This document shows, piece by piece, positions 1 to 58,643 of a DNA stretch of 58,643 bases. This stretch comes from Actinomycetes bacterium (GTDB taxonomy: Bacteria; Actinomycetota; Acidimicrobiia; Acidimicrobiales; SZUA-35). Location of the stretch: assembly GCA_024280015.1 (NCBI GenBank), contig JAJRQY010000042.1, positions 1-58,643 on the forward strand. Reading direction: 5' to 3'. Numbering within the stretch: position 1 is the first letter of the stretch; each line of letters begins with the position of its first letter. The position numbers and the translations under genes are program-made. Under the pieces are notes generated by a model, which was not told the origin of the DNA, searched no databases, and saw only the letters and a list, made by a program, of their open reading frames with translations.

Positions 1-35
1 AGAGCTTTTCTGGGTTTGCGTTTATGCGGGGTCAT
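1..35 (-). CDS. 5' end of an unidentified gene running off the left edge
   Basis: An ATG at 35-33 on the minus strand is preceded by a strong Shine-Dalgarno (AGGAGG, complement of 41-46) at 5 nt spacing. It opens a basic N-terminus reading MTPHKRKPRKA before the window ends. Only about 11 codons are visible, so the family cannot be named. It lies head-to-head with a truncated Fic gene, so a transposase reading frame from an inserted element is one possibility, but that is inference. Confidence 0.4.
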   Translation of the reverse strand, partial: MTPHKRKPRKA

Positions 36-58
36 GTTGGCCTCCTGGACCAGGTTAG

Positions 59-622
59 TTGACCCTCGTTTGCTGTGTGAAAGATTCTGGGTTCAGTGAC
101 ACGATCCCTGACGCAACACAAAACGGCCGAACCGGGAGAGTCATTGTCCAGCGGATGTTGCGAAACGCCGGACTAACTCGACGCATATTACTGCCTCTAT
201 CCGCGGGGCTGCTTGTCAACACAGATCGCTATTTCGCCGCCCTCAATGCCTACAGACTTGGCGATGTTGAACCGATTGTCTCCACCTTTGTTGACGCTGC
301 TTTTGGCTCGCTGCAAAATGCTGACCACTTAGCCAAAGATCTGATCGTCACCCGCCGAACGTGGGATGAGCTGATCTCTGCTCGTAGTGACTCGACGGTT
401 TGGCCTCTGCTGGATTATTGCCTTGGTCATCCTGCGATCTCGGCTTCAGCCGCGGCGACTGAGCTTGGAGTGTCGCAGGTAGCAGCTCAGAGTGCCATTG
501 ACCGGCTCACTGAGGTTGGGATCCTTCGACAGAACTCACCGGCCAAACGAAATCGTCTCTGGCTTGTTTCTGACGTCTTGGACTGTGTTGAGCAGTTCAT
601 GAGTCGGGCACACCGTCGATGA
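59..622 (+). pseudogene. C-terminal remnant of a Fic/DOC family protein with winged-helix tail
   Basis: The product would belong to the Fic family, enzymes that usually transfer AMP to protein hydroxyls. What remains starts inside the Fic active-site loop: NGRTGR is intact, but the preceding HPFxDG part, with the catalytic His, is absent or garbled. Downstream come the family's helical segment (QRMLRNAGLTRRILLPLSAG) and a C-terminal winged-helix-like region around ISASAAATELGVSQVAAQSA. No plausible start codon or Shine-Dalgarno precedes it; the open frame begins at a TTG with no homology. A normal Fic protein of this type is about 370-400 aa, so roughly half is missing. Loss of the catalytic His means it cannot be an active AMP transferase. 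Truncation may be linked to the gene on the opposite strand at the window edge. Confidence 0.75.
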
Positions 623-666
623 CTTCGCAAGGTCTGGCTACGAAGGTCTTCTCGAGCGCCTGAGCT

Positions 667-807
667 TTAGCACGGTGATGCCTCCCAGCTGACGATGCTC
701 CAGCCGTCACCGCTACTGGCAATACTGATGACAACGATGGTCCGATCAGGGTTGTTGACGTAGACAATCACTCCAGTTTTCTCGCTCTCATCACCTTGTA
801 AGAGGCC
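667..807 (-). pseudogene. Short C-terminal coding relic, unknown
   Basis: On the minus strand a 46-codon frame between two stops reads ...TGVIVYVNNPDRTIVVISIA..., then GDGWSIVSWEASPC before TAA. The alternating hydrophobic pattern looks like real beta-strand protein sequence and not random translation. There is no start codon with a Shine-Dalgarno and an in-frame stop lies at 808-810. It may be the tail of a decayed gene, and the rest of the 623-903 gap shows nothing else I can support. No family recognised. Confidence 0.25.
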
Positions 808-903
808 TCAGAGGGGTCAGGTGTTCCGCGCCGCGGGAAAGATCGGCTTTCGTGAGAACAGGTGTTGCCAGGTGCTGAAGTGAATGCCAGACGATGAGCT
901 CTG

Positions 904-1377
904 CTAGTCGGACGGTTCGCCGATGTCCTCGTTCCAGATGTCTGGATGCTTTGCGATGAAGGTGTCCATCATGTCGACGCAGTCTTGGTTGTTGAGCACA
1001 ACAACATCGACCCCGCGCGATCGTAGGTAGTCCTCGCCACCGTAGAACGTCTTGTTCTCGCCAACAATAACCCGCGGGATCTTGTACAGAAGGATCGCCC
1101 CGGTGCACATGTCACACGGAGACAACGTGGTCACCATTGTCGCCTTTGCGTATACCGACGCCGGCAGTCGTCCGGCATTGGCCAAACAGTCCGTCTCGCC
1201 GTGTTTGATCGGACTTCCTTCCTGGACCCGCTTGTTGTGACCAGTGGCTATGACCTCACCATCAACAATCAAGGCGGCACCAATGGGGACGCCACCACTT
1301 GCTGCCCCGGTCTTCGCAGCTTGGATGGCGTAGGCGAGTAACGCCTCGTCCGTTTCTGGAGATTCGGAGTTCGTCAT
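904..1377 (-). CDS. Cytosine deaminase, yeast FCY1-like
   Basis: Predicted zinc enzyme that hydrolyses cytosine to uracil and ammonia in the cytoplasm. The 157-aa product has the CDA-fold ligand set HxE (H59, E61) and PCxxC (C88, C91). It matches the yeast cytosine deaminase Fcy1p (158 aa) in length and in long stretches: HGETDCL, TLSPCDMCTGAI, PRVIVGEN and the C-terminal WNEDIGE. E. coli CodA is an unrelated amidohydrolase. The ATG at 1377 is chosen because AAGGAACC lies just upstream and homology starts there; a longer open frame exists but has no support. It is the last gene of the BMP-type ABC importer operon, 43 nt after the second permease, which suggests imported cytosine or a related base is deaminated at once. 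Guanine deaminase or related activity is a less likely alternative. Confidence 0.88.
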   Translation of the reverse strand: MTNSESPETDEALLAYAIQAAKTGAASGGVPIGAALIVDGEVIATGHNKRVQEGSPIKHGETDCLANAGRLPASVYAKATMVTTLSPCDMCTGAILLYKIPRVIVGENKTFYGGEDYLRSRGVDVVVLNNQDCVDMMDTFIAKHPDIWNEDIGEPSD

Positions 1378-1420
1378 AGCGGTTCCTTGTTCAAGAGAGA
1401 GTGTTCGAGAGTGGATGGTT

Positions 1421-2323
1421 CTAGGCCCGGCGGTAGGGCTTGAGATAGGCTCCGGGATAGCGGAGTTTGCGGCCCCAAATTGCCAGGGCGCCAACAACAA
1501 CGAGATACGGCAACGCGATGAGAAGTTCGTTTGGAACGGCACCGAACGTGGACGTGATGGCCAGACGAAGTTGCAGGGCATCGGTGGCGGCGAAAAGCAC
1601 TGCTCCGGCGACCGTCGGCCAAACTTTCCATCGCCCAAAGATGACCAGAGCCACCGCGACCCAACCTCGGCCGCTGATGATTCCAAGGGTGAATGTTCCG
1701 AGTTCAGCCAGCGTGATGTACGCACCACCCAAGGCCATCAGTGCGCCCCCGACTACCAACGCCACATAGCGAGTCCGGTTAACGTTGATGCCAGCGACAT
1801 CGGCGGCTTCGGGATGCTCGCCAACCGCTGTGAGGCGCAAGCCAAAGCCCGTTGAACGTAGAGTCCACCACATGAGGGGAGCCAGAATAAGGAAGACGAA
1901 GTAGGTCATCCAGTTCTGGGACAGGGGACCAGCATCGTCGATGATGTCCCCAAATTTCTCAATCTTGGCCAACGAACCGGAGCCGTATCGCAACCGGTTC
2001 ACAAACTCACAAGCCGACACAAGCAGGAGCGTTGTTCCGATACCAACAACATGTTGGTTCACCCCCATGGTCACGGTGAACACCGCAACCAGCAGGCCGG
2101 CCAGACACCCAAAGATGATGGCTCCAATTAGGCCAAGCCAGATCGACCCGGACTCTGACGCAATGGCCAATCCGCCGAACGCTCCGACATACATGGTCCC
2201 TTCGATACCCAGGTTCATCACCCCGGACTTCTCGTTCAAGAGGTTGCCCAAGCTGGCCCACATCAATGGTGTAGCAATGGCGAATGTTGCACCAATGAGG
2301 CCGATCCAGAAGCCGAGACTCAT
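1421..2323 (-). CDS. ABC transporter permease, BMP/nucleoside importer type (second permease)
   Basis: Inner-membrane permease of the branched-chain/BMP-importer fold (YufQ/NupQ-like). The 300-aa protein has about eight to nine hydrophobic segments and the family signature near the N-terminus, where LLNEKSGVMNLGIEGTMYVG contacts the pore. A second hallmark is GLRLTAVGEHPEAADVAGI, the cytoplasmic coupling region that contacts the ATPase. The ATG overlaps the stop of the upstream permease in an ATGA, so it is translationally coupled. With its partner it should form the heterodimeric channel for the lipoprotein-bound substrate. The downstream cytosine deaminase and the divergent PucR-type regulator point to a nucleoside or nucleobase substrate, though the protein alone does not prove this. 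Confidence 0.9.
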   Translation of the reverse strand: MSLGFWIGLIGATFAIATPLMWASLGNLLNEKSGVMNLGIEGTMYVGAFGGLAIASESGSIWLGLIGAIIFGCLAGLLVAVFTVTMGVNQHVVGIGTTLLLVSACEFVNRLRYGSGSLAKIEKFGDIIDDAGPLSQNWMTYFVFLILAPLMWWTLRSTGFGLRLTAVGEHPEAADVAGINVNRTRYVALVVGGALMALGGAYITLAELGTFTLGIISGRGWVAVALVIFGRWKVWPTVAGAVLFAATDALQLRLAITSTFGAVPNELLIALPYLVVVGALAIWGRKLRYPGAYLKPYRRA

Positions 2324-3402
2324 GAGTCAACCTCGTTCCGGGTAAAGACCACCTTGAATTTTCGTAGCACCAGGGCCGCCACGACGGTCAGCAGGAGGAC
2401 GGACGAAACGATTTGCCCCATCTGTGGTGGCAAGGCAAGAACTCGGGAGGCACTCTGGGCGCCGACAGTGATATCAGCCAGTAGCAGAGCAACAAAACCG
2501 ACACCAATAGCACCGAGTCCTCCAAGGGTGGCGACAACAATGCCGGTGTAGCCGTAACTATTGGAGATGCCGGTTGCCAACTGATGCTGGACCGCCAACA
2601 CCTGGATGCATCCACCAAGACCAGCAATGGCCCCAGACACCAGAGCCGCACGCCACACAATGGTGTCGGCGTCAATGCCGCTGAAGCGTGCGGCCTTTGG
2701 GGCCTGGCCAACGGCGCTCATACGGACACCAAGCGCGGTGTGTCGAAACACGACGTAGGCAACAGCAATCAACACGAGGGCGAGGACAAAGCCCCAATGC
2801 ACTCGGGATCCAGATGTGACCGGACCGATGGTGTAGCCATCACCGAGCCGGTCAGACTCCGGGAAGCCAGTCTCGCTGTTGCGCCACGGTCCATTCAACA
2901 GCCCCTGAACCAGCAAGAGGGCGACGGGATTTAATAGAAGGGTGGTAACGACCTCGTCAATACCACCCTTACGACGAAGCCAAGCAGGAACGACCGCCCA
3001 GGCGGCGCCAGCAACGGCTCCACCAACAATGGCTAGTGGAAGTGCAAGTACGGTTGGAAGGTCTGACAAGTAGAGCCCCGGGATGGTCGCACCGATTCCA
3101 CCCGCGAGGAACTGGCCCTCGGCTCCAATATTGGAGTAGCCGCATCGGAAGGCCAAGGCCACGGCCAGGCCTGTGAACAACAGCGGTGTTGCGGCTAAGA
3201 GAAGCTCATCAATGCCATTGGCAGAGGTAAGTGGCTTGATCAAGTAGCGACTGAATGCGGCCGATGGGTTGGCCCCGGCAATACGAATCGGAGCGGCCGT
3301 CAGCAGCAGGGTGGTAATCGCGGCGGCCGCGATCGACAAAGGTGTTAGCCACGCTGGCTTTTGTCCGCGCAGCCGCAGCCGAGGGATCGGTATGCCGCTC
3401 AC
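2320..3402 (-). CDS. ABC transporter permease, BMP/nucleoside importer type (first permease)
   Basis: Inner-membrane permease of the YufP/NupP type, 360 aa, with an N-terminal hydrophobic helix (LSIAAAAITTLLLTAAP) and a core carrying the family motif AFRCGYSNIGAEGQFLAGGI. The coupling helix is VRMSAVGQAPKAARFSGID. The start is the GTG at 3402, which overlaps the ATPase stop codon in a GTGA, so translation is coupled. It pairs with the permease encoded immediately downstream. Length and topology are normal for the family. Assignment to the transporter class is firm; the substrate is inferred from context. Confidence 0.9.
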   Translation of the reverse strand: MSGIPIPRLRLRGQKPAWLTPLSIAAAAITTLLLTAAPIRIAGANPSAAFSRYLIKPLTSANGIDELLLAATPLLFTGLAVALAFRCGYSNIGAEGQFLAGGIGATIPGLYLSDLPTVLALPLAIVGGAVAGAAWAVVPAWLRRKGGIDEVVTTLLLNPVALLLVQGLLNGPWRNSETGFPESDRLGDGYTIGPVTSGSRVHWGFVLALVLIAVAYVVFRHTALGVRMSAVGQAPKAARFSGIDADTIVWRAALVSGAIAGLGGCIQVLAVQHQLATGISNSYGYTGIVVATLGGLGAIGVGFVALLLADITVGAQSASRVLALPPQMGQIVSSVLLLTVVAALVLRKFKVVFTRNEVDS

Positions 3403-4937
3403 ACTCCGACCTCAGATCCTTGATCCAGAGCGGCGCCAGTCGCTCCAGTCATCAGCAATCCAAGTTCGGCTGGGCTTGTGGTTGCTGCGTTGACCTCGCC
3501 AACAATTGCACCGGACAACAAGACGACAATTCGGTCACAAATCTGTAGGAGTTCATCGAGGTCCTCAGAGACAACAAGGACGCCGCCATCGCTGTCGCGG
3601 ACAGCTTCGAGCTGCTGATACACATAATCACAGGCGCCAACATCGAGTCCACGAGTTGGTTGGGCCACAACGAGGGCGGTTGGTTTGGTTTGCAAGGACC
3701 GTGCCAGCAAAACCTTCTGCATATTTCCGCCAGACAGGGCGCTGATGGCATCGGTCGGCCGGGCCCGGATATCGAACTGCTGGATCATCTGGTTGGCGTT
3801 GGCCCGGATCGCCTTCTTGTCCAGCAATCCCCAATGCTTATAGTTGTCGAGCTCTTCGAGCGCGAGCGTCATCTCAACACTCATCTCGGGGACAATGCTG
3901 CTCTTGCGATCCTCGCTCAGTCGCCCGAGACCGGCATCGAGCCGGGCAAGAACACCAAGCTTCGTTACGTCGGTTTCCCCAACGACGATTGAGCCAGTAT
4001 CGGGCTGGCGTGCTGCACTCAGGACGTCAACTAGCTCGGTTTGGCCGTTGCCAGATACCCCAGCGACACCAACGATTTCGCCCGCGTACACGGTCAAGGT
4101 GAATCCGTTGAGCCTGGGTTTGCCCGAACCCAGCACGGTGAGATTCTCCATGGTGAGCACTGGCTCTCCAGGGTTCGTGTTGTCGTCGCGTTGGCGCTGC
4201 CCCTCCTGGGCATGAGGGCTGCCAATCATCAATTCGGCAATTTGTCGCGGGTCTAATCCTTCGCACGGAACGGTTGCAACCGTTTTGCCTCGCCGCAACA
4301 CGGTCACGTTGTCGGCAATCTCAACCACCTCATGCAGCTTGTGAGAGATGAAGATGACGCCCATGCCCTGGGTGACCAGTGTCCGGATCGTGTTGAACAG
4401 GCCAGCAACATCTTGGGGGACAAGTACTGCTGTTGGCTCATCAAGGATGAGGAGTTTGCAGTCGTTGAATAGGGCCTTCAGAATCTCGACCTGTTGCTGC
4501 TCGCCGACTGACAGAGTCTCGACCACCGCGCTGGGGTCAATGGTCATTTCTAGACGGCTTGCCAGTTCAGCCACCTTCTTGCTGGCCGCGGCACGGTCGA
4601 TTGGTCCAAGCCCACAAGTTGACAACATGACGTTCTCGGTCACGGTCATTGGACCAACAAGTGAGAACTCTTGGGTGACCATGCCAATACCCGCCGCCAT
4701 GGCATCGGCGGGTGACGAGAACGAAACCGCCACACCGTCGGCTTTGATTACCCCCGAGTCCGGGCGGCTAAGCCCGTAGATCATGCGGGTAAGCGTGCTC
4801 TTCCCTGCCCCGTTTTCACCAAGCAAAGCCAGGACCTCGCCGCGGTCGACCCGAAGATCGACCGCGTCGTTGGCGACAAGATCGCCGAAGGCCTTGGTAA
4901 TGCCACGTAGTTCGATAAGCGGGACGGATCCGGTCAT
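3399..4937 (-). CDS. ABC importer ATP-binding protein with two ATPase domains (BMP/nucleoside type)
   Basis: Cytoplasmic energy-coupling subunit, 512 aa, with two ABC domains in one chain as in YufO/NupO and RbsA. The first domain is complete: Walker A GENGAGKST (40-48), signature LSVGE (142-146) and Walker B LLILDEP (162-168). The second domain (about 258-500) has a degenerate Walker A, GVSGNGQTEL (293-302), without the GKS lysine. It has a good signature LSGGN (401-405) and, in place of the usual LDEPTRG, the AQPTRGLDVG form typical of BMP-importer ATPases. Such asymmetry between catalytic and degenerate sites is known for this class. The start ATG overlaps the lipoprotein gene's stop (ATGA). 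Confidence 0.92.
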   Translation of the reverse strand: MTGSVPLIELRGITKAFGDLVANDAVDLRVDRGEVLALLGENGAGKSTLTRMIYGLSRPDSGVIKADGVAVSFSSPADAMAAGIGMVTQEFSLVGPMTVTENVMLSTCGLGPIDRAAASKKVAELASRLEMTIDPSAVVETLSVGEQQQVEILKALFNDCKLLILDEPTAVLVPQDVAGLFNTIRTLVTQGMGVIFISHKLHEVVEIADNVTVLRRGKTVATVPCEGLDPRQIAELMIGSPHAQEGQRQRDDNTNPGEPVLTMENLTVLGSGKPRLNGFTLTVYAGEIVGVAGVSGNGQTELVDVLSAARQPDTGSIVVGETDVTKLGVLARLDAGLGRLSEDRKSSIVPEMSVEMTLALEELDNYKHWGLLDKKAIRANANQMIQQFDIRARPTDAISALSGGNMQKVLLARSLQTKPTALVVAQPTRGLDVGACDYVYQQLEAVRDSDGGVLVVSEDLDELLQICDRIVVLLSGAIVGEVNAATTSPAELGLLMTGATGAALDQGSEVGV

Positions 4938-6034
4938 CCAGTTACGTCGGTTGAACCGGCTGGGGTTTCCTCATTCACCGTGGTCTCAAACGATCCAGAT
5001 TCCATCTCAGCCTGTCGCTCAGCAATCTTGGCGATGAGGTCACCGTCAATGAGATCGGTGTTGATTGGAGCGATGGCCGAGCCACCATTGACGAGGAAGG
5101 AGAACTGGGCCAGATCCTCTGAGGTCACGGTGTCTGAGGCAACGTTCTCGATGAGGTGGTCAATCGTTGGTCGCATGAACCACAGCAGCGAGGTTGCCAC
5201 AAAGTCCGGTGCCTGATCACTCTGGTCAACCATCATGCCAATTGCCGGGATCTCCGCCTCGGCGGCGGCAGCGATGACGCCGTCTCGCTCGGCGAAAAGG
5301 ACATCGGCGCCAGCATCGATTTGGGCTTGAGCAGCCTGTTGGGCGGTGGCCGGGTCAAAGAAGGAGTTGATGAAGGAGACAAGGACGGTTGCGTCCGGGT
5401 TGGTTTCGGCCACACCTTCGATGAAGCCGTTGATGATTCGGTTGACTTCGGGGATTGGCATTGCGCCGACCACACCAATGGTGTTGGACTCGGTGGTTCC
5501 TCCGGCGAGCATTCCCGCCAGGTAGCCCGGATCTTGCATCCAGTTGTCAAAGACACTGAAGTTTGGAGCGACGGGTCCGCCGCCAGAGCCAAAGGCGAAC
5601 TGGATTTCGGGGAAGTCTGCGGCGACGGCCCGTACCGCATCTTCGGCGGCGAAGGCATCACCAACGATGACCGCAGGCTTGTCTTCGGTGGCAATCTCGC
5701 GGAGGCTGCGTTCCATGGCATCGGCGGTTCCGAGGCCATCGAGGTGGCGGTATTCGATCATGCCATCTTCGGCGGCGGAGGAAAGGGCGGCGTGGATTGC
5801 GCCATCCCAGGGCTCTTCCAGCGATGTGGCGAAGACACCGTAGAACAGCGGCAGATCGGCATCGGCTCCGCCACTGTCATCCGAGCTGTCGCCTCCAGTT
5901 GTGTCCTCAGCGGCATCGCTTCCACCGGAGTTGCCACCGCAAGCGGACAACACTAGAAGGAACGCGGCCAGCGCAGCGAAGAGTCCTCTTCGTGCCCGGT
6001 ACTTCGGTTTGGCTAGATCATCTCTGGTGTCCAT
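4934..6034 (-). CDS. BMP family substrate-binding lipoprotein
   Basis: Extracytoplasmic receptor of the importer, in the basic membrane protein family that includes nucleoside-binding PnrA/BmpA. The 366-aa product has a positively charged N-terminus, a hydrophobic stretch and a lipobox LSAC with the lipidated Cys at 32, followed by a Gly/Ser/Asp-rich linker. The mature domain shows BMP-type stretches such as PAVIVGDAFAAEDAVRAVA and GVVGAMPIPEVNRIINGFIEG. The start at 6034 is chosen because GGAGG lies about 10 nt upstream and the signal peptide begins directly after it; the frame could open 28 codons earlier, but that would run into the promoter region. It is the first gene of a five-gene operon ending in the cytosine deaminase. 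Confidence 0.92.
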   Translation of the reverse strand: MDTRDDLAKPKYRARRGLFAALAAFLLVLSACGGNSGGSDAAEDTTGGDSSDDSGGADADLPLFYGVFATSLEEPWDGAIHAALSSAAEDGMIEYRHLDGLGTADAMERSLREIATEDKPAVIVGDAFAAEDAVRAVAADFPEIQFAFGSGGGPVAPNFSVFDNWMQDPGYLAGMLAGGTTESNTIGVVGAMPIPEVNRIINGFIEGVAETNPDATVLVSFINSFFDPATAQQAAQAQIDAGADVLFAERDGVIAAAAEAEIPAIGMMVDQSDQAPDFVATSLLWFMRPTIDHLIENVASDTVTSEDLAQFSFLVNGGSAIAPINTDLIDGDLIAKIAERQAEMESGSFETTVNEETPAGSTDVTG

Positions 6035-6092
6035 GTGGCTGCCTCCAACATAAGAAAACTTGTGCTCATGTGCGACTCTAGATAGGCCAAAC

Positions 6093-6148
6093 GGACTAGT
6101 CCATGGACGAAATGACATTTCTTGTGGCTAGTGACTAGACATACTGTC
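6093..6148. promoter_or_regulatory. Divergent control region with overlapping palindromes (candidate PucR-type operator)
   Basis: The 139-nt gap between the importer operon and the divergent regulator holds two overlapping perfect 10-bp palindromes, GGACTAGTCC (6093-6102) and GTCCATGGAC (6099-6108). A third dyad, GACA-TAC-TGTC, lies at 6138-6148. The gap must contain both promoters. The dyads are seen directly; binding by the adjacent PucR-type protein is inference. Confidence 0.5.
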
Positions 6149-6173
6149 CAGTGGGTGTGACTATCATTACATC

Positions 6174-7736
6174 ATGCTCTCCGTCGCCGATCTGATTGAG
6201 CTTCCGGTGTTTGAGGCAGCCCGACCGTTGGTTGAGACCGGGGAATCGATGGAAGAACTGGCCGAGCGGGCCGTTCGTTGGGTCCATACCTCCGAAATCT
6301 ATGAGATCTCACCCTTGTTGAAAGGGGGAGAGGTCCTGCTAACGACAGGGTTGGGGTTGATCGCCGCACCTGAAGAGGTACGTCGGGACTATGCCAGGGA
6401 CCTTGGCAAGCGGGGAGTTGCCGCATTGTTCCTTGAGTTGGGCCGCACATTCTCTGAAACGCCGCCCGACATTGTGTCCGCGGCAAGAGAAGCCGGTCTT
6501 CCGGTCATTTCGATGAGCGGTGTTGTGCCCTTTGTCGAGGTAACCGAAACCGTACATACGCTCTTGATCAGTACCGAGGTCGATGAACTGCGGTTTGCGA
6601 TCAAGCTCGATTCGGAGATGGCCAAGACTGTCGCAGGTGGGGGAGGCTTGCCTGCCGTGCTGGCCTCCCTATCTGATGCAGTCGAGTGCGCTACAGGGCT
6701 GTACCTGGTTGATGGAACCCTGATTGCCGGAACGACATCGGGCGAGAACATCAACCTGTCTGACCCTGATCTGTTCTCCTCACCCATCTTGGTCAGAGGC
6801 GAGGCGTGGGCCACGCTGGTGCTTGAAGGCGAGCGAACCAGACGGCTAGAAATGGCAGTCGAACGGGTCTCACCGTTTTTGGTGTTGGAGGCGACGAGGT
6901 CGAAGCCTGCGTCGAGTCGGCAGCTGGCTGGCGGAGAGTTGCTGTGGGACATTGACGCTGGTCAATACACATCATTGACCGATCTGACCCAGCGGGCACG
7001 CGGTGTCGGCTTGTCGCCAAAGGACGGGCAGCAGGTAGTCGCCATTGTGCTGGAGGTTGGCGGCAGGACGAGTGGCCGAGACTCGGTGTCGGATGTGATC
7101 GCGGCCAGGGAGACGGCGTTTGGTGTGCTCGGTCCGGCCACCGCTGCAGAGGTCGACGGCAGGATCTCGATTGCCGCGGTTGCTGCGGCCGGAAACCTGC
7201 GGTCACGCCTAAACGAGTTTGCCGATTTGTTCGATGTCTACGTCAAGCAGTCGGGCCGCAGGTCCTATACCGCAGCAGTTGCTCCGCCGGTAAAGGAGAT
7301 TGCGGGGTTGCCAGAGGCGCTGTCTTCGGCCAAAGCGACACTGCTGCTTGCTCGAAGGCTGACGCCGGCGGCCAGGCTGGTGTTGAGCGAAGACTTCGCC
7401 TTGTATCAGTTGTTGGCCGATACCGCCGACGATGCCGCGTTGGCCGACTTCGTCCAGTCCCAGCTTGGGCCGCTGCTTGAGCACGATTCGCGGACGGGAA
7501 GTGAGTTACTGCAGACCCTGGATGTCTACTTGGATGAAGCGATGTCCAAGGTGGCAGCTGCTGGCCGATTGTCGATTCGAAGGCAGACCCTGTACGCGAG
7601 GCTTGAGCGAATCAGCGCACTACTTGGTGGCGCGGATCTGTCGAGTCGTGAGCGGCGAATCGCTATCGACCTTGCCCTTGTTGCCTGGAAGTTGCGCTCG
7701 GCGGGGGCCACCGCTACTCGTCTGAGATCTCGCTAG
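6174..7736 (+). CDS. PucR family transcriptional regulator
   Basis: DNA-binding regulator, 520 aa. The N-terminal ~125 residues match the PucR N-terminal domain, with the typical segment VRWVHTSEIYEISPLLKGGE followed by VLLTTGLGL. The C-terminal ~75 residues carry the PucR/CdaR-type helix-turn-helix (TLDVYLDEAMSKVAAAGRLS, then RQTLYARLERI). Between them lies a GGDEF-like, GAF-type middle region. B. subtilis PucR controls purine catabolism. Here the gene is divergent from the BMP importer and cytosine deaminase operon, so it most likely controls that operon and itself in response to a base or its breakdown product. The start ATG at 6174 has no strong Shine-Dalgarno, so a slightly different start is possible. 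Confidence 0.88.
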   Translation: MLSVADLIELPVFEAARPLVETGESMEELAERAVRWVHTSEIYEISPLLKGGEVLLTTGLGLIAAPEEVRRDYARDLGKRGVAALFLELGRTFSETPPDIVSAAREAGLPVISMSGVVPFVEVTETVHTLLISTEVDELRFAIKLDSEMAKTVAGGGGLPAVLASLSDAVECATGLYLVDGTLIAGTTSGENINLSDPDLFSSPILVRGEAWATLVLEGERTRRLEMAVERVSPFLVLEATRSKPASSRQLAGGELLWDIDAGQYTSLTDLTQRARGVGLSPKDGQQVVAIVLEVGGRTSGRDSVSDVIAARETAFGVLGPATAAEVDGRISIAAVAAAGNLRSRLNEFADLFDVYVKQSGRRSYTAAVAPPVKEIAGLPEALSSAKATLLLARRLTPAARLVLSEDFALYQLLADTADDAALADFVQSQLGPLLEHDSRTGSELLQTLDVYLDEAMSKVAAAGRLSIRRQTLYARLERISALLGGADLSSRERRIAIDLALVAWKLRSAGATATRLRSR

Positions 7737-7805
7737 AGACTCTGCTGCTATCCGATTGACGAATAGAGTTCCCAGTGGAGATCCGTCCAGCAGAGGGGAG
7801 ATGTA

Positions 7806-9062
7806 GTGGAGGCCCGAGACTGGCGTTGGACATCGAACGTTTTGTCCATTCACCAGCTTGTCGCCTGGGGTGTGTTGTATTACTCCTTCGCCGTCTACCT
7901 CCCTCAAATGGAAGCCGAACTTGGCTGGTCGAGCACACTATTGTCCGGCGGCTTCTCCGTTGGCCTCGTTACATCGGGTCTGGCGGCACCCTTTGTTGGT
8001 CGCCACATTGATCGTCGCGGCTCGCGGGAGCTGATCACCGCTGGAGCAGTCGTCGGGGTCGTCGGTATGAGCCTTTGGGCGTCCGCCCGGTCGGTGCCCG
8101 TGTTCTTTGCCGCCTGGGCCATCATCGGTCTAGCCATGTCAGCAACCCTGTACGAACCGGCTTTCGCCACTGTTGTTCGCCATTATCCGGACAGGAGCCG
8201 CCAAGCCATTGTTCGGATCACCCTGGCCGGTGGCTTGGCCTCCACCGTGTTTTCCCCATTGGCCCAAATGGTTTCGGGAGGCCTGGTTTCTGGGGGTGAC
8301 TCGTGGCGATCCGGTGTGCTGATCCTGACGGTGGTGTTCGCCCTGGTGACCGTTCCCCTTGGCCGGCTACTCCCGCCGGCCACGTCTGCCTCCACCATCG
8401 TTTCGGGCACCGCCAAGGCCACCATCGCCAAGACCACCACCACCCATGCTGTTGTGGACTCGACCACCATCGAAGAGGTAGCAGAAACGAACGAGAGTTC
8501 AGAAGAGAACCACTCTGAGCCGCCTGACGCAGCGATCAGACTCTGGCCCCTCGCTCTGGTCTTTGCCCTCAGCCGAGGTGCCGCCGTTGGCTTCAACGTA
8601 CACATCATTTCACTGCTCATTGACAAGGGGCAAGGGCCAGCGATTGCGGCCCTTATCGCTGGCTTTGCTGGCGTGGCCAAGGTTGCTGGTCGCGTGGTGC
8701 TGGCAGCGGGTAGTCGATGGAAGGTGCGGTCCATGCTTGAGGTGACACTCGTGGTGCAAGCGGTATTCCTCCAGCTTGGCTTCGTCTCCGGTCGGCCTGT
8801 TCTGGCAGTCCTCATGGTTGTTGTTTTTGGGGCCACCGCCGGAGCACAAACGGTGCTTCGCCCCTTGCTCATAACCGAGACGGTTGGAACGGCCGTCTTT
8901 GGTTCGGTTAGCGGATCTCTTCAGTTGGTGGTGACCATTGTGCAAGCTGCCGCTCCGCTGGCAACCGCAGTGGCCATTGCAGCCCTGGGCTTTGACTGGA
9001 CCTGGCTGCTCTTGGGTGGTGTCGCCATGGCCTCAGCCGCATCGACCCGACTGGTTCGCTAA
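7806..9062 (+). CDS. MFS transporter
   Basis: Major facilitator superfamily membrane carrier, 418 aa, with twelve predicted membrane segments in two groups of six. The loop after TM2 carries the MFS motif A-like sequence GRHIDRRGSR. The central loop (about 195-240) is a low-complexity Thr/Ala/Glu/Ser tract, from SASTIVSGTAKATIAKTTTT to ETNESSEEN. The first half resembles the monocarboxylate/oxalate-formate branch (LYYSFAVYLPQMEAELGWS). The GTG start at 7806 has AGGGGAGA eight nucleotides upstream. It lies 69 nt after the PucR-type gene in the same direction and may be co-transcribed with it. The substrate is not deducible. Confidence 0.85.
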   Translation: MEARDWRWTSNVLSIHQLVAWGVLYYSFAVYLPQMEAELGWSSTLLSGGFSVGLVTSGLAAPFVGRHIDRRGSRELITAGAVVGVVGMSLWASARSVPVFFAAWAIIGLAMSATLYEPAFATVVRHYPDRSRQAIVRITLAGGLASTVFSPLAQMVSGGLVSGGDSWRSGVLILTVVFALVTVPLGRLLPPATSASTIVSGTAKATIAKTTTTHAVVDSTTIEEVAETNESSEENHSEPPDAAIRLWPLALVFALSRGAAVGFNVHIISLLIDKGQGPAIAALIAGFAGVAKVAGRVVLAAGSRWKVRSMLEVTLVVQAVFLQLGFVSGRPVLAVLMVVVFGATAGAQTVLRPLLITETVGTAVFGSVSGSLQLVVTIVQAAAPLATAVAIAALGFDWTWLLLGGVAMASAASTRLVR

Positions 9063-9364
9063 CCCTCGAACGAGGTCTCGGTCCCTGGAGACCGATAAGT
9101 GCCCGGAATAGAGGCAAGGGTCCCTAGGTTTCGGGTGTACCACCACATAGTGTGGACGGTTGTTCGACAAATTGTTGAGGCATTGTGCTGACACAGACGA
9201 GTCGAGACAGAAATGTTGAACACACTCGACAACAAGGACGAGGGGAGCCGCATTAGCGGCGCGCCTCTCCGTGTCGAGACAAAATGCCCGTTACTCAATG
9301 GGGAGCTTCAACGGGACTATCGCTTATCGAGCACCATCGCTATTGAGCACCTCCAAGGAGCAAT
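9063..9364. other. 302-nt intergenic leader before the pyruvate:ferredoxin oxidoreductase gene
   Basis: I see no gene here; the antisense frame across it looks non-coding. A 6-bp inverted repeat GGTCTC...GAGACC (9074-9079 / 9088-9093) follows the MFS stop but has no T-run, so it is at best a weak terminator. GTCGAGACA occurs twice (9201-9209 and 9273-9281), and CTCGAC at 9225-9230 is the inverse of its core. These could be protein sites controlling the following gene. The Shine-Dalgarno AAGGAG sits at 9355-9360. Confidence 0.45.
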
Positions 9365-12300
9365 GTGACCAGCAGCCCGCGATTCCCAGGAACCCGCATT
9401 ACCACCAACGGTAACCAGCTCGTTTCCTACCACACCGAAGCCCGCATCACCCAGGGCGGTGTCTTCTATCCCATCACTCCTTCCACGGAAATGGGTGAGA
9501 ATTACCAGCTCGCTTTCGCCCAAGGTGCGCTTGACGTCTTCGGCAACAAGAAGGTGGCCATCGAGACCGAGGGGGAGCACTCCGCCCAGGGCGGCGCCAT
9601 CGCCTTGTCCATGACCGGTCGTCGGGTGGTCAACTTCACTTCCGGCCAGGGCCTGATCTATGGCCTGGAGCAGTACTACCACGCACCAGGAAAACTCTCG
9701 ACCCTCGTGGTCGAAGTGGCCGCCCGCGCCCTGACCAAGCATGCCCTCAATGTGCATTGTGGACACGACGACATCTATGCCGTTCTGGACACCGGCTGGA
9801 TCATGCTCTTTGCCAAGGACGCGCAACAAGCAGCCGATCAATCCCTGATCGCCCGCCGTGTCACCGAGCTTTCCCTCAACCCGGCCATCAATATCCAAGA
9901 CGGCTTCCTTACCTCCCACCTGGAGCGAACCTTCTACCGTCACGAATCTGAACTGATGCGTCAGTTCCTCGGCGACCACAACGAGATCATCGACTCGCCG
10001 ACCCCGGCCCAGCAAGAACTCTTTGGCCCAACCCGCCGCCGGGTCCCCCGCATGATGGACCTCAAGAACCCGATGGTGCTTGGCCCGGTACAAAACCAAG
10101 AGCACTACATGAACGGCGTCATCGCTAGGCGCAACAACTTTGCCGACCACATCCTCGGCTTCTTGAAGGAGGCGTACGACGAGTTTGCCAAGTTGACCGG
10201 ACGCCACTACGGCATGATCAGCGAGTACAAGACCGACGACGCCGACACGGTCTTTGTCTCCCTCGGCTCAGCAGCAGAAAACATCGAAGCTGGTGTCGAC
10301 TTCCTCCGTGAGCAGGACGATGCCAAGGTCGGCTCGATCCACGTCAACGTGCTTCGCCCCTTCCCCGAAGGCGAGCTGGTCGAAGCCCTGCGGGGCAAGA
10401 AGCGGGTCATCATTCTGGAACGCACCGATGATCCCCTCTCAATCGACAACCCGCTGGAACGCGAGATCCGGTCCGCCATCAACCGGGCAGTCGAGGTTGG
10501 ACGCGAACACCCAGACAGCGACATCCCCGTCCTGGAGCCTGACGAGATCCCCATTCACTTTGGCGGAATCTACGGACTTGGCTCCCGCGACTTCCGTCCC
10601 GAACATGTGCTTGGCGCCTACGAATTCGCCACCGGCCAGATCAAGCGCCAAGACGGCAGCGGCCCCCACGACGGGGTCCGCAACTTCGTACTCGGGATCG
10701 ACCACCCCCACGCCGTTGCCTCAGAACGAACCCCATCCCTGCTTCCCGACGGCGCCATAGCTGTGCGCTTTCACTCCATTGGCGGCTGGGGCATGATCAC
10801 CACCGGCAAAAACCTGAGTGAGATCATCGGCGAGATCGGTGAAGACCTCGCCATTCGCAATGAAGAATTCGACGAGTTTGGCCGCCCCCGCGAGATCGTC
10901 CACGTCTCGGCCAACCCAAAGTATGGCTCCGAAAAGAAGGGTGCCCCAACCCAATACTTCCTGGTGGCTGCCCCCGAACGCATCCGGGTCAACTGCGATC
11001 TGCGCCATGTCGACGTCGTCTTGTGTTGCGACCCGAAGGCCTTCACTCACTCCAACCCCCTGGACGGCATCAAGCCCGGGGGAACGTTCATCATTGAGTC
11101 ACACGAAGACCCAGAAACTGTCTGGGAACGCATCCCACCGGCGGCTCGTCAGACCATTGTCGACATGGATGTCAAGGTCTATTCCTTGCCAGGATTCGAC
11201 ATCGCCAAGGCAGCAACATCCCGAGCGGACCTGCAACTGCGCATGCAAGGAAATGCGTTCCTCGGTGCGTTCTTCGCCATCTCAGGAATCCTCGAAGAGT
11301 ACGGCGTCAGCATCGAGCAGTTCCACGAACTTACTCGTGCCCAGTACGAGAAGAAGTTTGGCCGATTCGGCGATGCCGTTGTCGAGTCAAACATGGTGGT
11401 CATGAACGGCGGATTCGACCGTGTGGTTCCCGTGCCCTACGGACCAATGGATGCTGCTGACCGGTCGAGCATGCGTCACCCAGCCCTGCAAGCGTGTGAT
11501 GCCTGCGGTCCGCTTCCAGCGAGCAGTTCGGTCTTGGTTGAGCAGCCGGTCCGGATGCCGCTTGCCAGTGTGGCCAAGTTCGACTCGGAGTACCGCGCTG
11601 GGCTTGGCTATGACCAGCCTTCTTCGCCCCTGGCATCCGTCGGCGTCATTCCCGGTGCAACCGGCGCCACCGCCAGCAAGTACGGTGCCCGCCGCCAAAC
11701 CCCAGTCTGGATCGCCGAGAACTGCACCCAATGCATGGAGTGCATCACTGCCTGCCCCGACACGGCTTTGCCCAACACCGCGCAAGACATTGCCACCATC
11801 CTCACCACAGCCGCCAATGCCTATGTTTCCAATCTGGCCGAGCGCCAAGCCGTGTTGGCTGCGCTGCCCGAGATTGAAAGCACGGTCCGCGCCCAGATGA
11901 CGGCGGCAACCGCGGCCAAGGAATCGGTCCCCTTCGCCGACCTGTTGATCGCGGCGGTAACCGAAGCAACCTCCATCAGCGACGTTGCCGCTGATCAGTT
12001 CTTGGCCCTGTTCAAGCGGGTGCCTTTCGCCTATTCCAAGACCCCATCAGTCTTCCGCATGCTGGAGAAGAAGACGCCGGGTAGTGGTGGCTTATTCAGC
12101 ATCATGGTGTCGGACCTCTGCAAGGGGTGTGGCGAGTGCGTGGTCGAGTGCGGTGAGCATGAGGCCCTCTACATGGCGGATGAAACATCAGAACTCAACG
12201 CCGACCATGTCAGCGGCACCAACTTCCTGGACATGTTGCAGGACACCCCAACCAAGTACCTGGGCCGTTTCGATCCCGAACACCCCGAAGACTCTCAGGT

Positions 12301-14032
12301 TGGCCAGCTGAAGAACCATCTCATGCTTCGCAGTCAGTACGAGGCTCTGGTCAGTGGCGATGGAGCCTGTGCCGGTTGTGGTGAGAAGACCATTTTGCAT
12401 GCCATTGCCTCGCTTACCGAGTCCTACATGCGGCCGCTCTATCACGCCAAGGCCGAACGACTCACCCTGAAAGCCAAGCGCCTGATGGATGAGGGCGAAG
12501 ACCGACTGACCAAGCTGGCCAAGGACAAGCCAGAGGTCCATGAACTGTTCTCCAAGTCGGTGGCTCACCTGCTCATGGGACTGGGTGGTGACGACCAGGA
12601 CGACACCGACGCCCGGATCGAGGCTCATGGCAAGATCACCAACGCCGAACTGGTCGACGCCATTGGCGAGGTGATGCGCAACGACGCATTCAACCACCGC
12701 GAGCTGCAGGCCATCGATGGCCGAATGGCCAACGGCATGGCCGTCATGGCTATGGGGGCTCACACCGGTTGCAACACGGTCTACGGTTCTACACCGGTCA
12801 ACAACCCTCATCCGTACCCATGGATGAATTCGCTCTTCCAAGACGGGGCAACCATCAGCTGGCTTCTGGCTGAAGGTTTCATCCTCACCCATTCCCGCCG
12901 TTCGGTGATTCCCGAGCGTCTCTACAACGCCTTGTTCGAAGATGATATTGAGGTCATGACATCAGACCTCTATGACCATCTTGTCCATCTGACTGACTCG
13001 GAGATGACCCCCCAAGAAATCCGCGAACTGCCTAAGGTCTGGGCCATTGGTGGCGACGGAGGCATGGGCGACATTGGTTATCAGAACGTGTCCAAGGTGG
13101 TGTTGCAGAATCGTCCGAACGTCAACATGTTGATGTTGGACACCCAGGTGTATTCCAACACCGGTGGTCAGAACTCCGATTCGAGCCCCATGCCCGGTGG
13201 CGGGGACATGAATCAGTTTGGGCATGCCTCTCAGGGAAAGTTGACCGAGAAGAAGGGGGTCGCTGAGAGCTTCCTTGGTGGTCACGGTTCGCCCTTTGTT
13301 GCTCAGGTTTCTGGCGCCAATACCGCCCAGTTCTACAAGGCCATCCTGAATGCGCTTGAGTATCGGGGAACCTCGTTCTTCCAGAGCTTCACCAGCTGCC
13401 AACCTGAGCACGGCATCCCCGATGACATGTCAACCCAGCAGGCCATCCGGATTCGGGACTCGCGAGGCATGCCCCAGTTCGTCTTTGATCCCTCCAAGGG
13501 TGAGTCCTATGAAGATGCCCTCAACCTGGCTGGCAACCCCAGTGTGAACCGGGATTGGTACCAGAAAGCCTCCAAAGCCAGTGGCCGTCACTACGCCTAC
13601 ATGGCTCCCCATTGGGCGGTAACCGAGGCCCGCTTCCGACGTCATTGGAAGCCGGCAAAGTCGACCGATGGCCTGATCGAACTCGGTGACATGCTGACCC
13701 TGATTACTCAGGACGATGTGGTGCAACGTCGACTGTTCGATGAGTCGCATCGTTCGTTCATCCCCGACTGGGGTGTGTACACCGAGATCGAGAATGAGTT
13801 CGGCGAAGTCTCTGCCATCAGCCTGTCTCGACAGATGGTGCTGTTCTGTGTCGAACGCAGGCGCAGCTGGCGCATGCTGCAAAGCCGAGCCGGGGTCACC
13901 AATGTCGACTACTTAGCCCAGAGAGCGGCGCTGGCTGCTTTGGACAAGGGTGAGAACGGTGATGAGGACCAGCTGAGGTTCGCTGCCGTCATGCGGGACA
14001 AAGAACTGGAAACCCTGCTGGCGAAGAACTAG
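9365..14032 (+). CDS. Pyruvate:ferredoxin (flavodoxin) oxidoreductase, single chain, oversized
   Basis: Cytoplasmic thiamine-pyrophosphate and Fe-S enzyme that oxidises pyruvate (or another 2-oxoacid) with CoA to acyl-CoA, passing electrons to ferredoxin or flavodoxin. Domains in order: the N-terminal POR alpha domain (TPSTEMGE, EGEHSAQGGA), domain II to ~430, the gamma domain ~450-640 (HSIGGWGMITTGKNL), and two ferredoxin-type clusters, CTQCMECITACP from C787 and CKGCGECVVEC from C919. Last is the TPP domain with the proximal-cluster cysteines CAGC from C1002, the GDGGMGDIGYQN Mg/TPP motif near 1228 and NTGGQNSDSSP. At 1555 aa it is about 380 longer than E. coli-type NifJ/YdbK (~1175). The extra length lies between the two clusters (~800-915), after C1002, and in a C-terminal extension. 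The GTG start has AAGGAG upstream; an ATG two bases earlier is followed immediately by a stop. Confidence 0.93.
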   Translation: MTSSPRFPGTRITTNGNQLVSYHTEARITQGGVFYPITPSTEMGENYQLAFAQGALDVFGNKKVAIETEGEHSAQGGAIALSMTGRRVVNFTSGQGLIYGLEQYYHAPGKLSTLVVEVAARALTKHALNVHCGHDDIYAVLDTGWIMLFAKDAQQAADQSLIARRVTELSLNPAINIQDGFLTSHLERTFYRHESELMRQFLGDHNEIIDSPTPAQQELFGPTRRRVPRMMDLKNPMVLGPVQNQEHYMNGVIARRNNFADHILGFLKEAYDEFAKLTGRHYGMISEYKTDDADTVFVSLGSAAENIEAGVDFLREQDDAKVGSIHVNVLRPFPEGELVEALRGKKRVIILERTDDPLSIDNPLEREIRSAINRAVEVGREHPDSDIPVLEPDEIPIHFGGIYGLGSRDFRPEHVLGAYEFATGQIKRQDGSGPHDGVRNFVLGIDHPHAVASERTPSLLPDGAIAVRFHSIGGWGMITTGKNLSEIIGEIGEDLAIRNEEFDEFGRPREIVHVSANPKYGSEKKGAPTQYFLVAAPERIRVNCDLRHVDVVLCCDPKAFTHSNPLDGIKPGGTFIIESHEDPETVWERIPPAARQTIVDMDVKVYSLPGFDIAKAATSRADLQLRMQGNAFLGAFFAISGILEEYGVSIEQFHELTRAQYEKKFGRFGDAVVESNMVVMNGGFDRVVPVPYGPMDAADRSSMRHPALQACDACGPLPASSSVLVEQPVRMPLASVAKFDSEYRAGLGYDQPSSPLASVGVIPGATGATASKYGARRQTPVWIAENCTQCMECITACPDTALPNTAQDIATILTTAANAYVSNLAERQAVLAALPEIESTVRAQMTAATAAKESVPFADLLIAAVTEATSISDVAADQFLALFKRVPFAYSKTPSVFRMLEKKTPGSGGLFSIMVSDLCKGCGECVVECGEHEALYMADETSELNADHVSGTNFLDMLQDTPTKYLGRFDPEHPEDSQVGQLKNHLMLRSQYEALVSGDGACAGCGEKTILHAIASLTESYMRPLYHAKAERLTLKAKRLMDEGEDRLTKLAKDKPEVHELFSKSVAHLLMGLGGDDQDDTDARIEAHGKITNAELVDAIGEVMRNDAFNHRELQAIDGRMANGMAVMAMGAHTGCNTVYGSTPVNNPHPYPWMNSLFQDGATISWLLAEGFILTHSRRSVIPERLYNALFEDDIEVMTSDLYDHLVHLTDSEMTPQEIRELPKVWAIGGDGGMGDIGYQNVSKVVLQNRPNVNMLMLDTQVYSNTGGQNSDSSPMPGGGDMNQFGHASQGKLTEKKGVAESFLGGHGSPFVAQVSGANTAQFYKAILNALEYRGTSFFQSFTSCQPEHGIPDDMSTQQAIRIRDSRGMPQFVFDPSKGESYEDALNLAGNPSVNRDWYQKASKASGRHYAYMAPHWAVTEARFRRHWKPAKSTDGLIELGDMLTLITQDDVVQRRLFDESHRSFIPDWGVYTEIENEFGEVSAISLSRQMVLFCVERRRSWRMLQSRAGVTNVDYLAQRAALAALDKGENGDEDQLRFAAVMRDKELETLLAKN

Positions 14033-14163
14033 CCTGCTGGGTTCAGAACGGCGCTCACGAGAACCGGATCACGGTCGGTGTTCCGAGTGGTCTGAGTGAG
14101 TGGGTTGATCAAATGCCCATTGTCGAAGTGTCAGCCCGGTCAAGACAGAAAGCTCGTGATCTG

Positions 14164-14871
14164 CTAATCCGCAGGCTTCTCGTATCCTTGGTAGAAGGAG
14201 TCACTTACGCGCAGTGGGCCGAGGCGTTCTAGATCGCAGGAAGATCCTTCGAGTAACCCGAGCAACGTTGCCAGGTCAGCAGCGACTCTTTCGTGGCCGA
14301 TGAAGTCTCCTTGTTGGAGCAGTCTTGCTCGTCCTTCCAACGCGCCAAGATTGGACATCAAGGCATGTTCTTGCTGATCTGGCAGTGAGACCCCCTTCAA
14401 TTCATGAATTGCTTCGGTCAGAGCGTTCTGAACAGCAGTTGTTGCTTTCGGATCAGCACTTGCCCTCATCGTGTCGAGCGCGTCGACAACTGGGTTCAGA
14501 TACCTGAGGCAGAAGGCTGCAAGATCTGAGTACTCATCAGCCCCATCGGTGTCCGACGTTTCTGCCACGGCAAGCACTTCAGTGCTGGGCTTTCCCAACC
14601 TAAGTAGGCCTGGGGTGGCGGCAACGGCCAGGAGCGAAGCCGCCGTAGCCACTATTCGCCACCCATGACGGTGAATGATCCCCTGCTTGCCGTCCTGGGT
14701 TACCCGATCTGTAACCTCAATCAGTTCGATGTTGGTGTCCGACGGAGTATCTACATCGATGATTTTCTCACGATACGCGGATTGCATCGCTGCCTCTATG
14801 GACATGCGGCGCTGAGAATCGATTCGGTGAGGCCGGTTGAGTGTTTTCAGCGCTTCGAATGCATCTGTCAT
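14164..14871 (-). CDS. Putative membrane partner (anti-sigma-like) of the adjacent ECF sigma factor
   Basis: The 235-aa product has a cytoplasmic N-terminal ~70 residues, one membrane segment (about 71-91) and an outer domain of mainly helical, Ala/Leu-rich sequence (about 110-225) with two cysteines. Its start overlaps the sigma factor's stop in an ATGA, so the two are translationally coupled. That arrangement and topology are typical of a membrane-bound anti-sigma factor. I see no zinc-binding HxxxCxxC anti-sigma motif and recognise no named domain, so the role is inferred from context. It is convergent with the upstream oxidoreductase gene, with 131 nt between them showing nothing else. 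Confidence 0.6.
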   Translation of the reverse strand: MTDAFEALKTLNRPHRIDSQRRMSIEAAMQSAYREKIIDVDTPSDTNIELIEVTDRVTQDGKQGIIHRHGWRIVATAASLLAVAATPGLLRLGKPSTEVLAVAETSDTDGADEYSDLAAFCLRYLNPVVDALDTMRASADPKATTAVQNALTEAIHELKGVSLPDQQEHALMSNLGALEGRARLLQQGDFIGHERVAADLATLLGLLEGSSCDLERLGPLRVSDSFYQGYEKPAD

Positions 14872-15557
14872 TGGGCTCCGTTTCGAGTAGGGGCTCTGTC
14901 GAAAGCCTTGGCTAGTGAGCGTCGGCCTCGCGAAAGAAGTGATTCGGCTGCCAGATATGTGGTCCCGAGGGCCTCAGCAACCTCGCTCACCGAGTAGTCA
15001 TCGAGGTAGCGGAGTGTGACGGCGCCGCGCTGACGTGGTGGCAGTGAGTCCATGGCGAGCAGAACGCGATCATCCGCCGTACTTAGAGAGGAGATGGAGG
15101 GATGCTGTTCTAGAAGGGCAAGACTGTGGAGGCGCTCTAGTCGATCGCGTCCTCGATCCTCGTCCCGCCAGTAGTCAATCAGTCTTCGCCGGGCCACGGT
15201 GAAGAGCCAAGGGAGACTGGGAGCTTGGTCAGCGTTCGCGGCCGTCTGTCTCGCCGCATGCTCATATGTGAGCTGGGTCAAGTCCTCAGCGAGGGATACG
15301 GAGCCGCATCGTGCGAGAAGAAATCCATAAACCTGATCTACGGTTTCTCGATAGAGACAGGTCAGTGAGTCTTCGGTCGTGAATCGGTCTTGGATCGCTG
15401 GCCTCCTCTTCTTAGTCGCTGTCCTCTTTATCGATCTGGGCGTTGTTTCTCCGTCGACATAGCAAGATTTATTTTTCGACGGATAGTCGGCAGGTGAACC
15501 GATAGATGGTCGAGACTCGCAGTGCCGTATGAAAGGGGAGCTATGTCTGAGGACCAA
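14868..15557 (-). CDS. ECF-type RNA polymerase sigma factor
   Basis: Sigma-70 family protein of the extracytoplasmic-function group. Region 2 spans about 66-135: YRETVDQVYGFLLARCGS, AEDLTQLTYEHAAR and the -10-binding LPWLFTVARRRLIDYWR. Region 4 spans about 164-217, with the helix-turn-helix YSVSEVAEALGTTYLAAESL. The first ~60 residues of the longest frame (basic, Ser/Arg-rich, opening at a TTG) do not resemble the family and the true start may lie further in; no clear Shine-Dalgarno decides it. It is followed by its likely membrane anti-sigma partner and is divergent from a lipoprotein gene 26 nt away, a possible regulatory target. Confidence 0.88.
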   Translation of the reverse strand: MVLRHSSPFIRHCESRPSIGSPADYPSKNKSCYVDGETTPRSIKRTATKKRRPAIQDRFTTEDSLTCLYRETVDQVYGFLLARCGSVSLAEDLTQLTYEHAARQTAANADQAPSLPWLFTVARRRLIDYWRDEDRGRDRLERLHSLALLEQHPSISSLSTADDRVLLAMDSLPPRQRGAVTLRYLDDYSVSEVAEALGTTYLAAESLLSRGRRSLAKAFDRAPTRNGAQ

Positions 15558-15583
15558 ATGTCGGCTGTAGTTAGGAAGGCATC

Positions 15584-17380
15584 ATGAGAAAGGTAGGGGC
15601 ACTACTTGTAGCAATCGTCCTCGTGTTGGCGGCTTGTTCCAGTGACGATTCGATAGACACCGCTGAAAGCCTTGTTGCTGATGAGAATGAAGCTAGTGAG
15701 AATGAAGGCGACCAAAATGTCCTCGACTTCGAGACGGTGGTTTTGGAAACCGAGCTTCTACCCGGCGTGAGCTACACATCACCTATTCTTGGCTCACCGA
15801 TCACCTTTAGCGTTCCGCTACGAACAAAGGTCGAATCAATGGAGTCGGGGAGACTGGCACTTGCTCTACCCGGGGCCAGCGAGTTTGATGCCCTTCTGGT
15901 GGTCCTGCCAAGCGGCGTTGTAGTGCCGGGGGAAAGGGGCGAGGAGATTGGCGCCTTACTAGCCCCGTTCCCCGGTGATTTCGGTAAATGGTTAGAGGAC
16001 TCCGGCCGGCTCGAGGTTCTGGGGTCAGGCCGACAAGAGGACATCTCATTCTGGGATGTGGCTACAGCAAGCGACTTCGAGGAGGCTGACGAATGCAATC
16101 TTGGTGGCCGCTGCACCCAAGTGGTGACATTCGGACCGCGAGACCAATCTGTTGCCATCTCGGATGGTCCAGATTTGCAGTTCCGAATCTACATTGCCCG
16201 GCCAGCAGGGGGCGAGCCTGTGCTGATCTTCCGGCAGTCATCAACGGAGAGCGCAGATGACCTTGACCAGCTTGCTGTTCATATACTGTCCGGGTTGTGC
16301 TGGTGTGGGCCAGAATCGGCAGAGGATAAACAGGCGGAGACAACTCCTGGGGCCGCTCCGTTGGAGAGCGTGAGTTTTGAGCAGCAACTCCCACCAGGCG
16401 AATACCAAATTGAGTTGGGATCGGCCACCATCTTTTTGAAAGCACCTGAAGGCTATGAACGAGGCGCCCCGGCAGTTCCCCTCCCAGGCGAAGGATTCTT
16501 CTTTGGCCTCTCGGATCAGGGGCGAGGTGTGGGTGTCCTATTCGGGCTGACTGCTCAACTTGTTGACCCGGATCAGACCAACCAGTCTCCGGACAGAAGT
16601 AATGTTGCAGTGTCTGGTGAATTGTCGATGTCCGAGTGGTTAGCGAGCACGACAGCGCTAACAGGGTCATCGGGGGAAATGGTGATTGGTGGCGAGGACG
16701 TGACCTGGTGGGACCTGGAGGCAGCCGATGATCTCAACGACTCAAACAGCTACCTTTGCTTTGAGGGAGAATCTGGGTTGTCTGATGAAGAGGAGAATGC
16801 TCGTTGTGTTGGTGTTCTTGAGGGTGATGCTGGCGGTGACTTCGTCCAGAGAGGTGACGCGTACCGCCTCTATTTCTTTGAGAGCTCTGATCTAGTTTTT
16901 CGGGTTAGTTCGGCGCCCCAGGACCGTGCTGAGGTACTTGACGCAGCAGAGGGACTGTTTGACCTGATGACGGTGGAGATGAGTGGGTCGAGGAGGAATA
17001 CGAACAATGAGAGTGATAGCTCTGGTGAGTTCGAGCGCTACCTCGCTGCAGCCGCTGCCATCCCATCGGAACCAGACCTCGCCCAATTCTGTGAGCTTCC
17101 GTTTGCCCCAGTGCCCGAAGACTATCCGAGTACGCCGGAAGAGTCCGAGACCTATTACACGGATCAGGTAGAGGCATCTGAGTCGATCCTGAGATCTGCA
17201 CCCGTTGACATTCGGACTGCGGTTGAGTGGCAGCACGCAGGACTTGTCCGGCTCGCAGCATTGATCGAGGAAGCTGGATGGGACGAAACAAAGGTGGCAG
17301 AGAAAGCGTACGTTCTCAGCTCGGAGGAGGGGATGCACTTCGAAGATCTGCTGATGTATCTGGACACGGCCTGCGCCTAG
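15584..17380 (+). CDS. Lipoprotein of unknown function with an internal duplication
   Basis: Secreted and lipidated: a short basic N-terminus, hydrophobic helix and lipobox LAAC with Cys18, then an acidic linker. Two related halves can be seen, about 48-245 and 262-465. Each opens with an LPG-centred strand (LLPGVSYTSPI / LPPGEYQIELG) and has a W-L-x segment (GKWLEDSG / SEWLAST). Each then has a strand ending in FWDV or WWDLEAADD, two cysteines in a C-x(4-15)-RC arrangement, and a final strand with a helix. The last ~100 residues form a separate helical acidic tail (SEPDLAQFCELP, DTACA). The Shine-Dalgarno AGGAAGG precedes the ATG. It is divergent from the ECF sigma factor, which may regulate it. 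No family recognised. Confidence 0.75.
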   Translation: MRKVGALLVAIVLVLAACSSDDSIDTAESLVADENEASENEGDQNVLDFETVVLETELLPGVSYTSPILGSPITFSVPLRTKVESMESGRLALALPGASEFDALLVVLPSGVVVPGERGEEIGALLAPFPGDFGKWLEDSGRLEVLGSGRQEDISFWDVATASDFEEADECNLGGRCTQVVTFGPRDQSVAISDGPDLQFRIYIARPAGGEPVLIFRQSSTESADDLDQLAVHILSGLCWCGPESAEDKQAETTPGAAPLESVSFEQQLPPGEYQIELGSATIFLKAPEGYERGAPAVPLPGEGFFFGLSDQGRGVGVLFGLTAQLVDPDQTNQSPDRSNVAVSGELSMSEWLASTTALTGSSGEMVIGGEDVTWWDLEAADDLNDSNSYLCFEGESGLSDEEENARCVGVLEGDAGGDFVQRGDAYRLYFFESSDLVFRVSSAPQDRAEVLDAAEGLFDLMTVEMSGSRRNTNNESDSSGEFERYLAAAAAIPSEPDLAQFCELPFAPVPEDYPSTPEESETYYTDQVEASESILRSAPVDIRTAVEWQHAGLVRLAALIEEAGWDETKVAEKAYVLSSEEGMHFEDLLMYLDTACA

Positions 17381-17499
17381 CGGGACACCGGCAGGGTTGG
17401 AATGCTCGATAGGCAGGGCAAGGGAAAGGGAAATACGACCTAGTCTGTAGAGTCCAGCAAACAGTGAGGCCACCAGCAAACGATTAGGGGAACTTCATC

Positions 17500-18558
17500 T
17501 TGTCCCAACCTGGTGATCAAGAGTCTTGCGATGTTCTCATTGTGGGAGCTGGAATCAGTGGCCTGGCGGTTGCCGCTGGCCTGGTCGAAGCTGGGCGAAC
17601 GCCTCTGGTGCTTGAGGCTCGCAACGAAGTTGGCGGAAGGTTGCTAACTGCCCAAGTCCCGGGTGGGCATGCTGACCTGGGGGCAACCTGGTTCTGGCCA
17701 GGTGAGAACCGTGTAATCCAGCTGGTCAGCGATCTCGGCGTTGGTGTGCATGAGCAATGGAATGACGGCGATGCCTTGCTTCGGACGGATGGGCGAAACC
17801 AGCGGGCCAGATTCCCGCAGCCGCTCGCCTTTCGGCTGATTGGAGGAATGAGTACGCTGACCCGCGGCCTGGCGATCCGCCTTCCGGAGGGTTCGATCCG
17901 GACCTCATCCCCGGTCTCTCGAGTCGACCACGTCGAAGATTCTATTGTGGCCTTCACCCCCGCTGGCCAGATTCGAGCAGACGCCGTGGTGATCGCGTTG
18001 CCTCCATCCCTGGCGGTGTCATCCGGACTGGTTTCGCCGGAGTCCCTGTCACCACACGTTGCCGAGGCGGCGACAAATGTGGCCGTGTGGATGGGAACCA
18101 CCACCAAGGCCGTCGCCGTCTACAACAAGCCGTTCTGGCGAGAGCAAGGCCTGTCGGGTCTGGCCATCTCACCGGGCACAACCTTTGGCGAGGTTCATGA
18201 CATGAGTGGGCCCGATGGCGCCCCGGCCATGCTCTTTGGCTTCGGTCACGCCGACAATCCTCTCCGTCCAGCGGACTCAGAGAGTTTTGTTGCCCATCTG
18301 GTCGACCTGTTCGGGGCTGCGGCCCACGATCCGCTCAAGGTCGTGACCAAGAACTGGCAGACAGATGTCTGGACAACCCCGGATGGCTGGGTCACCAACG
18401 ACCGGTATGACCTTTTCGGATCCCCGCACCTTCAGGAAGCGAGCTGGAATGGAAAACTGTTCTGGTCTTCGACCGAGACCAGTCCAGTTGCTCCCGGACA
18501 TGTGGAGGGTGCGTTGGCCGCAAGTGAACGAACGGTAAAGCAACTCACTCAATCCTGA
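17500..18558 (+). CDS. FAD-dependent amine oxidase-like protein
   Basis: Flavoprotein of the monoamine oxidase/phytoene desaturase superfamily. The N-terminal Rossmann motif GxGxxG is at 16-21 (LIVGAGISGLAVA), followed by the acidic end of beta-2 (LEAR, 38-41) and the family GG-R motif (NEVGGRLL). The substrate-domain entry DLGATWFWPGE and the C-terminal FAD segment (FWSSTETSP...GHVEGALAASE) are also present. At 352 aa it is shorter than typical amine oxidases (~450), mostly in the substrate domain, so the substrate may be small or not an amine. The start is a TTG at 17500 with AGGGGA nine nucleotides upstream; no better start is available. It converges on the DUF4214 gene. Confidence 0.85.
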   Translation: MSQPGDQESCDVLIVGAGISGLAVAAGLVEAGRTPLVLEARNEVGGRLLTAQVPGGHADLGATWFWPGENRVIQLVSDLGVGVHEQWNDGDALLRTDGRNQRARFPQPLAFRLIGGMSTLTRGLAIRLPEGSIRTSSPVSRVDHVEDSIVAFTPAGQIRADAVVIALPPSLAVSSGLVSPESLSPHVAEAATNVAVWMGTTTKAVAVYNKPFWREQGLSGLAISPGTTFGEVHDMSGPDGAPAMLFGFGHADNPLRPADSESFVAHLVDLFGAAAHDPLKVVTKNWQTDVWTTPDGWVTNDRYDLFGSPHLQEASWNGKLFWSSTETSPVAPGHVEGALAASERTVKQLTQS

Positions 18559-18572
18559 ACGCTCTGCAGCGT

Positions 18573-19931
18573 CTACACACACCAGGTGGGACACAGGAAA
18601 TCGGTATAGCTGACCGACGAAAGGTCCACAGCGAAGGCACCATTGACCTCGTGCATGATGACTACCGCGCCGAGGAGTTGATTGTCTCCGGATGGACTCC
18701 AGGCTTGGTCGGGGAAGGTGGCACGGAAGGTCATGGCGTTCTGGCTTCGACCAGGGAAGTACTGAGCGCTGCTACTGGTGTCCAGGACCTGGAGGCCATT
18801 GAGCGTTAGCCCGTCAAATGCAACTGTGTTGGAACGGTACAAAGCCCTGGCGCAGGCAAAGCGAACGTGTTCTGGGTAGTCCAGTTCGGTCGGAGCGTCA
18901 GTGCGCAGGTCGATTGATAGGAGCACAGTTCCCTGCGCCGTTTGGGTCACCCGGCCCCGTAGCGAGAAGCCGCATTGCTCAAGAATGTGTTGCCCTGCAT
19001 CTGGCCAACGGTCGAGTTGGGACGGCAAGACCGGATATGGGTAGGGGTGTTCGCCGATGAATTCTGCACTGGCGGCCACCCACCGGACCGTGCCACCCCG
19101 GGTGAGGTCGCCACTGTCTAGGAGGCCTAGCCAATAGTCGAAGCCGCCCTGGTCGTAGGTCCGTCCAAGTACGTTCTGATAGACAATGGCTAAGAATTCT
19201 TCGGAGTTCACTTCGCCATAGCGCAAGCCAAACTCTTCTGACCGGGAGAAGTACTCGGCAATCTCATCCAAGGTCAGTTCGTTTCGTGACAGCTCAAGCC
19301 AATACTGGGCACCACCGAGATCTGGCATGCGGTTAAAGAAGGCCCAATAGAGTCGAAGAACGTTGGCGTCGTCTTGGGAGAAGTCGAGCGCATAGGCCAG
19401 TTCGGCCACCGATGTTGCTTGTGACTTCAGACCAACGTTTACATCAAGATAGACCGGCTGGCCATTGAGGAAGCCGTCTGGGGTTGGGTACTGGATGACC
19501 TCGGCGATTCGCTCAGTTCCGTACAGAAATGCCCCATCGGGTGAGTAGCGACGCTCCGTGATGTACCGGACATAGCTGTCGCCGAAGGGAACAACACCTT
19601 GGGCGCTGCTCCGGCAAATGATCTCGCTGACTGGGTCGGCTTGGGGAGGAGCAAGGCGAGGCCCACGAGTACTGATGTGGCTAGCGCAGAATTCGAGATT
19701 GGGCACGCAAACCTGATCCGAACCAATGGCTAGTGTCGTCTGGGCATGGACCGGGTTGATGATCGTGTTCTGGTCATAGCGAGAAACGAAGCGTGAGGAT
19801 TCCCCACCGCTACAGAGGTGGGGTCCGTCGGCATTTTGAGCAGCCGCGGGTTGGGCCGGAAAACTAAGCATGCTGAGGCAAAGGGCCAGAGCGAGTCCGA
19901 GCGGGAGAAAAAGCTTCCTGAATCCTGGCAT
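18573..19931 (-). CDS. Secreted DUF4214-domain protein
   Basis: Exported protein, 452 aa, with a signal peptide (basic start, hydrophobic 8-24, likely cleavage after AAA around 31). The central part (about 175-290) holds two copies of the DUF4214 repeat: LYWAFFNRMPDLGGAQYWL and YQNVLGRTYDQGGFDYWLGL. DUF4214 is known in surface and extracellular actinobacterial and proteobacterial proteins; its biochemical role is not settled. The C-terminal ~150 residues form a beta-rich domain with several cysteines (LEQCGFSLRG, RFACARALY, FLCPTWCV), probably disulphide-bonded outside the cell. It is divergent from the next lipoprotein gene across a 149-nt gap. Confidence 0.85.
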   Translation of the reverse strand: MPGFRKLFLPLGLALALCLSMLSFPAQPAAAQNADGPHLCSGGESSRFVSRYDQNTIINPVHAQTTLAIGSDQVCVPNLEFCASHISTRGPRLAPPQADPVSEIICRSSAQGVVPFGDSYVRYITERRYSPDGAFLYGTERIAEVIQYPTPDGFLNGQPVYLDVNVGLKSQATSVAELAYALDFSQDDANVLRLYWAFFNRMPDLGGAQYWLELSRNELTLDEIAEYFSRSEEFGLRYGEVNSEEFLAIVYQNVLGRTYDQGGFDYWLGLLDSGDLTRGGTVRWVAASAEFIGEHPYPYPVLPSQLDRWPDAGQHILEQCGFSLRGRVTQTAQGTVLLSIDLRTDAPTELDYPEHVRFACARALYRSNTVAFDGLTLNGLQVLDTSSSAQYFPGRSQNAMTFRATFPDQAWSPSGDNQLLGAVVIMHEVNGAFAVDLSSVSYTDFLCPTWCV

Positions 19932-20080
19932 CTCCTAAACCTAGAGTGATTGATTTGTATTGACCAGAGTGATTGTCTGTCTACCCTGGGTAGTTCGACC
20001 CGGTGCTGCGGACTTCAGTTTCAGGCTGGTTAGCGGGAGGTCGATACGTTCCTGATCACGAACACCTGGAGGGAACGTAG

Positions 20081-21112
20081 ATGAATACACGACTAGGCGC
20101 AGCTGTCTTCGCCGTACTTGCGCTCGGCGCCTTGGCTGGCTGCGGGTTGGGCAGCGACACCGGCAGTAGCGGCGATGCTAGCTCCACGGCCAGCGACGCT
20201 TCTTCGGTCACGACCAGTGGTGATGGAGAAGAAGCGTCTTCGGTCACTCCTGATGAAGATGAGTCCGCGGCCGAGATCGAATCGTCGGCGAGCGATGGCG
20301 CTCCGTCGATCGAGTGGTCGGGTCCCGCCTTCGTTGATGCGGCCGAAGCCCGCATAGCCGAACTGGAGGCCTCGTTCGGCCAGCCCTACTCCGCTGACGC
20401 CGTGGCCTCGATCTTTGAAATGCCCGCAGACTTCCCCGTTGTGCCCGGGACCATCACCGGGATTTTCAGTCTGGCCGAAGTAGACATCCGCGACGGAGAG
20501 ATGACCCAAGATCGAATTGTTGGCACTGACGCGGTTCTCACTAAGGAGGACCTTGAGGCCCACGCCGAACTGGTTCGCTCCGATAGTTCCGTTGAGTGGA
20601 AGGCTGCTTCAATCTCCGATGGTGGTTCAAACTTCATCTCCTTGTTCACCTCCGAGACTGATCCCGACCCTGCTCGGCGACTTCTCATGCAGTCCTTTGT
20701 TGATCCCAAGGAAGGTTCAGCCCCACTCAATTGGGAACTGGACCTGGTTGTTAGCGAGCTTGCGACTCCAAGTTGGGCCGCTTCTCTGCCCATCCCCGAA
20801 GGGGGAACGCTCGGTGGCTATCGCGAAGGTGTTGGCGTGGTCGAAGACTTCGGCTGGGTCGCCGAGGATGGCTTCTTAGAGATCACCATGACCTATCCGG
20901 CTGATGCGCTATCGGAGCTCGAAGCCTTCTTCAGCACTGATGTTTTGAAGCAAGCCGGCTTCACCTATGAGGACACGCCGTTCAATAACCAGAGCGTTCG
21001 CATCGACCTGTCCATTGAGGACTGGGCCGGACGAGTCTCTGTTTGGGAGGGCTCCTATGGTGACACCACCTATTACGGTGTCACCTGGACTCTGGTCCGA
21101 CCTATCAGCTAG
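20081..21112 (+). CDS. Lipoprotein of unknown function
   Basis: The 343-aa product has a short signal peptide with lipobox LAGC (Cys21) and then a ~55-residue Ser/Thr/Asp/Glu-rich linker, typical of a surface-exposed lipoprotein on a stalk. The folded part (about 85-343) is beta-rich with segments such as FEMPADFPVVPGTITGIFS, PIPEGGTLGGYREGVG and a C-terminal DTTYYGVTWTLV. This resembles small extracytoplasmic proteins of unknown function common in actinobacteria. GGAGGGAA precedes the ATG by about six nucleotides. No catalytic motif is visible and I cannot name a family. Confidence 0.75.
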   Translation: MNTRLGAAVFAVLALGALAGCGLGSDTGSSGDASSTASDASSVTTSGDGEEASSVTPDEDESAAEIESSASDGAPSIEWSGPAFVDAAEARIAELEASFGQPYSADAVASIFEMPADFPVVPGTITGIFSLAEVDIRDGEMTQDRIVGTDAVLTKEDLEAHAELVRSDSSVEWKAASISDGGSNFISLFTSETDPDPARRLLMQSFVDPKEGSAPLNWELDLVVSELATPSWAASLPIPEGGTLGGYREGVGVVEDFGWVAEDGFLEITMTYPADALSELEAFFSTDVLKQAGFTYEDTPFNNQSVRIDLSIEDWAGRVSVWEGSYGDTTYYGVTWTLVRPIS

Positions 21113-21156
21113 GTGATGGACGCAGGAGGCCACCGGCTCAGTCAAAGCAGCTAATC

Positions 21157-21198
21157 AGTATTGGTTAAGCAGTACTGGTTGAGCAGTACTGGTTGAGC
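21157..21198. repeat. Tandem repeat, 14 bp x 3
   Basis: Three adjacent copies of AGTAYTGGTTRAGC (21157-21170, 21171-21184, 21185-21198), the first differing at two positions. They lie between the lipoprotein gene and the M81 peptidase gene, ending 57 nt before the latter's ATG. Confidence 0.9.
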
Positions 21199-21255
21199 AA
21201 GACCGGTCGGGATGAGGATGACTTCGACCGATCAGTAGCCTGCTAAGAATGAGGC

Positions 21256-22779
21256 ATGCGAGTTTTTTGTGCTGCCCTTGCCCATGAGACCAATAGCTTC
21301 TCGCCCGTGCCAACCAATCGAGCGAGCTTTGCTCAAACAGTCCTGATCAGACCGGGTGACCCCAAGATGGGTGACCCGGTCCGATTCATGGGCGTTGACA
21401 CCATTCGTGAAGGATCCCGTAGTGCGGGGTGTGAGCTGGTCATGTCGACCATTGCCTTCGCTCAACCGTCGGCCCCAACCGTTCGGGTTGACTTTGAGCG
21501 GCTGCGGGATGAGATCCTGGATGATCTGCGAGCAGGGGTAGCGGAAGGCGCCCTCGACATGGTCTTCCTCATCTTGCACGGAGCCATGATGGCTGAAGGC
21601 TATGACGATTGTGAGGGTGACCTCTTGGCGCAGGTACGACCAATCGTTGGACCAGACTGTGCCATTGGCGTCTTGTTAGACCTGCACTGCAATATCACCG
21701 ACGCCATGTTGGACAATGCCTCCATCATCATGGCGTGTCGTGAGTACCCCCATGTCGACTTTGAGGAGCGGGGAGCGGAACTCTTCGACCAGATCCACGC
21801 GGTGGCACGAGGTGAGTGCAAGCCAACAACAGCCCAATTCCGAATCCCGATGCTGTCCATGTTTCATACCCCACGAGAACCAATGCGCTCCCTCGTTGAC
21901 CGCGCCCAAGCCTGCGAAGGAGCCCACGGTGTCGATGTCTCGTTGACTTCAGGAGAAGGTGGTGTCAACAACACCGTGATGCAGGTCAGTCTGGCTCACG
22001 GGTTCCCCTGGTCCGACTTTGCCGGTGCGGGTGCCAGCGTTATCGTGACCACTAATGACGATCCCGAGCGGGCAGCAGCGCTGGCGGAGCAATTGGGGCA
22101 CGAGTTCTTCGCCCTTCGAGAGCAAGGCACCGAAGCAATGCTCACCATCGATGAAGCCCTGGATGCTGCAGCAGCATTGCTGGAGGTCACGCCGGGCGGC
22201 ACGGTAGTGATGTCGGATGGTTCAGATAATGCCGGTGGGGGAGCGGCCAGCGACTCGACCTTCCTGATCCGGGCTTGCTTGGACCGTGGCCTGACCGATG
22301 TCGCAGTCGCCTTGCTTTGGGATCCAGTCGCGGTCGACATGGCATTCGCTGCCGGTGAAGGAGCATTCCTGGACATGCGCATTGGTGGCAAGACGGGGCC
22401 GCTGTCTGGTGATCCCCTTGACCTGAAGGTCAAGGTCCTGAAACTGACCGAAGGGAAGAAGCACCAGCTCTGGTCGGCCAATCAATTGGTCCACCTAGGC
22501 CGAACCGTCTTGCTGGAATCGGATGGCATGCAGGTCGTCGTCAATGACCTGCGCCAACAACCCATGCACCCCAGTGCATTCCTGGAAGCAGGCTGTGACC
22601 CGTGGAGTAAGCGTTTGGTCATCGTGAAATCCAGCCAGCACTTCTACGCCAACTTCGAACCTCAGGCCGCTGGCGTCATCTATTGTGATGCCCCGGGTTC
22701 GATGAATGGCAATGTTTTCGAACGCCCCTACCAACACATCACCCGACCTATCTGGCCCCTTGATGATGTCCAGCTGTAG
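21256..22779 (+). CDS. M81 family metallopeptidase (MlrC-like)
   Basis: Homologue of MlrC, the zinc peptidase that completes microcystin breakdown in sphingomonads. The M81 family is widespread, with mostly unknown small-peptide or cyclic substrates. The 507-aa length is normal. Family marks are the N-terminal HETNSFSP, then LILHGAMMAEGYDDCEGDL, VLLDLHCNIT, CREYPHVDFEERG, and in the C-terminal half SDGSDNAGGGAASDSTF. There is no signal peptide, so it acts in the cytoplasm. GAGG lies very close to the ATG, so the ribosome site is weak. It appears to be a single-gene unit, and nothing nearby tells its substrate. Confidence 0.88.
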   Translation: MRVFCAALAHETNSFSPVPTNRASFAQTVLIRPGDPKMGDPVRFMGVDTIREGSRSAGCELVMSTIAFAQPSAPTVRVDFERLRDEILDDLRAGVAEGALDMVFLILHGAMMAEGYDDCEGDLLAQVRPIVGPDCAIGVLLDLHCNITDAMLDNASIIMACREYPHVDFEERGAELFDQIHAVARGECKPTTAQFRIPMLSMFHTPREPMRSLVDRAQACEGAHGVDVSLTSGEGGVNNTVMQVSLAHGFPWSDFAGAGASVIVTTNDDPERAAALAEQLGHEFFALREQGTEAMLTIDEALDAAAALLEVTPGGTVVMSDGSDNAGGGAASDSTFLIRACLDRGLTDVAVALLWDPVAVDMAFAAGEGAFLDMRIGGKTGPLSGDPLDLKVKVLKLTEGKKHQLWSANQLVHLGRTVLLESDGMQVVVNDLRQQPMHPSAFLEAGCDPWSKRLVIVKSSQHFYANFEPQAAGVIYCDAPGSMNGNVFERPYQHITRPIWPLDDVQL

Positions 22780-22798
22780 CAGGCGCCCCTTCCCGTGG

Positions 22799-23107
22799 CT
22801 AGCAGTCGGCCAGCGCGTCGAGGGCTTGGCAGATAGGTGACGGATGATCCAGAGCCCCAAGTCGCTCGGTCAAGAGCGCCTTGCGAATTGGTTGGAGATT
22901 GTCAAAGGCGGCGACACAAGCAGAAGGGAGGCCTTGTTCTGACCCGAGGGGAATCTCGGTTGGAATGTTGCGTACGGTCCGCGTGATCGGGGCGATGATG
23001 ACCCAGCCCAACACCGCTATGGCCTCACTCCGGGTGATCACCAGGACTGGCCGTCGTTTGTCCTCAGCCTCTGCCCACCAGACTTCGCCCTGGGCTGGTT
23101 CTACCAC
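22799..23107 (-). CDS. mazF: MazF/PemK-type toxin (endoribonuclease)
   Basis: Predicted sequence-specific mRNA-cleaving toxin, 102 aa. The family marks are the N-terminal QGEVWWAEAEDKRRPVLVITR, with the conserved Arg-Pro-Val, then IIAPITRTVRNIPTEIPLG and VAAFDNLQPIRK. The length is slightly short at the C-terminus but within the family range. It starts at a GTG that overlaps the antitoxin's last codons (23101-23107), giving coupled, lower expression of the toxin, as is usual for these pairs. It converges on the M81 gene with 19 nt between them. Confidence 0.9.
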   Translation of the reverse strand: MVEPAQGEVWWAEAEDKRRPVLVITRSEAIAVLGWVIIAPITRTVRNIPTEIPLGSEQGLPSACVAAFDNLQPIRKALLTERLGALDHPSPICQALDALADC

Positions 23108-23349
23108 GGTTCTTCAGCAATCATCTCCGCGGTAGCTCGGTCAGACCAGCCTATGTCCTGTGCGATCTGAGGTTGGTCGAGGTACCCCTTGATAATTGCC
23201 TGGGCCACATCCTTGCGACGCTTTTCTTCCAACAGGACGCGCAATCCGGACCGAACAGCGTCGGATCGGGACTGAACGTCGCCGCTAGCGATAAGACGGT
23301 CGATCTGAGCCGCTAGGTCATCATCAATCCGGGTAACAAGTTGAGGCAT
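23101..23349 (-). CDS. Ribbon-helix-helix antitoxin paired with MazF
   Basis: The 82-aa product has an N-terminal ribbon-helix-helix DNA-binding fold: beta strand PQLVTRID, helix DDLAAQIDRLIASG, helix SRSDAVRSGLRVLLEE. The C-terminal tail (about 50-82) would wrap the toxin. It should neutralise MazF and repress the pair's promoter. The ATG at 23349 lacks a Shine-Dalgarno but sits just seven nucleotides after a good -10 box, which suggests a leaderless mRNA. The gene is first in the two-gene unit and lies 75 nt downstream of pobA in the same direction. Confidence 0.88.
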   Translation of the reverse strand: MPQLVTRIDDDLAAQIDRLIASGDVQSRSDAVRSGLRVLLEEKRRKDVAQAIIKGYLDQPQIAQDIGWSDRATAEMIAEEPW

Positions 23350-23389
23350 GAGATGAGTATAGAGAAACGCAATGCACCTTGCAATGCAT
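23350..23389 (-). promoter_or_regulatory. Toxin-antitoxin promoter with direct-repeat operator, probably leaderless
   Basis: On the minus strand, TTGCAA (23384-23379), a 17-nt spacer and TATACT (23361-23356) form a near-consensus promoter. Transcription would start at about the A of the antitoxin ATG (23349). The octamer GCAATGCA occurs at 23369-23376 and 23381-23388, 12 bp apart, covering the -35 region; that spacing suits a ribbon-helix-helix repressor. Confidence 0.65.
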
Positions 23390-23424
23390 CTGTCCGGTGT
23401 GAGGAGCGCCGCCCCGACAGGTTC

Positions 23425-24630
<1,206 letters not shown>

Positions 24631-24650
24631 TCAGTGCAGCTGGAGATCAG

Positions 24651-25493
24651 CTAGTCGTTGCAGGCCAGCAGCATGGTGCCCGCCCCGGTATTGGAAATGG
24701 GGATGTGGTAGTTCTGATTGAGAACGGTGACCTCATCCGACAGAGCGCCACGCATCATCATCCACATGATGAGTTCGGATCCTTGGGTGCCTGCTTGGCG
24801 GATCAGTTCGTGGCGGGTGATTGAGGTGAGTGATTGCGGATCGCTGACAAGTTTCTCCATACACATCAGGTCGAATTCCTTATTGATGAAACCAGCCCGT
24901 TCGCCGTCCAGCTGATGGGAAAGGCCACCGGTGCCAAGCACCACAACCTTGACGTCTTCGGGGTAGGAACGAATGGCCTTGCCCAGAGCGCGACCAAAGT
25001 CATAACAACGCTTGACCGTGGGGATCGGATGCTGCACCGTGTTAGCCACAATCGGGATGACGGTTGGCATGTCGGGCCCTCGATCGGGCCAGAAGAGTTG
25101 CATGGGAACAGTGAAACCATGATCAACCGCCATCTCCTGACAGGAGGTGATGTCGAACTCATCAGCGACCATCTGCTCGATGATGTGCCATGACATGAGC
25201 GGATTGCCTGCGAAGGGGGCGATGGTCGGGATGCCCCAGCCCTCGTCCTCATTGCGATACTCATGGGCCGCGCCGATGGCGAAGGTTGGCATCTGATCTA
25301 AGAAGAAGGCCAGTCCATGATCGTTGTAGATGACGACGGCGACATCGGGTTTCTCGTCAGCCAACCATTCATGTACTGGCGGGTAGGCGTCAAAGAACGG
25401 CTTCCAGTACGGGTCATCATAGGACTTGTTGGCAATGGCGATAGCAATAGCAGGGATATGGGAAGTGGTAATTCCCCCGATGACTTGTGCCAT
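24651..25493 (-). CDS. ligB: Protocatechuate 4,5-dioxygenase, beta (catalytic) subunit
   Basis: Extradiol ring-cleavage enzyme that opens protocatechuate between C4 and C5 to 4-carboxy-2-hydroxymuconate semialdehyde. The 280-aa chain keeps the iron ligands seen in Sphingobium LigB: H12 (TTSHIPA), H59 (NDHG) and E240 (GSELIMW). Likely active-site histidines are at 125 (VDHGF) and 193 (GLSHQL). GGAG lies about ten nucleotides before the ATG. It sits 17 nt after ligA, its small subunit, and before pobA, which makes its substrate. Gallate dioxygenase activity is a less likely alternative. Confidence 0.93.
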   Translation of the reverse strand: MAQVIGGITTSHIPAIAIAIANKSYDDPYWKPFFDAYPPVHEWLADEKPDVAVVIYNDHGLAFFLDQMPTFAIGAAHEYRNEDEGWGIPTIAPFAGNPLMSWHIIEQMVADEFDITSCQEMAVDHGFTVPMQLFWPDRGPDMPTVIPIVANTVQHPIPTVKRCYDFGRALGKAIRSYPEDVKVVVLGTGGLSHQLDGERAGFINKEFDLMCMEKLVSDPQSLTSITRHELIRQAGTQGSELIMWMMMRGALSDEVTVLNQNYHIPISNTGAGTMLLACND

Positions 25494-25510
25494 GTCAGAT
25501 TTGCTCCATG

Positions 25511-25903
25511 TCAGCGGGCCGCCCCGAGGAGCTTTTGCTTGAACTCCTCGGTAGTCATCCCCGTTTGCTGAGCCCCAATGTCTTGCACACTCAGGCCCAG
25601 AATCCCGGCCAGCTTGGCCAGATAATAGACATTGCCGCCACAGGCGATCATGTCCAGAACGTTGCGGTCTCGGACGGCAGCCTTCTGATCCTCGTTCAAG
25701 CCGAAGGCTGCCATGTAGGCCTCCTCATCGGCTACAAAGTCGTCTCTGGCTGCGGCGGCGTTGAATGAGTAGCACATCTTGTTGAGGGCGTAGCCCTTCA
25801 TGGCCTGGCGCCCATCAAAGATCGTCGTTCCCGGAATTGCGGGCGGTTCAGGGTCTGCTACCTCGGACTGCTTGATCGTGTCGGGCACGAGTGTGTCTCC
25901 CAT
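25511..25903 (-). CDS. ligA: Protocatechuate 4,5-dioxygenase, alpha (small) subunit
   Basis: Non-catalytic helical subunit that caps the LigB active site. The 130-aa product shows the LigA core: GYALNKMCYSFN, LNEDQKAAVRDRNVLDMIAC, GGNVYYLAKLAGI. The N-terminal ~25 residues are a variable acidic tail. It is the first gene of ligA-ligB-pobA and is divergent from the FGGY kinase gene across a 145-nt gap that holds a triple repeat. The later pathway enzymes (LigC, LigI, LigJ, LigK) are not in this window. Confidence 0.93.
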   Translation of the reverse strand: MGDTLVPDTIKQSEVADPEPPAIPGTTIFDGRQAMKGYALNKMCYSFNAAAARDDFVADEEAYMAAFGLNEDQKAAVRDRNVLDMIACGGNVYYLAKLAGILGLSVQDIGAQQTGMTTEEFKQKLLGAAR

Positions 25904-25985
25904 CGTCGTTCGTGGCTGCGGTTCTGATTGGCGCTCGTTGGTGGGAGACGAGGTTGATGCTGCTGATTATAGATCAACGTTGTGG

Positions 25986-26024
25986 CTAACTGTGCTGACT
26001 CACTGTGCTGGCTAACTGTGCTGG
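25986..26024. repeat. Tandem repeat, 13 bp x 3
   Basis: Three copies of CTMACTGTGCTGR (25986-25998, 25999-26011, 26012-26024) in the divergent gap between ligA and the FGGY kinase, ending 25 nt before the kinase ATG. Confidence 0.9.
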
Positions 26025-26048
26025 TCGAGCCCGGGCCATGATGGAGCC

Positions 26049-27632
26049 ATGTGCGCAGCCTTGGGTCTTGATATTGGCACCACCAACATCAAGGTTGTTC
26101 TTGTCTCCGATGATGGTGATGTGCTCGCCAACTCTCAGCGGACCATCAAGACTTCTCGAAGCGGTCCAGTGGCCGAACAAGACGCAGAACAGCTTTGGAC
26201 TCAGGTGCTGGAGGCAGTAAGCGAAGTTGTTGCGGCCCGGCCAGCTCTTGCTCAGGAGGTAAAGGCCATCGGTGTTTGTAGCCAGTACTCCTCCATCGTG
26301 CCCGTCGATGCGGCCGTCCAACCCGTTGGTCCAATGATCTTGTGGAGTGATCAACGTGGCACTGATCATTCTTGGGACATCATCAGTCAGCACGAAGACG
26401 CCTTCCAGACATGGATAGATCGCCATGGCATTCCCACTGTTGGTGGGGGGCTCGCGCTCGGCCACATCCTCCATCTCGAGCATGACAATCCGGACCTACA
26501 CGCCAAGACCGTGGCCTACCTCGAACCCATGGACTACGTCACTGCCCGACTGACCGGGAATATCACCGCTACCCAGCATTCGATGTTCATGTCCCAACTC
26601 TGCGACAACCGGACCTTGGGAACGACCGACTATGACCACGATCTGGTTCACATGGCCGGGGTGGACCCCGACAAGTTGCCAAGTCTTATCGGTGCCGAAG
26701 AAGAGGTCGGGACGATACGGCCTAGCCTCGCCGTCAAACTCGGGCTCCCTCAGAGCACCCTGGTCTACCCGGGGTTCAACGATACTGCCGCGCTTGGATT
26801 AGCTACTGGGGTGACCCGATCCGGCCGTGCTGGTCTAGCCATTGGTACTACTAGCGTGTTGGTGGATTCGGTCCCAGACAAGAGAACTGACCTGGACCAT
26901 GAAATCTTGTCCATGCCTGCCCTATCGACTGAGGACTATCTGGTCTTTGCCGAGAATGGCAATGGTGGCCGGGTCGTCGAGTTTGTGATGGGCCAGGTTG
27001 TTCACAGCAACGACGTGTTGGCCAATCACCAAACCGACCAGACCTTTGCTCACTTCGACGATGCCTTGGCCCGTTCTGGGCCCGGTGCGGGCGGTGTCTT
27101 GTTCTTACCCTGGCTGGCTGGTTCCTTGGCCCCAAAGGCCAACCCAAATATGCGTGGCGGCTTCATCAATATGTCGTTGGACTCATGCCGTGTCGATCTG
27201 GTCCGGGCGGCAGCGGAAGGAGTTGCCCACAATCTCGCTTGGTTGCTACCGCATGTTGAAGCCTTCACTGGCAACCCGATCAACGATCTGGTCTTTGTTG
27301 GTGGCGCGGCCCGCTCTGCTGTCTGGTGTCAGATCCTGGCCGACATTCTCAATCGCCCGATCCAGAGTGCAAACCAACCAGAGATCGCAATTGCGCAAAC
27401 AGCAGCCCGACAAGCATTGGTACGACTCGCGGTGCTCGATCCGGAACGGGTCATGGTCAGTACGGACCAAATCCACGAGCCCCAGCTGGCTAACCGGTCA
27501 ATGTATGAGCTACACCAGGAGCAATTCGAGGCCGCCTTTGAGGCCCTGAGGCCAATAAGTGAAGCGCTGGTTGCTTTTCACCAGCCAAAAGTAGTCGTTC
27601 CCGTGATCATGATTTCAGGAGATTTGAAGTGA
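26049..27632 (+). CDS. FGGY family carbohydrate kinase
   Basis: Cytoplasmic kinase of the xylulokinase/gluconokinase/glycerol kinase family, 527 aa. The N-terminal phosphate-1 motif GLDIGTTNIKVVLV (6-19) is intact. The substrate region has ILWSDQRGTDHSWD (98-110), the catalytic Asp is D245 (GFNDTAALG), and the C-terminal ATP loop is VFVGGAARSAVW. The sugar cannot be read from sequence. Its stop overlaps the start of the next gene (GTGA at 27629-27632), so it is translationally coupled to an S1P-lyase-like PLP enzyme. The pairing suggests phosphorylation of an alcohol followed by PLP-dependent cleavage. The Shine-Dalgarno GGAG is only two to three bases from the ATG. Confidence 0.88.
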   Translation: MCAALGLDIGTTNIKVVLVSDDGDVLANSQRTIKTSRSGPVAEQDAEQLWTQVLEAVSEVVAARPALAQEVKAIGVCSQYSSIVPVDAAVQPVGPMILWSDQRGTDHSWDIISQHEDAFQTWIDRHGIPTVGGGLALGHILHLEHDNPDLHAKTVAYLEPMDYVTARLTGNITATQHSMFMSQLCDNRTLGTTDYDHDLVHMAGVDPDKLPSLIGAEEEVGTIRPSLAVKLGLPQSTLVYPGFNDTAALGLATGVTRSGRAGLAIGTTSVLVDSVPDKRTDLDHEILSMPALSTEDYLVFAENGNGGRVVEFVMGQVVHSNDVLANHQTDQTFAHFDDALARSGPGAGGVLFLPWLAGSLAPKANPNMRGGFINMSLDSCRVDLVRAAAEGVAHNLAWLLPHVEAFTGNPINDLVFVGGAARSAVWCQILADILNRPIQSANQPEIAIAQTAARQALVRLAVLDPERVMVSTDQIHEPQLANRSMYELHQEQFEAAFEALRPISEALVAFHQPKVVVPVIMISGDLK

Positions 27633-29050
27633 GCAGCATGTACCCCTATGCCGACCAGTTCCCCGTCAACCGAGGCATGCCTGCCGCGGGACGAGACCGG
27701 GCCGAGATCCTGGCGGAGTTGGGTGAGCTGGCCCAGAAGGAGGATGCCGTCTGGGAAAGCGGCCAGTGTTCGGGGACCATGTACTGCGGTGATCATGATC
27801 ACTATGCCTTCATGGCCGAAGCCTTCGAACGCTTTGCCCACGTCAACTCTCTGCAACGTGACATGTGCCCAAGCTCCACCCGGTTCGAGGGTGAGATAAT
27901 TGCCATGACACTGGACATGCTCAATGCTGATGCGGTTAGTGGGGACGTCTCGGACCCCAAGTCGGGTGTCGGCTCATCCCGTGAACCTGTCGGCATGGTG
28001 ACCTCGGGAGGATCGGGCAGCATCCTGCATGCCGTGTTGGCCTACCGAGAACAAGCTAAGGCCCAGGGCATTGATCATCCCAATATGGTCAAGCCCGAAA
28101 CCGCCCACGTCGCTTTTGACAAGGCTGGGCACCTGCTGGGAGTCGAGATTCGCCGAGCACCAATCGATCCAGAAACAACCAAGGTCGACCTGGAAGCAAT
28201 GTCGGCTTTGATCGATGAGAACACGGTCGCGCTGGTCGGCTCGGCCACCAACTATGGCTATGGCACCATCGACCCAATCACCGAGCTTGGACAAATGGCT
28301 CTGGACCGAGGCATTGGCCTCCACGTTGATGGCTGCCTCGGCGGCTTCATCCTCCCCTGGGGAGAGGCGCTGGGATATGACTTGCCTCTCTGGGACTTTC
28401 GGGTTCCGGGGGTGACAACCATCTCCGCTGACACCCACAAGTATGGCTATGGCTTCAAGGGCACATCAGTCCTGGCCTTCGCCGACAAGGCCCTGCGCAA
28501 CGGACAGTACTTTTATGTGACCGAATGGACTGGTGGCAAATACTGCTCACCGGGAATTGAGGGATCTCGTTCTGGCGGCTTGGTGGCGGCAACGTGGGCG
28601 GCCATGGTCAGCCTCGGACAAGAGGGCTATATGGAGCATGCCCGGGGGATCTTTGAAGCCTCATTCGCTATGCAAGATGCGGTGCGATCTCATGATGCCT
28701 TGCGGATCATGGGTGACCCGAGCTTCTGTTTCAGCTTCACCAGTGACGAGCTTGATATCTACCACGTCAATGACTTCCTGCGTACGAGAGGCTGGAGGCT
28801 CAACGGCCAGCAGTATCCCGACGCCATCCACATGGCGGTGACCCGACCCCAGTCACAAGAAGGCGTGGTTGAGCGATTCTCCACCGACCTGGCCGATGCC
28901 GTCGACTATGCCGCCGGCGACCATGACGGTCCGCCCAAGTCGGGCGCCATCTATGGGGGAGTGGCCGGAGGGATGACCGATGAAGCCGATGAGTTCATCC
29001 GGGCCATCATGGCTGACATGATGGATAAGCATCAGGGCATACCCATGTAG
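27629..29050 (+). CDS. PLP-dependent lyase/decarboxylase, sphingosine-1-phosphate-lyase family
   Basis: Fold-type I PLP enzyme, 473 aa. The central region matches eukaryotic sphingosine-1-phosphate lyase closely: LHVDGCLGGF (231-240), DFRVPGVTTISADTHKYGYG with the Schiff-base K271, then GTSVL. The segments SPGIEGSRSGG...ATWAAM and the C-terminal KSGAIYG also match. That enzyme cleaves a phosphorylated amino-alcohol by retro-aldol chemistry to an aldehyde and phosphoethanolamine. Unlike the eukaryotic enzyme there is no membrane anchor, so it is cytosolic. Glutamate-decarboxylase-like activity is possible, but the motif pattern favours the lyase branch. It starts at a GTG overlapping the kinase stop. 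A diverged copy of its last 100 residues lies at 45642-45944. Confidence 0.88.
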   Translation: MSSMYPYADQFPVNRGMPAAGRDRAEILAELGELAQKEDAVWESGQCSGTMYCGDHDHYAFMAEAFERFAHVNSLQRDMCPSSTRFEGEIIAMTLDMLNADAVSGDVSDPKSGVGSSREPVGMVTSGGSGSILHAVLAYREQAKAQGIDHPNMVKPETAHVAFDKAGHLLGVEIRRAPIDPETTKVDLEAMSALIDENTVALVGSATNYGYGTIDPITELGQMALDRGIGLHVDGCLGGFILPWGEALGYDLPLWDFRVPGVTTISADTHKYGYGFKGTSVLAFADKALRNGQYFYVTEWTGGKYCSPGIEGSRSGGLVAATWAAMVSLGQEGYMEHARGIFEASFAMQDAVRSHDALRIMGDPSFCFSFTSDELDIYHVNDFLRTRGWRLNGQQYPDAIHMAVTRPQSQEGVVERFSTDLADAVDYAAGDHDGPPKSGAIYGGVAGGMTDEADEFIRAIMADMMDKHQGIPM

Positions 29051-29063
29051 CAACTGGAGCGTT

Positions 29064-29102
29064 GTGGATCACTCAGGTGGATCACTCAGGTGGATCACTC
29101 AG
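29064..29102. repeat. Tandem repeat, 13 bp x 3
   Basis: Three perfect copies of GTGGATCACTCAG (29064-29076, 29077-29089, 29090-29102) in the short gap between the stop of the PLP lyase and the end of the convergent hydrolase gene. Confidence 0.95.
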
Positions 29103-29113
29103 TATGAAGAGCA

Positions 29114-30061
29114 TCAGGAAGATGAACCAGCGAAGAACCGCCTGAGTTCGTTGGCGATCTCCACTCGGACCGCGACGCTGGACTCGATCACATCGACCGC
29201 GGTTAGCGACGTGTGGATGTGCCCCTTGGCTAGCAAGGACCTGACTTTTGTTCCCGCGGCCTGCAGGGCATCAGCGTAGGCCAAACCCTCATCCCGTAGA
29301 ACATCGAATTCGCTCACCACAATGAACGCCGGCGGCAGACTGGACAGATCGTTGGCTCGTAAGGGTGCTGCCCGAGGGTCAGCTCGGTCGACCTGGTCGG
29401 CGTAGTGGTTCCAGAACCATTCCATCAGCGACGTGGTCAGGAAATAGCCCTCGGCACATTCAACATAGGACTGGCGGGTCAGGTCAGAATCGGTAGCTGG
29501 GGTAATCAGCATTTGTCCGCTGATGTCGGGGCCACCAGCGTCGCGGGCTGACTGGCAAACAACGGCAGCGATGTTGGCACCGGCGCTCCAGCCGGCGACG
29601 GCCAACTCGCCGGGGATGCCGCCGAGAGCTTCGGCGTTGTTGCTCGCCCACCGCACGGCTGTCAGCCCGTCAGCGGGCGCGGCCGGGAATCGATGTTCTG
29701 GCGCATGCCGATAGTCGACGGACAAGATGATTGTGTCAGCTCTCACGCAAATGTCACGACAGAACGGGGCGTCGAAGGTATGGTCGCCGAGCACCCAGCC
29801 TCCGCCATGAAAGTAGACAACGATCGGGTGGGGGCCCGGACTGTCCGGTCGATAGAGCCGGTATTGGAGATCACCAGAGGCCCCGGGGAAGATTCCATCG
29901 ACAATCTCACCAACGTCGGGCCCGGGCGGAGCTTCGGCACCCATCTCCACCGTGAAAGCTCGAGCGCCCTCAACCGGCAAGGAGTCCATCGGGGGCAGAC
30001 CTAGTTCCTCCAGTTCTGCCAGCATGGCAGCAACATCGGCTTGTAATTGTCTCTCGACCAT
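29114..30061 (-). CDS. Alpha/beta hydrolase of the hormone-sensitive-lipase family
   Basis: Predicted carboxyl-ester hydrolase, 315 aa. Oxyanion-hole motif HGGGW is at 85-89 and the nucleophile elbow GWSAG gives Ser159. The acid is Asp253 ([10 protein letters not shown]) and the histidine is in GHIHTSL (281 or 283). The cap is formed by the N-terminal ~60 residues. There is no signal peptide, so it is intracellular. The ATG at 30061 is preferred over an adjacent TTG because AAGGAG lies nine nucleotides upstream. It is divergent from the DUF1537 kinase, with the operator-like triple repeat between them. A lactone or acylated-sugar substrate would fit the region but is not shown by sequence. 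Confidence 0.88.
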
Positions 30062-30125
30062 CAAATCGAACTCCTTGGCTGGGGGCTAGAAACTGCCAGC
30101 CAGTTTGGCTCTTCAGGCCACGTCC

Positions 30126-30179
30126 GTGTCGAGAGGTATGGCTGGGTCGAGCAGTATGGCTGTGTCAAGTAGTATGATG
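30126..30179. repeat. Tandem repeat, 18 bp x 3, operator-like
   Basis: Three imperfect 18-bp units (30126-30143, 30144-30161, 30162-30179) share the pattern GKGTCRAGNRGTATGRYK. They abut the ATG of the DUF1537 kinase at 30182. Each contains a GTATGRY core like the motif found before other genes of the region, so the array may be a set of regulator sites one and three-quarter turns apart. Confidence 0.85.
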
Positions 30180-30186
30180 GCATGCC
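30166..30186 (+). promoter_or_regulatory. Candidate GntR-type operator before the DUF1537 kinase
   Basis: The 21 bases here are identical at 19 positions to the complement of the site at 31635-31655 before the epimerase operon. The core is AGTATGATGG. The site reaches into the first codons of the kinase as annotated, so either repression acts at the start of transcription or the real start codon is further in. Confidence 0.55.
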
Positions 30187-31525
30187 AATAGACCCGACGC
30201 CAGTGTCAACCCCAAGACGGGAGCGACGCCAGGAATGGCTGGTTGCCGTCGATGATGACCCGACGGGGTGCCAGAGCGTGTCCGGCATCCCCATCGTCAC
30301 CGCTTGGGACCAGAAGACGCTGACCGAAGCGGCCAAGCTCGCAAGGCCCGTCACCTTCGTCTTGACCAACAGTCGCTCTCTCACCGAGCAAGATGCGGTT
30401 CGCGTGAACGCCGAGGTTGGAGAGAATCTTGCTGCGGTTGCTCAGGAGCTGGACCTGGACCTACGCCTCCTCAGTCGAAGCGACTCAACCCTTCGTGGAC
30501 ACTTCCCGGCCGAGACTCAGGCCCTGGCCGAGGGTTCTGGGGTTGAGCCTGACGGAATCATCATCTGCCCGGCCTTCTTTGAGGCTGGCCGCTACACCGC
30601 TGGCGGGATTCACTGGGTACTTGATGGCAACAGTTTCGTTCCGGCTAGAGACACCGAGTTCGCTAACGATGAGACCTTTGGCTTTGACGAACTGAAGCTG
30701 TCGGACTGGGTTGACTCTCGGCTCGGCGTGCCCCCCGCCATCGAACTCTCGCTTCAATCTCTGGCCACCGGTGGCCAAGCGGCAGTGCTAGAGGTTCTTC
30801 GGTCAGCATCTTCAGGGCAGCCAATCGTGGTCAACGCCCTGAACTATGACCATCTGGACTTGCTTGCCTCGTGTTTGGGAACTGTCGAGCAGGAGGGTCA
30901 TCAATTCATCTACCGAACGGGACCCTCATTCGTTCGATCTCGAGCTGGCCTCGGTGCTCCGGCCGTCGTTGACCTGACCAGCTATAGCCGTTCGAATCAA
31001 GCCAACGGTTTGGTAGCCGTTGGCTCCCATACCGCCCTTACCAATCGTCAAGTTGCCAACACGATGAAGCTGGAGACAACGGTTCTGATCGAACTTGAAG
31101 CTGACCTGGTGATGGACCCAAACACTCGTGAGCAACATATTGTCGAGACGGCGGACCGAATTGCTGGGGCACTGCAGACCCACCATGTTGTCGCCCGCAC
31201 CAGCCGAACCGTTCTGCGGAGCTCGGGCGAGGGGCAGCTGGACATTAGTCAGACCATCTCGGCTGCTTTCACGGGTTGCATCACCCAAGCCTGTGAGCGG
31301 TACGCACCGGCTTGGGTAATCGCCAAGGGCGGGATCACCTCTCATGATCTTTTAACCAAGGCTTTCGGAGTCCGCTTGGCCATGGTCGTGGGTCAAGCCT
31401 TACCCGGAATTATCCCGGTCCTGGAGGTCGAGAGCCCAGATGGCCACTGGCCCTATCTGATCTTTCCCGGCAACGTCGGGGACCACGCGACTCTGGCCCA
31501 GGTCGTAGCCCTGCTAACTGGTTGA
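30182..31525 (+). CDS. Four-carbon acid sugar kinase family protein (DUF1537)
   Basis: Predicted kinase of the DUF1537 family, known members of which phosphorylate D-erythronate, D-threonate or related sugar acids. The 447-aa chain has the N-terminal substrate domain motif as VAVDDDPTG (usually ADDxTG) and SRSDSTLRGHFPAE. The C-terminal nucleotide domain has AKGGITSHDLLTKAFGV and PYLIFPGNVGD. There is no clear Shine-Dalgarno before the ATG because the triple repeat fills that space; translation could begin at a downstream GTG without losing homology, which begins near residue 18. Usual family partners (OtnC aldolase, PdxA2) are absent nearby, so the product's fate is unknown. Confidence 0.85.
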   Translation: MPIDPTPVSTPRRERRQEWLVAVDDDPTGCQSVSGIPIVTAWDQKTLTEAAKLARPVTFVLTNSRSLTEQDAVRVNAEVGENLAAVAQELDLDLRLLSRSDSTLRGHFPAETQALAEGSGVEPDGIIICPAFFEAGRYTAGGIHWVLDGNSFVPARDTEFANDETFGFDELKLSDWVDSRLGVPPAIELSLQSLATGGQAAVLEVLRSASSGQPIVVNALNYDHLDLLASCLGTVEQEGHQFIYRTGPSFVRSRAGLGAPAVVDLTSYSRSNQANGLVAVGSHTALTNRQVANTMKLETTVLIELEADLVMDPNTREQHIVETADRIAGALQTHHVVARTSRTVLRSSGEGQLDISQTISAAFTGCITQACERYAPAWVIAKGGITSHDLLTKAFGVRLAMVVGQALPGIIPVLEVESPDGHWPYLIFPGNVGDHATLAQVVALLTG

Positions 31526-31575
31526 CCGTTTGATTGGTCGAACCACAGTGTGGACCGAGGACAGTGTGGATCGTC

Positions 31576-31596
31576 CGTCAGTATCTGACGTTCTTT
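31576..31596 (+). terminator. Possible intrinsic terminator after the DUF1537 kinase
   Basis: A 6-bp perfect stem CGTCAG/CTGACG with a TAT loop (31576-31590) is followed by TTCTTT. The stem is short and the T-run imperfect. It lies 51 nt after the stop. Confidence 0.35.
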
Positions 31597-31624
31597 GGGT
31601 CAGATTCGCAGTGAGGGACTGATC

Positions 31625-31655
31625 GTGGTACATTGGAATGCCATCATACCACTTG
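31625..31655. promoter_or_regulatory. Candidate GntR-type operator before the epimerase-dehydrogenase operon
   Basis: GTGGTA (31625-31630) and TACCAC (31647-31652) form an inverted repeat with 16 nt between. The right arm sits in ATCATACCACTT, which on the minus strand reads AAGTGGTATGAT, the same as the site before the lactonase. It lies 68-98 nt upstream of the epimerase ATG. Confidence 0.6.
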
Positions 31656-31722
31656 CCTTTTGCCTGCTCGTTGAGGCCAATCTCCGGTGGTTATGTCTGA
31701 CTGTTAGCGGAGGAATTTCGTA

Positions 31723-32712
31723 ATGTCTAAGGTGCTGGTGACTGGTGGGTCAGGCTTCATTGGAAGTCATGTGATCCGCGACCTGGTTGATACTGGCCAT
31801 GAGGTGGTCAACGCTGACCTGCGTCCACCGGTAGGACCGGCCGAATGGCTGTTGGAAGACGCATCGGACCAGATCGCCTTCGCACAAATGGATGTCACCA
31901 ACTGGTCAGGTCTGGTGGCCACCTTCACCGAGCATCGCCCCGACGCCGTTATTCATATTGCCGCAATCGTGAACCCCGAAGCGCTGGATCGTCAACCTGG
32001 CCTGGCGGTGAACGTCAATATCGGCGGAACATACAATGTTCTGGAGACCTCGCGACTCTTTGACGTTGAGCGATTCATTCTCTTCTCAAGCATGGGCGTC
32101 CTCGCTCCGGTCCAGTTCGAGCCCCAAACCGTCGACCATCCTATTTTCCTGGCTGACCACGGACCAAATGTGAGCTTCTATGGGGCAGCCAAGGTGGCGT
32201 CGGAAGCGCTGGCTTGGGCCTACAACTCTTCTTATGGATTGGACATTGGGATCATTCGCCCCTCAGCCGTCTACGGGTTTGGGCAACAGCATCCCATCTA
32301 TGTCAAGCCCATGGTTGAGAACTCTCTGGCTGGTAAACCAACCAGATTCCCAACCGGCCGAAACTTCCCCCGCGACTACACCCATGCTGTGGATGTGGCA
32401 ACGCTCACCCGGCTGATGGTCGATCAACCAGCGGACAAGATCAGAGACCGGGTCTTCTTTGGCGCCACCGGCGAACCCCTCGTAACTGCGGGTGACATCG
32501 CTAACCATGTCCGTGATCTCATCCCGGGAGCCGACATCGAAGTCGGTGAGGGCCTGGATGCTTTTCAAGAAATCGATCTCAAATGTCGAGCTGTTTTGAG
32601 CATCGACAATGCTCGCGCCCAACTCGGGTTCGAACCCCGCTTTCTCCAGATCTGCGATGGTCTGGAGGACTACATCAATAAGTACCGTCAATATGCTGAG
32701 GAACGCCCATAA
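31723..32712 (+). CDS. NAD-dependent epimerase/dehydratase family protein
   Basis: Extended short-chain dehydrogenase/reductase, 329 aa. The NAD motif TGGSGFIGSH gives G8, G11 and G14. The catalytic triad is Ser122/123 (FILFSSMG), Tyr153 and Lys157 (FYGAAK). The family covers nucleotide-sugar epimerases but also free sugar-acid dehydrogenases. As the first gene of an operon with a complete E1-E2 2-oxoacid dehydrogenase, it may supply that complex's oxoacid by oxidising or rearranging a sugar acid; this is inference. GGAGG lies about nine nucleotides before the ATG. Its stop overlaps the next start (TAATG). Confidence 0.88.
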   Translation: MSKVLVTGGSGFIGSHVIRDLVDTGHEVVNADLRPPVGPAEWLLEDASDQIAFAQMDVTNWSGLVATFTEHRPDAVIHIAAIVNPEALDRQPGLAVNVNIGGTYNVLETSRLFDVERFILFSSMGVLAPVQFEPQTVDHPIFLADHGPNVSFYGAAKVASEALAWAYNSSYGLDIGIIRPSAVYGFGQQHPIYVKPMVENSLAGKPTRFPTGRNFPRDYTHAVDVATLTRLMVDQPADKIRDRVFFGATGEPLVTAGDIANHVRDLIPGADIEVGEGLDAFQEIDLKCRAVLSIDNARAQLGFEPRFLQICDGLEDYINKYRQYAEERP

Positions 32713-33716
32713 TGGCTAGCGAAACTGACCGTAAAGACCTGCTTGAAATGTTCCGGTCCATGGTACGAATTCGGCTTTTCGAACAAGCCGCCTACGACAT
32801 GTATATGGACGGGGAACTCCCCGGATTCATGCACATATCCATCGGCCAAGAAGCAACATCGGTTGGTGCCTGCTCGGCCTTGGGAGAGGGTGACTATCTC
32901 ACCAGCACCCACCGGGGGCATGGCGACACCATCGCCCGCGGCTTGAGTATCGAGTCGGCCATGGCGGAGCTAATGGGCAAGGCCGACGGTGCGTGCAAGG
33001 CCAAGGGAGGCTCCATGCATGTCGCCGACTTCGGATTGGGAATCCTTGGAGCCAACGGGATTGTTGGTGCGGGTATGCCCATCGCCATCGGGTCCGCACT
33101 GTCCTCCAACTATCTCGATCGTAAGACGGTCACGCTCTGCTTCTTCGGCGACGGAGCGATGACGACTGGCCCGACACATGAGGCCATGAATATGGCGACC
33201 TTGTGGAACTTGCCGGTGGTATTCGTGCGCCAGAACAATCTCTACGCTGAATCGACGCCAGTTCGGGAGTATCAAGGGATTCCGGACATTCTGAAATGGG
33301 CAGAGTCCTACGGGATGCCAGCAACCCGTGTCGATGGCAACGACGTACAAGCTGTTCACGACACGGTACTGACGGCAGTGGAGCGAGCCCGCAGCGGTGG
33401 CGGACCGTCCTTTGTCGAGTCTGAAACCTACCGATGGTTTGGTCACAATATTGGTGACCCTGGCAAGGGTCGGCCTCCCGAAGAGGTGACGGCTTGGAAG
33501 GCTCGGGATCCCCTGGTGATTTGCCGCAGCGTGCTTCTTGACGATGGCGCAGACGAAGCTTCACTCAGCGCTATTGAGTCAGAAGAGCAAGAGAAATTGG
33601 CGAAGGCGATCGAGCTGGGCCGAGCAGCTGCCCTGCCGAAGTTAGAAGATGCACTGACCGATGTTTATGGCGACCAAACTCTTGCTGCTGCCGCCCTTGG
33701 AGAGGTTCGACGATGA
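32712..33716 (+). CDS. 2-oxoacid dehydrogenase E1 component, alpha subunit
   Basis: TPP-dependent decarboxylating subunit of an acetoin- or pyruvate-dehydrogenase-like complex, 334 aa. The TPP/Mg motif starts at GDG 146-148 (FFGDGAMTTGPTHEAMNMA) and ends with QNN at 174-176. Other family marks are STHRGHGDTIARG and KGGSMHVADF. The phosphorylation-loop-like end FGHNIGDPGKGR is typical. It overlaps both neighbours by 1 and 4 nt, and the E1 beta and E2 genes follow. AcoA and PdhA share this pattern, so the substrate (pyruvate, acetoin or a less common oxoacid) cannot be told from the chain. Confidence 0.92.
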   Translation: MASETDRKDLLEMFRSMVRIRLFEQAAYDMYMDGELPGFMHISIGQEATSVGACSALGEGDYLTSTHRGHGDTIARGLSIESAMAELMGKADGACKAKGGSMHVADFGLGILGANGIVGAGMPIAIGSALSSNYLDRKTVTLCFFGDGAMTTGPTHEAMNMATLWNLPVVFVRQNNLYAESTPVREYQGIPDILKWAESYGMPATRVDGNDVQAVHDTVLTAVERARSGGGPSFVESETYRWFGHNIGDPGKGRPPEEVTAWKARDPLVICRSVLLDDGADEASLSAIESEEQEKLAKAIELGRAAALPKLEDALTDVYGDQTLAAAALGEVRR

Positions 33717-34693
33717 CCGAAATCTTGTACCGAGAAGCCATCCAGCAAGCTCTACGTGAAGAGATGCTTCGTGATGACACCGTCTTTTTGATTGGTGAGG
33801 ACTTGCGAGATCCCTGGGGCGGGACCTATAAGGCAACGGCTGGACTCTCGCCAGACTTTGAAGACAAGCGGGTTTTGAACACCCCGATTGCTGAAGACAC
33901 CATCATTGGCGCTGCCCTTGGCGCCGCACTCTCCGGTACCCGTCCGGTTGCTGAACTCATGTACATCGACTTTGTCATGCGGGCCATGGATGCCGTAGTC
34001 AACCAGGTAGCCAAGGTTCGCTACATGTCCGGTGGACAGAGCGACGTTCCGCTGGTGATTCGGACTCAGGGTGGTGGAGGCCGCTCATCGGCGGCCCAGC
34101 ACGGCAATAGCCTTGAGGCCTGGTTGTGTCACGTACCGGGTTTGCTGATCGCCATGCCATCAACCCCAGCCGATGCGAAAGGCCTGCTAAAGACGGCCAT
34201 CCGGTTGAACGATCCGGTCATCTTCATCGAACACAAGTTGCTGTACGCCACCAAGGGCGAGGTACCAGACGATGAGTACACCATTCCCTTTGGTGTCGCT
34301 GACATCAAGCGTGAAGGTACCGACGTCACCATCGTTGCCGCATCGCGGGCATTACTCTTTTCTCTCGAAGCAGCCGAAGAGCTAGCCAGGGAAGGGATCA
34401 GTGCCGAGGTAATCGATCCACGAACCCTGGTTCCTCTTGATGAGGAAACCATCTTCGAGTCTGTCGATAAGACCAACCGCTTGGTCGTGGTTGCCGAAGG
34501 AGCCGAGCGTTGCGGTTGGACGGCTGAAATTGCCGCCAGGGTGCAGGAAGCTCGTTTCTATAGCCTCGATGCCCCGATCCAGCGCGTGGCGGCACTAAAT
34601 GTCCCACTCCCATTCCAACCGGACATGGAGCGCTACGTCTTGCCCAGTGTCAAGGACATCGTCGCCGCCGCTAAGCGAACTTTGGACGCCTGA
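33713..34693 (+). CDS. 2-oxoacid dehydrogenase E1 component, beta subunit
   Basis: Partner of the E1 alpha subunit, 326 aa, with the transketolase pyrimidine-binding domain (1-175) and the C-terminal domain (200-320). Diagnostic stretches are NTPIAEDTIIGAALGAALSG, IDFVMRAMDAVVNQVAK, GGGGRSSAAQHGNSLEAW and the C-terminal EVIDPRTLVPLDEETI. It starts at an ATG overlapping the E1 alpha stop (ATGA) and ends one nucleotide before the E2 start. Length is normal. Confidence 0.92.
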   Translation: MTEILYREAIQQALREEMLRDDTVFLIGEDLRDPWGGTYKATAGLSPDFEDKRVLNTPIAEDTIIGAALGAALSGTRPVAELMYIDFVMRAMDAVVNQVAKVRYMSGGQSDVPLVIRTQGGGGRSSAAQHGNSLEAWLCHVPGLLIAMPSTPADAKGLLKTAIRLNDPVIFIEHKLLYATKGEVPDDEYTIPFGVADIKREGTDVTIVAASRALLFSLEAAEELAREGISAEVIDPRTLVPLDEETIFESVDKTNRLVVVAEGAERCGWTAEIAARVQEARFYSLDAPIQRVAALNVPLPFQPDMERYVLPSVKDIVAAAKRTLDA

Positions 34694-34694
34694 G

Positions 34695-35993
34695 GTGCGT
34701 TATGAGTTGAAGATGCCCCGGCTTGGTCCTGATATGGATGAAGGCACTCTCATCGAGTGGAACATGTCCGTTGATGACGAGGTCCAAGAGGGCGCAGTTT
34801 TAGCCACCATCGAAAGCGACAAGAGCGAGGTTGAGCTCGAATCACGCTGGCATGCCATGGTGGCTGAGCTTGTGGTCGAACCCGGCACTGTTGTTCCTGT
34901 CGGCGGAGTAATTGCGGTGCTGTACAAGCCCGGTACGGACCCCGGACCGTTGGGGGCTATCGACTCCGCCAACCCGGCTACATCTGCTCCTTCGGCAGGG
35001 TCTAGTTCGGCACAGTCCAGCGCAGAAACAGCACCCCAGTCTCCTCCTGGTGGTGCCCCAGCCACAAGCAAGGCCATTGGCACACGCAGGCCGCTTTCAC
35101 CCATGGTGAGACGGCTACTCAAGGAGAGCGGCCTTTCGGCGGATGAGGTCACCGGAACCGGACCGGGAGGCAAGATTCAACGCTCAGATGTCGAGGCGGT
35201 GATTGCCGCTCAGTCTGATGCTCTAAAGGACTCCGGCACCGTGGGCTTCGATGCAACGGCGGCAGACCAATCATCGACAGACCCGTCACCGGCCGCTTCC
35301 ACTGGACCTGGCAGCCAATCAGGCGATCCTCACCGTTTCGTCCTCACCAAGGTAGAAAAGACTGGGGGCCGCCGCATGGTCGAGTCCCGATCAACGATCC
35401 CCGATTTTGCCATCTCCCGACGCATTGATATGAGCGCCGCACTGGCGACAAAGAAAGCGCTGGCCGATCGTGGTACGCCGGTCTCGTTGAACGACATGAT
35501 CCTGTTCGCCACCACACGTGCTCTGGTCGAATACCCCAGAATCAACGGAGTGTTTGAGGGCGAAGCCGTCGTCGCTCAGGCGGCAGTCGATCTGGCTATG
35601 GCCATAGCTACTCCTGATGGTCTCATCGCCGCGGTTCTTCCCCAGTGCCAACAACTAAGCCTGGTCGAAATAGGATCAAAGAGCCGGGAGCTGGTGGAAC
35701 GGGTCCGGGTTGCCAAGCTGCGACCGGAAGACCTTGGCCAAGGATCTTTCACTGTCTCAAACCTTGGGATGTACGGGGTCGACCGGTTCCAGCCAATCAT
35801 CAATCCTCCCCATGTCGCCATCATGGGAGTGGGACGGATCACCGATCAGCTTGTCCTGAACTCACTTGGCGTGCCCATGGCGGTTCCGATGATCGAGCTC
35901 ACGGTGGTTGGTGATCATCGAGCTGTCGACGGAGTGGCACTGGCACTATTCTTGGCTTCGCTGGAGAGTTTCCTTAGTGGCTCCTTGGCGTGA
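34695..35993 (+). CDS. 2-oxoacid dehydrogenase E2 component (dihydrolipoamide acyltransferase)
   Basis: Core acyltransferase of the complex, 432 aa from the GTG at 34695. That start is one nucleotide after the E1 beta stop, so it depends on coupled translation; the frame opens earlier only within E1 beta. Domains: a lipoyl domain (1-80) with the modified Lys43 in ESDKSEVE; an Ala/Ser/Pro linker; the peripheral E1/E3-binding domain (about 128-165, RPLSPMVRRLLKESGL...GPGGKIQRSDV); a second long linker; and the catalytic domain (about 220-432) with the conserved DHRAVDG near the end. No E3 (dihydrolipoamide dehydrogenase) gene is present, so a shared one must serve. Confidence 0.92.
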   Translation: MRYELKMPRLGPDMDEGTLIEWNMSVDDEVQEGAVLATIESDKSEVELESRWHAMVAELVVEPGTVVPVGGVIAVLYKPGTDPGPLGAIDSANPATSAPSAGSSSAQSSAETAPQSPPGGAPATSKAIGTRRPLSPMVRRLLKESGLSADEVTGTGPGGKIQRSDVEAVIAAQSDALKDSGTVGFDATAADQSSTDPSPAASTGPGSQSGDPHRFVLTKVEKTGGRRMVESRSTIPDFAISRRIDMSAALATKKALADRGTPVSLNDMILFATTRALVEYPRINGVFEGEAVVAQAAVDLAMAIATPDGLIAAVLPQCQQLSLVEIGSKSRELVERVRVAKLRPEDLGQGSFTVSNLGMYGVDRFQPIINPPHVAIMGVGRITDQLVLNSLGVPMAVPMIELTVVGDHRAVDGVALALFLASLESFLSGSLA

Positions 35994-35997
35994 GGTT

Positions 35998-36054
35998 CGG
36001 GTCGCGTGTGGCGGTTCAACTAGAGTCCGTCGAGCACCGCACGGGTGCGACCCG
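35998..36054 (+). promoter_or_regulatory. Inverted repeat between E2 and the GntR gene
   Basis: CGGGTCGC (35998-36005) and GCGACCCG (36047-36054) can pair over a 41-nt gap that itself holds GCACC...GGGTGC. This fits a structured leader or an attenuator just ahead of the regulator's ribosome site. There is no T-run. Confidence 0.35.
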
Positions 36055-36072
36055 GAAGTTGAAGGTGCATTC

Positions 36073-36837
36073 ATGACAGGCGATAAGTTTGAGAAAGTCT
36101 CCATTGCCGCTGTTCCCCGCAGTCCGACCTTGTCGGCTCGGGTCACCGAGGCAGTCGAACAGTTGATTGCTGACAGCGAGCTTGTTCCTGGTGATCGCAT
36201 GCCGTCGGAGAGGGTTCTGGCCGAGAAGTTCGATGTGAGTCGAACGGTGATTCGCGAAGCTGTGCGGGCCCTTGTCGCCAAGGGTCTGCTGGACGTGAGG
36301 CGGGGGAGCGGAACGGTGGTGTGTGGTCCCCAGACCGACTTCGTCGCTCGTTCGATGAGCCTTCTCCTTCAAGCTGGTGGATCATCAAATAGCTACGACC
36401 AGGTTCACGAGGTCCGAACGATGCTGGAATTGCACATTTCCGCCATCGCCGCCGAACGCCGAACCGATCTTGACCTCATGAATCTCGACCGTGCCCTGGA
36501 TCAGATGGTTCGCGATCACGATCGCGAATCATTTGCGGCTGCTGATCTGGCTTTCCACTCCGCCTTGGCTGAGGCGACCCACAATCCCCTGCTCCTTGTT
36601 TTGCACAACTCGATTGCTGACGTGATGGTGGCGGTTCGTAAGCAGGCATTCGAGACTCTGGGGGCAGTGCCTAACGCACAGAACCATCATCGTCGAATCT
36701 TCGAAGCCGTTCGCGATAGTGATTCCCAACGCGCGAGCAAGGCAATGGAGTCACATCTCCTCGATTCGCGTCGCTTGATGGACGGCGAACCAATTCGTGT
36801 TGAGCTGGAAGATCTTGATGAGACCCCTATCCCCTGA
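36073..36837 (+). CDS. GntR family transcriptional regulator, FadR subfamily
   Basis: DNA-binding regulator, 254 aa. The N-terminal winged helix-turn-helix (about 14-78) reads GDRMPSERVLAEKFDVSRTV...VRRGSGTVV. The C-terminal FCD ligand domain (about 100-240) has the expected acidic/His metal-site pattern (VRTMLELHI, DLAFHSALAEA, NHHRRIFEAV). Start ATG 36073 is chosen by the Shine-Dalgarno GAAGGTG and because the N-terminus fits the family; a longer frame begins inside the E2 gene. It is in the same direction as the dehydrogenase operon and 80 nt after it. Members regulating hexuronate and other sugar-acid genes bind TGGTATACCA-like sites, and TGGTATGAY motifs occur before several genes here. 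Confidence 0.9.
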   Translation: MTGDKFEKVSIAAVPRSPTLSARVTEAVEQLIADSELVPGDRMPSERVLAEKFDVSRTVIREAVRALVAKGLLDVRRGSGTVVCGPQTDFVARSMSLLLQAGGSSNSYDQVHEVRTMLELHISAIAAERRTDLDLMNLDRALDQMVRDHDRESFAAADLAFHSALAEATHNPLLLVLHNSIADVMVAVRKQAFETLGAVPNAQNHHRRIFEAVRDSDSQRASKAMESHLLDSRRLMDGEPIRVELEDLDETPIP

Positions 36838-37135
36838 GGTCGAAAGCGACGACACCGTCCAGTCCGCCATCCAGGCAGGCGACGACCTGTTCGGCGTGGG
36901 CCAGGTGGGCGGGATGCACCAGATAGGTGTCACGAGCCGGCTCGTCGGGGAAGTCAACAATGAGGCCGTGAGCAAAGCCCTTGTCGAGGCTTTCGTTACT
37001 CAGGTTGGGTCCGACGAGCACATTCTCCATCCCGTCGATGGTCTTCGACAGGACGACAAAGCCAGCCAGCAGGTCATCGATCCGCTCCTCGCTGGTGTCC
37101 GGCTTGAATCGGAAGAGGGCACAGTGTCGGATCAT
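36827..37135 (-). CDS. Dabb (stress-responsive A/B barrel) family protein
   Basis: Small dimeric ferredoxin-like barrel protein, 102 aa. Signature stretches are MIRHCALFRFKPDTSEERID, the central NLSNESLDKGFAHGLIVDF and the C-terminal YLVHPAHLAHAEQVV, with the conserved HPxH. Dabb proteins include small cyclases and dehydratases and many of unknown role; some lie in sugar-catabolic clusters. The ATG at 37135 has GGAG six nucleotides upstream. Its 3' end overlaps the GntR gene by 11 bp in convergent orientation, and it is divergent from the SDR gene. Confidence 0.85.
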   Translation of the reverse strand: MIRHCALFRFKPDTSEERIDDLLAGFVVLSKTIDGMENVLVGPNLSNESLDKGFAHGLIVDFPDEPARDTYLVHPAHLAHAEQVVACLDGGLDGVVAFDLRG

Positions 37136-37187
37136 ATTTTCTCCAGCGTCGTTCAATCATGGCTTTGAGGCCAAGGGTAGGTTAGAT

Positions 37188-37949
37188 ATGAGTGGTCCAC
37201 AGCGCCTTGTTGGTAAGCGTGCGTTGATAACGGGCGGGGCGTCGGGGATTGGATTGGCTACGGCGATCCGATTCAAGGCTGAGGGCGCCCGAGTGGCACT
37301 CTTGGATCGGGATGAAGATGCCCTCGACCGGGCAAAACAAGCGCTTAGCGATGCCGTTTTGCTTCCGGTGGACGTCACCGACGAAACCCAGGTTGAAGAA
37401 GCCTTCGATTCGGTGATGGAGCAATGGGGTGGGCTTGACGTCCTGGTGCCTAATGCTGCGGTCCAGCTCATTGGTCGTGATGCCGCCGTCCACGAACTGG
37501 ATCGTGAGGTTTGGGATCTGACAATTGGGGTGAATCTCACCGGTATGTATCTCACCTGCAAATATGGCGTTCGCTGCCTCTTGGCTTCAGGCGGCGGCAG
37601 CGTGATTTGTACGGCCTCGCCAACCTCGCAATTTGGTATCGGTGCAGGGTTTGATGCGTACAGCGCCAGTAAGGGAGGGGTTCTTGCCTTGGCTCGGGTG
37701 ATGGCCAATGACTATGCCGCGGACGATATTCGGGTGAACGCTGTTGTTCCCGGGGTCACCGCGACTCCGCTGATTGAGGGCTTGATCGAAGACCCAGAGG
37801 CCATCAACTCTCTGGTCGACGTTATTCCAATGGGTCGTGTTGGAACTGCCGAAGACGTGACTGGGGTGATGGTCTATCTGGCTTCGGATGACTCTTCTTA
37901 TGCAACCGGCGGCGTATTCACTGTTGATGGTGGCCTAACCGCGGTCTGA
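37188..37949 (+). CDS. Short-chain dehydrogenase/reductase (classical SDR)
   Basis: NAD(P)-dependent oxidoreductase, 253 aa. The cofactor motif TGGASGIGLA is near residue 14-23, Asp in LLDRDEDAL suggests NAD preference, and NAAVQ replaces the common NNAG. The catalytic Ser is in CTASPTSQF, with Tyr and Lys in YSASK. The C-terminus DGGLTAV is typical. The ATG at 37188 is chosen because the family N-terminus starts there. The substrate may be a sugar or sugar acid given its place between the GntR regulator and the SMP-30 lactonase; oxidation of a sugar to its lactone followed by hydrolysis is a common pairing. Confidence 0.9.
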   Translation: MSGPQRLVGKRALITGGASGIGLATAIRFKAEGARVALLDRDEDALDRAKQALSDAVLLPVDVTDETQVEEAFDSVMEQWGGLDVLVPNAAVQLIGRDAAVHELDREVWDLTIGVNLTGMYLTCKYGVRCLLASGGGSVICTASPTSQFGIGAGFDAYSASKGGVLALARVMANDYAADDIRVNAVVPGVTATPLIEGLIEDPEAINSLVDVIPMGRVGTAEDVTGVMVYLASDDSSYATGGVFTVDGGLTAV

Positions 37950-37993
37950 GCGAGGCCGATGAGATACGGGTCTTTCCGTCGATCAATGGTCGC

Positions 37994-38028
37994 TTGTCGT
38001 ACCTTTATGCAAAGTGGTATGATAACTT
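37994..38028 (+). promoter_or_regulatory. Promoter of the lactonase gene overlapped by a GntR-type operator
   Basis: TTGTCG (37994-37999), an 18-nt spacer and TATGAT (38018-38023) form a promoter-like pair about 40 nt before the ATG. The -10 box lies inside AAGTGGTATGATAACTT (38012-38028), an imperfect palindrome with AAGT/ACTT arms. This is the same core motif as at the other candidate operators of the region, so bound regulator would block transcription. Confidence 0.6.
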
Positions 38029-38061
38029 GTATTGGGGCGTACTTCGAAGGGACGTAGCTAC

Positions 38062-38940
38062 ATGCTGGAACCGCTGATGACCGGGTTGGTCGAGCCGGAG
38101 GGTCCGCTGGCCTTGGAAGACGGACGATGGCTGGTGGTGGAAATGGATCCGTCCCGAGGCTGTATCAGCCTTATCGATCCCTCGGATAGTTCGCTCACTG
38201 TCGTCAAGAAGACGGGCCGACCCAATGGTCTAGCCATTGGCGCCAACGGTGATATCTATGTGCCAGAGTCACTCTCTCCCGCACTGCTTCGGATCACGTT
38301 GGATGGAGAATGCGAAACGATCTTGACTCAGAATGAGCATGGGGAAGACTTCCTCTTCCCCAACGATCTCTGTTTCGGTCCCGATGGCGCCTTGTATATG
38401 ACCGACTCGGGGATCATGCATTCCGACATGGTCATCAATGGTTCTGCCCGCGAGGACTATGACACCGCCCCCTACGACGGTCGTGTCTATCGAATCGACG
38501 TGCATACGGGCAGCATCGAGACGATCGATCGTGGCCTGAAGTTCCTCAACGGGATCTCCATTGGTCTTGACAACGCGCTCTACACCAACGACACCATTAC
38601 CGGTGATGTGTATCGCTATGACCTTGATAGCGGAAGCGTCGGTGAACGAGAAGTCTTTGGCAATGTGATCGACTGGGATTTACCCAAGGACTTCCGTGGA
38701 CCTGACGGCATGGCCCATGGTGCTGACGGCAAGCTGTACGTGACGGTGTTCAACCAGCACGAGATCGTGGTCCTGGGTGCTGATGGCGTTCGGGACTCTG
38801 TTATTCGTACTACTGGCAACAATCCAACCAACGTTGCCTTCGGGCTCGACGACAATCGAATGTATGTAACGGAGACTGAACTCGGCCAGCTCGAGGTCAT
38901 CGAGACCGACACCACGGGTGCTCCGCTCTATCGAGGCTGA
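38062..38940 (+). CDS. SMP-30/gluconolactonase/LRE family protein
   Basis: Six-bladed beta-propeller hydrolase, 292 aa, of the family that opens sugar lactones using one divalent metal. Family marks are the N-terminal EPEGPLALEDGRWLVVE (metal Glu), RPNGLAIGANGDIYV, FLFPNDLCFGPDGALYMTDSG (Asn and Asp ligands), GLKFLNGISIG and RGPDGMAHGADGKLYV (Asp). The ATG at 38062 has GAAGGGA about ten nucleotides upstream; a frame opening ten codons earlier would overlap the promoter. No signal peptide is seen. It follows the SDR by about 110 nt with its own promoter, and probably hydrolyses the lactone made by a sugar dehydrogenase such as that SDR. Confidence 0.9.
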   Translation: MLEPLMTGLVEPEGPLALEDGRWLVVEMDPSRGCISLIDPSDSSLTVVKKTGRPNGLAIGANGDIYVPESLSPALLRITLDGECETILTQNEHGEDFLFPNDLCFGPDGALYMTDSGIMHSDMVINGSAREDYDTAPYDGRVYRIDVHTGSIETIDRGLKFLNGISIGLDNALYTNDTITGDVYRYDLDSGSVGEREVFGNVIDWDLPKDFRGPDGMAHGADGKLYVTVFNQHEIVVLGADGVRDSVIRTTGNNPTNVAFGLDDNRMYVTETELGQLEVIETDTTGAPLYRG

Positions 38941-38958
38941 GTTGGTCCTTTGCGGAGA

Positions 38959-40047
38959 TCACGGACCGAAACTGGCGGTCAGCACCTGTCCGTTGTGGAG
39001 TCCTAGCAGTAATCGGGTACTGGCTTCCCCAGCGCCGGGGCCGTCTGTGAGGCCAAGGTTGAGCACACACGAAATGCCAGCCGAGACATCTTGGTCTAGC
39101 TCAGCCTTGTTCCAGGTTCGTCCCGAGTCCTCGGAAAGGTGCAAGGCATCATCGACTAAGGCCAGCAGCCGATACTTGTTTGGCGTTGGGTCAGTACTTG
39201 GATCGGGAACCGGCTCATTAGTTGGCCTACGTGTTGTTGCTGGAAGCACGAGCAGAGTATTCACAGCGCCAGAGGGTTGGGGGCTACCAAGCTTTGCCCA
39301 GCTCGCACCGCCATCGGTGGACTGGAACATGCCGTCGGACTCAGTGCCAGCAAAGAGGCATTGATCGGTGGCAAAGTCTGGCGACCCCGCGAGACAGACC
39401 GTGGCTGACAGATCAGAAGGAAAGGCAGTCTCGCGCCATGCCCGACCACCATTTGTGCTGCGAAAGACTCCGGTCTCGGTGGCCGCGAACAAGGTGTTGT
39501 CCGTACGGCGGCTGCCCGGGCCTGGCGGGGTGACAGCAATGTCCAAGACAGCAAGATCAAGTAGACCGAAGTTCCATGCGGCCCACGTTCGGCCGCGGTC
39601 CTCGGTCCGGAAGACTCCATCTTCCAATGTGCCAGCAAAGGCAAGCCCGTCGGCTGCGAACCCGGGCGAGAAAGCCAACGAGCTGAAGACTGGAGGAGGG
39701 GCCGGTGCATCAAACACCGACCAGGTTTGGCCACCATCTAGGGATCGTAGGACTCCACCAATTGCTCCAGCAAGTAGACATCGCTCAGTTTCTGATTGTG
39801 TTCTTGCTTGAGTGCCGGGTTCTGCGTGTTGAGACTGGTCAAAGGATCCGGCTGGCGATGCGGCGATGGCGAGGGTAGTGATTGCAGACTGGGGCTCTAA
39901 CGACTCATAGCAGTCGTTCCAACTCAGGCCACCATCTGAGGAATGACGCAAACCCGCAGTGGAGGCAGCGAACCAGTGCTCGGTACCGTCGGCCGTCTGG
40001 GTCAGTGCAATGGAGTGCACAAGCTGACTTGTTGCTGGCTCGGTCAT
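38959..40047 (-). CDS. Asp-box (BNR-type) beta-propeller protein
   Basis: The 362-aa product has six Asp-box motifs (S-x-D-x-G-x-x-W type): SSDGGLSW, SLDGGQTW, TEDRGRTW, STNGGRAW, STDGGASW and SEDSGRTW. They are spaced roughly one per blade, as in sialidase, YCF48 and VPS10-type propellers. There is no signal peptide and no catalytic Arg triad that I can see, so it is probably a cytosolic binding or scaffold propeller, not a sialidase. It is the last gene of the ABC transporter operon, three nucleotides after the chaperonin-like gene. It converges on the lactonase gene with an 18-nt gap. Function unknown. Confidence 0.8.
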   Translation of the reverse strand: MTEPATSQLVHSIALTQTADGTEHWFAASTAGLRHSSDGGLSWNDCYESLEPQSAITTLAIAASPAGSFDQSQHAEPGTQARTQSETERCLLAGAIGGVLRSLDGGQTWSVFDAPAPPPVFSSLAFSPGFAADGLAFAGTLEDGVFRTEDRGRTWAAWNFGLLDLAVLDIAVTPPGPGSRRTDNTLFAATETGVFRSTNGGRAWRETAFPSDLSATVCLAGSPDFATDQCLFAGTESDGMFQSTDGGASWAKLGSPQPSGAVNTLLVLPATTRRPTNEPVPDPSTDPTPNKYRLLALVDDALHLSEDSGRTWNKAELDQDVSAGISCVLNLGLTDGPGAGEASTRLLLGLHNGQVLTASFGP

Positions 40048-40050
40048 TGC

Positions 40051-41703
40051 CTAGGAGCCCTTTCCAGTCGACTGTTCAGCCGGTCCGGCCGGAGAACGCA
40101 GGACCAGAGCCTCAACACTGAGGGCGAGGGCGGCACTACTGACCGCCGCAAGAACGGCCGTTTGCAGGACGGAGACAGAATCCAGAATTCCAGCAGCCGC
40201 CATGTCGACAGGTTGACCAGTCCGTGCATCGATTCCTGAGCCAGCACGGGTCAGATCCAGGCGGGCAAGCGACTCGGCGGCATCGAGACCAGAGTTGGAG
40301 ACGATGGCGCGAAATGGCTCGCCGAGGGCCTGTTCCAGTATCTGATAGGCGGCTGCGGCGTCACCGTGGTCGGGCTTGTCCGCTGTCGCCTGTCCGGCCC
40401 GAGCTAGGCAATCACGAGACTCGAGTAGGGACACGCCGCCACCGGGAACAACTCCGTTGAGCATGGCGCTCCGGGTCGCCTGGATGGTTCGCTTTGCTCT
40501 CGCCAGTCGCTCCTCCAACTCGATTTCGGTTGGGCCACCAACCCAGAGAGTGGCAGAACCGCCAAGGAGCTTGCCGATTCGAGTGCGGTACCGGTCCTGG
40601 TCCAGGTGACTTGTCGATGCTTGCAGCGAGGTCCGAAGTTGGCCAAGGTGTTTTCGCAGCTGCCTGGGATCTCCGGCTCCGCCTACTATTCCGAAGCTCT
40701 TCTGGTTGGCCCAGACCCTCCTGGCATGTCCGAAGTCTTCCATGTTCATGGCGCGCAATGAATCACCAGCATCAGCAACAAGGGGTCGACCCCCAGTCAG
40801 CACAGCAAGGTCGGAGAGGGACTCGGCCTGTTCAACCTTGCCCCACCCGGGAGTTCTGACAACAATGCAACGAAGGGACTCGGGATCGACGTTGGCTTTC
40901 AAGAAGGCCAGAGCGCTGTCGGATATGGAACCAACCACCAGGACAAGAGTCTGGATCTTGGTCCGTACCGCGGCCTCAACTACAGGCAGAAGCTGAAGCG
41001 GCTCAGCGATTGTTAGATCACTGACAAGAATGCTGGCATCGGTGAATTCGGTCTTGAGCTGGTCGACGCCTTCGAGCATCCAACGAGCGACAACACCGCG
41101 GTCCCAATACATGCCCTCGACGTACTCTCGCTGCAGGCCAAGGTGACGAGCTGGCCGAACTTCGACTCGTCCGTGTTCGCCGACAATATCCAAGACTTCG
41201 CCGATCATGTCAGCCATTTCCTGGTCATGGCAGAGGGTGTTGGCCAGATGGGCCAAATCCTTCTCGCCGAGAATGGGGCTCGCCTTATTCTCCAAGTCGG
41301 CCGCAACAAGTTCGGCCCCATGGCGTAGATGCGCCCGCAGCCCAACACTGTCACCGCCAGCGGCCAAGTACCGGACTCCCTCGCTGAGTATTCGTTCGAA
41401 GACGACAGCGGCCGTTGCCGTGCCGTCCCCAGCCTTGTCGCTCACACTGGCTGCAAGTTCACGAACCAGCATGGCCCCGATGTCTTCATACGGATTCGCT
41501 AGTTGGGTGATTCGTTGGGCGACAAGTGAGCCACCATCGACTAGCTCGGGGATCTCACCACTCAGTCTTCGATCGATGGCAACCACACGAGCATGAGGTC
41601 CCAAGGTCGGTCGAATGGCTCGGACGACTTGGGCTGCTCCCCGCTGGATACTCCTGCTGGCGGCTGGCTGAAACGCAATCTTGGGAGACTGGGAGGGCTT
41701 CAT
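40051..41703 (-). CDS. Divergent GroEL-like (Cpn60 family) chaperonin paralogue
   Basis: Cytosolic Cpn60 homologue, 550 aa, about GroEL length but strongly diverged. The equatorial nucleotide region is recognisable: TLGPHARVV (canonical TLGPKGRNV), VDGGSLVA holding the equivalent of GroEL Asp52, and DKAGDGTATA with the Asp87 equivalent. At the hydrolysis position Asp398, GroEL has RVEDALHATR; this protein reads RAKRTIQATR, so the Asp is replaced by Arg, followed by an intact GVVPGGG. The adenine-site Asp495 equivalent (GILD) is kept, and there is no GGM tail. It may bind ATP but probably hydrolyses it poorly. Its ATG overlaps the permease stop (41700-41703), so it is coupled to the sugar ABC operon. 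Confidence 0.85.
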   Translation of the reverse strand: MKPSQSPKIAFQPAASRSIQRGAAQVVRAIRPTLGPHARVVAIDRRLSGEIPELVDGGSLVAQRITQLANPYEDIGAMLVRELAASVSDKAGDGTATAAVVFERILSEGVRYLAAGGDSVGLRAHLRHGAELVAADLENKASPILGEKDLAHLANTLCHDQEMADMIGEVLDIVGEHGRVEVRPARHLGLQREYVEGMYWDRGVVARWMLEGVDQLKTEFTDASILVSDLTIAEPLQLLPVVEAAVRTKIQTLVLVVGSISDSALAFLKANVDPESLRCIVVRTPGWGKVEQAESLSDLAVLTGGRPLVADAGDSLRAMNMEDFGHARRVWANQKSFGIVGGAGDPRQLRKHLGQLRTSLQASTSHLDQDRYRTRIGKLLGGSATLWVGGPTEIELEERLARAKRTIQATRSAMLNGVVPGGGVSLLESRDCLARAGQATADKPDHGDAAAAYQILEQALGEPFRAIVSNSGLDAAESLARLDLTRAGSGIDARTGQPVDMAAAGILDSVSVLQTAVLAAVSSAALALSVEALVLRSPAGPAEQSTGKGS

Positions 41704-42827
41704 CCCTTGACGGCGCCGGCCAAGACCCCTTGGACGAACAGTTTCCGGAAGGCGAGATAGACGGCAACGAGGGGGATAACTGAGGACAAGATTGCGGCGT
41801 AAATCACCTGGAAGTTGGTGGAGAATTGGCCGACCGTTGTCTGGATGTACGGCAAGAGGGTGCTGCTATCAGGATCGAGGTAAACGAAGGGCTCGAGGAA
41901 CTGGTTGTAGATCAGAGGCAGTTGTACCACAATCAGCCCAACGGTTGGCACCTTGAGGAGCGGGATCAGGATGTGGCGGACGTAACCCAGCCTGCTGGCT
42001 CCATCCAGCATGGCGGAGTCTTCCAAGTCCTTTGGTAGTCCGGTAATGAAGGCGGTGAAGACCATGACTGAGAAGGCTGTCCCCTTGATATTGATGGCAA
42101 CGATCGAGCCGAGTTGGACTGCAGCCCGAGTGAAGCCTGGGTCGGCGAAGCCGGGCACCAGTTTGGAGAACCATTGGATCAGGATGAACTGGGGCAGGAG
42201 AACAAGCATGGCTGGAATGACCATCTGGAGGAGATAGATCTTGTAGACAATCCGTTGGTCACGGCGATGCAGGCCTGCCAGTCCGTAGCCAGTCATGATG
42301 GACAAGAGGGTCAGTCCGATCAGGCTGACCAAGGTAATGAACAGGGTGCGTAGGAGCGCTCCGACGAATTGGCTATCAGTCAGAATTGTTCGCCAACCGT
42401 TGTAGGTATAGAAGCCCGAGAAATAGTCGCTGATGTCCTCTTCGGGAATGTCATAGGTCTCCGACAGGTCTCGCAGGCTTACTCGTGCCCCGAGGAAGTC
42501 ATCAACGGGAATCCCTAAGTCTCGTTTGAGATCAGTGAGGTCGAGGTTGTAGAACACGGCAAGGTTGCCGACCTGTGCATCGAGGTTGACGTCGTCGGCC
42601 TCGGGAATCCAGAAGTGAAGATCGGTTGATTCCTTAGTGGGAACCGTCGAGCGAATGGCCAGGGCGTAGAAGGGGATCAGGGTCAGGATGGCGTAGATGG
42701 ACAAGAGCCCAACAGCCAGGGAACCGTAGAGTCGTCGCCGTTTCTTGGCGTTCTTGAATTGCTTGGGCTTGGGAGCCCGGATCATTTGTTGGTCTGAGTC
42801 AGCCGGGATCGGATTGAGGACAGCCAC
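41700..42827 (-). CDS. Carbohydrate ABC transporter permease (MalG-type)
   Basis: Inner-membrane permease of the sugar importer, 375 aa. The first helix (about 32-55) is followed by an unusually long extracytoplasmic segment of ~100 mostly acidic residues (from VPTKESTDLHFW to YTYNGWRTIL) before the remaining five helices; MalG-type proteins are usually ~280 aa. The EAA coupling loop is EDSAMLDGASRLGYVRHILIP. It starts at a GTG sharing a G with the upstream stop (TAGTG). No ATPase gene is in the operon, so a shared MsmK/MsmX-type ATPase elsewhere would be needed. It is coupled to the chaperonin-like gene downstream. Confidence 0.9.
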   Translation of the reverse strand: MAVLNPIPADSDQQMIRAPKPKQFKNAKKRRRLYGSLAVGLLSIYAILTLIPFYALAIRSTVPTKESTDLHFWIPEADDVNLDAQVGNLAVFYNLDLTDLKRDLGIPVDDFLGARVSLRDLSETYDIPEEDISDYFSGFYTYNGWRTILTDSQFVGALLRTLFITLVSLIGLTLLSIMTGYGLAGLHRRDQRIVYKIYLLQMVIPAMLVLLPQFILIQWFSKLVPGFADPGFTRAAVQLGSIVAINIKGTAFSVMVFTAFITGLPKDLEDSAMLDGASRLGYVRHILIPLLKVPTVGLIVVQLPLIYNQFLEPFVYLDPDSSTLLPYIQTTVGQFSTNFQVIYAAILSSVIPLVAVYLAFRKLFVQGVLAGAVKG

Positions 42828-43801
42828 TAGTACTGAACCTTGCGTTGCAGCCGGAGTAGCACAAGCCCGACAGCCATCAAGGGGACTGATGTAACAACGG
42901 CCAGGGTCATGCCCAGGGCAAGGCGGTCAAGCTGGAACCCATAGGTGAAGAACAAGATGCTTAGGAACTTGGCCTCGGGGTTGACATAGAGGGCACCCAT
43001 CGCCACTAGCTCATCAAAGACCGAGAACGCACCAATGAGGGCCATGGTGGTGGCAATGATGAACGATGGCCACATTTGGGGGAAATAGATCCTGGTAAGT
43101 CGCTGCCAATAGTTAGCTCCGTCGACAATGGAGGCTTCGATGGTGTCGGTTGGGATGGCCAGGAGACCGACCAGAAAGATCGACATATTGAAGCCGGCGT
43201 AGCGCCAGCCGACCATGAGGGGCAGAACGAATCGGGAAGTGCCGGACGAATAGAGATCAATGGGTTTGGAGATCAGGCCGAGGTCCATGAGGAGGAGGTT
43301 CACGTTCCCCGTTTCCTGGGAGAAAAGCATGACGGCTAAGTATCCAACAGCAAGCCCTGACAACATCAGTGGCATATAGATGACAGTGAATAGCGCCTTA
43401 CGAACCCCGAACTCGAACATCAACAGAGCAAGTGAAAGCCCAAACACGTACACCAGCAGGTAGTTCAGCCCCACAAACACGAGCGTCCGCTTCAGCGCTG
43501 GAAAATAGTCAGCCCGAACGCTGGCGTTGTCGAAGATGGCGGTGAAGTTGTCGAATCCAACCCCACTTACCTGGGGGTCATTGAATCCGGACATGTCCGT
43601 AAACAGGATGGGGAAGGCAACGATGAACGGCACCAAGGTGAGGAGGACGAAGAGGAAGAGCTGGGGTGAGATGAACATCCAGTCTTCGATGATTCGACGG
43701 CGGGCAAGACCACTGGCCTTGCCCGCCGTCGAATCGTCCGTTTCAGCCTTCGTTGTGCCCATGGATCGTGCGTTCCTGGTACTGGTTGATCCGCTGACCA
43801 C
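42827..43801 (-). CDS. Carbohydrate ABC transporter permease (MalF-type)
   Basis: Inner-membrane permease, 324 aa, with six predicted helices after a ~35-residue cytoplasmic N-terminus. The EAA coupling loop is IEASIVDGANYWQRLTRIYFP. The GTG at 43801 is chosen because AGGAG lies seven nucleotides upstream; an ATG 13 codons later has no ribosome site. It forms the channel with the MalG-type partner and takes substrate from the lipoprotein encoded 28 nt upstream. A strong palindrome lies in that gap. Confidence 0.92.
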   Translation of the reverse strand: MVSGSTSTRNARSMGTTKAETDDSTAGKASGLARRRIIEDWMFISPQLFLFVLLTLVPFIVAFPILFTDMSGFNDPQVSGVGFDNFTAIFDNASVRADYFPALKRTLVFVGLNYLLVYVFGLSLALLMFEFGVRKALFTVIYMPLMLSGLAVGYLAVMLFSQETGNVNLLLMDLGLISKPIDLYSSGTSRFVLPLMVGWRYAGFNMSIFLVGLLAIPTDTIEASIVDGANYWQRLTRIYFPQMWPSFIIATTMALIGAFSVFDELVAMGALYVNPEAKFLSILFFTYGFQLDRLALGMTLAVVTSVPLMAVGLVLLRLQRKVQY

Positions 43802-43815
43802 TCTGAACTCCTAGC

Positions 43816-43831
43816 AGGCGCAATTGCGCCT
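43816..43831. promoter_or_regulatory. Perfect 16-bp palindrome between binding-protein and permease genes
   Basis: AGGCGCAATTGCGCCT overlaps the stop codon of the binding protein and precedes the permease ribosome site. In the mRNA it makes a hairpin. Such hairpins after the first gene of ABC operons are known to stabilise the upstream message and so raise binding protein over permease; that role here is inference. Confidence 0.6.
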
Positions 43832-45308
43832 AAACCGTGTAGCTAGCTTCCCAGTTCTTCTGGGCGATGTCTAGAGCATCCTGGACGGTGATTGAGCCGG
43901 CCAGAAGGTCAGCCATGACGGTATTGTTGCCGTTGGCTTCCCAGTCGAATACGCCAATTGAACCCTTCTCTCGGAAGGGTGCAGCGAGGACTTCGCCGGT
44001 GAGATCTTCGGAGAAGGAGGTGTCGGCCCACTTGCCGCCGTCGGTACCAACTTCACTCAGGACTTGCTGGAACTGAGGTCCGGCAATATCGGGGAGATCA
44101 TCCAGCTGGTAGGTGACGGCTCGACCTTCGGCCGATGCCCGAAGTGGAATGGCCTCGGGGCTGAACATCCAGTTGAAGGCAACCTGGGTTTGGGCCCAGT
44201 GTGGGGTGTCCGGATTGCCGGTACGGATAAAGTATCCAGAGTCAACGGCTGGAGGAGCCGCAGCCTGGAGCCATGGGTTGCCCTCGGCCGGTGGAGTGAC
44301 TGGCATGCCTTGCTGGTTTCCATTGACCGCAAAGTCGGCACCAGCAGCCAGCGCCTTGTCCCAGACCCATGGGCCATGTAGGAGCAAGGCGGAGTCGCCT
44401 GCGATATAGCTGGCTTCCATGTCGCCTTCCCACTGGCGGGTGGTGAGGCCTTCGGGCATCCAGCCCTTCTCGTTGGCTTCGACGAAGAACTCATAGAAGT
44501 GACGGTAGGGGGAGTCAGCATCGTTGAACTTGGCGTCGCCGAGCCAGCATGCAGCCGTGCGATCTCGGGTTCCGTCTTCGAAGGCCATTGGGATGATCTC
44601 GGGGAGCTGAACTCCGAAGACCCAGTTGTGCCAGGCCAGGTTCCAGAAGGTTTTGCCGTCTTCTCCAGCGGCCCAAGCGGTGCCTTCGTCCAGCCAAGCC
44701 TTCATGTCGTCCCAGGTCTTGACATCGTTCTGGGGATCAAGGCCGGCTTGGTCCATGAGCTCCTGGTTCCATTGCCAGGTGAAGACGAATCCCTGGAAGG
44801 GGGTGAGGGTTCGGGGGCCGGACTCTCCGAAGAGGCCAGACCAGGTGTTCTTAACGTCCCAGGTCCAACGGTCCCACCATTCAAAGTCAATGGTGCTGAG
44901 ATCGACGAAGGTCTCGAAGTTGTCGGCACCGGCAGCAATCTGCAGTTCCTGGCTGTGCTCAATAGCTGGAAGGTAGCCACCAGCGACCTTGGCCTCATGC
45001 GCCGCTGCGGTGTCCTCATTGATGGAGAAGAGGTTGACCTTGATGCCCTCGTGCTTGGACTCGAACAGGTTCCAGATCTCGCGATAGGGGCCCTCGTATT
45101 CAGCGACTGGGCTCATGATGTCAAGCACGACATCTTCGCCTGCGGGGGCAGCAGTGCCGGGGGCGGCCGTCGTGGTGACTCCGTCAGCGGCGGTAGTTGT
45201 CGTGCCGCCTTCGCTGCTTGAGCCAGTACAGGCGGCGACTACAAGGCCTCCACCGGATAGTGCGGCCATTCGCACGAATACTCGTCGACTTACCTCATGT
45301 GCGGCCAT
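43830..45308 (-). CDS. Sugar ABC transporter substrate-binding lipoprotein with Tat-type signal
   Basis: Extracytoplasmic receptor, solute-binding family 1, 492 aa. The signal has twin arginines (SRRVFV, R8-R9), a weakly hydrophobic stretch and a lipobox VAAC with Cys27, so it is likely exported folded by Tat and then lipidated. A Thr/Ala-rich linker follows (about 33-60). Family features include LDIMSPVAEYEGPYREIW, the substrate-cleft tryptophans in FEWWDRWTWD and FVFTWQWNQEL, and the GDSALLLHGPWVWDKAL segment. The ATG at 45308 is chosen by AGGAAGG upstream and by the signal sequence; the frame opens 31 codons earlier without support. It heads the operon with two permeases, the chaperonin-like gene and the propeller. 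The sugar is unknown. Confidence 0.92.
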   Translation of the reverse strand: MAAHEVSRRVFVRMAALSGGGLVVAACTGSSSEGGTTTTAADGVTTTAAPGTAAPAGEDVVLDIMSPVAEYEGPYREIWNLFESKHEGIKVNLFSINEDTAAAHEAKVAGGYLPAIEHSQELQIAAGADNFETFVDLSTIDFEWWDRWTWDVKNTWSGLFGESGPRTLTPFQGFVFTWQWNQELMDQAGLDPQNDVKTWDDMKAWLDEGTAWAAGEDGKTFWNLAWHNWVFGVQLPEIIPMAFEDGTRDRTAACWLGDAKFNDADSPYRHFYEFFVEANEKGWMPEGLTTRQWEGDMEASYIAGDSALLLHGPWVWDKALAAGADFAVNGNQQGMPVTPPAEGNPWLQAAAPPAVDSGYFIRTGNPDTPHWAQTQVAFNWMFSPEAIPLRASAEGRAVTYQLDDLPDIAGPQFQQVLSEVGTDGGKWADTSFSEDLTGEVLAAPFREKGSIGVFDWEANGNNTVMADLLAGSITVQDALDIAQKNWEASYTV

Positions 45309-45407
45309 GAGCACACACCTTCCTGTTAGTGATCTGATTTTTACGGTTCGTGAACTACTCTGTATTGGCGATCGGTTCGTTGAGCGCCCGAAGTGAAACA
45401 TGCCACA

Positions 45408-45462
45408 TCGTCATACCATTTCTGAACTTATCATACCAATAAGCAATGTGATCATACCACTG
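45408..45462. promoter_or_regulatory. Three phased operator-like sites upstream of the sugar ABC operon
   Basis: CATACCA occurs at 45412-45418, 45432-45438 and 45453-45459, spaced 20 and 21 bp, i.e. two helical turns. In the operon's direction the sites read AAATGGTATGACGA, TATTGGTATGATAAG and CAGTGGTATGATCAC; the middle one has CTTAT/ATAAG arms. They lie 100-150 nt before the binding-protein ATG. In the rest of the 45309-45641 gap I see only a 10-bp duplication, CCAGGGTTCR at 45588-45607. Confidence 0.7.
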
Positions 45463-45641
45463 AGATATTCTCCGCTGTCAAGACGGGTCCTGATGTGATG
45501 GGGAGTCGGTGGCTAGGCCTCCTGTCCTAGGGCAATAGCGGTCTTGGGAACGGGTCACGAAGCCGACGTTCAGGATCGTCCTCCTCCCCAGGGTTCGCCA
45601 GGGTTCAGTTCCTCAGTCCATGTCTCTGCTTGCCGATAGGA

Positions 45642-45944
45642 GAGTTGGACATCTACCACGTCAACGACTTCCTTCGCACGAGGGGCTGGCGGTTGAATGG
45701 TCAGCAGTATCCCGATGCTATTCATATGGCAGTCACCAGGCCACAGTCACAAGAAGGCGTGGTCGAGCGATTTACGACTGACCTAGCAGACGCGGTGGAC
45801 TATGCCGCTGGTGAGCATGACGGTCCGCCGAAGTCAGGCGCCATTTATGGTGGAGTTGCCGGTGGTATGACTGATGAAGCCGATGAGTTCATTCGGGCGA
45901 TCATGGCCGACATGATGGATAAGCATCAGGGCCTGCTGCTGTAG
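45642..45944 (+). pseudogene. C-terminal fragment of a second S1P-lyase-like gene
   Basis: The 100 codons correspond to residues 374-473 of the PLP enzyme at 27629-29050, with about five amino-acid differences, three of them in the last three residues. By hand alignment about 44 codons differ and nearly all other changes are silent. The catalytic Lys region and everything before residue 374 are missing, so it cannot be an enzyme. Homology begins abruptly at GAGTTGGAC with no start codon or Shine-Dalgarno. It looks like the tail of an older, selected paralogue cut by a deletion next to the ABC operon's operator array. Confidence 0.88.
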
Positions 45945-45966
45945 CAGCCCCATCAGGCGGTGTGTC

Positions 45967-46409
45967 CTAGCTGGAGGAGGGCGGCTGTCGCCTGAGGGCA
46001 AGCAGCGGAGGGAGGAAGAGGCCGACGAAACCAAGGTTCAAGATCAGGTTGGCGGGAAGGCCAGAACTGATTGAACCGAACGAGTCCAGCACGAACCACA
46101 AGGTCATGGACAGGATGATCGGCAACGTCAGCTCGTAGTCGCCGCGAGTGAAAGGGCCAACAACGACGTAATACATGAGCAAACCCCAACCCGCCATCAC
46201 TCCGCCCGCCACGCCGTTCATGAAGTGTGTGCCGTCGGCGAATGCGGCGGGATTGTCGTCCAATGGCCAGCGGAGCAGATCAAACAAGAATAGCCAAGGG
46301 CCCTGCAACGTTTCGGTACTGGCGGCGGCGGAGACAACGCCCCCGTGGCGATGGTGATGAAGCATGCCACCCTAAGCCAGGTGATCCATTTCTGAGTCCC
46401 CGTGTCCAT
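45967..46409 (-). pseudogene. Small membrane protein gene with a one-base frameshift
   Basis: Read from the ATG at 46409 (AAGGA eight nucleotides upstream), the first frame gives MDTGTQKWITWLRVACFITI-ATG and then leaves sense. The continuing frame, VVSAAASTETLQGPWLFLF onward, gives three more hydrophobic segments to the stop at 45967. The two frames join at a run of five C on the plus strand (46340-46344); a sixth base would restore a ~147-aa, four-helix protein reading ATGGVVSAAAS. This may be a true mutation, an assembly error or a slippage site. No family recognised. It lies 92 nt after livF and may be the last gene of that operon. Confidence 0.65.
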
Positions 46410-46501
46410 TTGGATCGTCCTTGTCCTCGGCTGGTGGAGGAACAGCGTGGCACACGGTACTTGGCGGGGCAATCGCTAGAAGAACACGGGAAGTGCGTCC
46501 G

Positions 46502-47251
46502 CTAGCCGGCCCCAAGAAAGGCTCGTCGGACATTGTCGTTGTTGAGAAGCTCGCTGGCCTTGCCGCTATAGGTTTGGCGTCCGACCTCGACGACATAGCC
46601 ACGATGGCTGGCCGCCAAACCCTGCCGGGCGTTCTGTTCAATCATCAAGACAGTCAAGCCAATCTCACGATTGAGTCGGGTAATGGCCTCAAAGATCTGC
46701 TTGGTAATGATGGGGGCCAGGCCGGCACTGGGCTCATCCATGAGAACCAGGCGAGGCTCCCACATCAATGATCGACCAATCTCCAGCATGCGTTGCTCGC
46801 CGCCCGACATGGTGCCTGCATCTTGCTTGGCTCGTTCGGCCAGGCGCGGGAAGAGGTCATAGACATAGTCGATGCGTTCCTTGACCCGAACCTTGTCCTT
46901 GGTGAGGTACATGCCAAGCTCCAGATTCTCATGAACAGTCATCTGAGGAAAAACACTGCGTAGCTGGGGAACAATGGTGATGCCAGCGGTTTGCAGTGCT
47001 TGCTGAGGAGGAATATTGGTGATCTCACGGCCCCCACAAATAACACGGCCCTTCCGCACCGGGATGATCCCGTAGATCGCCTTGAAGACCGTCGACTTGC
47101 CTGCACCATTAGGGCCAATAACACACACGATTTCGCCCTCATAGACTTCAAGAGTGACACCCTTGAGCACATCTTGGCCGACGTAGTAGCCAGCGTAGAT
47201 GTCCTGCACCTCGAGCAGTGGTCGTTCAGAACCGTTGGAATGTGGTCGCAT
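46502..47251 (-). CDS. livF: Branched-chain amino acid-type ABC importer, ATP-binding protein LivF
   Basis: Cytoplasmic ATPase, 249 aa. Walker A GPNGAGKS is at 46-53, the Q-loop follows at IVPQLRS, the signature MSGGE is at 148-152 and Walker B LVLMDEPS ends near 175. The LivF group is recognised by the short chain and the C-terminal EVGRQTYSGKASELLNNDNV. It shares a base with the livG stop (TGATG) and with LivG forms the ATPase pair of the HAAT-type importer. Liv-type systems also carry amides, urea or aromatic acids, so the substrate is open. Confidence 0.93.
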   Translation of the reverse strand: MRPHSNGSERPLLEVQDIYAGYYVGQDVLKGVTLEVYEGEIVCVIGPNGAGKSTVFKAIYGIIPVRKGRVICGGREITNIPPQQALQTAGITIVPQLRSVFPQMTVHENLELGMYLTKDKVRVKERIDYVYDLFPRLAERAKQDAGTMSGGEQRMLEIGRSLMWEPRLVLMDEPSAGLAPIITKQIFEAITRLNREIGLTVLMIEQNARQGLAASHRGYVVEVGRQTYSGKASELLNNDNVRRAFLGAG

Positions 47252-48060
47252 CAGATGACTCCTTCGCTCTTGGCTTCGACTGTCGTGTCGTTTCCCTCCG
47301 GGGCATCTGTCTCACCGTCATCACCGAAATAGGCTTCGATGACATCCTTGTTTTCCATGATTTCTTGGGGACTTCCCTCCGCCAGCAGGGCGCCGTAGTT
47401 CAAAACCACTACCCGGTCACAGAGGTCCTTGACGAAGCGCACGTCGTGTTCGACGAGTAAGAAGGCAACGCCTTGTTCCTGATTGAGAATCTGGAGGCGG
47501 ACCTTGATTTCTTCGACCAGGGCTGGATTCACGCCTGAGGTTGCTTCGTCCAGCAAGACCAGTTTGGGGTCACTCATGAGCGACATCCCAATCTCCAGCA
47601 GTCGACGCTGGCCGCCAGACAGGGTTCCTGCTTGCTCATTTCGCAGCCGAGAGAGAAGGAGGAAGTCGATGAGCTGGTCGGCCTTGTCGCGGGTGCTGCT
47701 GTCTGGCTTCTGGAACAACTTGGCGGTGCTGACCTTGCCCCACTGAAGGCTGAGTTCCATGTTCTCCAACACAGTCAGCTCTCGATAGACGCGAATGACT
47801 TGGAAGGTTCGAGACAGTCCGAGGTGGGCTACCAAGTGTGGTCGTTTCTTGGTGATGTCGACACCGTCGAATTCGATCTTGCCCTGGTCAATCTCTTGTA
47901 CTCGGCTCAGGCAATCGAACAGGGTTGTCTTGCCGCTTCCGTTGGGGCCGATAAGGCCAACCATCTCTCCCTTGTTGACATGGATGCTCACATCGTCGAC
48001 AGCCACCAGGCCACCGAAACGCTTCGAGATTCCGTTTGCTACTAACAGGTGGCCGCTCAT
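47251..48060 (-). CDS. livG: Branched-chain amino acid-type ABC importer, ATP-binding protein LivG
   Basis: Cytoplasmic ATPase, 269 aa. Walker A GPNGSGKT is at 38-45, the signature is LSGGQRRLLEIG, Walker B LVLLDEATSGVNP and the switch His is in LLVEHDVRF. The LivG group is recognised by the N-terminal ISKRFGGLVAVDDVS and the C-terminal LAEGSPQEIMENKDVIEAYFG. The last ~18 residues are an acidic tail. Its ATG overlaps the livM stop by four nucleotides. Confidence 0.93.
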   Translation of the reverse strand: MSGHLLVANGISKRFGGLVAVDDVSIHVNKGEMVGLIGPNGSGKTTLFDCLSRVQEIDQGKIEFDGVDITKKRPHLVAHLGLSRTFQVIRVYRELTVLENMELSLQWGKVSTAKLFQKPDSSTRDKADQLIDFLLLSRLRNEQAGTLSGGQRRLLEIGMSLMSDPKLVLLDEATSGVNPALVEEIKVRLQILNQEQGVAFLLVEHDVRFVKDLCDRVVVLNYGALLAEGSPQEIMENKDVIEAYFGDDGETDAPEGNDTTVEAKSEGVI

Positions 48061-49142
48061 GACGTCACCTCTGTCTTGTGGTCATTCGTCGAGTCGGCAG
48101 AATCGTTCATCTGGACGAGATCTTCGCTGGACCCGTAGGCATCAACAGACTCGCCGCCGAACCATCGTGACCACAAGGTCACAATCGAGGTGGAGCGTGG
48201 ATCGAACAATCCAACGATTCCCTTCGGGACATAGAGCACGATCATGATGAGTAGCAGGCCTTGGATGATCAGGTGATAGTCCAAGAAGTTGGCCCATAAG
48301 ACTTCCCGCAACCAGTACAGGGCGGCTGAGCCGACGACAGGTCCGGCAACGGTGCCAATGCCGCCGAGCATGGTTCCCATCACCGCATCGATCGTTCGAG
48401 ATTCAACAAAAGCAATATCAGGGTCAACGAAGGTGTTCTGAAAGGCCCACAGACCACCGAACAACCCTGTCGAACCTCCAGCAAAGCTGAAGACTGTCAC
48501 CTTGAGACGGGTGGCATTGATGCCCCGCATCTCGGCGCCAACTTCGTCTTCACGGACGGCAATCAGGGCTGATCCGAAGCGGGTTCGACGTAACCACCAG
48601 GTGAAGCAGATCAAGGCTACGACCAGGCCGAGTTCGATGTAGTAGAACAACTGCCGATTCAGGTATGGAGGCAGGGTGAGACCAACGCCGCCGCCGGTGA
48701 GGGGCGAAGCGACTCGGACGATTTCTCGAACGGCAACGAACGTACCCAGCATGGCAATAGAGAAGTATGGCCCTTTGAGCCGCATCGTCGCCTTGCCAAT
48801 AACCGCAGCCATGCCCCCGGCAATGAGTGCGCCAAGAACGATGGCGGGAAAGGCAGGCCAGCCAATGCCAAGCCCCGAAGTCTGTTTGGTCATCAAGATG
48901 GCGGTGACATAAGCCCCAATTCCAAACCAGACGGCGTGACCAAAGTCGACATAGCCGGTGAAGCCCCCGGTCAAGTTCCAGTTGATCGAGATAGCAATGG
49001 TGGTGAGCATCAAGGTAAGGGAGAAAAGGGTGGAGTTTGTTGTTGACTCCCGCAGAGGGAGCACAACAAGCCACGCCAGCACGGCGAGCGAAAGCATGAC
49101 TGCTACCCGGCGAAAGGCTTTGGATTCGACCAGGCGACGCAT
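48057..49142 (-). CDS. livM: Branched-chain amino acid-type ABC importer, permease LivM
   Basis: Inner-membrane permease, 361 aa, with about eight to ten helices. LivM marks are NLTGGFTGYVDFGHAVWFGIGAY cut as NLTGG...GYVDFGHAVW, the coupling region FGSALIAVREDEVGAEMRGI and GGIGTVAGPVVGSAALYWLR. A ~40-residue acidic cytoplasmic tail follows the last helix. It starts at an ATG sharing a base with the livH stop and overlaps livG by four nucleotides. Confidence 0.93.
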   Translation of the reverse strand: MRRLVESKAFRRVAVMLSLAVLAWLVVLPLRESTTNSTLFSLTLMLTTIAISINWNLTGGFTGYVDFGHAVWFGIGAYVTAILMTKQTSGLGIGWPAFPAIVLGALIAGGMAAVIGKATMRLKGPYFSIAMLGTFVAVREIVRVASPLTGGGVGLTLPPYLNRQLFYYIELGLVVALICFTWWLRRTRFGSALIAVREDEVGAEMRGINATRLKVTVFSFAGGSTGLFGGLWAFQNTFVDPDIAFVESRTIDAVMGTMLGGIGTVAGPVVGSAALYWLREVLWANFLDYHLIIQGLLLIMIVLYVPKGIVGLFDPRSTSIVTLWSRWFGGESVDAYGSSEDLVQMNDSADSTNDHKTEVTS

Positions 49143-50035
49143 CAGCTGGCCATCGCATCGACGGGGCGGAGCCCACCAAAGAGGCCCTGCGGACGAAGTA
49201 CCAGGGCAACAACCAGGATGACGAAGGAGGCGATGACGGCCAGGTTGGTGCCGATCCCGGAGATGTAGATGGCCAAGCCTGCTTCGATCAGGCCCAATAT
49301 CATTGCCCCACCAAGTGCACCCTTGATGGAGCCGAGTCCGGCCATGGCGGTGATGGCGAACGCCTTGAGGGTGAGGGGTGGTCCCTGGAAGGGTTGCACC
49401 GCCAGAATGGGGCTGATCAATGCTCCGGCCGCACCGGTGATCCCAATGCAGAGGGCAAAGGTGATGGCGTAGACCTTCTTGACGTCAATGCCGACGATGC
49501 GGGCCGCTTCACGATTTTGCGCGGCAGCCCGGATGCTCTTGCCCATCCGTGTTCGTTGCAGGAACACGCTGAGTGCACTCACGATGCCGAGAGCAGCCAG
49601 CAGGACAAAGAACTTGGTGACCGGAATAGTGACTCCGTCCATCAATTGCCAGCTTCCATCCAAAGCCGTGTCGTTGCGTCGAAAATCGGCCGAGAAGATG
49701 AGTTTCATGCCATTGGAGAGGATGATGGAAACACCGAACATGACGAGAAGCGAAACAAGGTGGGGCCGGTCGATGACCCGGTTGACAAGGATCTTCTGAA
49801 CGGCGAAGCCAACCATCATCATGAAGAGGAAGACCAGGGGCGCCGCCAGAAAAGGGTCGAGCCCGAGCTGATCATTGGCCAGCCAGGCGGTGTATGCGCC
49901 AAGCATGACAAATTCGCCGTGGGCGAAGTTGATGACGCCGAGCACACCCCAAATGATGGAGAAACCGAGGACGAGAACGGTGTACATGCCGCCAAGGGCG
50001 ATGCCGTTGATGATCACTTGCAATAGCTGGCTCAC
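49142..50035 (-). CDS. livH: Branched-chain amino acid-type ABC importer, permease LivH
   Basis: Inner-membrane permease, 297 aa. LivH marks are the N-terminal INGIALGGMYTVLVLGFSI, GVLGVINFAHGEFVMLGAY, the coupling segment RMGKSIRAAAQNREAARIVGI and the C-terminal LRPQGLFGG. It pairs with LivM. It lies 150 nt after the binding-protein gene, with a strong hairpin in that gap; the other genes of the operon overlap. Confidence 0.93.
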   Translation of the reverse strand: MSQLLQVIINGIALGGMYTVLVLGFSIIWGVLGVINFAHGEFVMLGAYTAWLANDQLGLDPFLAAPLVFLFMMMVGFAVQKILVNRVIDRPHLVSLLVMFGVSIILSNGMKLIFSADFRRNDTALDGSWQLMDGVTIPVTKFFVLLAALGIVSALSVFLQRTRMGKSIRAAAQNREAARIVGIDVKKVYAITFALCIGITGAAGALISPILAVQPFQGPPLTLKAFAITAMAGLGSIKGALGGAMILGLIEAGLAIYISGIGTNLAVIASFVILVVALVLRPQGLFGGLRPVDAMAS

Positions 50036-50105
50036 GAAGCCTCCGGGTTGGATCTTCTGTATGGGTTTGTTGTCTGGACTCTTGGCAAACTAGTTGGACT
50101 GCTCG

Positions 50106-50138
50106 TGTGGGTCGCCGACCACCGATCGGCGACCCACA
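50106..50138. promoter_or_regulatory. 13-bp perfect hairpin between livK and livH
   Basis: TGTGGGTCGCCGA (50106-50118) and TCGGCGACCCACA (50126-50138) pair perfectly around a 7-nt loop, 48 nt after the livK stop. There is no T-run on either side. It probably protects the livK message or causes partial termination so that the binding protein is made in excess. Confidence 0.65.
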
Positions 50139-50185
50139 ACACTGGGATTTGCAGGTATTTGTTGGTAACTGCGCAGAGCTATGGG

Positions 50186-51514
50186 CTACTCACCGATCGG
50201 GAAGACAAGGTCAGCCACTGCGGCCTTGTCGGGGGCGATGACCTTGATTTCGCCGTCCTGGATCTGGACGGTTCCCATGGGCTTGCCAATATTGACACCC
50301 CGCTCGTCAAAGGAGATGGGACCGTAGAAGATCTCGGCGTCCAGTCCTCGCAGTGCGGTTCGAACTGCATCGGTATCCAATGACCCGGCAGACTCGATGG
50401 CCAGCATGAGGGCCATGCCCGAGGCTGTCGCGCTGGCAGCTTGATACACGGGTGCTTCGCCCCAAAGGCTCTCGTAGTAGGCGGCGTAGTCGCCGGCTGT
50501 TCCGAAGTAGTCGCCTTCATAGGCCATGGAGGCTTCCCACTGGGTCGGGCCAAGAATGCCAGCGACGTCGTCGCCGAGCTCACTGACCAACTTGGGGTTG
50601 GATGGTCCAACCGTGATGAGCATGGCATCGGGCTTGAAGCCGAGCTCTTTGGCCGAGTTGGCGAACAAGACCGCGTCGTTGTAGTGCCCACCGCCAATGA
50701 AGATGTCGGGTTCAAGATCCCGGAACTTGGTCATGATGGCCGATACGTCCTGGATGTCCTTTGGATACTTCTCTGTGGCTAGGAGCTCAATCCCGTTCGC
50801 TTCGAGGTGGGCGATGGCTCCCTGGGCCACTGCGGTTGGGAACGATGTGTCCTCATAGGCAATAACGGCAGTTGTCGCTCCGCTGGCTGCCATGGCCTCG
50901 ATGCCAGACTTGGTGTAGTCACTGGCAACGGTTCCGACCAGGAAGAGGTTCTCAAAGCCCCGCTCGAACATGGAGTCTGAGGTTCCATTGCCTTCAACCA
51001 TGATGACGCCATTGGCTTCGGAGATGGCACTGGCCCCGGTGGTCAGACCACTGGAGTATGGGCCGAGGAGGAAGTTAACCTCGTCCTCATCGATGAGTCG
51101 CTGGATCAGGTTCGCGGCGGTGTCGGCATCGGACTCATCGTCGTAGTAGATGATCTCAACCTCATAGCGATCGTCACCAACCTTGATTCCCCCGTACTCG
51201 TTGTTGACCCATTCGGCCCAGGTGTCATAGCCCTGGCGAGAGTCCTTGCCCTCGACGGAGAACTTGCCAGTTTCGGAGAGGGCGGCACCAAACTTGATGG
51301 TGCCAGCGAACCCGACGGTTTCTTCCATCGCACTGTCGTCGGAATCGTCCGGATCCTCTGAGGTCGCCTCATCTTCGGCGCCATCGCCAGAACTCCCCGA
51401 ATCTTCCTCCGATGGTTCGATGGCGTTGTCCACCGATTCGGCGTCGGTGCCGCAGGCGGCACCAATCATGGCCAATGCAAAGACCAGAGCCAATATGCGT
51501 TGCAGTCGTCTCAT
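50186..51514 (-). CDS. Branched-chain amino acid-type ABC importer, substrate-binding lipoprotein
   Basis: Extracytoplasmic receptor of the LivJ/LivK family (peripla_BP_6), 442 aa. The signal peptide ends in GAAC with the lipidated Cys21, then comes a ~50-residue Glu/Asp/Ser linker. The mature domain starts IKFGAALSETGKFSVEGKDSRQGYDTWAEW cut at FGAALSETGKFS, with LIDEDEVNFLLGPYSSGLT and EANGVIMVEGNGTSD typical of the ligand cleft. GGGGAG precedes the ATG at 51514; a longer frame has no support. It heads the five-gene operon. The pocket sequence does not tell the substrate, which could be an amino acid, amide or aromatic acid. Confidence 0.92.
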   Translation of the reverse strand: MRRLQRILALVFALAMIGAACGTDAESVDNAIEPSEEDSGSSGDGAEDEATSEDPDDSDDSAMEETVGFAGTIKFGAALSETGKFSVEGKDSRQGYDTWAEWVNNEYGGIKVGDDRYEVEIIYYDDESDADTAANLIQRLIDEDEVNFLLGPYSSGLTTGASAISEANGVIMVEGNGTSDSMFERGFENLFLVGTVASDYTKSGIEAMAASGATTAVIAYEDTSFPTAVAQGAIAHLEANGIELLATEKYPKDIQDVSAIMTKFRDLEPDIFIGGGHYNDAVLFANSAKELGFKPDAMLITVGPSNPKLVSELGDDVAGILGPTQWEASMAYEGDYFGTAGDYAAYYESLWGEAPVYQAASATASGMALMLAIESAGSLDTDAVRTALRGLDAEIFYGPISFDERGVNIGKPMGTVQIQDGEIKVIAPDKAAVADLVFPIGE

Positions 51515-51683
51515 CTGTTCACTCCCCTTTTCAACGGGATGCCCCGTCAAGTTGCTGATGTCAACGAACCTAGATTCTCCGGGAGTAGCAAGTCTCTAAA
51601 CAATGAGGTCACAGACATCAATAATTCGTAAACACGGCGCCAGAACCGGGGAAAGTACCTCTGAGTCCCTCGCCTGTCCGGCA

Positions 51684-52373
51684 TCACCCAAGGCGATAGC
51701 CCAAGCCATGCTCGTTGGTGAAGTAGGAGGTTTCGCCGCTCTCGAGCTTGTTGCGGATACGGCTCAGGTAGATGCGAACATAGTGAGTTTCCGATTCATA
51801 ACCTGCGCCCCAAACCGACTGAAGAACCTGGCTATGGGAAACTGTCTTCCCCAGGTTCTGAGCATAAAGTCTCAGCACACTGCGTTCAGTCCGCGTGAGG
51901 TCTATTTCGGTTTCGCCAACCCAGGTGCGATTGCTGTCCAGGTCAATTCGCAATTCGCCAATGTTGACCACCTCGCCAGCAATGACGGCACCCGACCGTT
52001 GGGATCGACGCAGCAACGACCGCAAGCGAGCTAACAGCTCGTCGACACCGAAGGGCTTCGTCAGGCAATCATCGGCGCCACAATCCAGGGCGGCGACGAT
52101 GTCTCGTTCGTCTCCCATTGCTGTGAGCACAACGACTGGAACGTCACTAAATTGGCGGAGGCGCCGGCAGGTTTCATAACCGTCCAAGTGCGGCATCATG
52201 ATGTCGAGCACAACAATGTCGAAGGTCTCATGGTGAAGAAATGCGAGAGCTTCCAGTCCGTTTGCTGCTTCGGTCACCCGGTACTCGCGAGCCTCCAGGT
52301 TGCGACGAACGAAGGCCCGCATTGGCTGGTCATCATCAACAATGAGGACCCGAGTGCTGGCTTGCTCAGTCAT
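51684..52373 (-). CDS. OmpR-family response regulator
   Basis: Two-component response regulator, 229 aa. The receiver domain (8-120) has the acidic pocket DDD (13-15), phosphorylated Asp57 (VVLDIMMPHLDG) and the conserved Lys in CLTKPFG. The C-terminal winged-helix domain (about 135-227) has LTRTERSVLRLYAQNLGKTV, then YVRIYLSRIRNKLE and the GLGYRLG end. It resembles KdpE in layout. The ATG at 52373 overlaps the kinase's stop by eight nucleotides, so the pair is coupled; a longer frame runs back into the kinase gene. The 169-nt gap to the liv operon could hold the liv promoter, a possible target. Confidence 0.92.
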   Translation of the reverse strand: MTEQASTRVLIVDDDQPMRAFVRRNLEAREYRVTEAANGLEALAFLHHETFDIVVLDIMMPHLDGYETCRRLRQFSDVPVVVLTAMGDERDIVAALDCGADDCLTKPFGVDELLARLRSLLRRSQRSGAVIAGEVVNIGELRIDLDSNRTWVGETEIDLTRTERSVLRLYAQNLGKTVSHSQVLQSVWGAGYESETHYVRIYLSRIRNKLESGETSYFTNEHGLGYRLG

Positions 52374-55155
52374 GATTCGCCGTTCCTGCTGGTGTCGACA
52401 GGCTGTTCGTGCGGGGGAGGCTGATGGAGAACACACTGCCGCCTCCGACTCGATCTTCCACCCAAAGGCGCCCGTCGTGGGCATTCACGAATCCGCGAGC
52501 TAGCGCCAGACCCAGACCAGTTCCCCCGTGACTGGCATTCAGTCGATTGTCACCACGAACAAAGGTGCCAAAGATCTGTTCTTTCATTGGATCAGGAATG
52601 CCGGGACCTCGGTCGGAGACGGTGATGAGTATTTGCTCATCAGATACCTGGGCTTCGATCTCGACCATGGCTGGTGTTTGAGCATCCACTGCTGGCTTGG
52701 ATGGGTTGCTGCTCGGTCCGGTGATGTTTGCTTGCGCGTTGTCTGGTCCAGCAAGATCTGGTTCGGCGTGATCCTGATTGGCCTCAGAGTATTTGCAGGC
52801 GTTCTCAATCAGGTTTCGCAGCGCGGTTGAAAGTCGGGCGTCGTCTGCCAACAGGATCACGTCGGGTACCTCGCCAATGTGAAGGCGGTGTTTGATATAT
52901 CCCAGTCCGTCAATTGCTGCGTCAATAATCTCTATCAGCTCGACTGGAGCTGTCTGCAGGTCGACCATGCCAGCGTCGATTCGCCTCATGTCCAAGAGTC
53001 GAACAACGAGGGCGGTTAGTCGGTCGGCCTCAGCCACCACCAGGTTGAGGAACTCGTCTCGGTCTGTTTCGGACCATGTGACGTCTTGAGCTAGCAGGGT
53101 GGTGGCGTACCCCTTGATCAGGGTGAGCGGAGTGCGGAACTCATGCGACACGGCGGCGAGCAGGCCGGTCTTCATGCGTTGCAGTTCGTGGTCCTTGGTT
53201 ACATCCGTCCAGACCTGGCCCCGCCCGAGGATCTGGCCTCTGCCGTCAAGTACGTCGAATCGGCGAACGCGCTGCGTCCGTACCGATCCGTCGGGCTCCA
53301 GCAACTCAACATCAACCCAGGATTCGTGGTCGGCTTGCAGCTGGTCCAGCAACTGGGTTGTCTTCACCGGATGGACTGCTCGATCTACGATCTGGCCGAC
53401 AAGCTCATTCGATGTCAGCTCGGTGTCCCCGGACCCGGAGCTGGCCAGGGCCTGTGCCGGGCGAAGTTCGGCCATCTTGGCATTGCTGTAGATGACCAGG
53501 CCACTGGCGGCCTCCACCATGATTCCTTCGTCGACACTTTCGACGATGGCTTCGAGCTGGCTGGATTGTTCCTGCAAGCTCAGATCGGTTCGGGCAAACA
53601 ACTCAGCATTGCGAAGAGCAGCCGCGGCGATGGACGCAAAGGTGACCGACAGTTCAATCTCGTCGTAGGAATAGGTGTAGGGCTGATCCTTGTGGAGTAT
53701 GAGCACGGTTGGAGCTTCGAGAATTGGTGGCAGCGGAACGGCCAGAACACTCCGGTACCCCTGCTCCCGGGCTCGCTGGGTGAGCGATGGTGAGACAATT
53801 TCTGACTCGGTGTCGGGTACCTGGGTTGGGCGCTGCTCCCGGATGGCGACCACAGATGGCAGGGTCGGGTCGGCAGCTCGGGCAGCCAGGAGTGCTTCGA
53901 ATGAGGCTTCGTGGCCTCGTAGGGCGAGGGTTCGGGGATTGGCCAGGCGACGATCAAGCTGGAGAATCGCCGATCGGCGGGCACCGAGAAGGTGTTCCAG
54001 ATGTTCCAGGGTGCTGGCTAGGACATCGCCGGGGTCAAGGGACTCACCCAGAGCGCCGGCGGCTCGCAGCAGGCTTTCGTTCTGGTCGAAGCTCCGCCTT
54101 GTCTCGGCTTCGATGCTAATAAGTGAGCGGGCCAAGCGCTTCAACTCGATAGGTCGGTCCTTGATTGCTTCGAGTCTGTTCCGTGCATTGGGTTGAAGTT
54201 CTCCACGAAGTCGTAGATCCTCGGCGGCTTCGATGAGGGCGCTGGTTGGCGCCCCGACCCGTCTGCGTAGTGCACCGCGAAGCAATCCGAGTCCGATGAT
54301 CAGAACGGTCCCAAGTCCGGCCAGCCATTGCATGATGGCGTAGGCGGTTGCCATGGCCGCTGCTTGCCTGCGTTGCACAACCAGGGTGCGACCGTCATCC
54401 ATCAAAACAACGGTGTGCCACCAGGTGTCTCGTCGAGGGTCCCGCGATTCGAACTGTGGAAGTGAAGTCAGCGGGAGTGAGAATTGCTGAAGGGCTGTCT
54501 GGTGGATGGCGCGCCCAGCTACGGAGTTGAGCCAGCGTTCTGTGGCCTGGTTTGGGATCACCTCGGCTGCGATGACTTGAACAGTCCAATCACTGGCTTG
54601 GCCGACAACTGCAGCTTTGGCGGGTGCCTCTTGAGTCGTTCCTGCCCCGGGGCTTGCCGTGTCCGAGGGGCCTGGGTTTACGGGGTCCGGGTTTACGGGG
54701 CTTGTGTCTGAAAGGTCCGGGAGCGTGCTGACGATCATGGCTTCTCGTCCAGCTGACGCGGCAAGATCACCCATGAGGTGCTCGGGTGTGTGGACCAGGG
54801 CCCGGGCCAGGGCTCGGTCATCGGCTTGCTCGTTGCCTCGGATGCGATCGGCCAGCACAAACCCACAAATGACTCCGCTCAGGGTGACAAGGCAGATGAG
54901 TGCGAGCAGAAGGCGGTTGACGACGTTGATGAACCGGCGGCGATCTGCGGATTCGAACCAGATCTCAGTTAGAGACTCTTCGTGGTGGGCTGCTACTGGG
55001 GCTGGGAGCGAGTACGTATTCTCGATCGACTTGGCGGCTTGCTCCAGAGGAGTGGGACGGTCCGGAAGGTCTCGCCCCTCCGGCGATCCGAACCCAGTCG
55101 CTCCGGGCGCGGAGCGGGGCCCATCCAATGGCTTCTCCTGAATCGATCCCGGCAT
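52366..55155 (-). CDS. Membrane sensor histidine kinase with GAF and PAS domains
   Basis: Sensor kinase, about 929 aa from the ATG at 55155. Layout: a disordered cytoplasmic N-terminus (1-70), TM1 (about 78-103), an outer domain to ~265 containing a Pro/Asn repeat (SPVNPDPVNPGPSD, from a 15-bp duplication), TM2 (about 268-295), a HAMP-like linker, a GAF domain (about 365-520) and a PAS domain (about 530-655). Then HisKA with His671 (SHEFRTPLTL) and the HATPase (about 770-925) with NLIENACKYSEA, DRGPGIP and GGTGLGLALARG. The ATPase lid region holds an unusual ~40-residue Asn/Asp/Pro insertion after the N-box. The start is uncertain: no Shine-Dalgarno is clear, and the longer frame runs through a hairpin that looks non-coding. 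Confidence 0.88.
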   Translation of the reverse strand: MPGSIQEKPLDGPRSAPGATGFGSPEGRDLPDRPTPLEQAAKSIENTYSLPAPVAAHHEESLTEIWFESADRRRFINVVNRLLLALICLVTLSGVICGFVLADRIRGNEQADDRALARALVHTPEHLMGDLAASAGREAMIVSTLPDLSDTSPVNPDPVNPGPSDTASPGAGTTQEAPAKAAVVGQASDWTVQVIAAEVIPNQATERWLNSVAGRAIHQTALQQFSLPLTSLPQFESRDPRRDTWWHTVVLMDDGRTLVVQRRQAAAMATAYAIMQWLAGLGTVLIIGLGLLRGALRRRVGAPTSALIEAAEDLRLRGELQPNARNRLEAIKDRPIELKRLARSLISIEAETRRSFDQNESLLRAAGALGESLDPGDVLASTLEHLEHLLGARRSAILQLDRRLANPRTLALRGHEASFEALLAARAADPTLPSVVAIREQRPTQVPDTESEIVSPSLTQRAREQGYRSVLAVPLPPILEAPTVLILHKDQPYTYSYDEIELSVTFASIAAAALRNAELFARTDLSLQEQSSQLEAIVESVDEGIMVEAASGLVIYSNAKMAELRPAQALASSGSGDTELTSNELVGQIVDRAVHPVKTTQLLDQLQADHESWVDVELLEPDGSVRTQRVRRFDVLDGRGQILGRGQVWTDVTKDHELQRMKTGLLAAVSHEFRTPLTLIKGYATTLLAQDVTWSETDRDEFLNLVVAEADRLTALVVRLLDMRRIDAGMVDLQTAPVELIEIIDAAIDGLGYIKHRLHIGEVPDVILLADDARLSTALRNLIENACKYSEANQDHAEPDLAGPDNAQANITGPSSNPSKPAVDAQTPAMVEIEAQVSDEQILITVSDRGPGIPDPMKEQIFGTFVRGDNRLNASHGGTGLGLALARGFVNAHDGRLWVEDRVGGGSVFSISLPRTNSLSTPAGTANHD

Positions 55156-55287
55156 TGGCCATGATGGTGGCACCGAATCGGATGCATCTCCAGTGGTGAG
55201 TCGAAGTTTCGCTGACGTTGCTCGGTTTGTTTGGCGCCAACGGGGCCGGGTTGACGACTCGGCGGACCTTGAGGCTGCTCTGGTTGA

Positions 55288-55318
55288 CACCAATGCCCAC
55301 CAACGTCGGGCATTGGTG
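55288..55318. terminator. 11-bp hairpin in the gap after the SWIM gene
   Basis: CACCAATGCCC (55288-55298) and GGGCATTGGTG (55308-55318) pair perfectly around a 9-nt loop, 81 nt downstream of the SWIM gene stop in its direction of transcription. No T-run follows, so factor-independent termination is doubtful. It also argues that the histidine kinase does not start upstream of here. Confidence 0.4.
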
Positions 55319-55398
55319 GAGAACATGTCTGAGGTCGCCTCGCTCAAACTCAAACTCAACTCGAGGGCTGCTCGGCGACAGCTTTCTCAGAGTGGTTC

Positions 55399-57093
55399 CT
55401 ATCCCAGTATTTTCATGAGTGAGGGTTTGTTCTTGTGACGGGAACGGACCCCGAGCAAGGCTTCAACATAGAGATCGGGCCGGTCACAAGAGCTGGCAAG
55501 CTTCTCGATTCGGGCCAGTATCTTGGCTGCCCGTCGATAGTCGGCCTTCTTCTTCTGCTGGATGTAGCGCTCCGCTTGTTGTTCCCAGATGGTGATGGTG
55601 TCGAGGGGAGATGACTCCTTGCGAAGCTCGGCCAGCCGATCCCATTCGGCGTTGCTGGCGAAGTGGTGGATGGCGGTGTCCCAAGCCAGTTCGTCCTCAC
55701 CAGCATCGAGAAGAATGCCCACGGCGCCATCCGACCACCCGATATCACCGAGTAGTGCAGACATCCCTGTACGTCCGATCTCTGGTTCGGTGCGATCGCT
55801 GAGTTGGTCGAGGACATGGTCCACTGCACGCGCTTTGGCGTCATCGGGATCGGCAGCGTTGGCCATGAGGGTGGCAAAGGTGCTGGCATCTGGTCGGCTC
55901 TTGAAGAGAGCCCAGTACATCTGGTCGATCTTGTCGTGCTGTCCTAGTGTTCGCAGGATGCGTGCCCGTGCGGCCATGAGCGCTGGCTGTTGATGGATCC
56001 GTTCGCTGGTCTTGTCCAGGCCCTTGTCAGCCCACGAAAGAGCCTCGTCAATTCTCCCCGCTCGGTCCATCGCGTCGACGACCTCGACATAGTCGTGGGG
56101 GGAGGTCAGATCATCCCCCATGACCGAGATCAGTTGGTCTGGGTCGTTGGTGGCGATGGCATGGGCGATGCGCGCTTGGTTAACCCGGAAGCCCTCACCC
56201 CATCGAGCTGTCTCCGGTGGGACCTTGGCGTAGGCCGCCTCGACCAGTCGGCCATACTCAGCCAACCCGTCGCTGCCCAGCGCCTCAGCGTGGGAAATAG
56301 CGCTGCGGTGGAAGGTGTCGAGTTCGGCGGCGAGCTCGAGTTTTACTAGCCGCTGGGCCAGTTTCTTGGGAGGAAATGCCCCGCCGAGACAGGCTGAGGT
56401 GTGGATCTGTCGAATTTCGTTGAAGATCACCGTGATGCAGCCGTCGGAATCGTCAACTCGCCCGGCGGCGGTCTCGGTTCGCTTGTGAGCGTGTTCGGCC
56501 AAGAGGGCGGCGGTCTCATGGTGGCCAGCCTCTGCGAGGTCGTTGATAGCGCCGAGAGCATCGTGCACCTCCGCTGCCCAATCCTGCGCGTGGCGGTAGT
56601 CGATGAAGCCGCGGCCATAGGCCTTGGTTACCTTCTTCTTCCACTCCGCCAGGTTCGGGGTGTCTCCAGTGGAGAGTTGTGCCGAGGCCAACAGGGCCGA
56701 GGCGAATCTTTCGTCCTTCTTGGCCTGCCCGGAAATTATCGAGAGGAGCTCTTTGGGGGCGAGAGTGCTGAGAAAGACTGTGATGGCAGCTTCCTCAGGG
56801 TCACCAGTTGCGGCCCCTGGGTTCGAAGCCACCATGGCCACAGCGACACAGTGCTTGCAGAACTGACCTCCATCGGCGGCGGGGCATTCGCAGCCCCAAG
56901 ACAGCTTTCCACTTACGGTGCTGAGACTGACCCGGTAGGTCGAAGTCCCTTTCACTCGAGCATCGACTTGCTGATCGGTGAGGAGATCAAGAACAACTCG
57001 TTCGCCTCGGGCATAGGTCTTCCCGCGGCTGAGAGAGTTGGGTGTCGCCATCCGGCTTAGAAAGTTGGCGTCAAAGGCATGAGTAACCGACAT
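55399..57093 (-). CDS. SWIM zinc-finger protein
   Basis: Cytosolic protein, 564 aa from the ATG at 57093. The N-terminal SWIM finger has the pattern CxC...CxH at C68, C70, C79 and H81 (GCECPAADGGQFCKHC), which binds zinc and mediates DNA or protein contacts. The rest (about 110-560) is a series of helical, TPR-like repeats (for example DRAGRIDEALSWADKGLD and LYVEALLGVRSR), as in other actinobacterial SWIM-TPR proteins of unknown role. Starts at residues 1, 15 or at an upstream TTG overlapping the HNH gene are all possible; none has a clear Shine-Dalgarno. I chose 57093 because the conserved part begins just after it. Confidence 0.82.
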   Translation of the reverse strand: MSVTHAFDANFLSRMATPNSLSRGKTYARGERVVLDLLTDQQVDARVKGTSTYRVSLSTVSGKLSWGCECPAADGGQFCKHCVAVAMVASNPGAATGDPEEAAITVFLSTLAPKELLSIISGQAKKDERFASALLASAQLSTGDTPNLAEWKKKVTKAYGRGFIDYRHAQDWAAEVHDALGAINDLAEAGHHETAALLAEHAHKRTETAAGRVDDSDGCITVIFNEIRQIHTSACLGGAFPPKKLAQRLVKLELAAELDTFHRSAISHAEALGSDGLAEYGRLVEAAYAKVPPETARWGEGFRVNQARIAHAIATNDPDQLISVMGDDLTSPHDYVEVVDAMDRAGRIDEALSWADKGLDKTSERIHQQPALMAARARILRTLGQHDKIDQMYWALFKSRPDASTFATLMANAADPDDAKARAVDHVLDQLSDRTEPEIGRTGMSALLGDIGWSDGAVGILLDAGEDELAWDTAIHHFASNAEWDRLAELRKESSPLDTITIWEQQAERYIQQKKKADYRRAAKILARIEKLASSCDRPDLYVEALLGVRSRHKNKPSLMKILG

Positions 57094-57164
57094 CAGAGAA
57101 GTCTGCCAGATGGGTCGACTTGCTACCACTAGTCGTTCTTGGATGCCACCTTGCTCGTTCAGGT

Positions 57165-58484
57165 TCAAGCCGATGCCTTTCGTCGTCCCAGATTGCTCCG
57201 GTCAGCTTTGGTCTCTGGCTCGACCAGCGGCTTGGGTGGTGGGATTTGTTTGTAGATCGTTTTGTCTGGGCGCCGCAGGATGAGGCTGCGGTCGGGGTTC
57301 ATGGTGAGGGTCCAACCATCGTCATGCACGAGGTGGTGCCAGCGTCTGGAGATGGGGATGAGGTTGTTGAGGTTGGTTGGTCCACCGTTTTCCCAGTAGT
57401 GGATGTGATGTATTTCGCAGTCGGTGAAGTCGATGCCTGATAGTGGGCAGGAGTCATAGAGTGCTCGCAGGGCCCGTCGCTGTGCGTCGGTGACGCTTCG
57501 GTAGTCGCGGCCAACATTGATGGGGAGTCCGTTGAGTCCGATGACGACTTCGTGGATGTTGGCGTCACAAGCGAGACGGGCCAATGATTGGGGTGGGAGG
57601 GGGACGCCGGACCATGTTTCGCTGACGGTGTTGTGGTGCGGCCCGTGTTGGTAGGTGCGTATGTCGTTGATGAGGGTGATGGAGGGGACGCGGGACACGG
57701 TGTGGCTTGTGCGGTGACCGGTGTGGGGCGAAGTGTGACCATTCCGGGTTGATGGATGGTTGGTTCGGGGTTTGTTGGCTGCGAGGTTGATGTCGTGGAA
57801 TTTGGTGCCGTCCATGATGAGTTCGTAGAGGGCTTGGGCACGGAGGTTGTCGGTGATTTCGAGTGGCTTGTCTTTGGTTCCGTCTCGGCGGGCTATGGCC
57901 CGGGTTTTGCTGTTGATGGCTTGTTGGATGCTGGTACCGCGTTCGGGGTCGTAGAGGGCGGTGAGGTAGTACATGCCGGTGTCGGATTGTTTGCCGGTGC
58001 TTGCCCGGGAGTTTGCTTTTTGTTGGTCGAAGATGGTTTGTCCGGCGTCTTTGCGGATGTCGGTGATCTTCTTGCGGATGGTTTTGCGGTAGTTCTCTGG
58101 TGGTTCGGTGCGGGCCTTGTCGGCCAGTTCTTGGTCGTGTTTCTTGAGTTCATCGAGTTCGTTGGGGGTGAGGCCGCCCAGGGCGCTGGTGAGGGTGTCG
58201 ATGTTTTCGGTGTTGGCTGTGCCGTTTTCGAGTGTTTGGCCGACTTTGGGGAGGGCTTTCGCTGTCTTGGTTCGGGCGGCTTGTTTGCGGGCTTGGCGGC
58301 CGGAGGTGCGGCCTTTGTTGCGGAGTAGGTCTTCGGTGGGGTCGCCACCGTTTTGTTCATGAAGGTGGTCTGCTCGTTTGGTGGCGGCGGCCAGGATGCC
58401 GTCGATGAGGCGTTTCATGGTTCCGATGACGGTGACTGCTTCCATCAGGTCATCGGGCGTTGCGGTGGCGAGGTCGTGGGTCAT
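57165..58484 (-). CDS. DUF222/HNH endonuclease domain protein (13E12-repeat type)
   Basis: The 439-aa product has an N-terminal DUF222 helical region (about 15-240, Lys-rich) and a C-terminal HNH nuclease motif at 356-390 (CEIHHIHYWENGG, NLNNLIPI, HHLVHDDGW) with the metal and catalytic histidines intact. Such proteins are multi-copy in mycobacteria and other actinobacteria and are thought to be linked to mobile DNA; their true role is unknown. A His/Thr/Asn-rich low-complexity tract lies around 255-285. An IS256-like element ends about 40 nt before its ATG, so its promoter may be disrupted or replaced. Confidence 0.88.
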   Translation of the reverse strand: MTHDLATATPDDLMEAVTVIGTMKRLIDGILAAATKRADHLHEQNGGDPTEDLLRNKGRTSGRQARKQAARTKTAKALPKVGQTLENGTANTENIDTLTSALGGLTPNELDELKKHDQELADKARTEPPENYRKTIRKKITDIRKDAGQTIFDQQKANSRASTGKQSDTGMYYLTALYDPERGTSIQQAINSKTRAIARRDGTKDKPLEITDNLRAQALYELIMDGTKFHDINLAANKPRTNHPSTRNGHTSPHTGHRTSHTVSRVPSITLINDIRTYQHGPHHNTVSETWSGVPLPPQSLARLACDANIHEVVIGLNGLPINVGRDYRSVTDAQRRALRALYDSCPLSGIDFTDCEIHHIHYWENGGPTNLNNLIPISRRWHHLVHDDGWTLTMNPDRSLILRRPDKTIYKQIPPPKPLVEPETKADRSNLGRRKASA

Positions 58485-58522
58485 GCGGGTGTGTGTTTGT
58501 TGGGTTGCTTCGATTCCGTATT

Positions 58523-58643
58523 GAGCATGTCAAGAATTTTGTGTGAGGTCTGTTTCTAACGGCTAGCGAAATGAGCTTCGATACGACCAGGAAAAGCAAT
58601 CGTGAACGCATTCAGTGCCCGTTTCCAGCCCTGCGTATGCGTC
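58523..58643 (-). mobile_element. End of an IS256 (Mutator)-like element with the transposase C-terminus
   Basis: On the minus strand the window's last bases encode 28 residues, ending at the stop 58558-58556: THTQGWKRALNAFTIAFPGR then IEAHFASR. This resembles the C-terminus of IS256-family transposases, where a W-x-x-A/I-LN-x-F/L-x-I-x-F-x-GR pattern closes the protein. Just beyond the stop, 58523-58545 reads on the minus strand as CACACAAAATTCTTGACATG then CTC, similar to the CACAAAATTCTTGACA-type inverted-repeat ends of that family. The rest of the element lies outside the window. Confidence 0.55.

Follow-up and report, generated by a model that had tools for sequence, protein, structure and literature searches.

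Group I chaperonins are the standard example of protein folding driven by ATP. In GroEL, T90 helps to hold a potassium ion and D52 also supports hydrolysis. The D398A variant of GroEL binds ATP normally and retains 2–3% of the wild-type ATPase activity, and it can still enclose and fold protein (PMC3326522, PMC3813556). Divergent type I paralogs that stand apart from the co-chaperonin gene are described in a review for the chlamydial GroEL2 and GroEL3 (PMC5904260). Among eukaryotic systems, CCT folds seven-bladed WD40 propellers (PMC9117761), and the BBS proteins BBS6, BBS10 and BBS12, chaperonin-like paralogs with altered ATP-hydrolysis motifs, assist assembly of the propeller-containing BBSome (PMC5534436). 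The latter are Group II, CCT8-derived proteins that, in the same paper, are said not to form chaperonin oligomers, and they therefore lend no support for a ring in the case described below. The likeness to CCT and BBS is one of role, not of descent.

Here we describe a GroEL-like gene from an actinobacterial contig whose whole analyzed stretch, 58,643 nucleotides long, is called the window. The gene belongs to a large and apparently undescribed branch of GroEL-type chaperonins. No earlier description of this clade was found in the open-access full-text literature among the matches listed, in line with the initial annotation, which knew of none, and the words Chloroflexi, transporter and propeller do not occur in the accessible text of the review of atypical type I chaperonins (PMC5904260).

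The window chaperonin and its operon

The gene order on the minus strand is binding protein, permease 1, permease 2, chaperonin, propeller. The features are as follows.

38032–38940, plus strand: SMP-30/gluconolactonase-like protein, convergent neighbor (PF08450; synteny)
38959–40047, minus strand: BNR/Ycf48-like beta-propeller, 362 aa (ORF; Sortilin, BNR and PSII_BNR above Pfam cut-offs)
40051–41703, minus strand: GroEL-like chaperonin, designated CPNL, 550 aa (ORF, PF00118, alignment, AF2 model)
41700–42827, minus strand: CUT1-type ABC permease 2 (MalG-like), 375 aa (PF00528; EAA-type loop EDSAMLDGA)
42827–43801, minus strand: CUT1-type ABC permease 1 (GlcT/MalF-like), 324 aa (PF00528; EASIVDGA loop by eye)
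43830–45401, minus strand: lipoprotein, probably the substrate-binding protein (twin-arginine motif SRRVFVR and a lipobox seen by eye)

The chaperonin ORF (41703 to 40051) contains no internal stops. Its start overlaps the stop of permease 2 by four bases (41700–41703, ATGA) and three bases separate its end from the propeller start at 40047, both as initially annotated. Two BPD_transp_1 permeases (PF00528 twice) and a binding protein make up a CUT1-type importer, and the chaperonin is indeed genetically integrated with a sugar-type ABC importer, as had been claimed. Permease 1 matched GlcT/MalF/UgpA-like models and permease 2 MalG/GlcU/UgpE-like models, in each case with scores below the cut-offs of those models. 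The EASIVDGA loop of permease 1 was read by eye; the motif pattern used for EAA loops gave no match to it. The binding protein is assigned by position and lipobox only, the twin-arginine motif and lipobox following an internal start (MAAHEVSRR, by eye). It gave no Pfam or NCBIfam match at E 0.01; in 8 related loci a relative is encoded three genes ahead of the chaperonin, and among 39 genomes of the window's family it was found in its own only.

No ATPase gene occurs among the ORFs of the importer operon. The nearest ATPase genes (46502–48060) are LivF/LivG-like and, judged by best match, part of a branched-chain-type set. CUT1 systems draw on shared MsiK-like ATPases, a UgpC-type ATPase is encoded elsewhere in the window's genome (457.7 bits versus a cut-off of 432), and the importer ATPase is probably supplied in trans. 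The chaperonin as a stand-in for the missing ABC ATPase was rejected: permease 2 keeps its EAA-type loop, the genome has the UgpC-type ATPase, and sister importers exist without a chaperonin. Two further gene sets were seen in the window. A branched-chain-amino-acid or urea-type ABC set at 46502–50035 (the LivF/LivG-like ATPases and two permeases) is unlinked to the finding. The region next to the operon at 33713–37949 holds dehydrogenase genes that resemble E1/E2 types in sequence, together with a GntR regulator and an SDR gene. Relatives of E1b, GntR and the SMP-30/gluconolactonase-like gene lie near the same importer in loci L040, L042 and L043.

We considered whether a Chloroflexota contig had contaminated the bin, and rejected this. 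The window's tetranucleotide correlation with 12 stretches of its genome (14 were gathered and the 2 shortest left out) is 0.991, and that of the stretches among themselves 0.818–0.989; the importer-chaperonin operon alone gave 0.936. GC content is 0.582 for the window versus 0.577–0.596 for the genome stretches. A further ground is that the window groups with three contigs from MAGs whose titles read Acidimicrobiia or Actinomycetota. One scan of viral contigs with the window chaperonin, of a kind that detects close relatives only, returned no relative.

The chaperonin matches PF00118 (Cpn60/TCP-1) over residues 28–534 (E 2.9e-39; 135.5 bits versus a gathering threshold of 34.3), and group I chaperonins of known structure match it nearly end to end (best E 8e-83). 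It passes the PRK12849 subfamily model (383.4 versus 352), scores 355.9 against the GroEL equivalog TIGR02348, under the cut-off of 582.1, and weakly matches the chlamydial GroEL2 and GroEL3 models NF038370 and NF038369 (84.5 and 115.5 bits versus cut-offs of 600). It resembles GroEL in its full-length fold, in the ATP-binding glycines (G32-P33, GDGT and G414-G416 are kept, with GDGTAT replacing GDGTTT), in D87 (Asp93) and in D495. It differs in alignment to E. coli GroEL at the columns of D398 (Arg405), T90 (Ala96) and D52 (Gly57), in its C-terminus, which is SPAGPAEQSTGKGS and has no Gly-Met tail, and in the lack of a groES, as no GroES-like ORF was found among the 318 ORFs of at least 60 aa in the window.

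The initial annotation had thus correctly noted the loss of the hydrolysis aspartate, the retention of an Asp87-type residue and the missing GGM tail, and had erred in listing the Asp52-type residue as kept. Asp56 sits one column before Gly57, in that of E. coli K51. In relatives, columns 51–52 read as ungapped series such as ND, DD, DN and DS, so D52 has probably changed in the window chaperonin too, where the Asp52 role may have shifted functionally by one residue. Note that the loop around residues 44–60 is poorly predicted in the AF2 model. A shifted Asp398, raised as a check on the initial annotation, can be set aside, as all of 20 aligned sequences have Arg in this column and the model aligns along the length of GroEL.

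That model (pLDDT 83.8, pTM 0.70) is best matched by GroES-bound 4v4o_C (Z 39.2, rmsd 3.6 over 513), with TM about 0.80 to GroES-bound chaperonins versus about 0.58 to apo forms; identity to chaperonins of known structure is ∼30% in the structure comparison. The GroES-bound-like state was set aside as evidence for an ATP-locked ring, there being no control GroEL model.

Clade membership and residue conservation

Relatives were gathered by similarity to a profile of the window chaperonin, and all counts below therefore describe a sample, not a census. A scan of genome contigs gave 21 loci at 41–55% identity; the titles of 18 name Chloroflexota, those of the other 3 Acidimicrobiia or Actinomycetota. 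Among 397 genomes of the window's order, 6 reach E 1e-84 when the window chaperonin is the query: the window itself and five at 286–287 bits, all of which carry D398 and were counted as ordinary GroELs. In its phylum, 1 of 396 genomes, the window's own, passes 1e-138 in a profile scan, a limit at which weaker clade members are missed. A profile scan of the class of an Anaerolineales MAG gave 44 of 346 genomes at ≥500 bits among the matches listed, and nine further genomes below 500 bits also lack D398, for at least 53 of 346; this sample may favor genomes already gathered. The scan also gave many matches at ∼419–446 bits. In 301 genomes of that MAG's phylum, 15 further loci were found at 460–530 bits, 12 with D398, two with Glu and one with Arg. 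The clade is made up mostly of Chloroflexota, plus four Actinobacteriota. Some genomes (G424, G436, G726 and G733) carry two to four clade paralogs, partly beside different permeases.

In a first tree of 108 rows, a branch with SH-aLRT 100 sets 74 clade sequences apart, and the group forms one well-supported clade separate from ordinary GroEL. The window falls with three other actinobacterial rows in a group that is nested within Chloroflexota rows, a position suggestive of transfer from Chloroflexota. A second tree has 110 rows; the exclusion list for it named 16 rows (near-duplicate and truncated ones, plus the long L140), one of which was not in the alignment. Both are quick trees without bootstrap, and some basal branches are drawn open.

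Residues were counted in 89 of the 91 aligned clade rows, two truncated rows (L057 and L159) being omitted. The counts also leave out L058, whose N-terminal part is disrupted, and L177 and L178, duplicates of L045 and L057; L057, L058 and L159 have Arg at 398. Column 398 reads R 59, E 12, D 12, Y 3, A 2 and H 1. D398 is thus absent from 77 of 89 clade sequences and present in all 34 ordinary GroELs compared; the 12 clade sequences that keep it are basal, against the reading that no member has D398. N479D was dropped as part of the lost active site, Asp being found there also in 14 of 34 ordinary GroELs.

In the 77 sequences that lack D398, G32, G414, G416 and D495 are kept in all, P33 in 76 and D87 in 75. 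The T90 column is A in 66, V in 8 and T in 3, and the D52 column D in 47, N in 18, S in 7, K in 4 and G in 1; because D52 is still Asp in 47 of 77, hydrolysis may be slow rather than dead. The mean share of Gly plus Met in the last 20 residues is 0.05, versus 0.38 in GroELs. At eight apical positions that we take to be GroES and substrate contacts, bulky hydrophobics average 5.6 of 8, versus 8.0 in GroEL; the apical sites seem weakened, not gone, and may still bind ordinary clients or GroES.

The loss of a catalytic residue would be expected of a decaying, functionless groEL duplicate. This reading is highly improbable: the ORFs are intact, the Arg and glycine motifs are invariant in the 20 aligned sequences, synteny is kept, and dN/dS is 0.04–0.20 in 8 of 8 chosen close pairs, a mark of purifying selection. 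Together, the kept ATP motifs and the dN/dS values point to a working ATP-binding protein with altered turnover.

A second alternative is that clade subunits mix into housekeeping GroEL rings, where hydrolysis-poor subunits would tune the cycle time for particular clients. The window's genome encodes a single PF00118 protein besides the chaperonin, and this is an ordinary GroEL. Of 21 clade-bearing genomes, 16 also have a full-length GroEL of the ordinary type (E at most 1.9e-71); the remaining five, all MAGs, show clade members or fragments only. Positions presumed to be ring contacts, among them E255 and V464, were compared with GroEL. R452 is kept in 64 of 77, in keeping with mixing, whereas E255 is Ser in 63 of 77 and V464 most often Glu (30 of 77), and the window chaperonin is only 31% identical to its own genome's GroEL. 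We regard mixing as quite unlikely.

The second tree needs only one change of the D398 state. Two pairs with Glu, and a group in which Glu, Ala and Arg are mixed, branch off outside the main Arg group; inside that group, Glu, Tyr, Ala and His turn up repeatedly at 398. The 12 basal loci with D398 comprise five near a GroES gene (L193 at 4987–6618, L194, L195, L196 and L198; 0.3–1.3 kb from the chaperonin), three with a downstream propeller of ∼660–670 aa and four with neither. The divergent relatives that keep D398 near GroES are likely the ancestral form of the clade. The two Glu398 loci among the 15 have propellers of ∼700 aa. Within what a quick tree can resolve of the basal branches, linkage to the propeller seems to predate the loss of D398.

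Genomic partners: propeller, GroES and importers

Neighboring genes were taken from greedy heuristic ORF choices rather than from annotation. Excluding the window, there are 91 loci, 89 of which have more than 400 bp downstream; in 63 of these 89 a propeller gene lies directly downstream on the same strand, often overlapping. The proportion is 60 of 77 among readable loci without D398 (a set of loci, distinct from the 77 sequences counted above) versus 3 of 12 among loci with D398. The propeller is not next door in the other 17 of 77. A separate clustering found the propeller in 56 loci, co-directional in 56 of 56 and at offset +1 in all 30 offsets listed. The initial annotation had raised an ATP-binding cage or scaffold for the binding protein, but the binding protein is an unlikely special client because the downstream propeller is the commonest partner.

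The AF2 model of the window propeller (pLDDT 84.5, pTM 0.85) has seven blades by DSSP reading. Its Foldseek matches are GH74 and Ycf48, the latter (5oj5_A) at E 4.5e-10, TM 0.58/0.66 and ∼17% identity; a second structure search gave GH74, RACK1 and a designed seven-bladed propeller, the last two at Z about 26. Such fold matches are shared by many propellers. The protein is like Ycf48 in its seven blades and in a PSII_BNR score above the Pfam cut-off, and unlike it in an NCBIfam score of 28.4 against a cut-off of 326. A W-x-x-G-L motif was dropped as a propeller signature, occurring in only 38 of 58 propellers. Directly downstream of the chaperonin in L151–L156, L185, L186, L191, L192 and L197, double-length propellers (∼630–700 aa, up to ten Asp-box matches) replace the ∼310-aa form. 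In three propeller-less loci the next gene is phytanoyl-CoA-dioxygenase-like by eye (L142, 10515–11414; L143, 7891–8745; L176, 8081–8923).

No GroES-like ORF was found in 79 stretches covering 76 distinct chaperonin loci, versus 20 of 21 ordinary GroEL loci with one (flanks ≤1.5 kb). These counts bear on a third alternative, a slow conventional GroEL that would borrow the cell's GroES and fold stress clients, the operon position only setting expression. GroEL D398A still encapsulates and folds (PMC3326522), the AF2 model fits GroES-bound GroEL best (TM about 0.8, without a control GroEL model) and 5 of 12 basal relatives lie near GroES. The absence of a GroES-like ORF from the 76 loci and from the window argues against borrowing, as do Y203 and V264, which are mostly changed, and the idea is as doubtful to us as subunit mixing.

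Of the 87 loci whose upstream sequence is readable, 24 have a CUT1 permease directly upstream of the chaperonin, versus 14 of 507 control genes taken from these stretches (Fisher p 9e-13, uncorrected for relatedness). All 24 are among 75 loci without D398. The upstream permeases form six clusters at 40% identity, and on the tree the permease state changes seven times. The flanks on both sides are readable in 77 tree rows: 40 of them show the propeller only, 14 both, 8 the permease only and 15 neither; neither gene is a universal partner of the clade. Because there are six permease clusters, the chaperonin is not tied to one transporter, contrary to the first proposal, which also fits poorly with the 40 rows with a propeller and no permease. 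A search of 327 genomes located the window-type permease at 14 places in 13 of them; the chaperonin follows it at 9 of these, is missing at 4, and 1 is cut by a contig end, which speaks against an obligate tie. Other neighbors of clade chaperonins include alpha-L-fucosidase, aldehyde ferredoxin oxidoreductase, SMC, GH2, sulfatase or histidine kinases.

The recurrent linkage to several permease types invites a fourth alternative, an ATP/ADP-sensing complex in which the chaperonin would be an ATP switch that gates or localizes CUT1 importers through the propeller. The kept ATP motifs with altered catalytic positions would suit a sensor, and the propeller has no signal peptide visible by eye. Against this, 40 of 77 rows have a propeller without a permease directly upstream, and importers of the same family exist without a chaperonin. 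On balance a sensing complex is unlikely.

Proposed function and implications

The function of the chaperonin is read here from its sequence and gene neighborhood. Our leading proposal, held tentatively and at a little under even confidence, is a slow-cycling or ATP-bound paralog forming a GroEL-like, possibly single, ring that serves as holdase or scaffold for its cognate propeller and has been repeatedly recruited to importers. The paralog keeps the ATP-binding motifs and has lost the normal hydrolysis residues (D398 to R and, in the window, also D52 and T90), the Gly-Met tail and the link to a GroES gene. The chaperonin would most likely stay ATP-bound for long periods, with a slow ATP cycle, and hold or assemble the seven-bladed propeller as client or partner. 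In several lineages, the window's among them, the gene or the pair has been built into CUT1 importer operons and would so be made in step with permeases, and the chaperonin may act at the transporter.

A bolder version is a GroES-free, ATP-locked ring of Chloroflexota origin in which the propeller stands in for GroES, either as a lid of matching symmetry or as permanent cargo, and which was repeatedly docked onto ABC importers. The tree order (GroES with D398, propeller with D398, propeller without D398, importer operons) fits such a hand-over from GroES to propeller, and we nonetheless rate this version as unlikely.

A clade with its hydrolysis residue replaced, and with purifying selection in every pair measured, would mean that the GroEL fold has been reused where a stalled ATP cycle is tolerated or needed. 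Because intermediates survive in Chloroflexota, this change can be put to the test. The frequent pairing with a propeller hints at a bacterial counterpart of eukaryotic chaperonins and the propellers they serve, and the link to importers would add a new layer to nutrient uptake.
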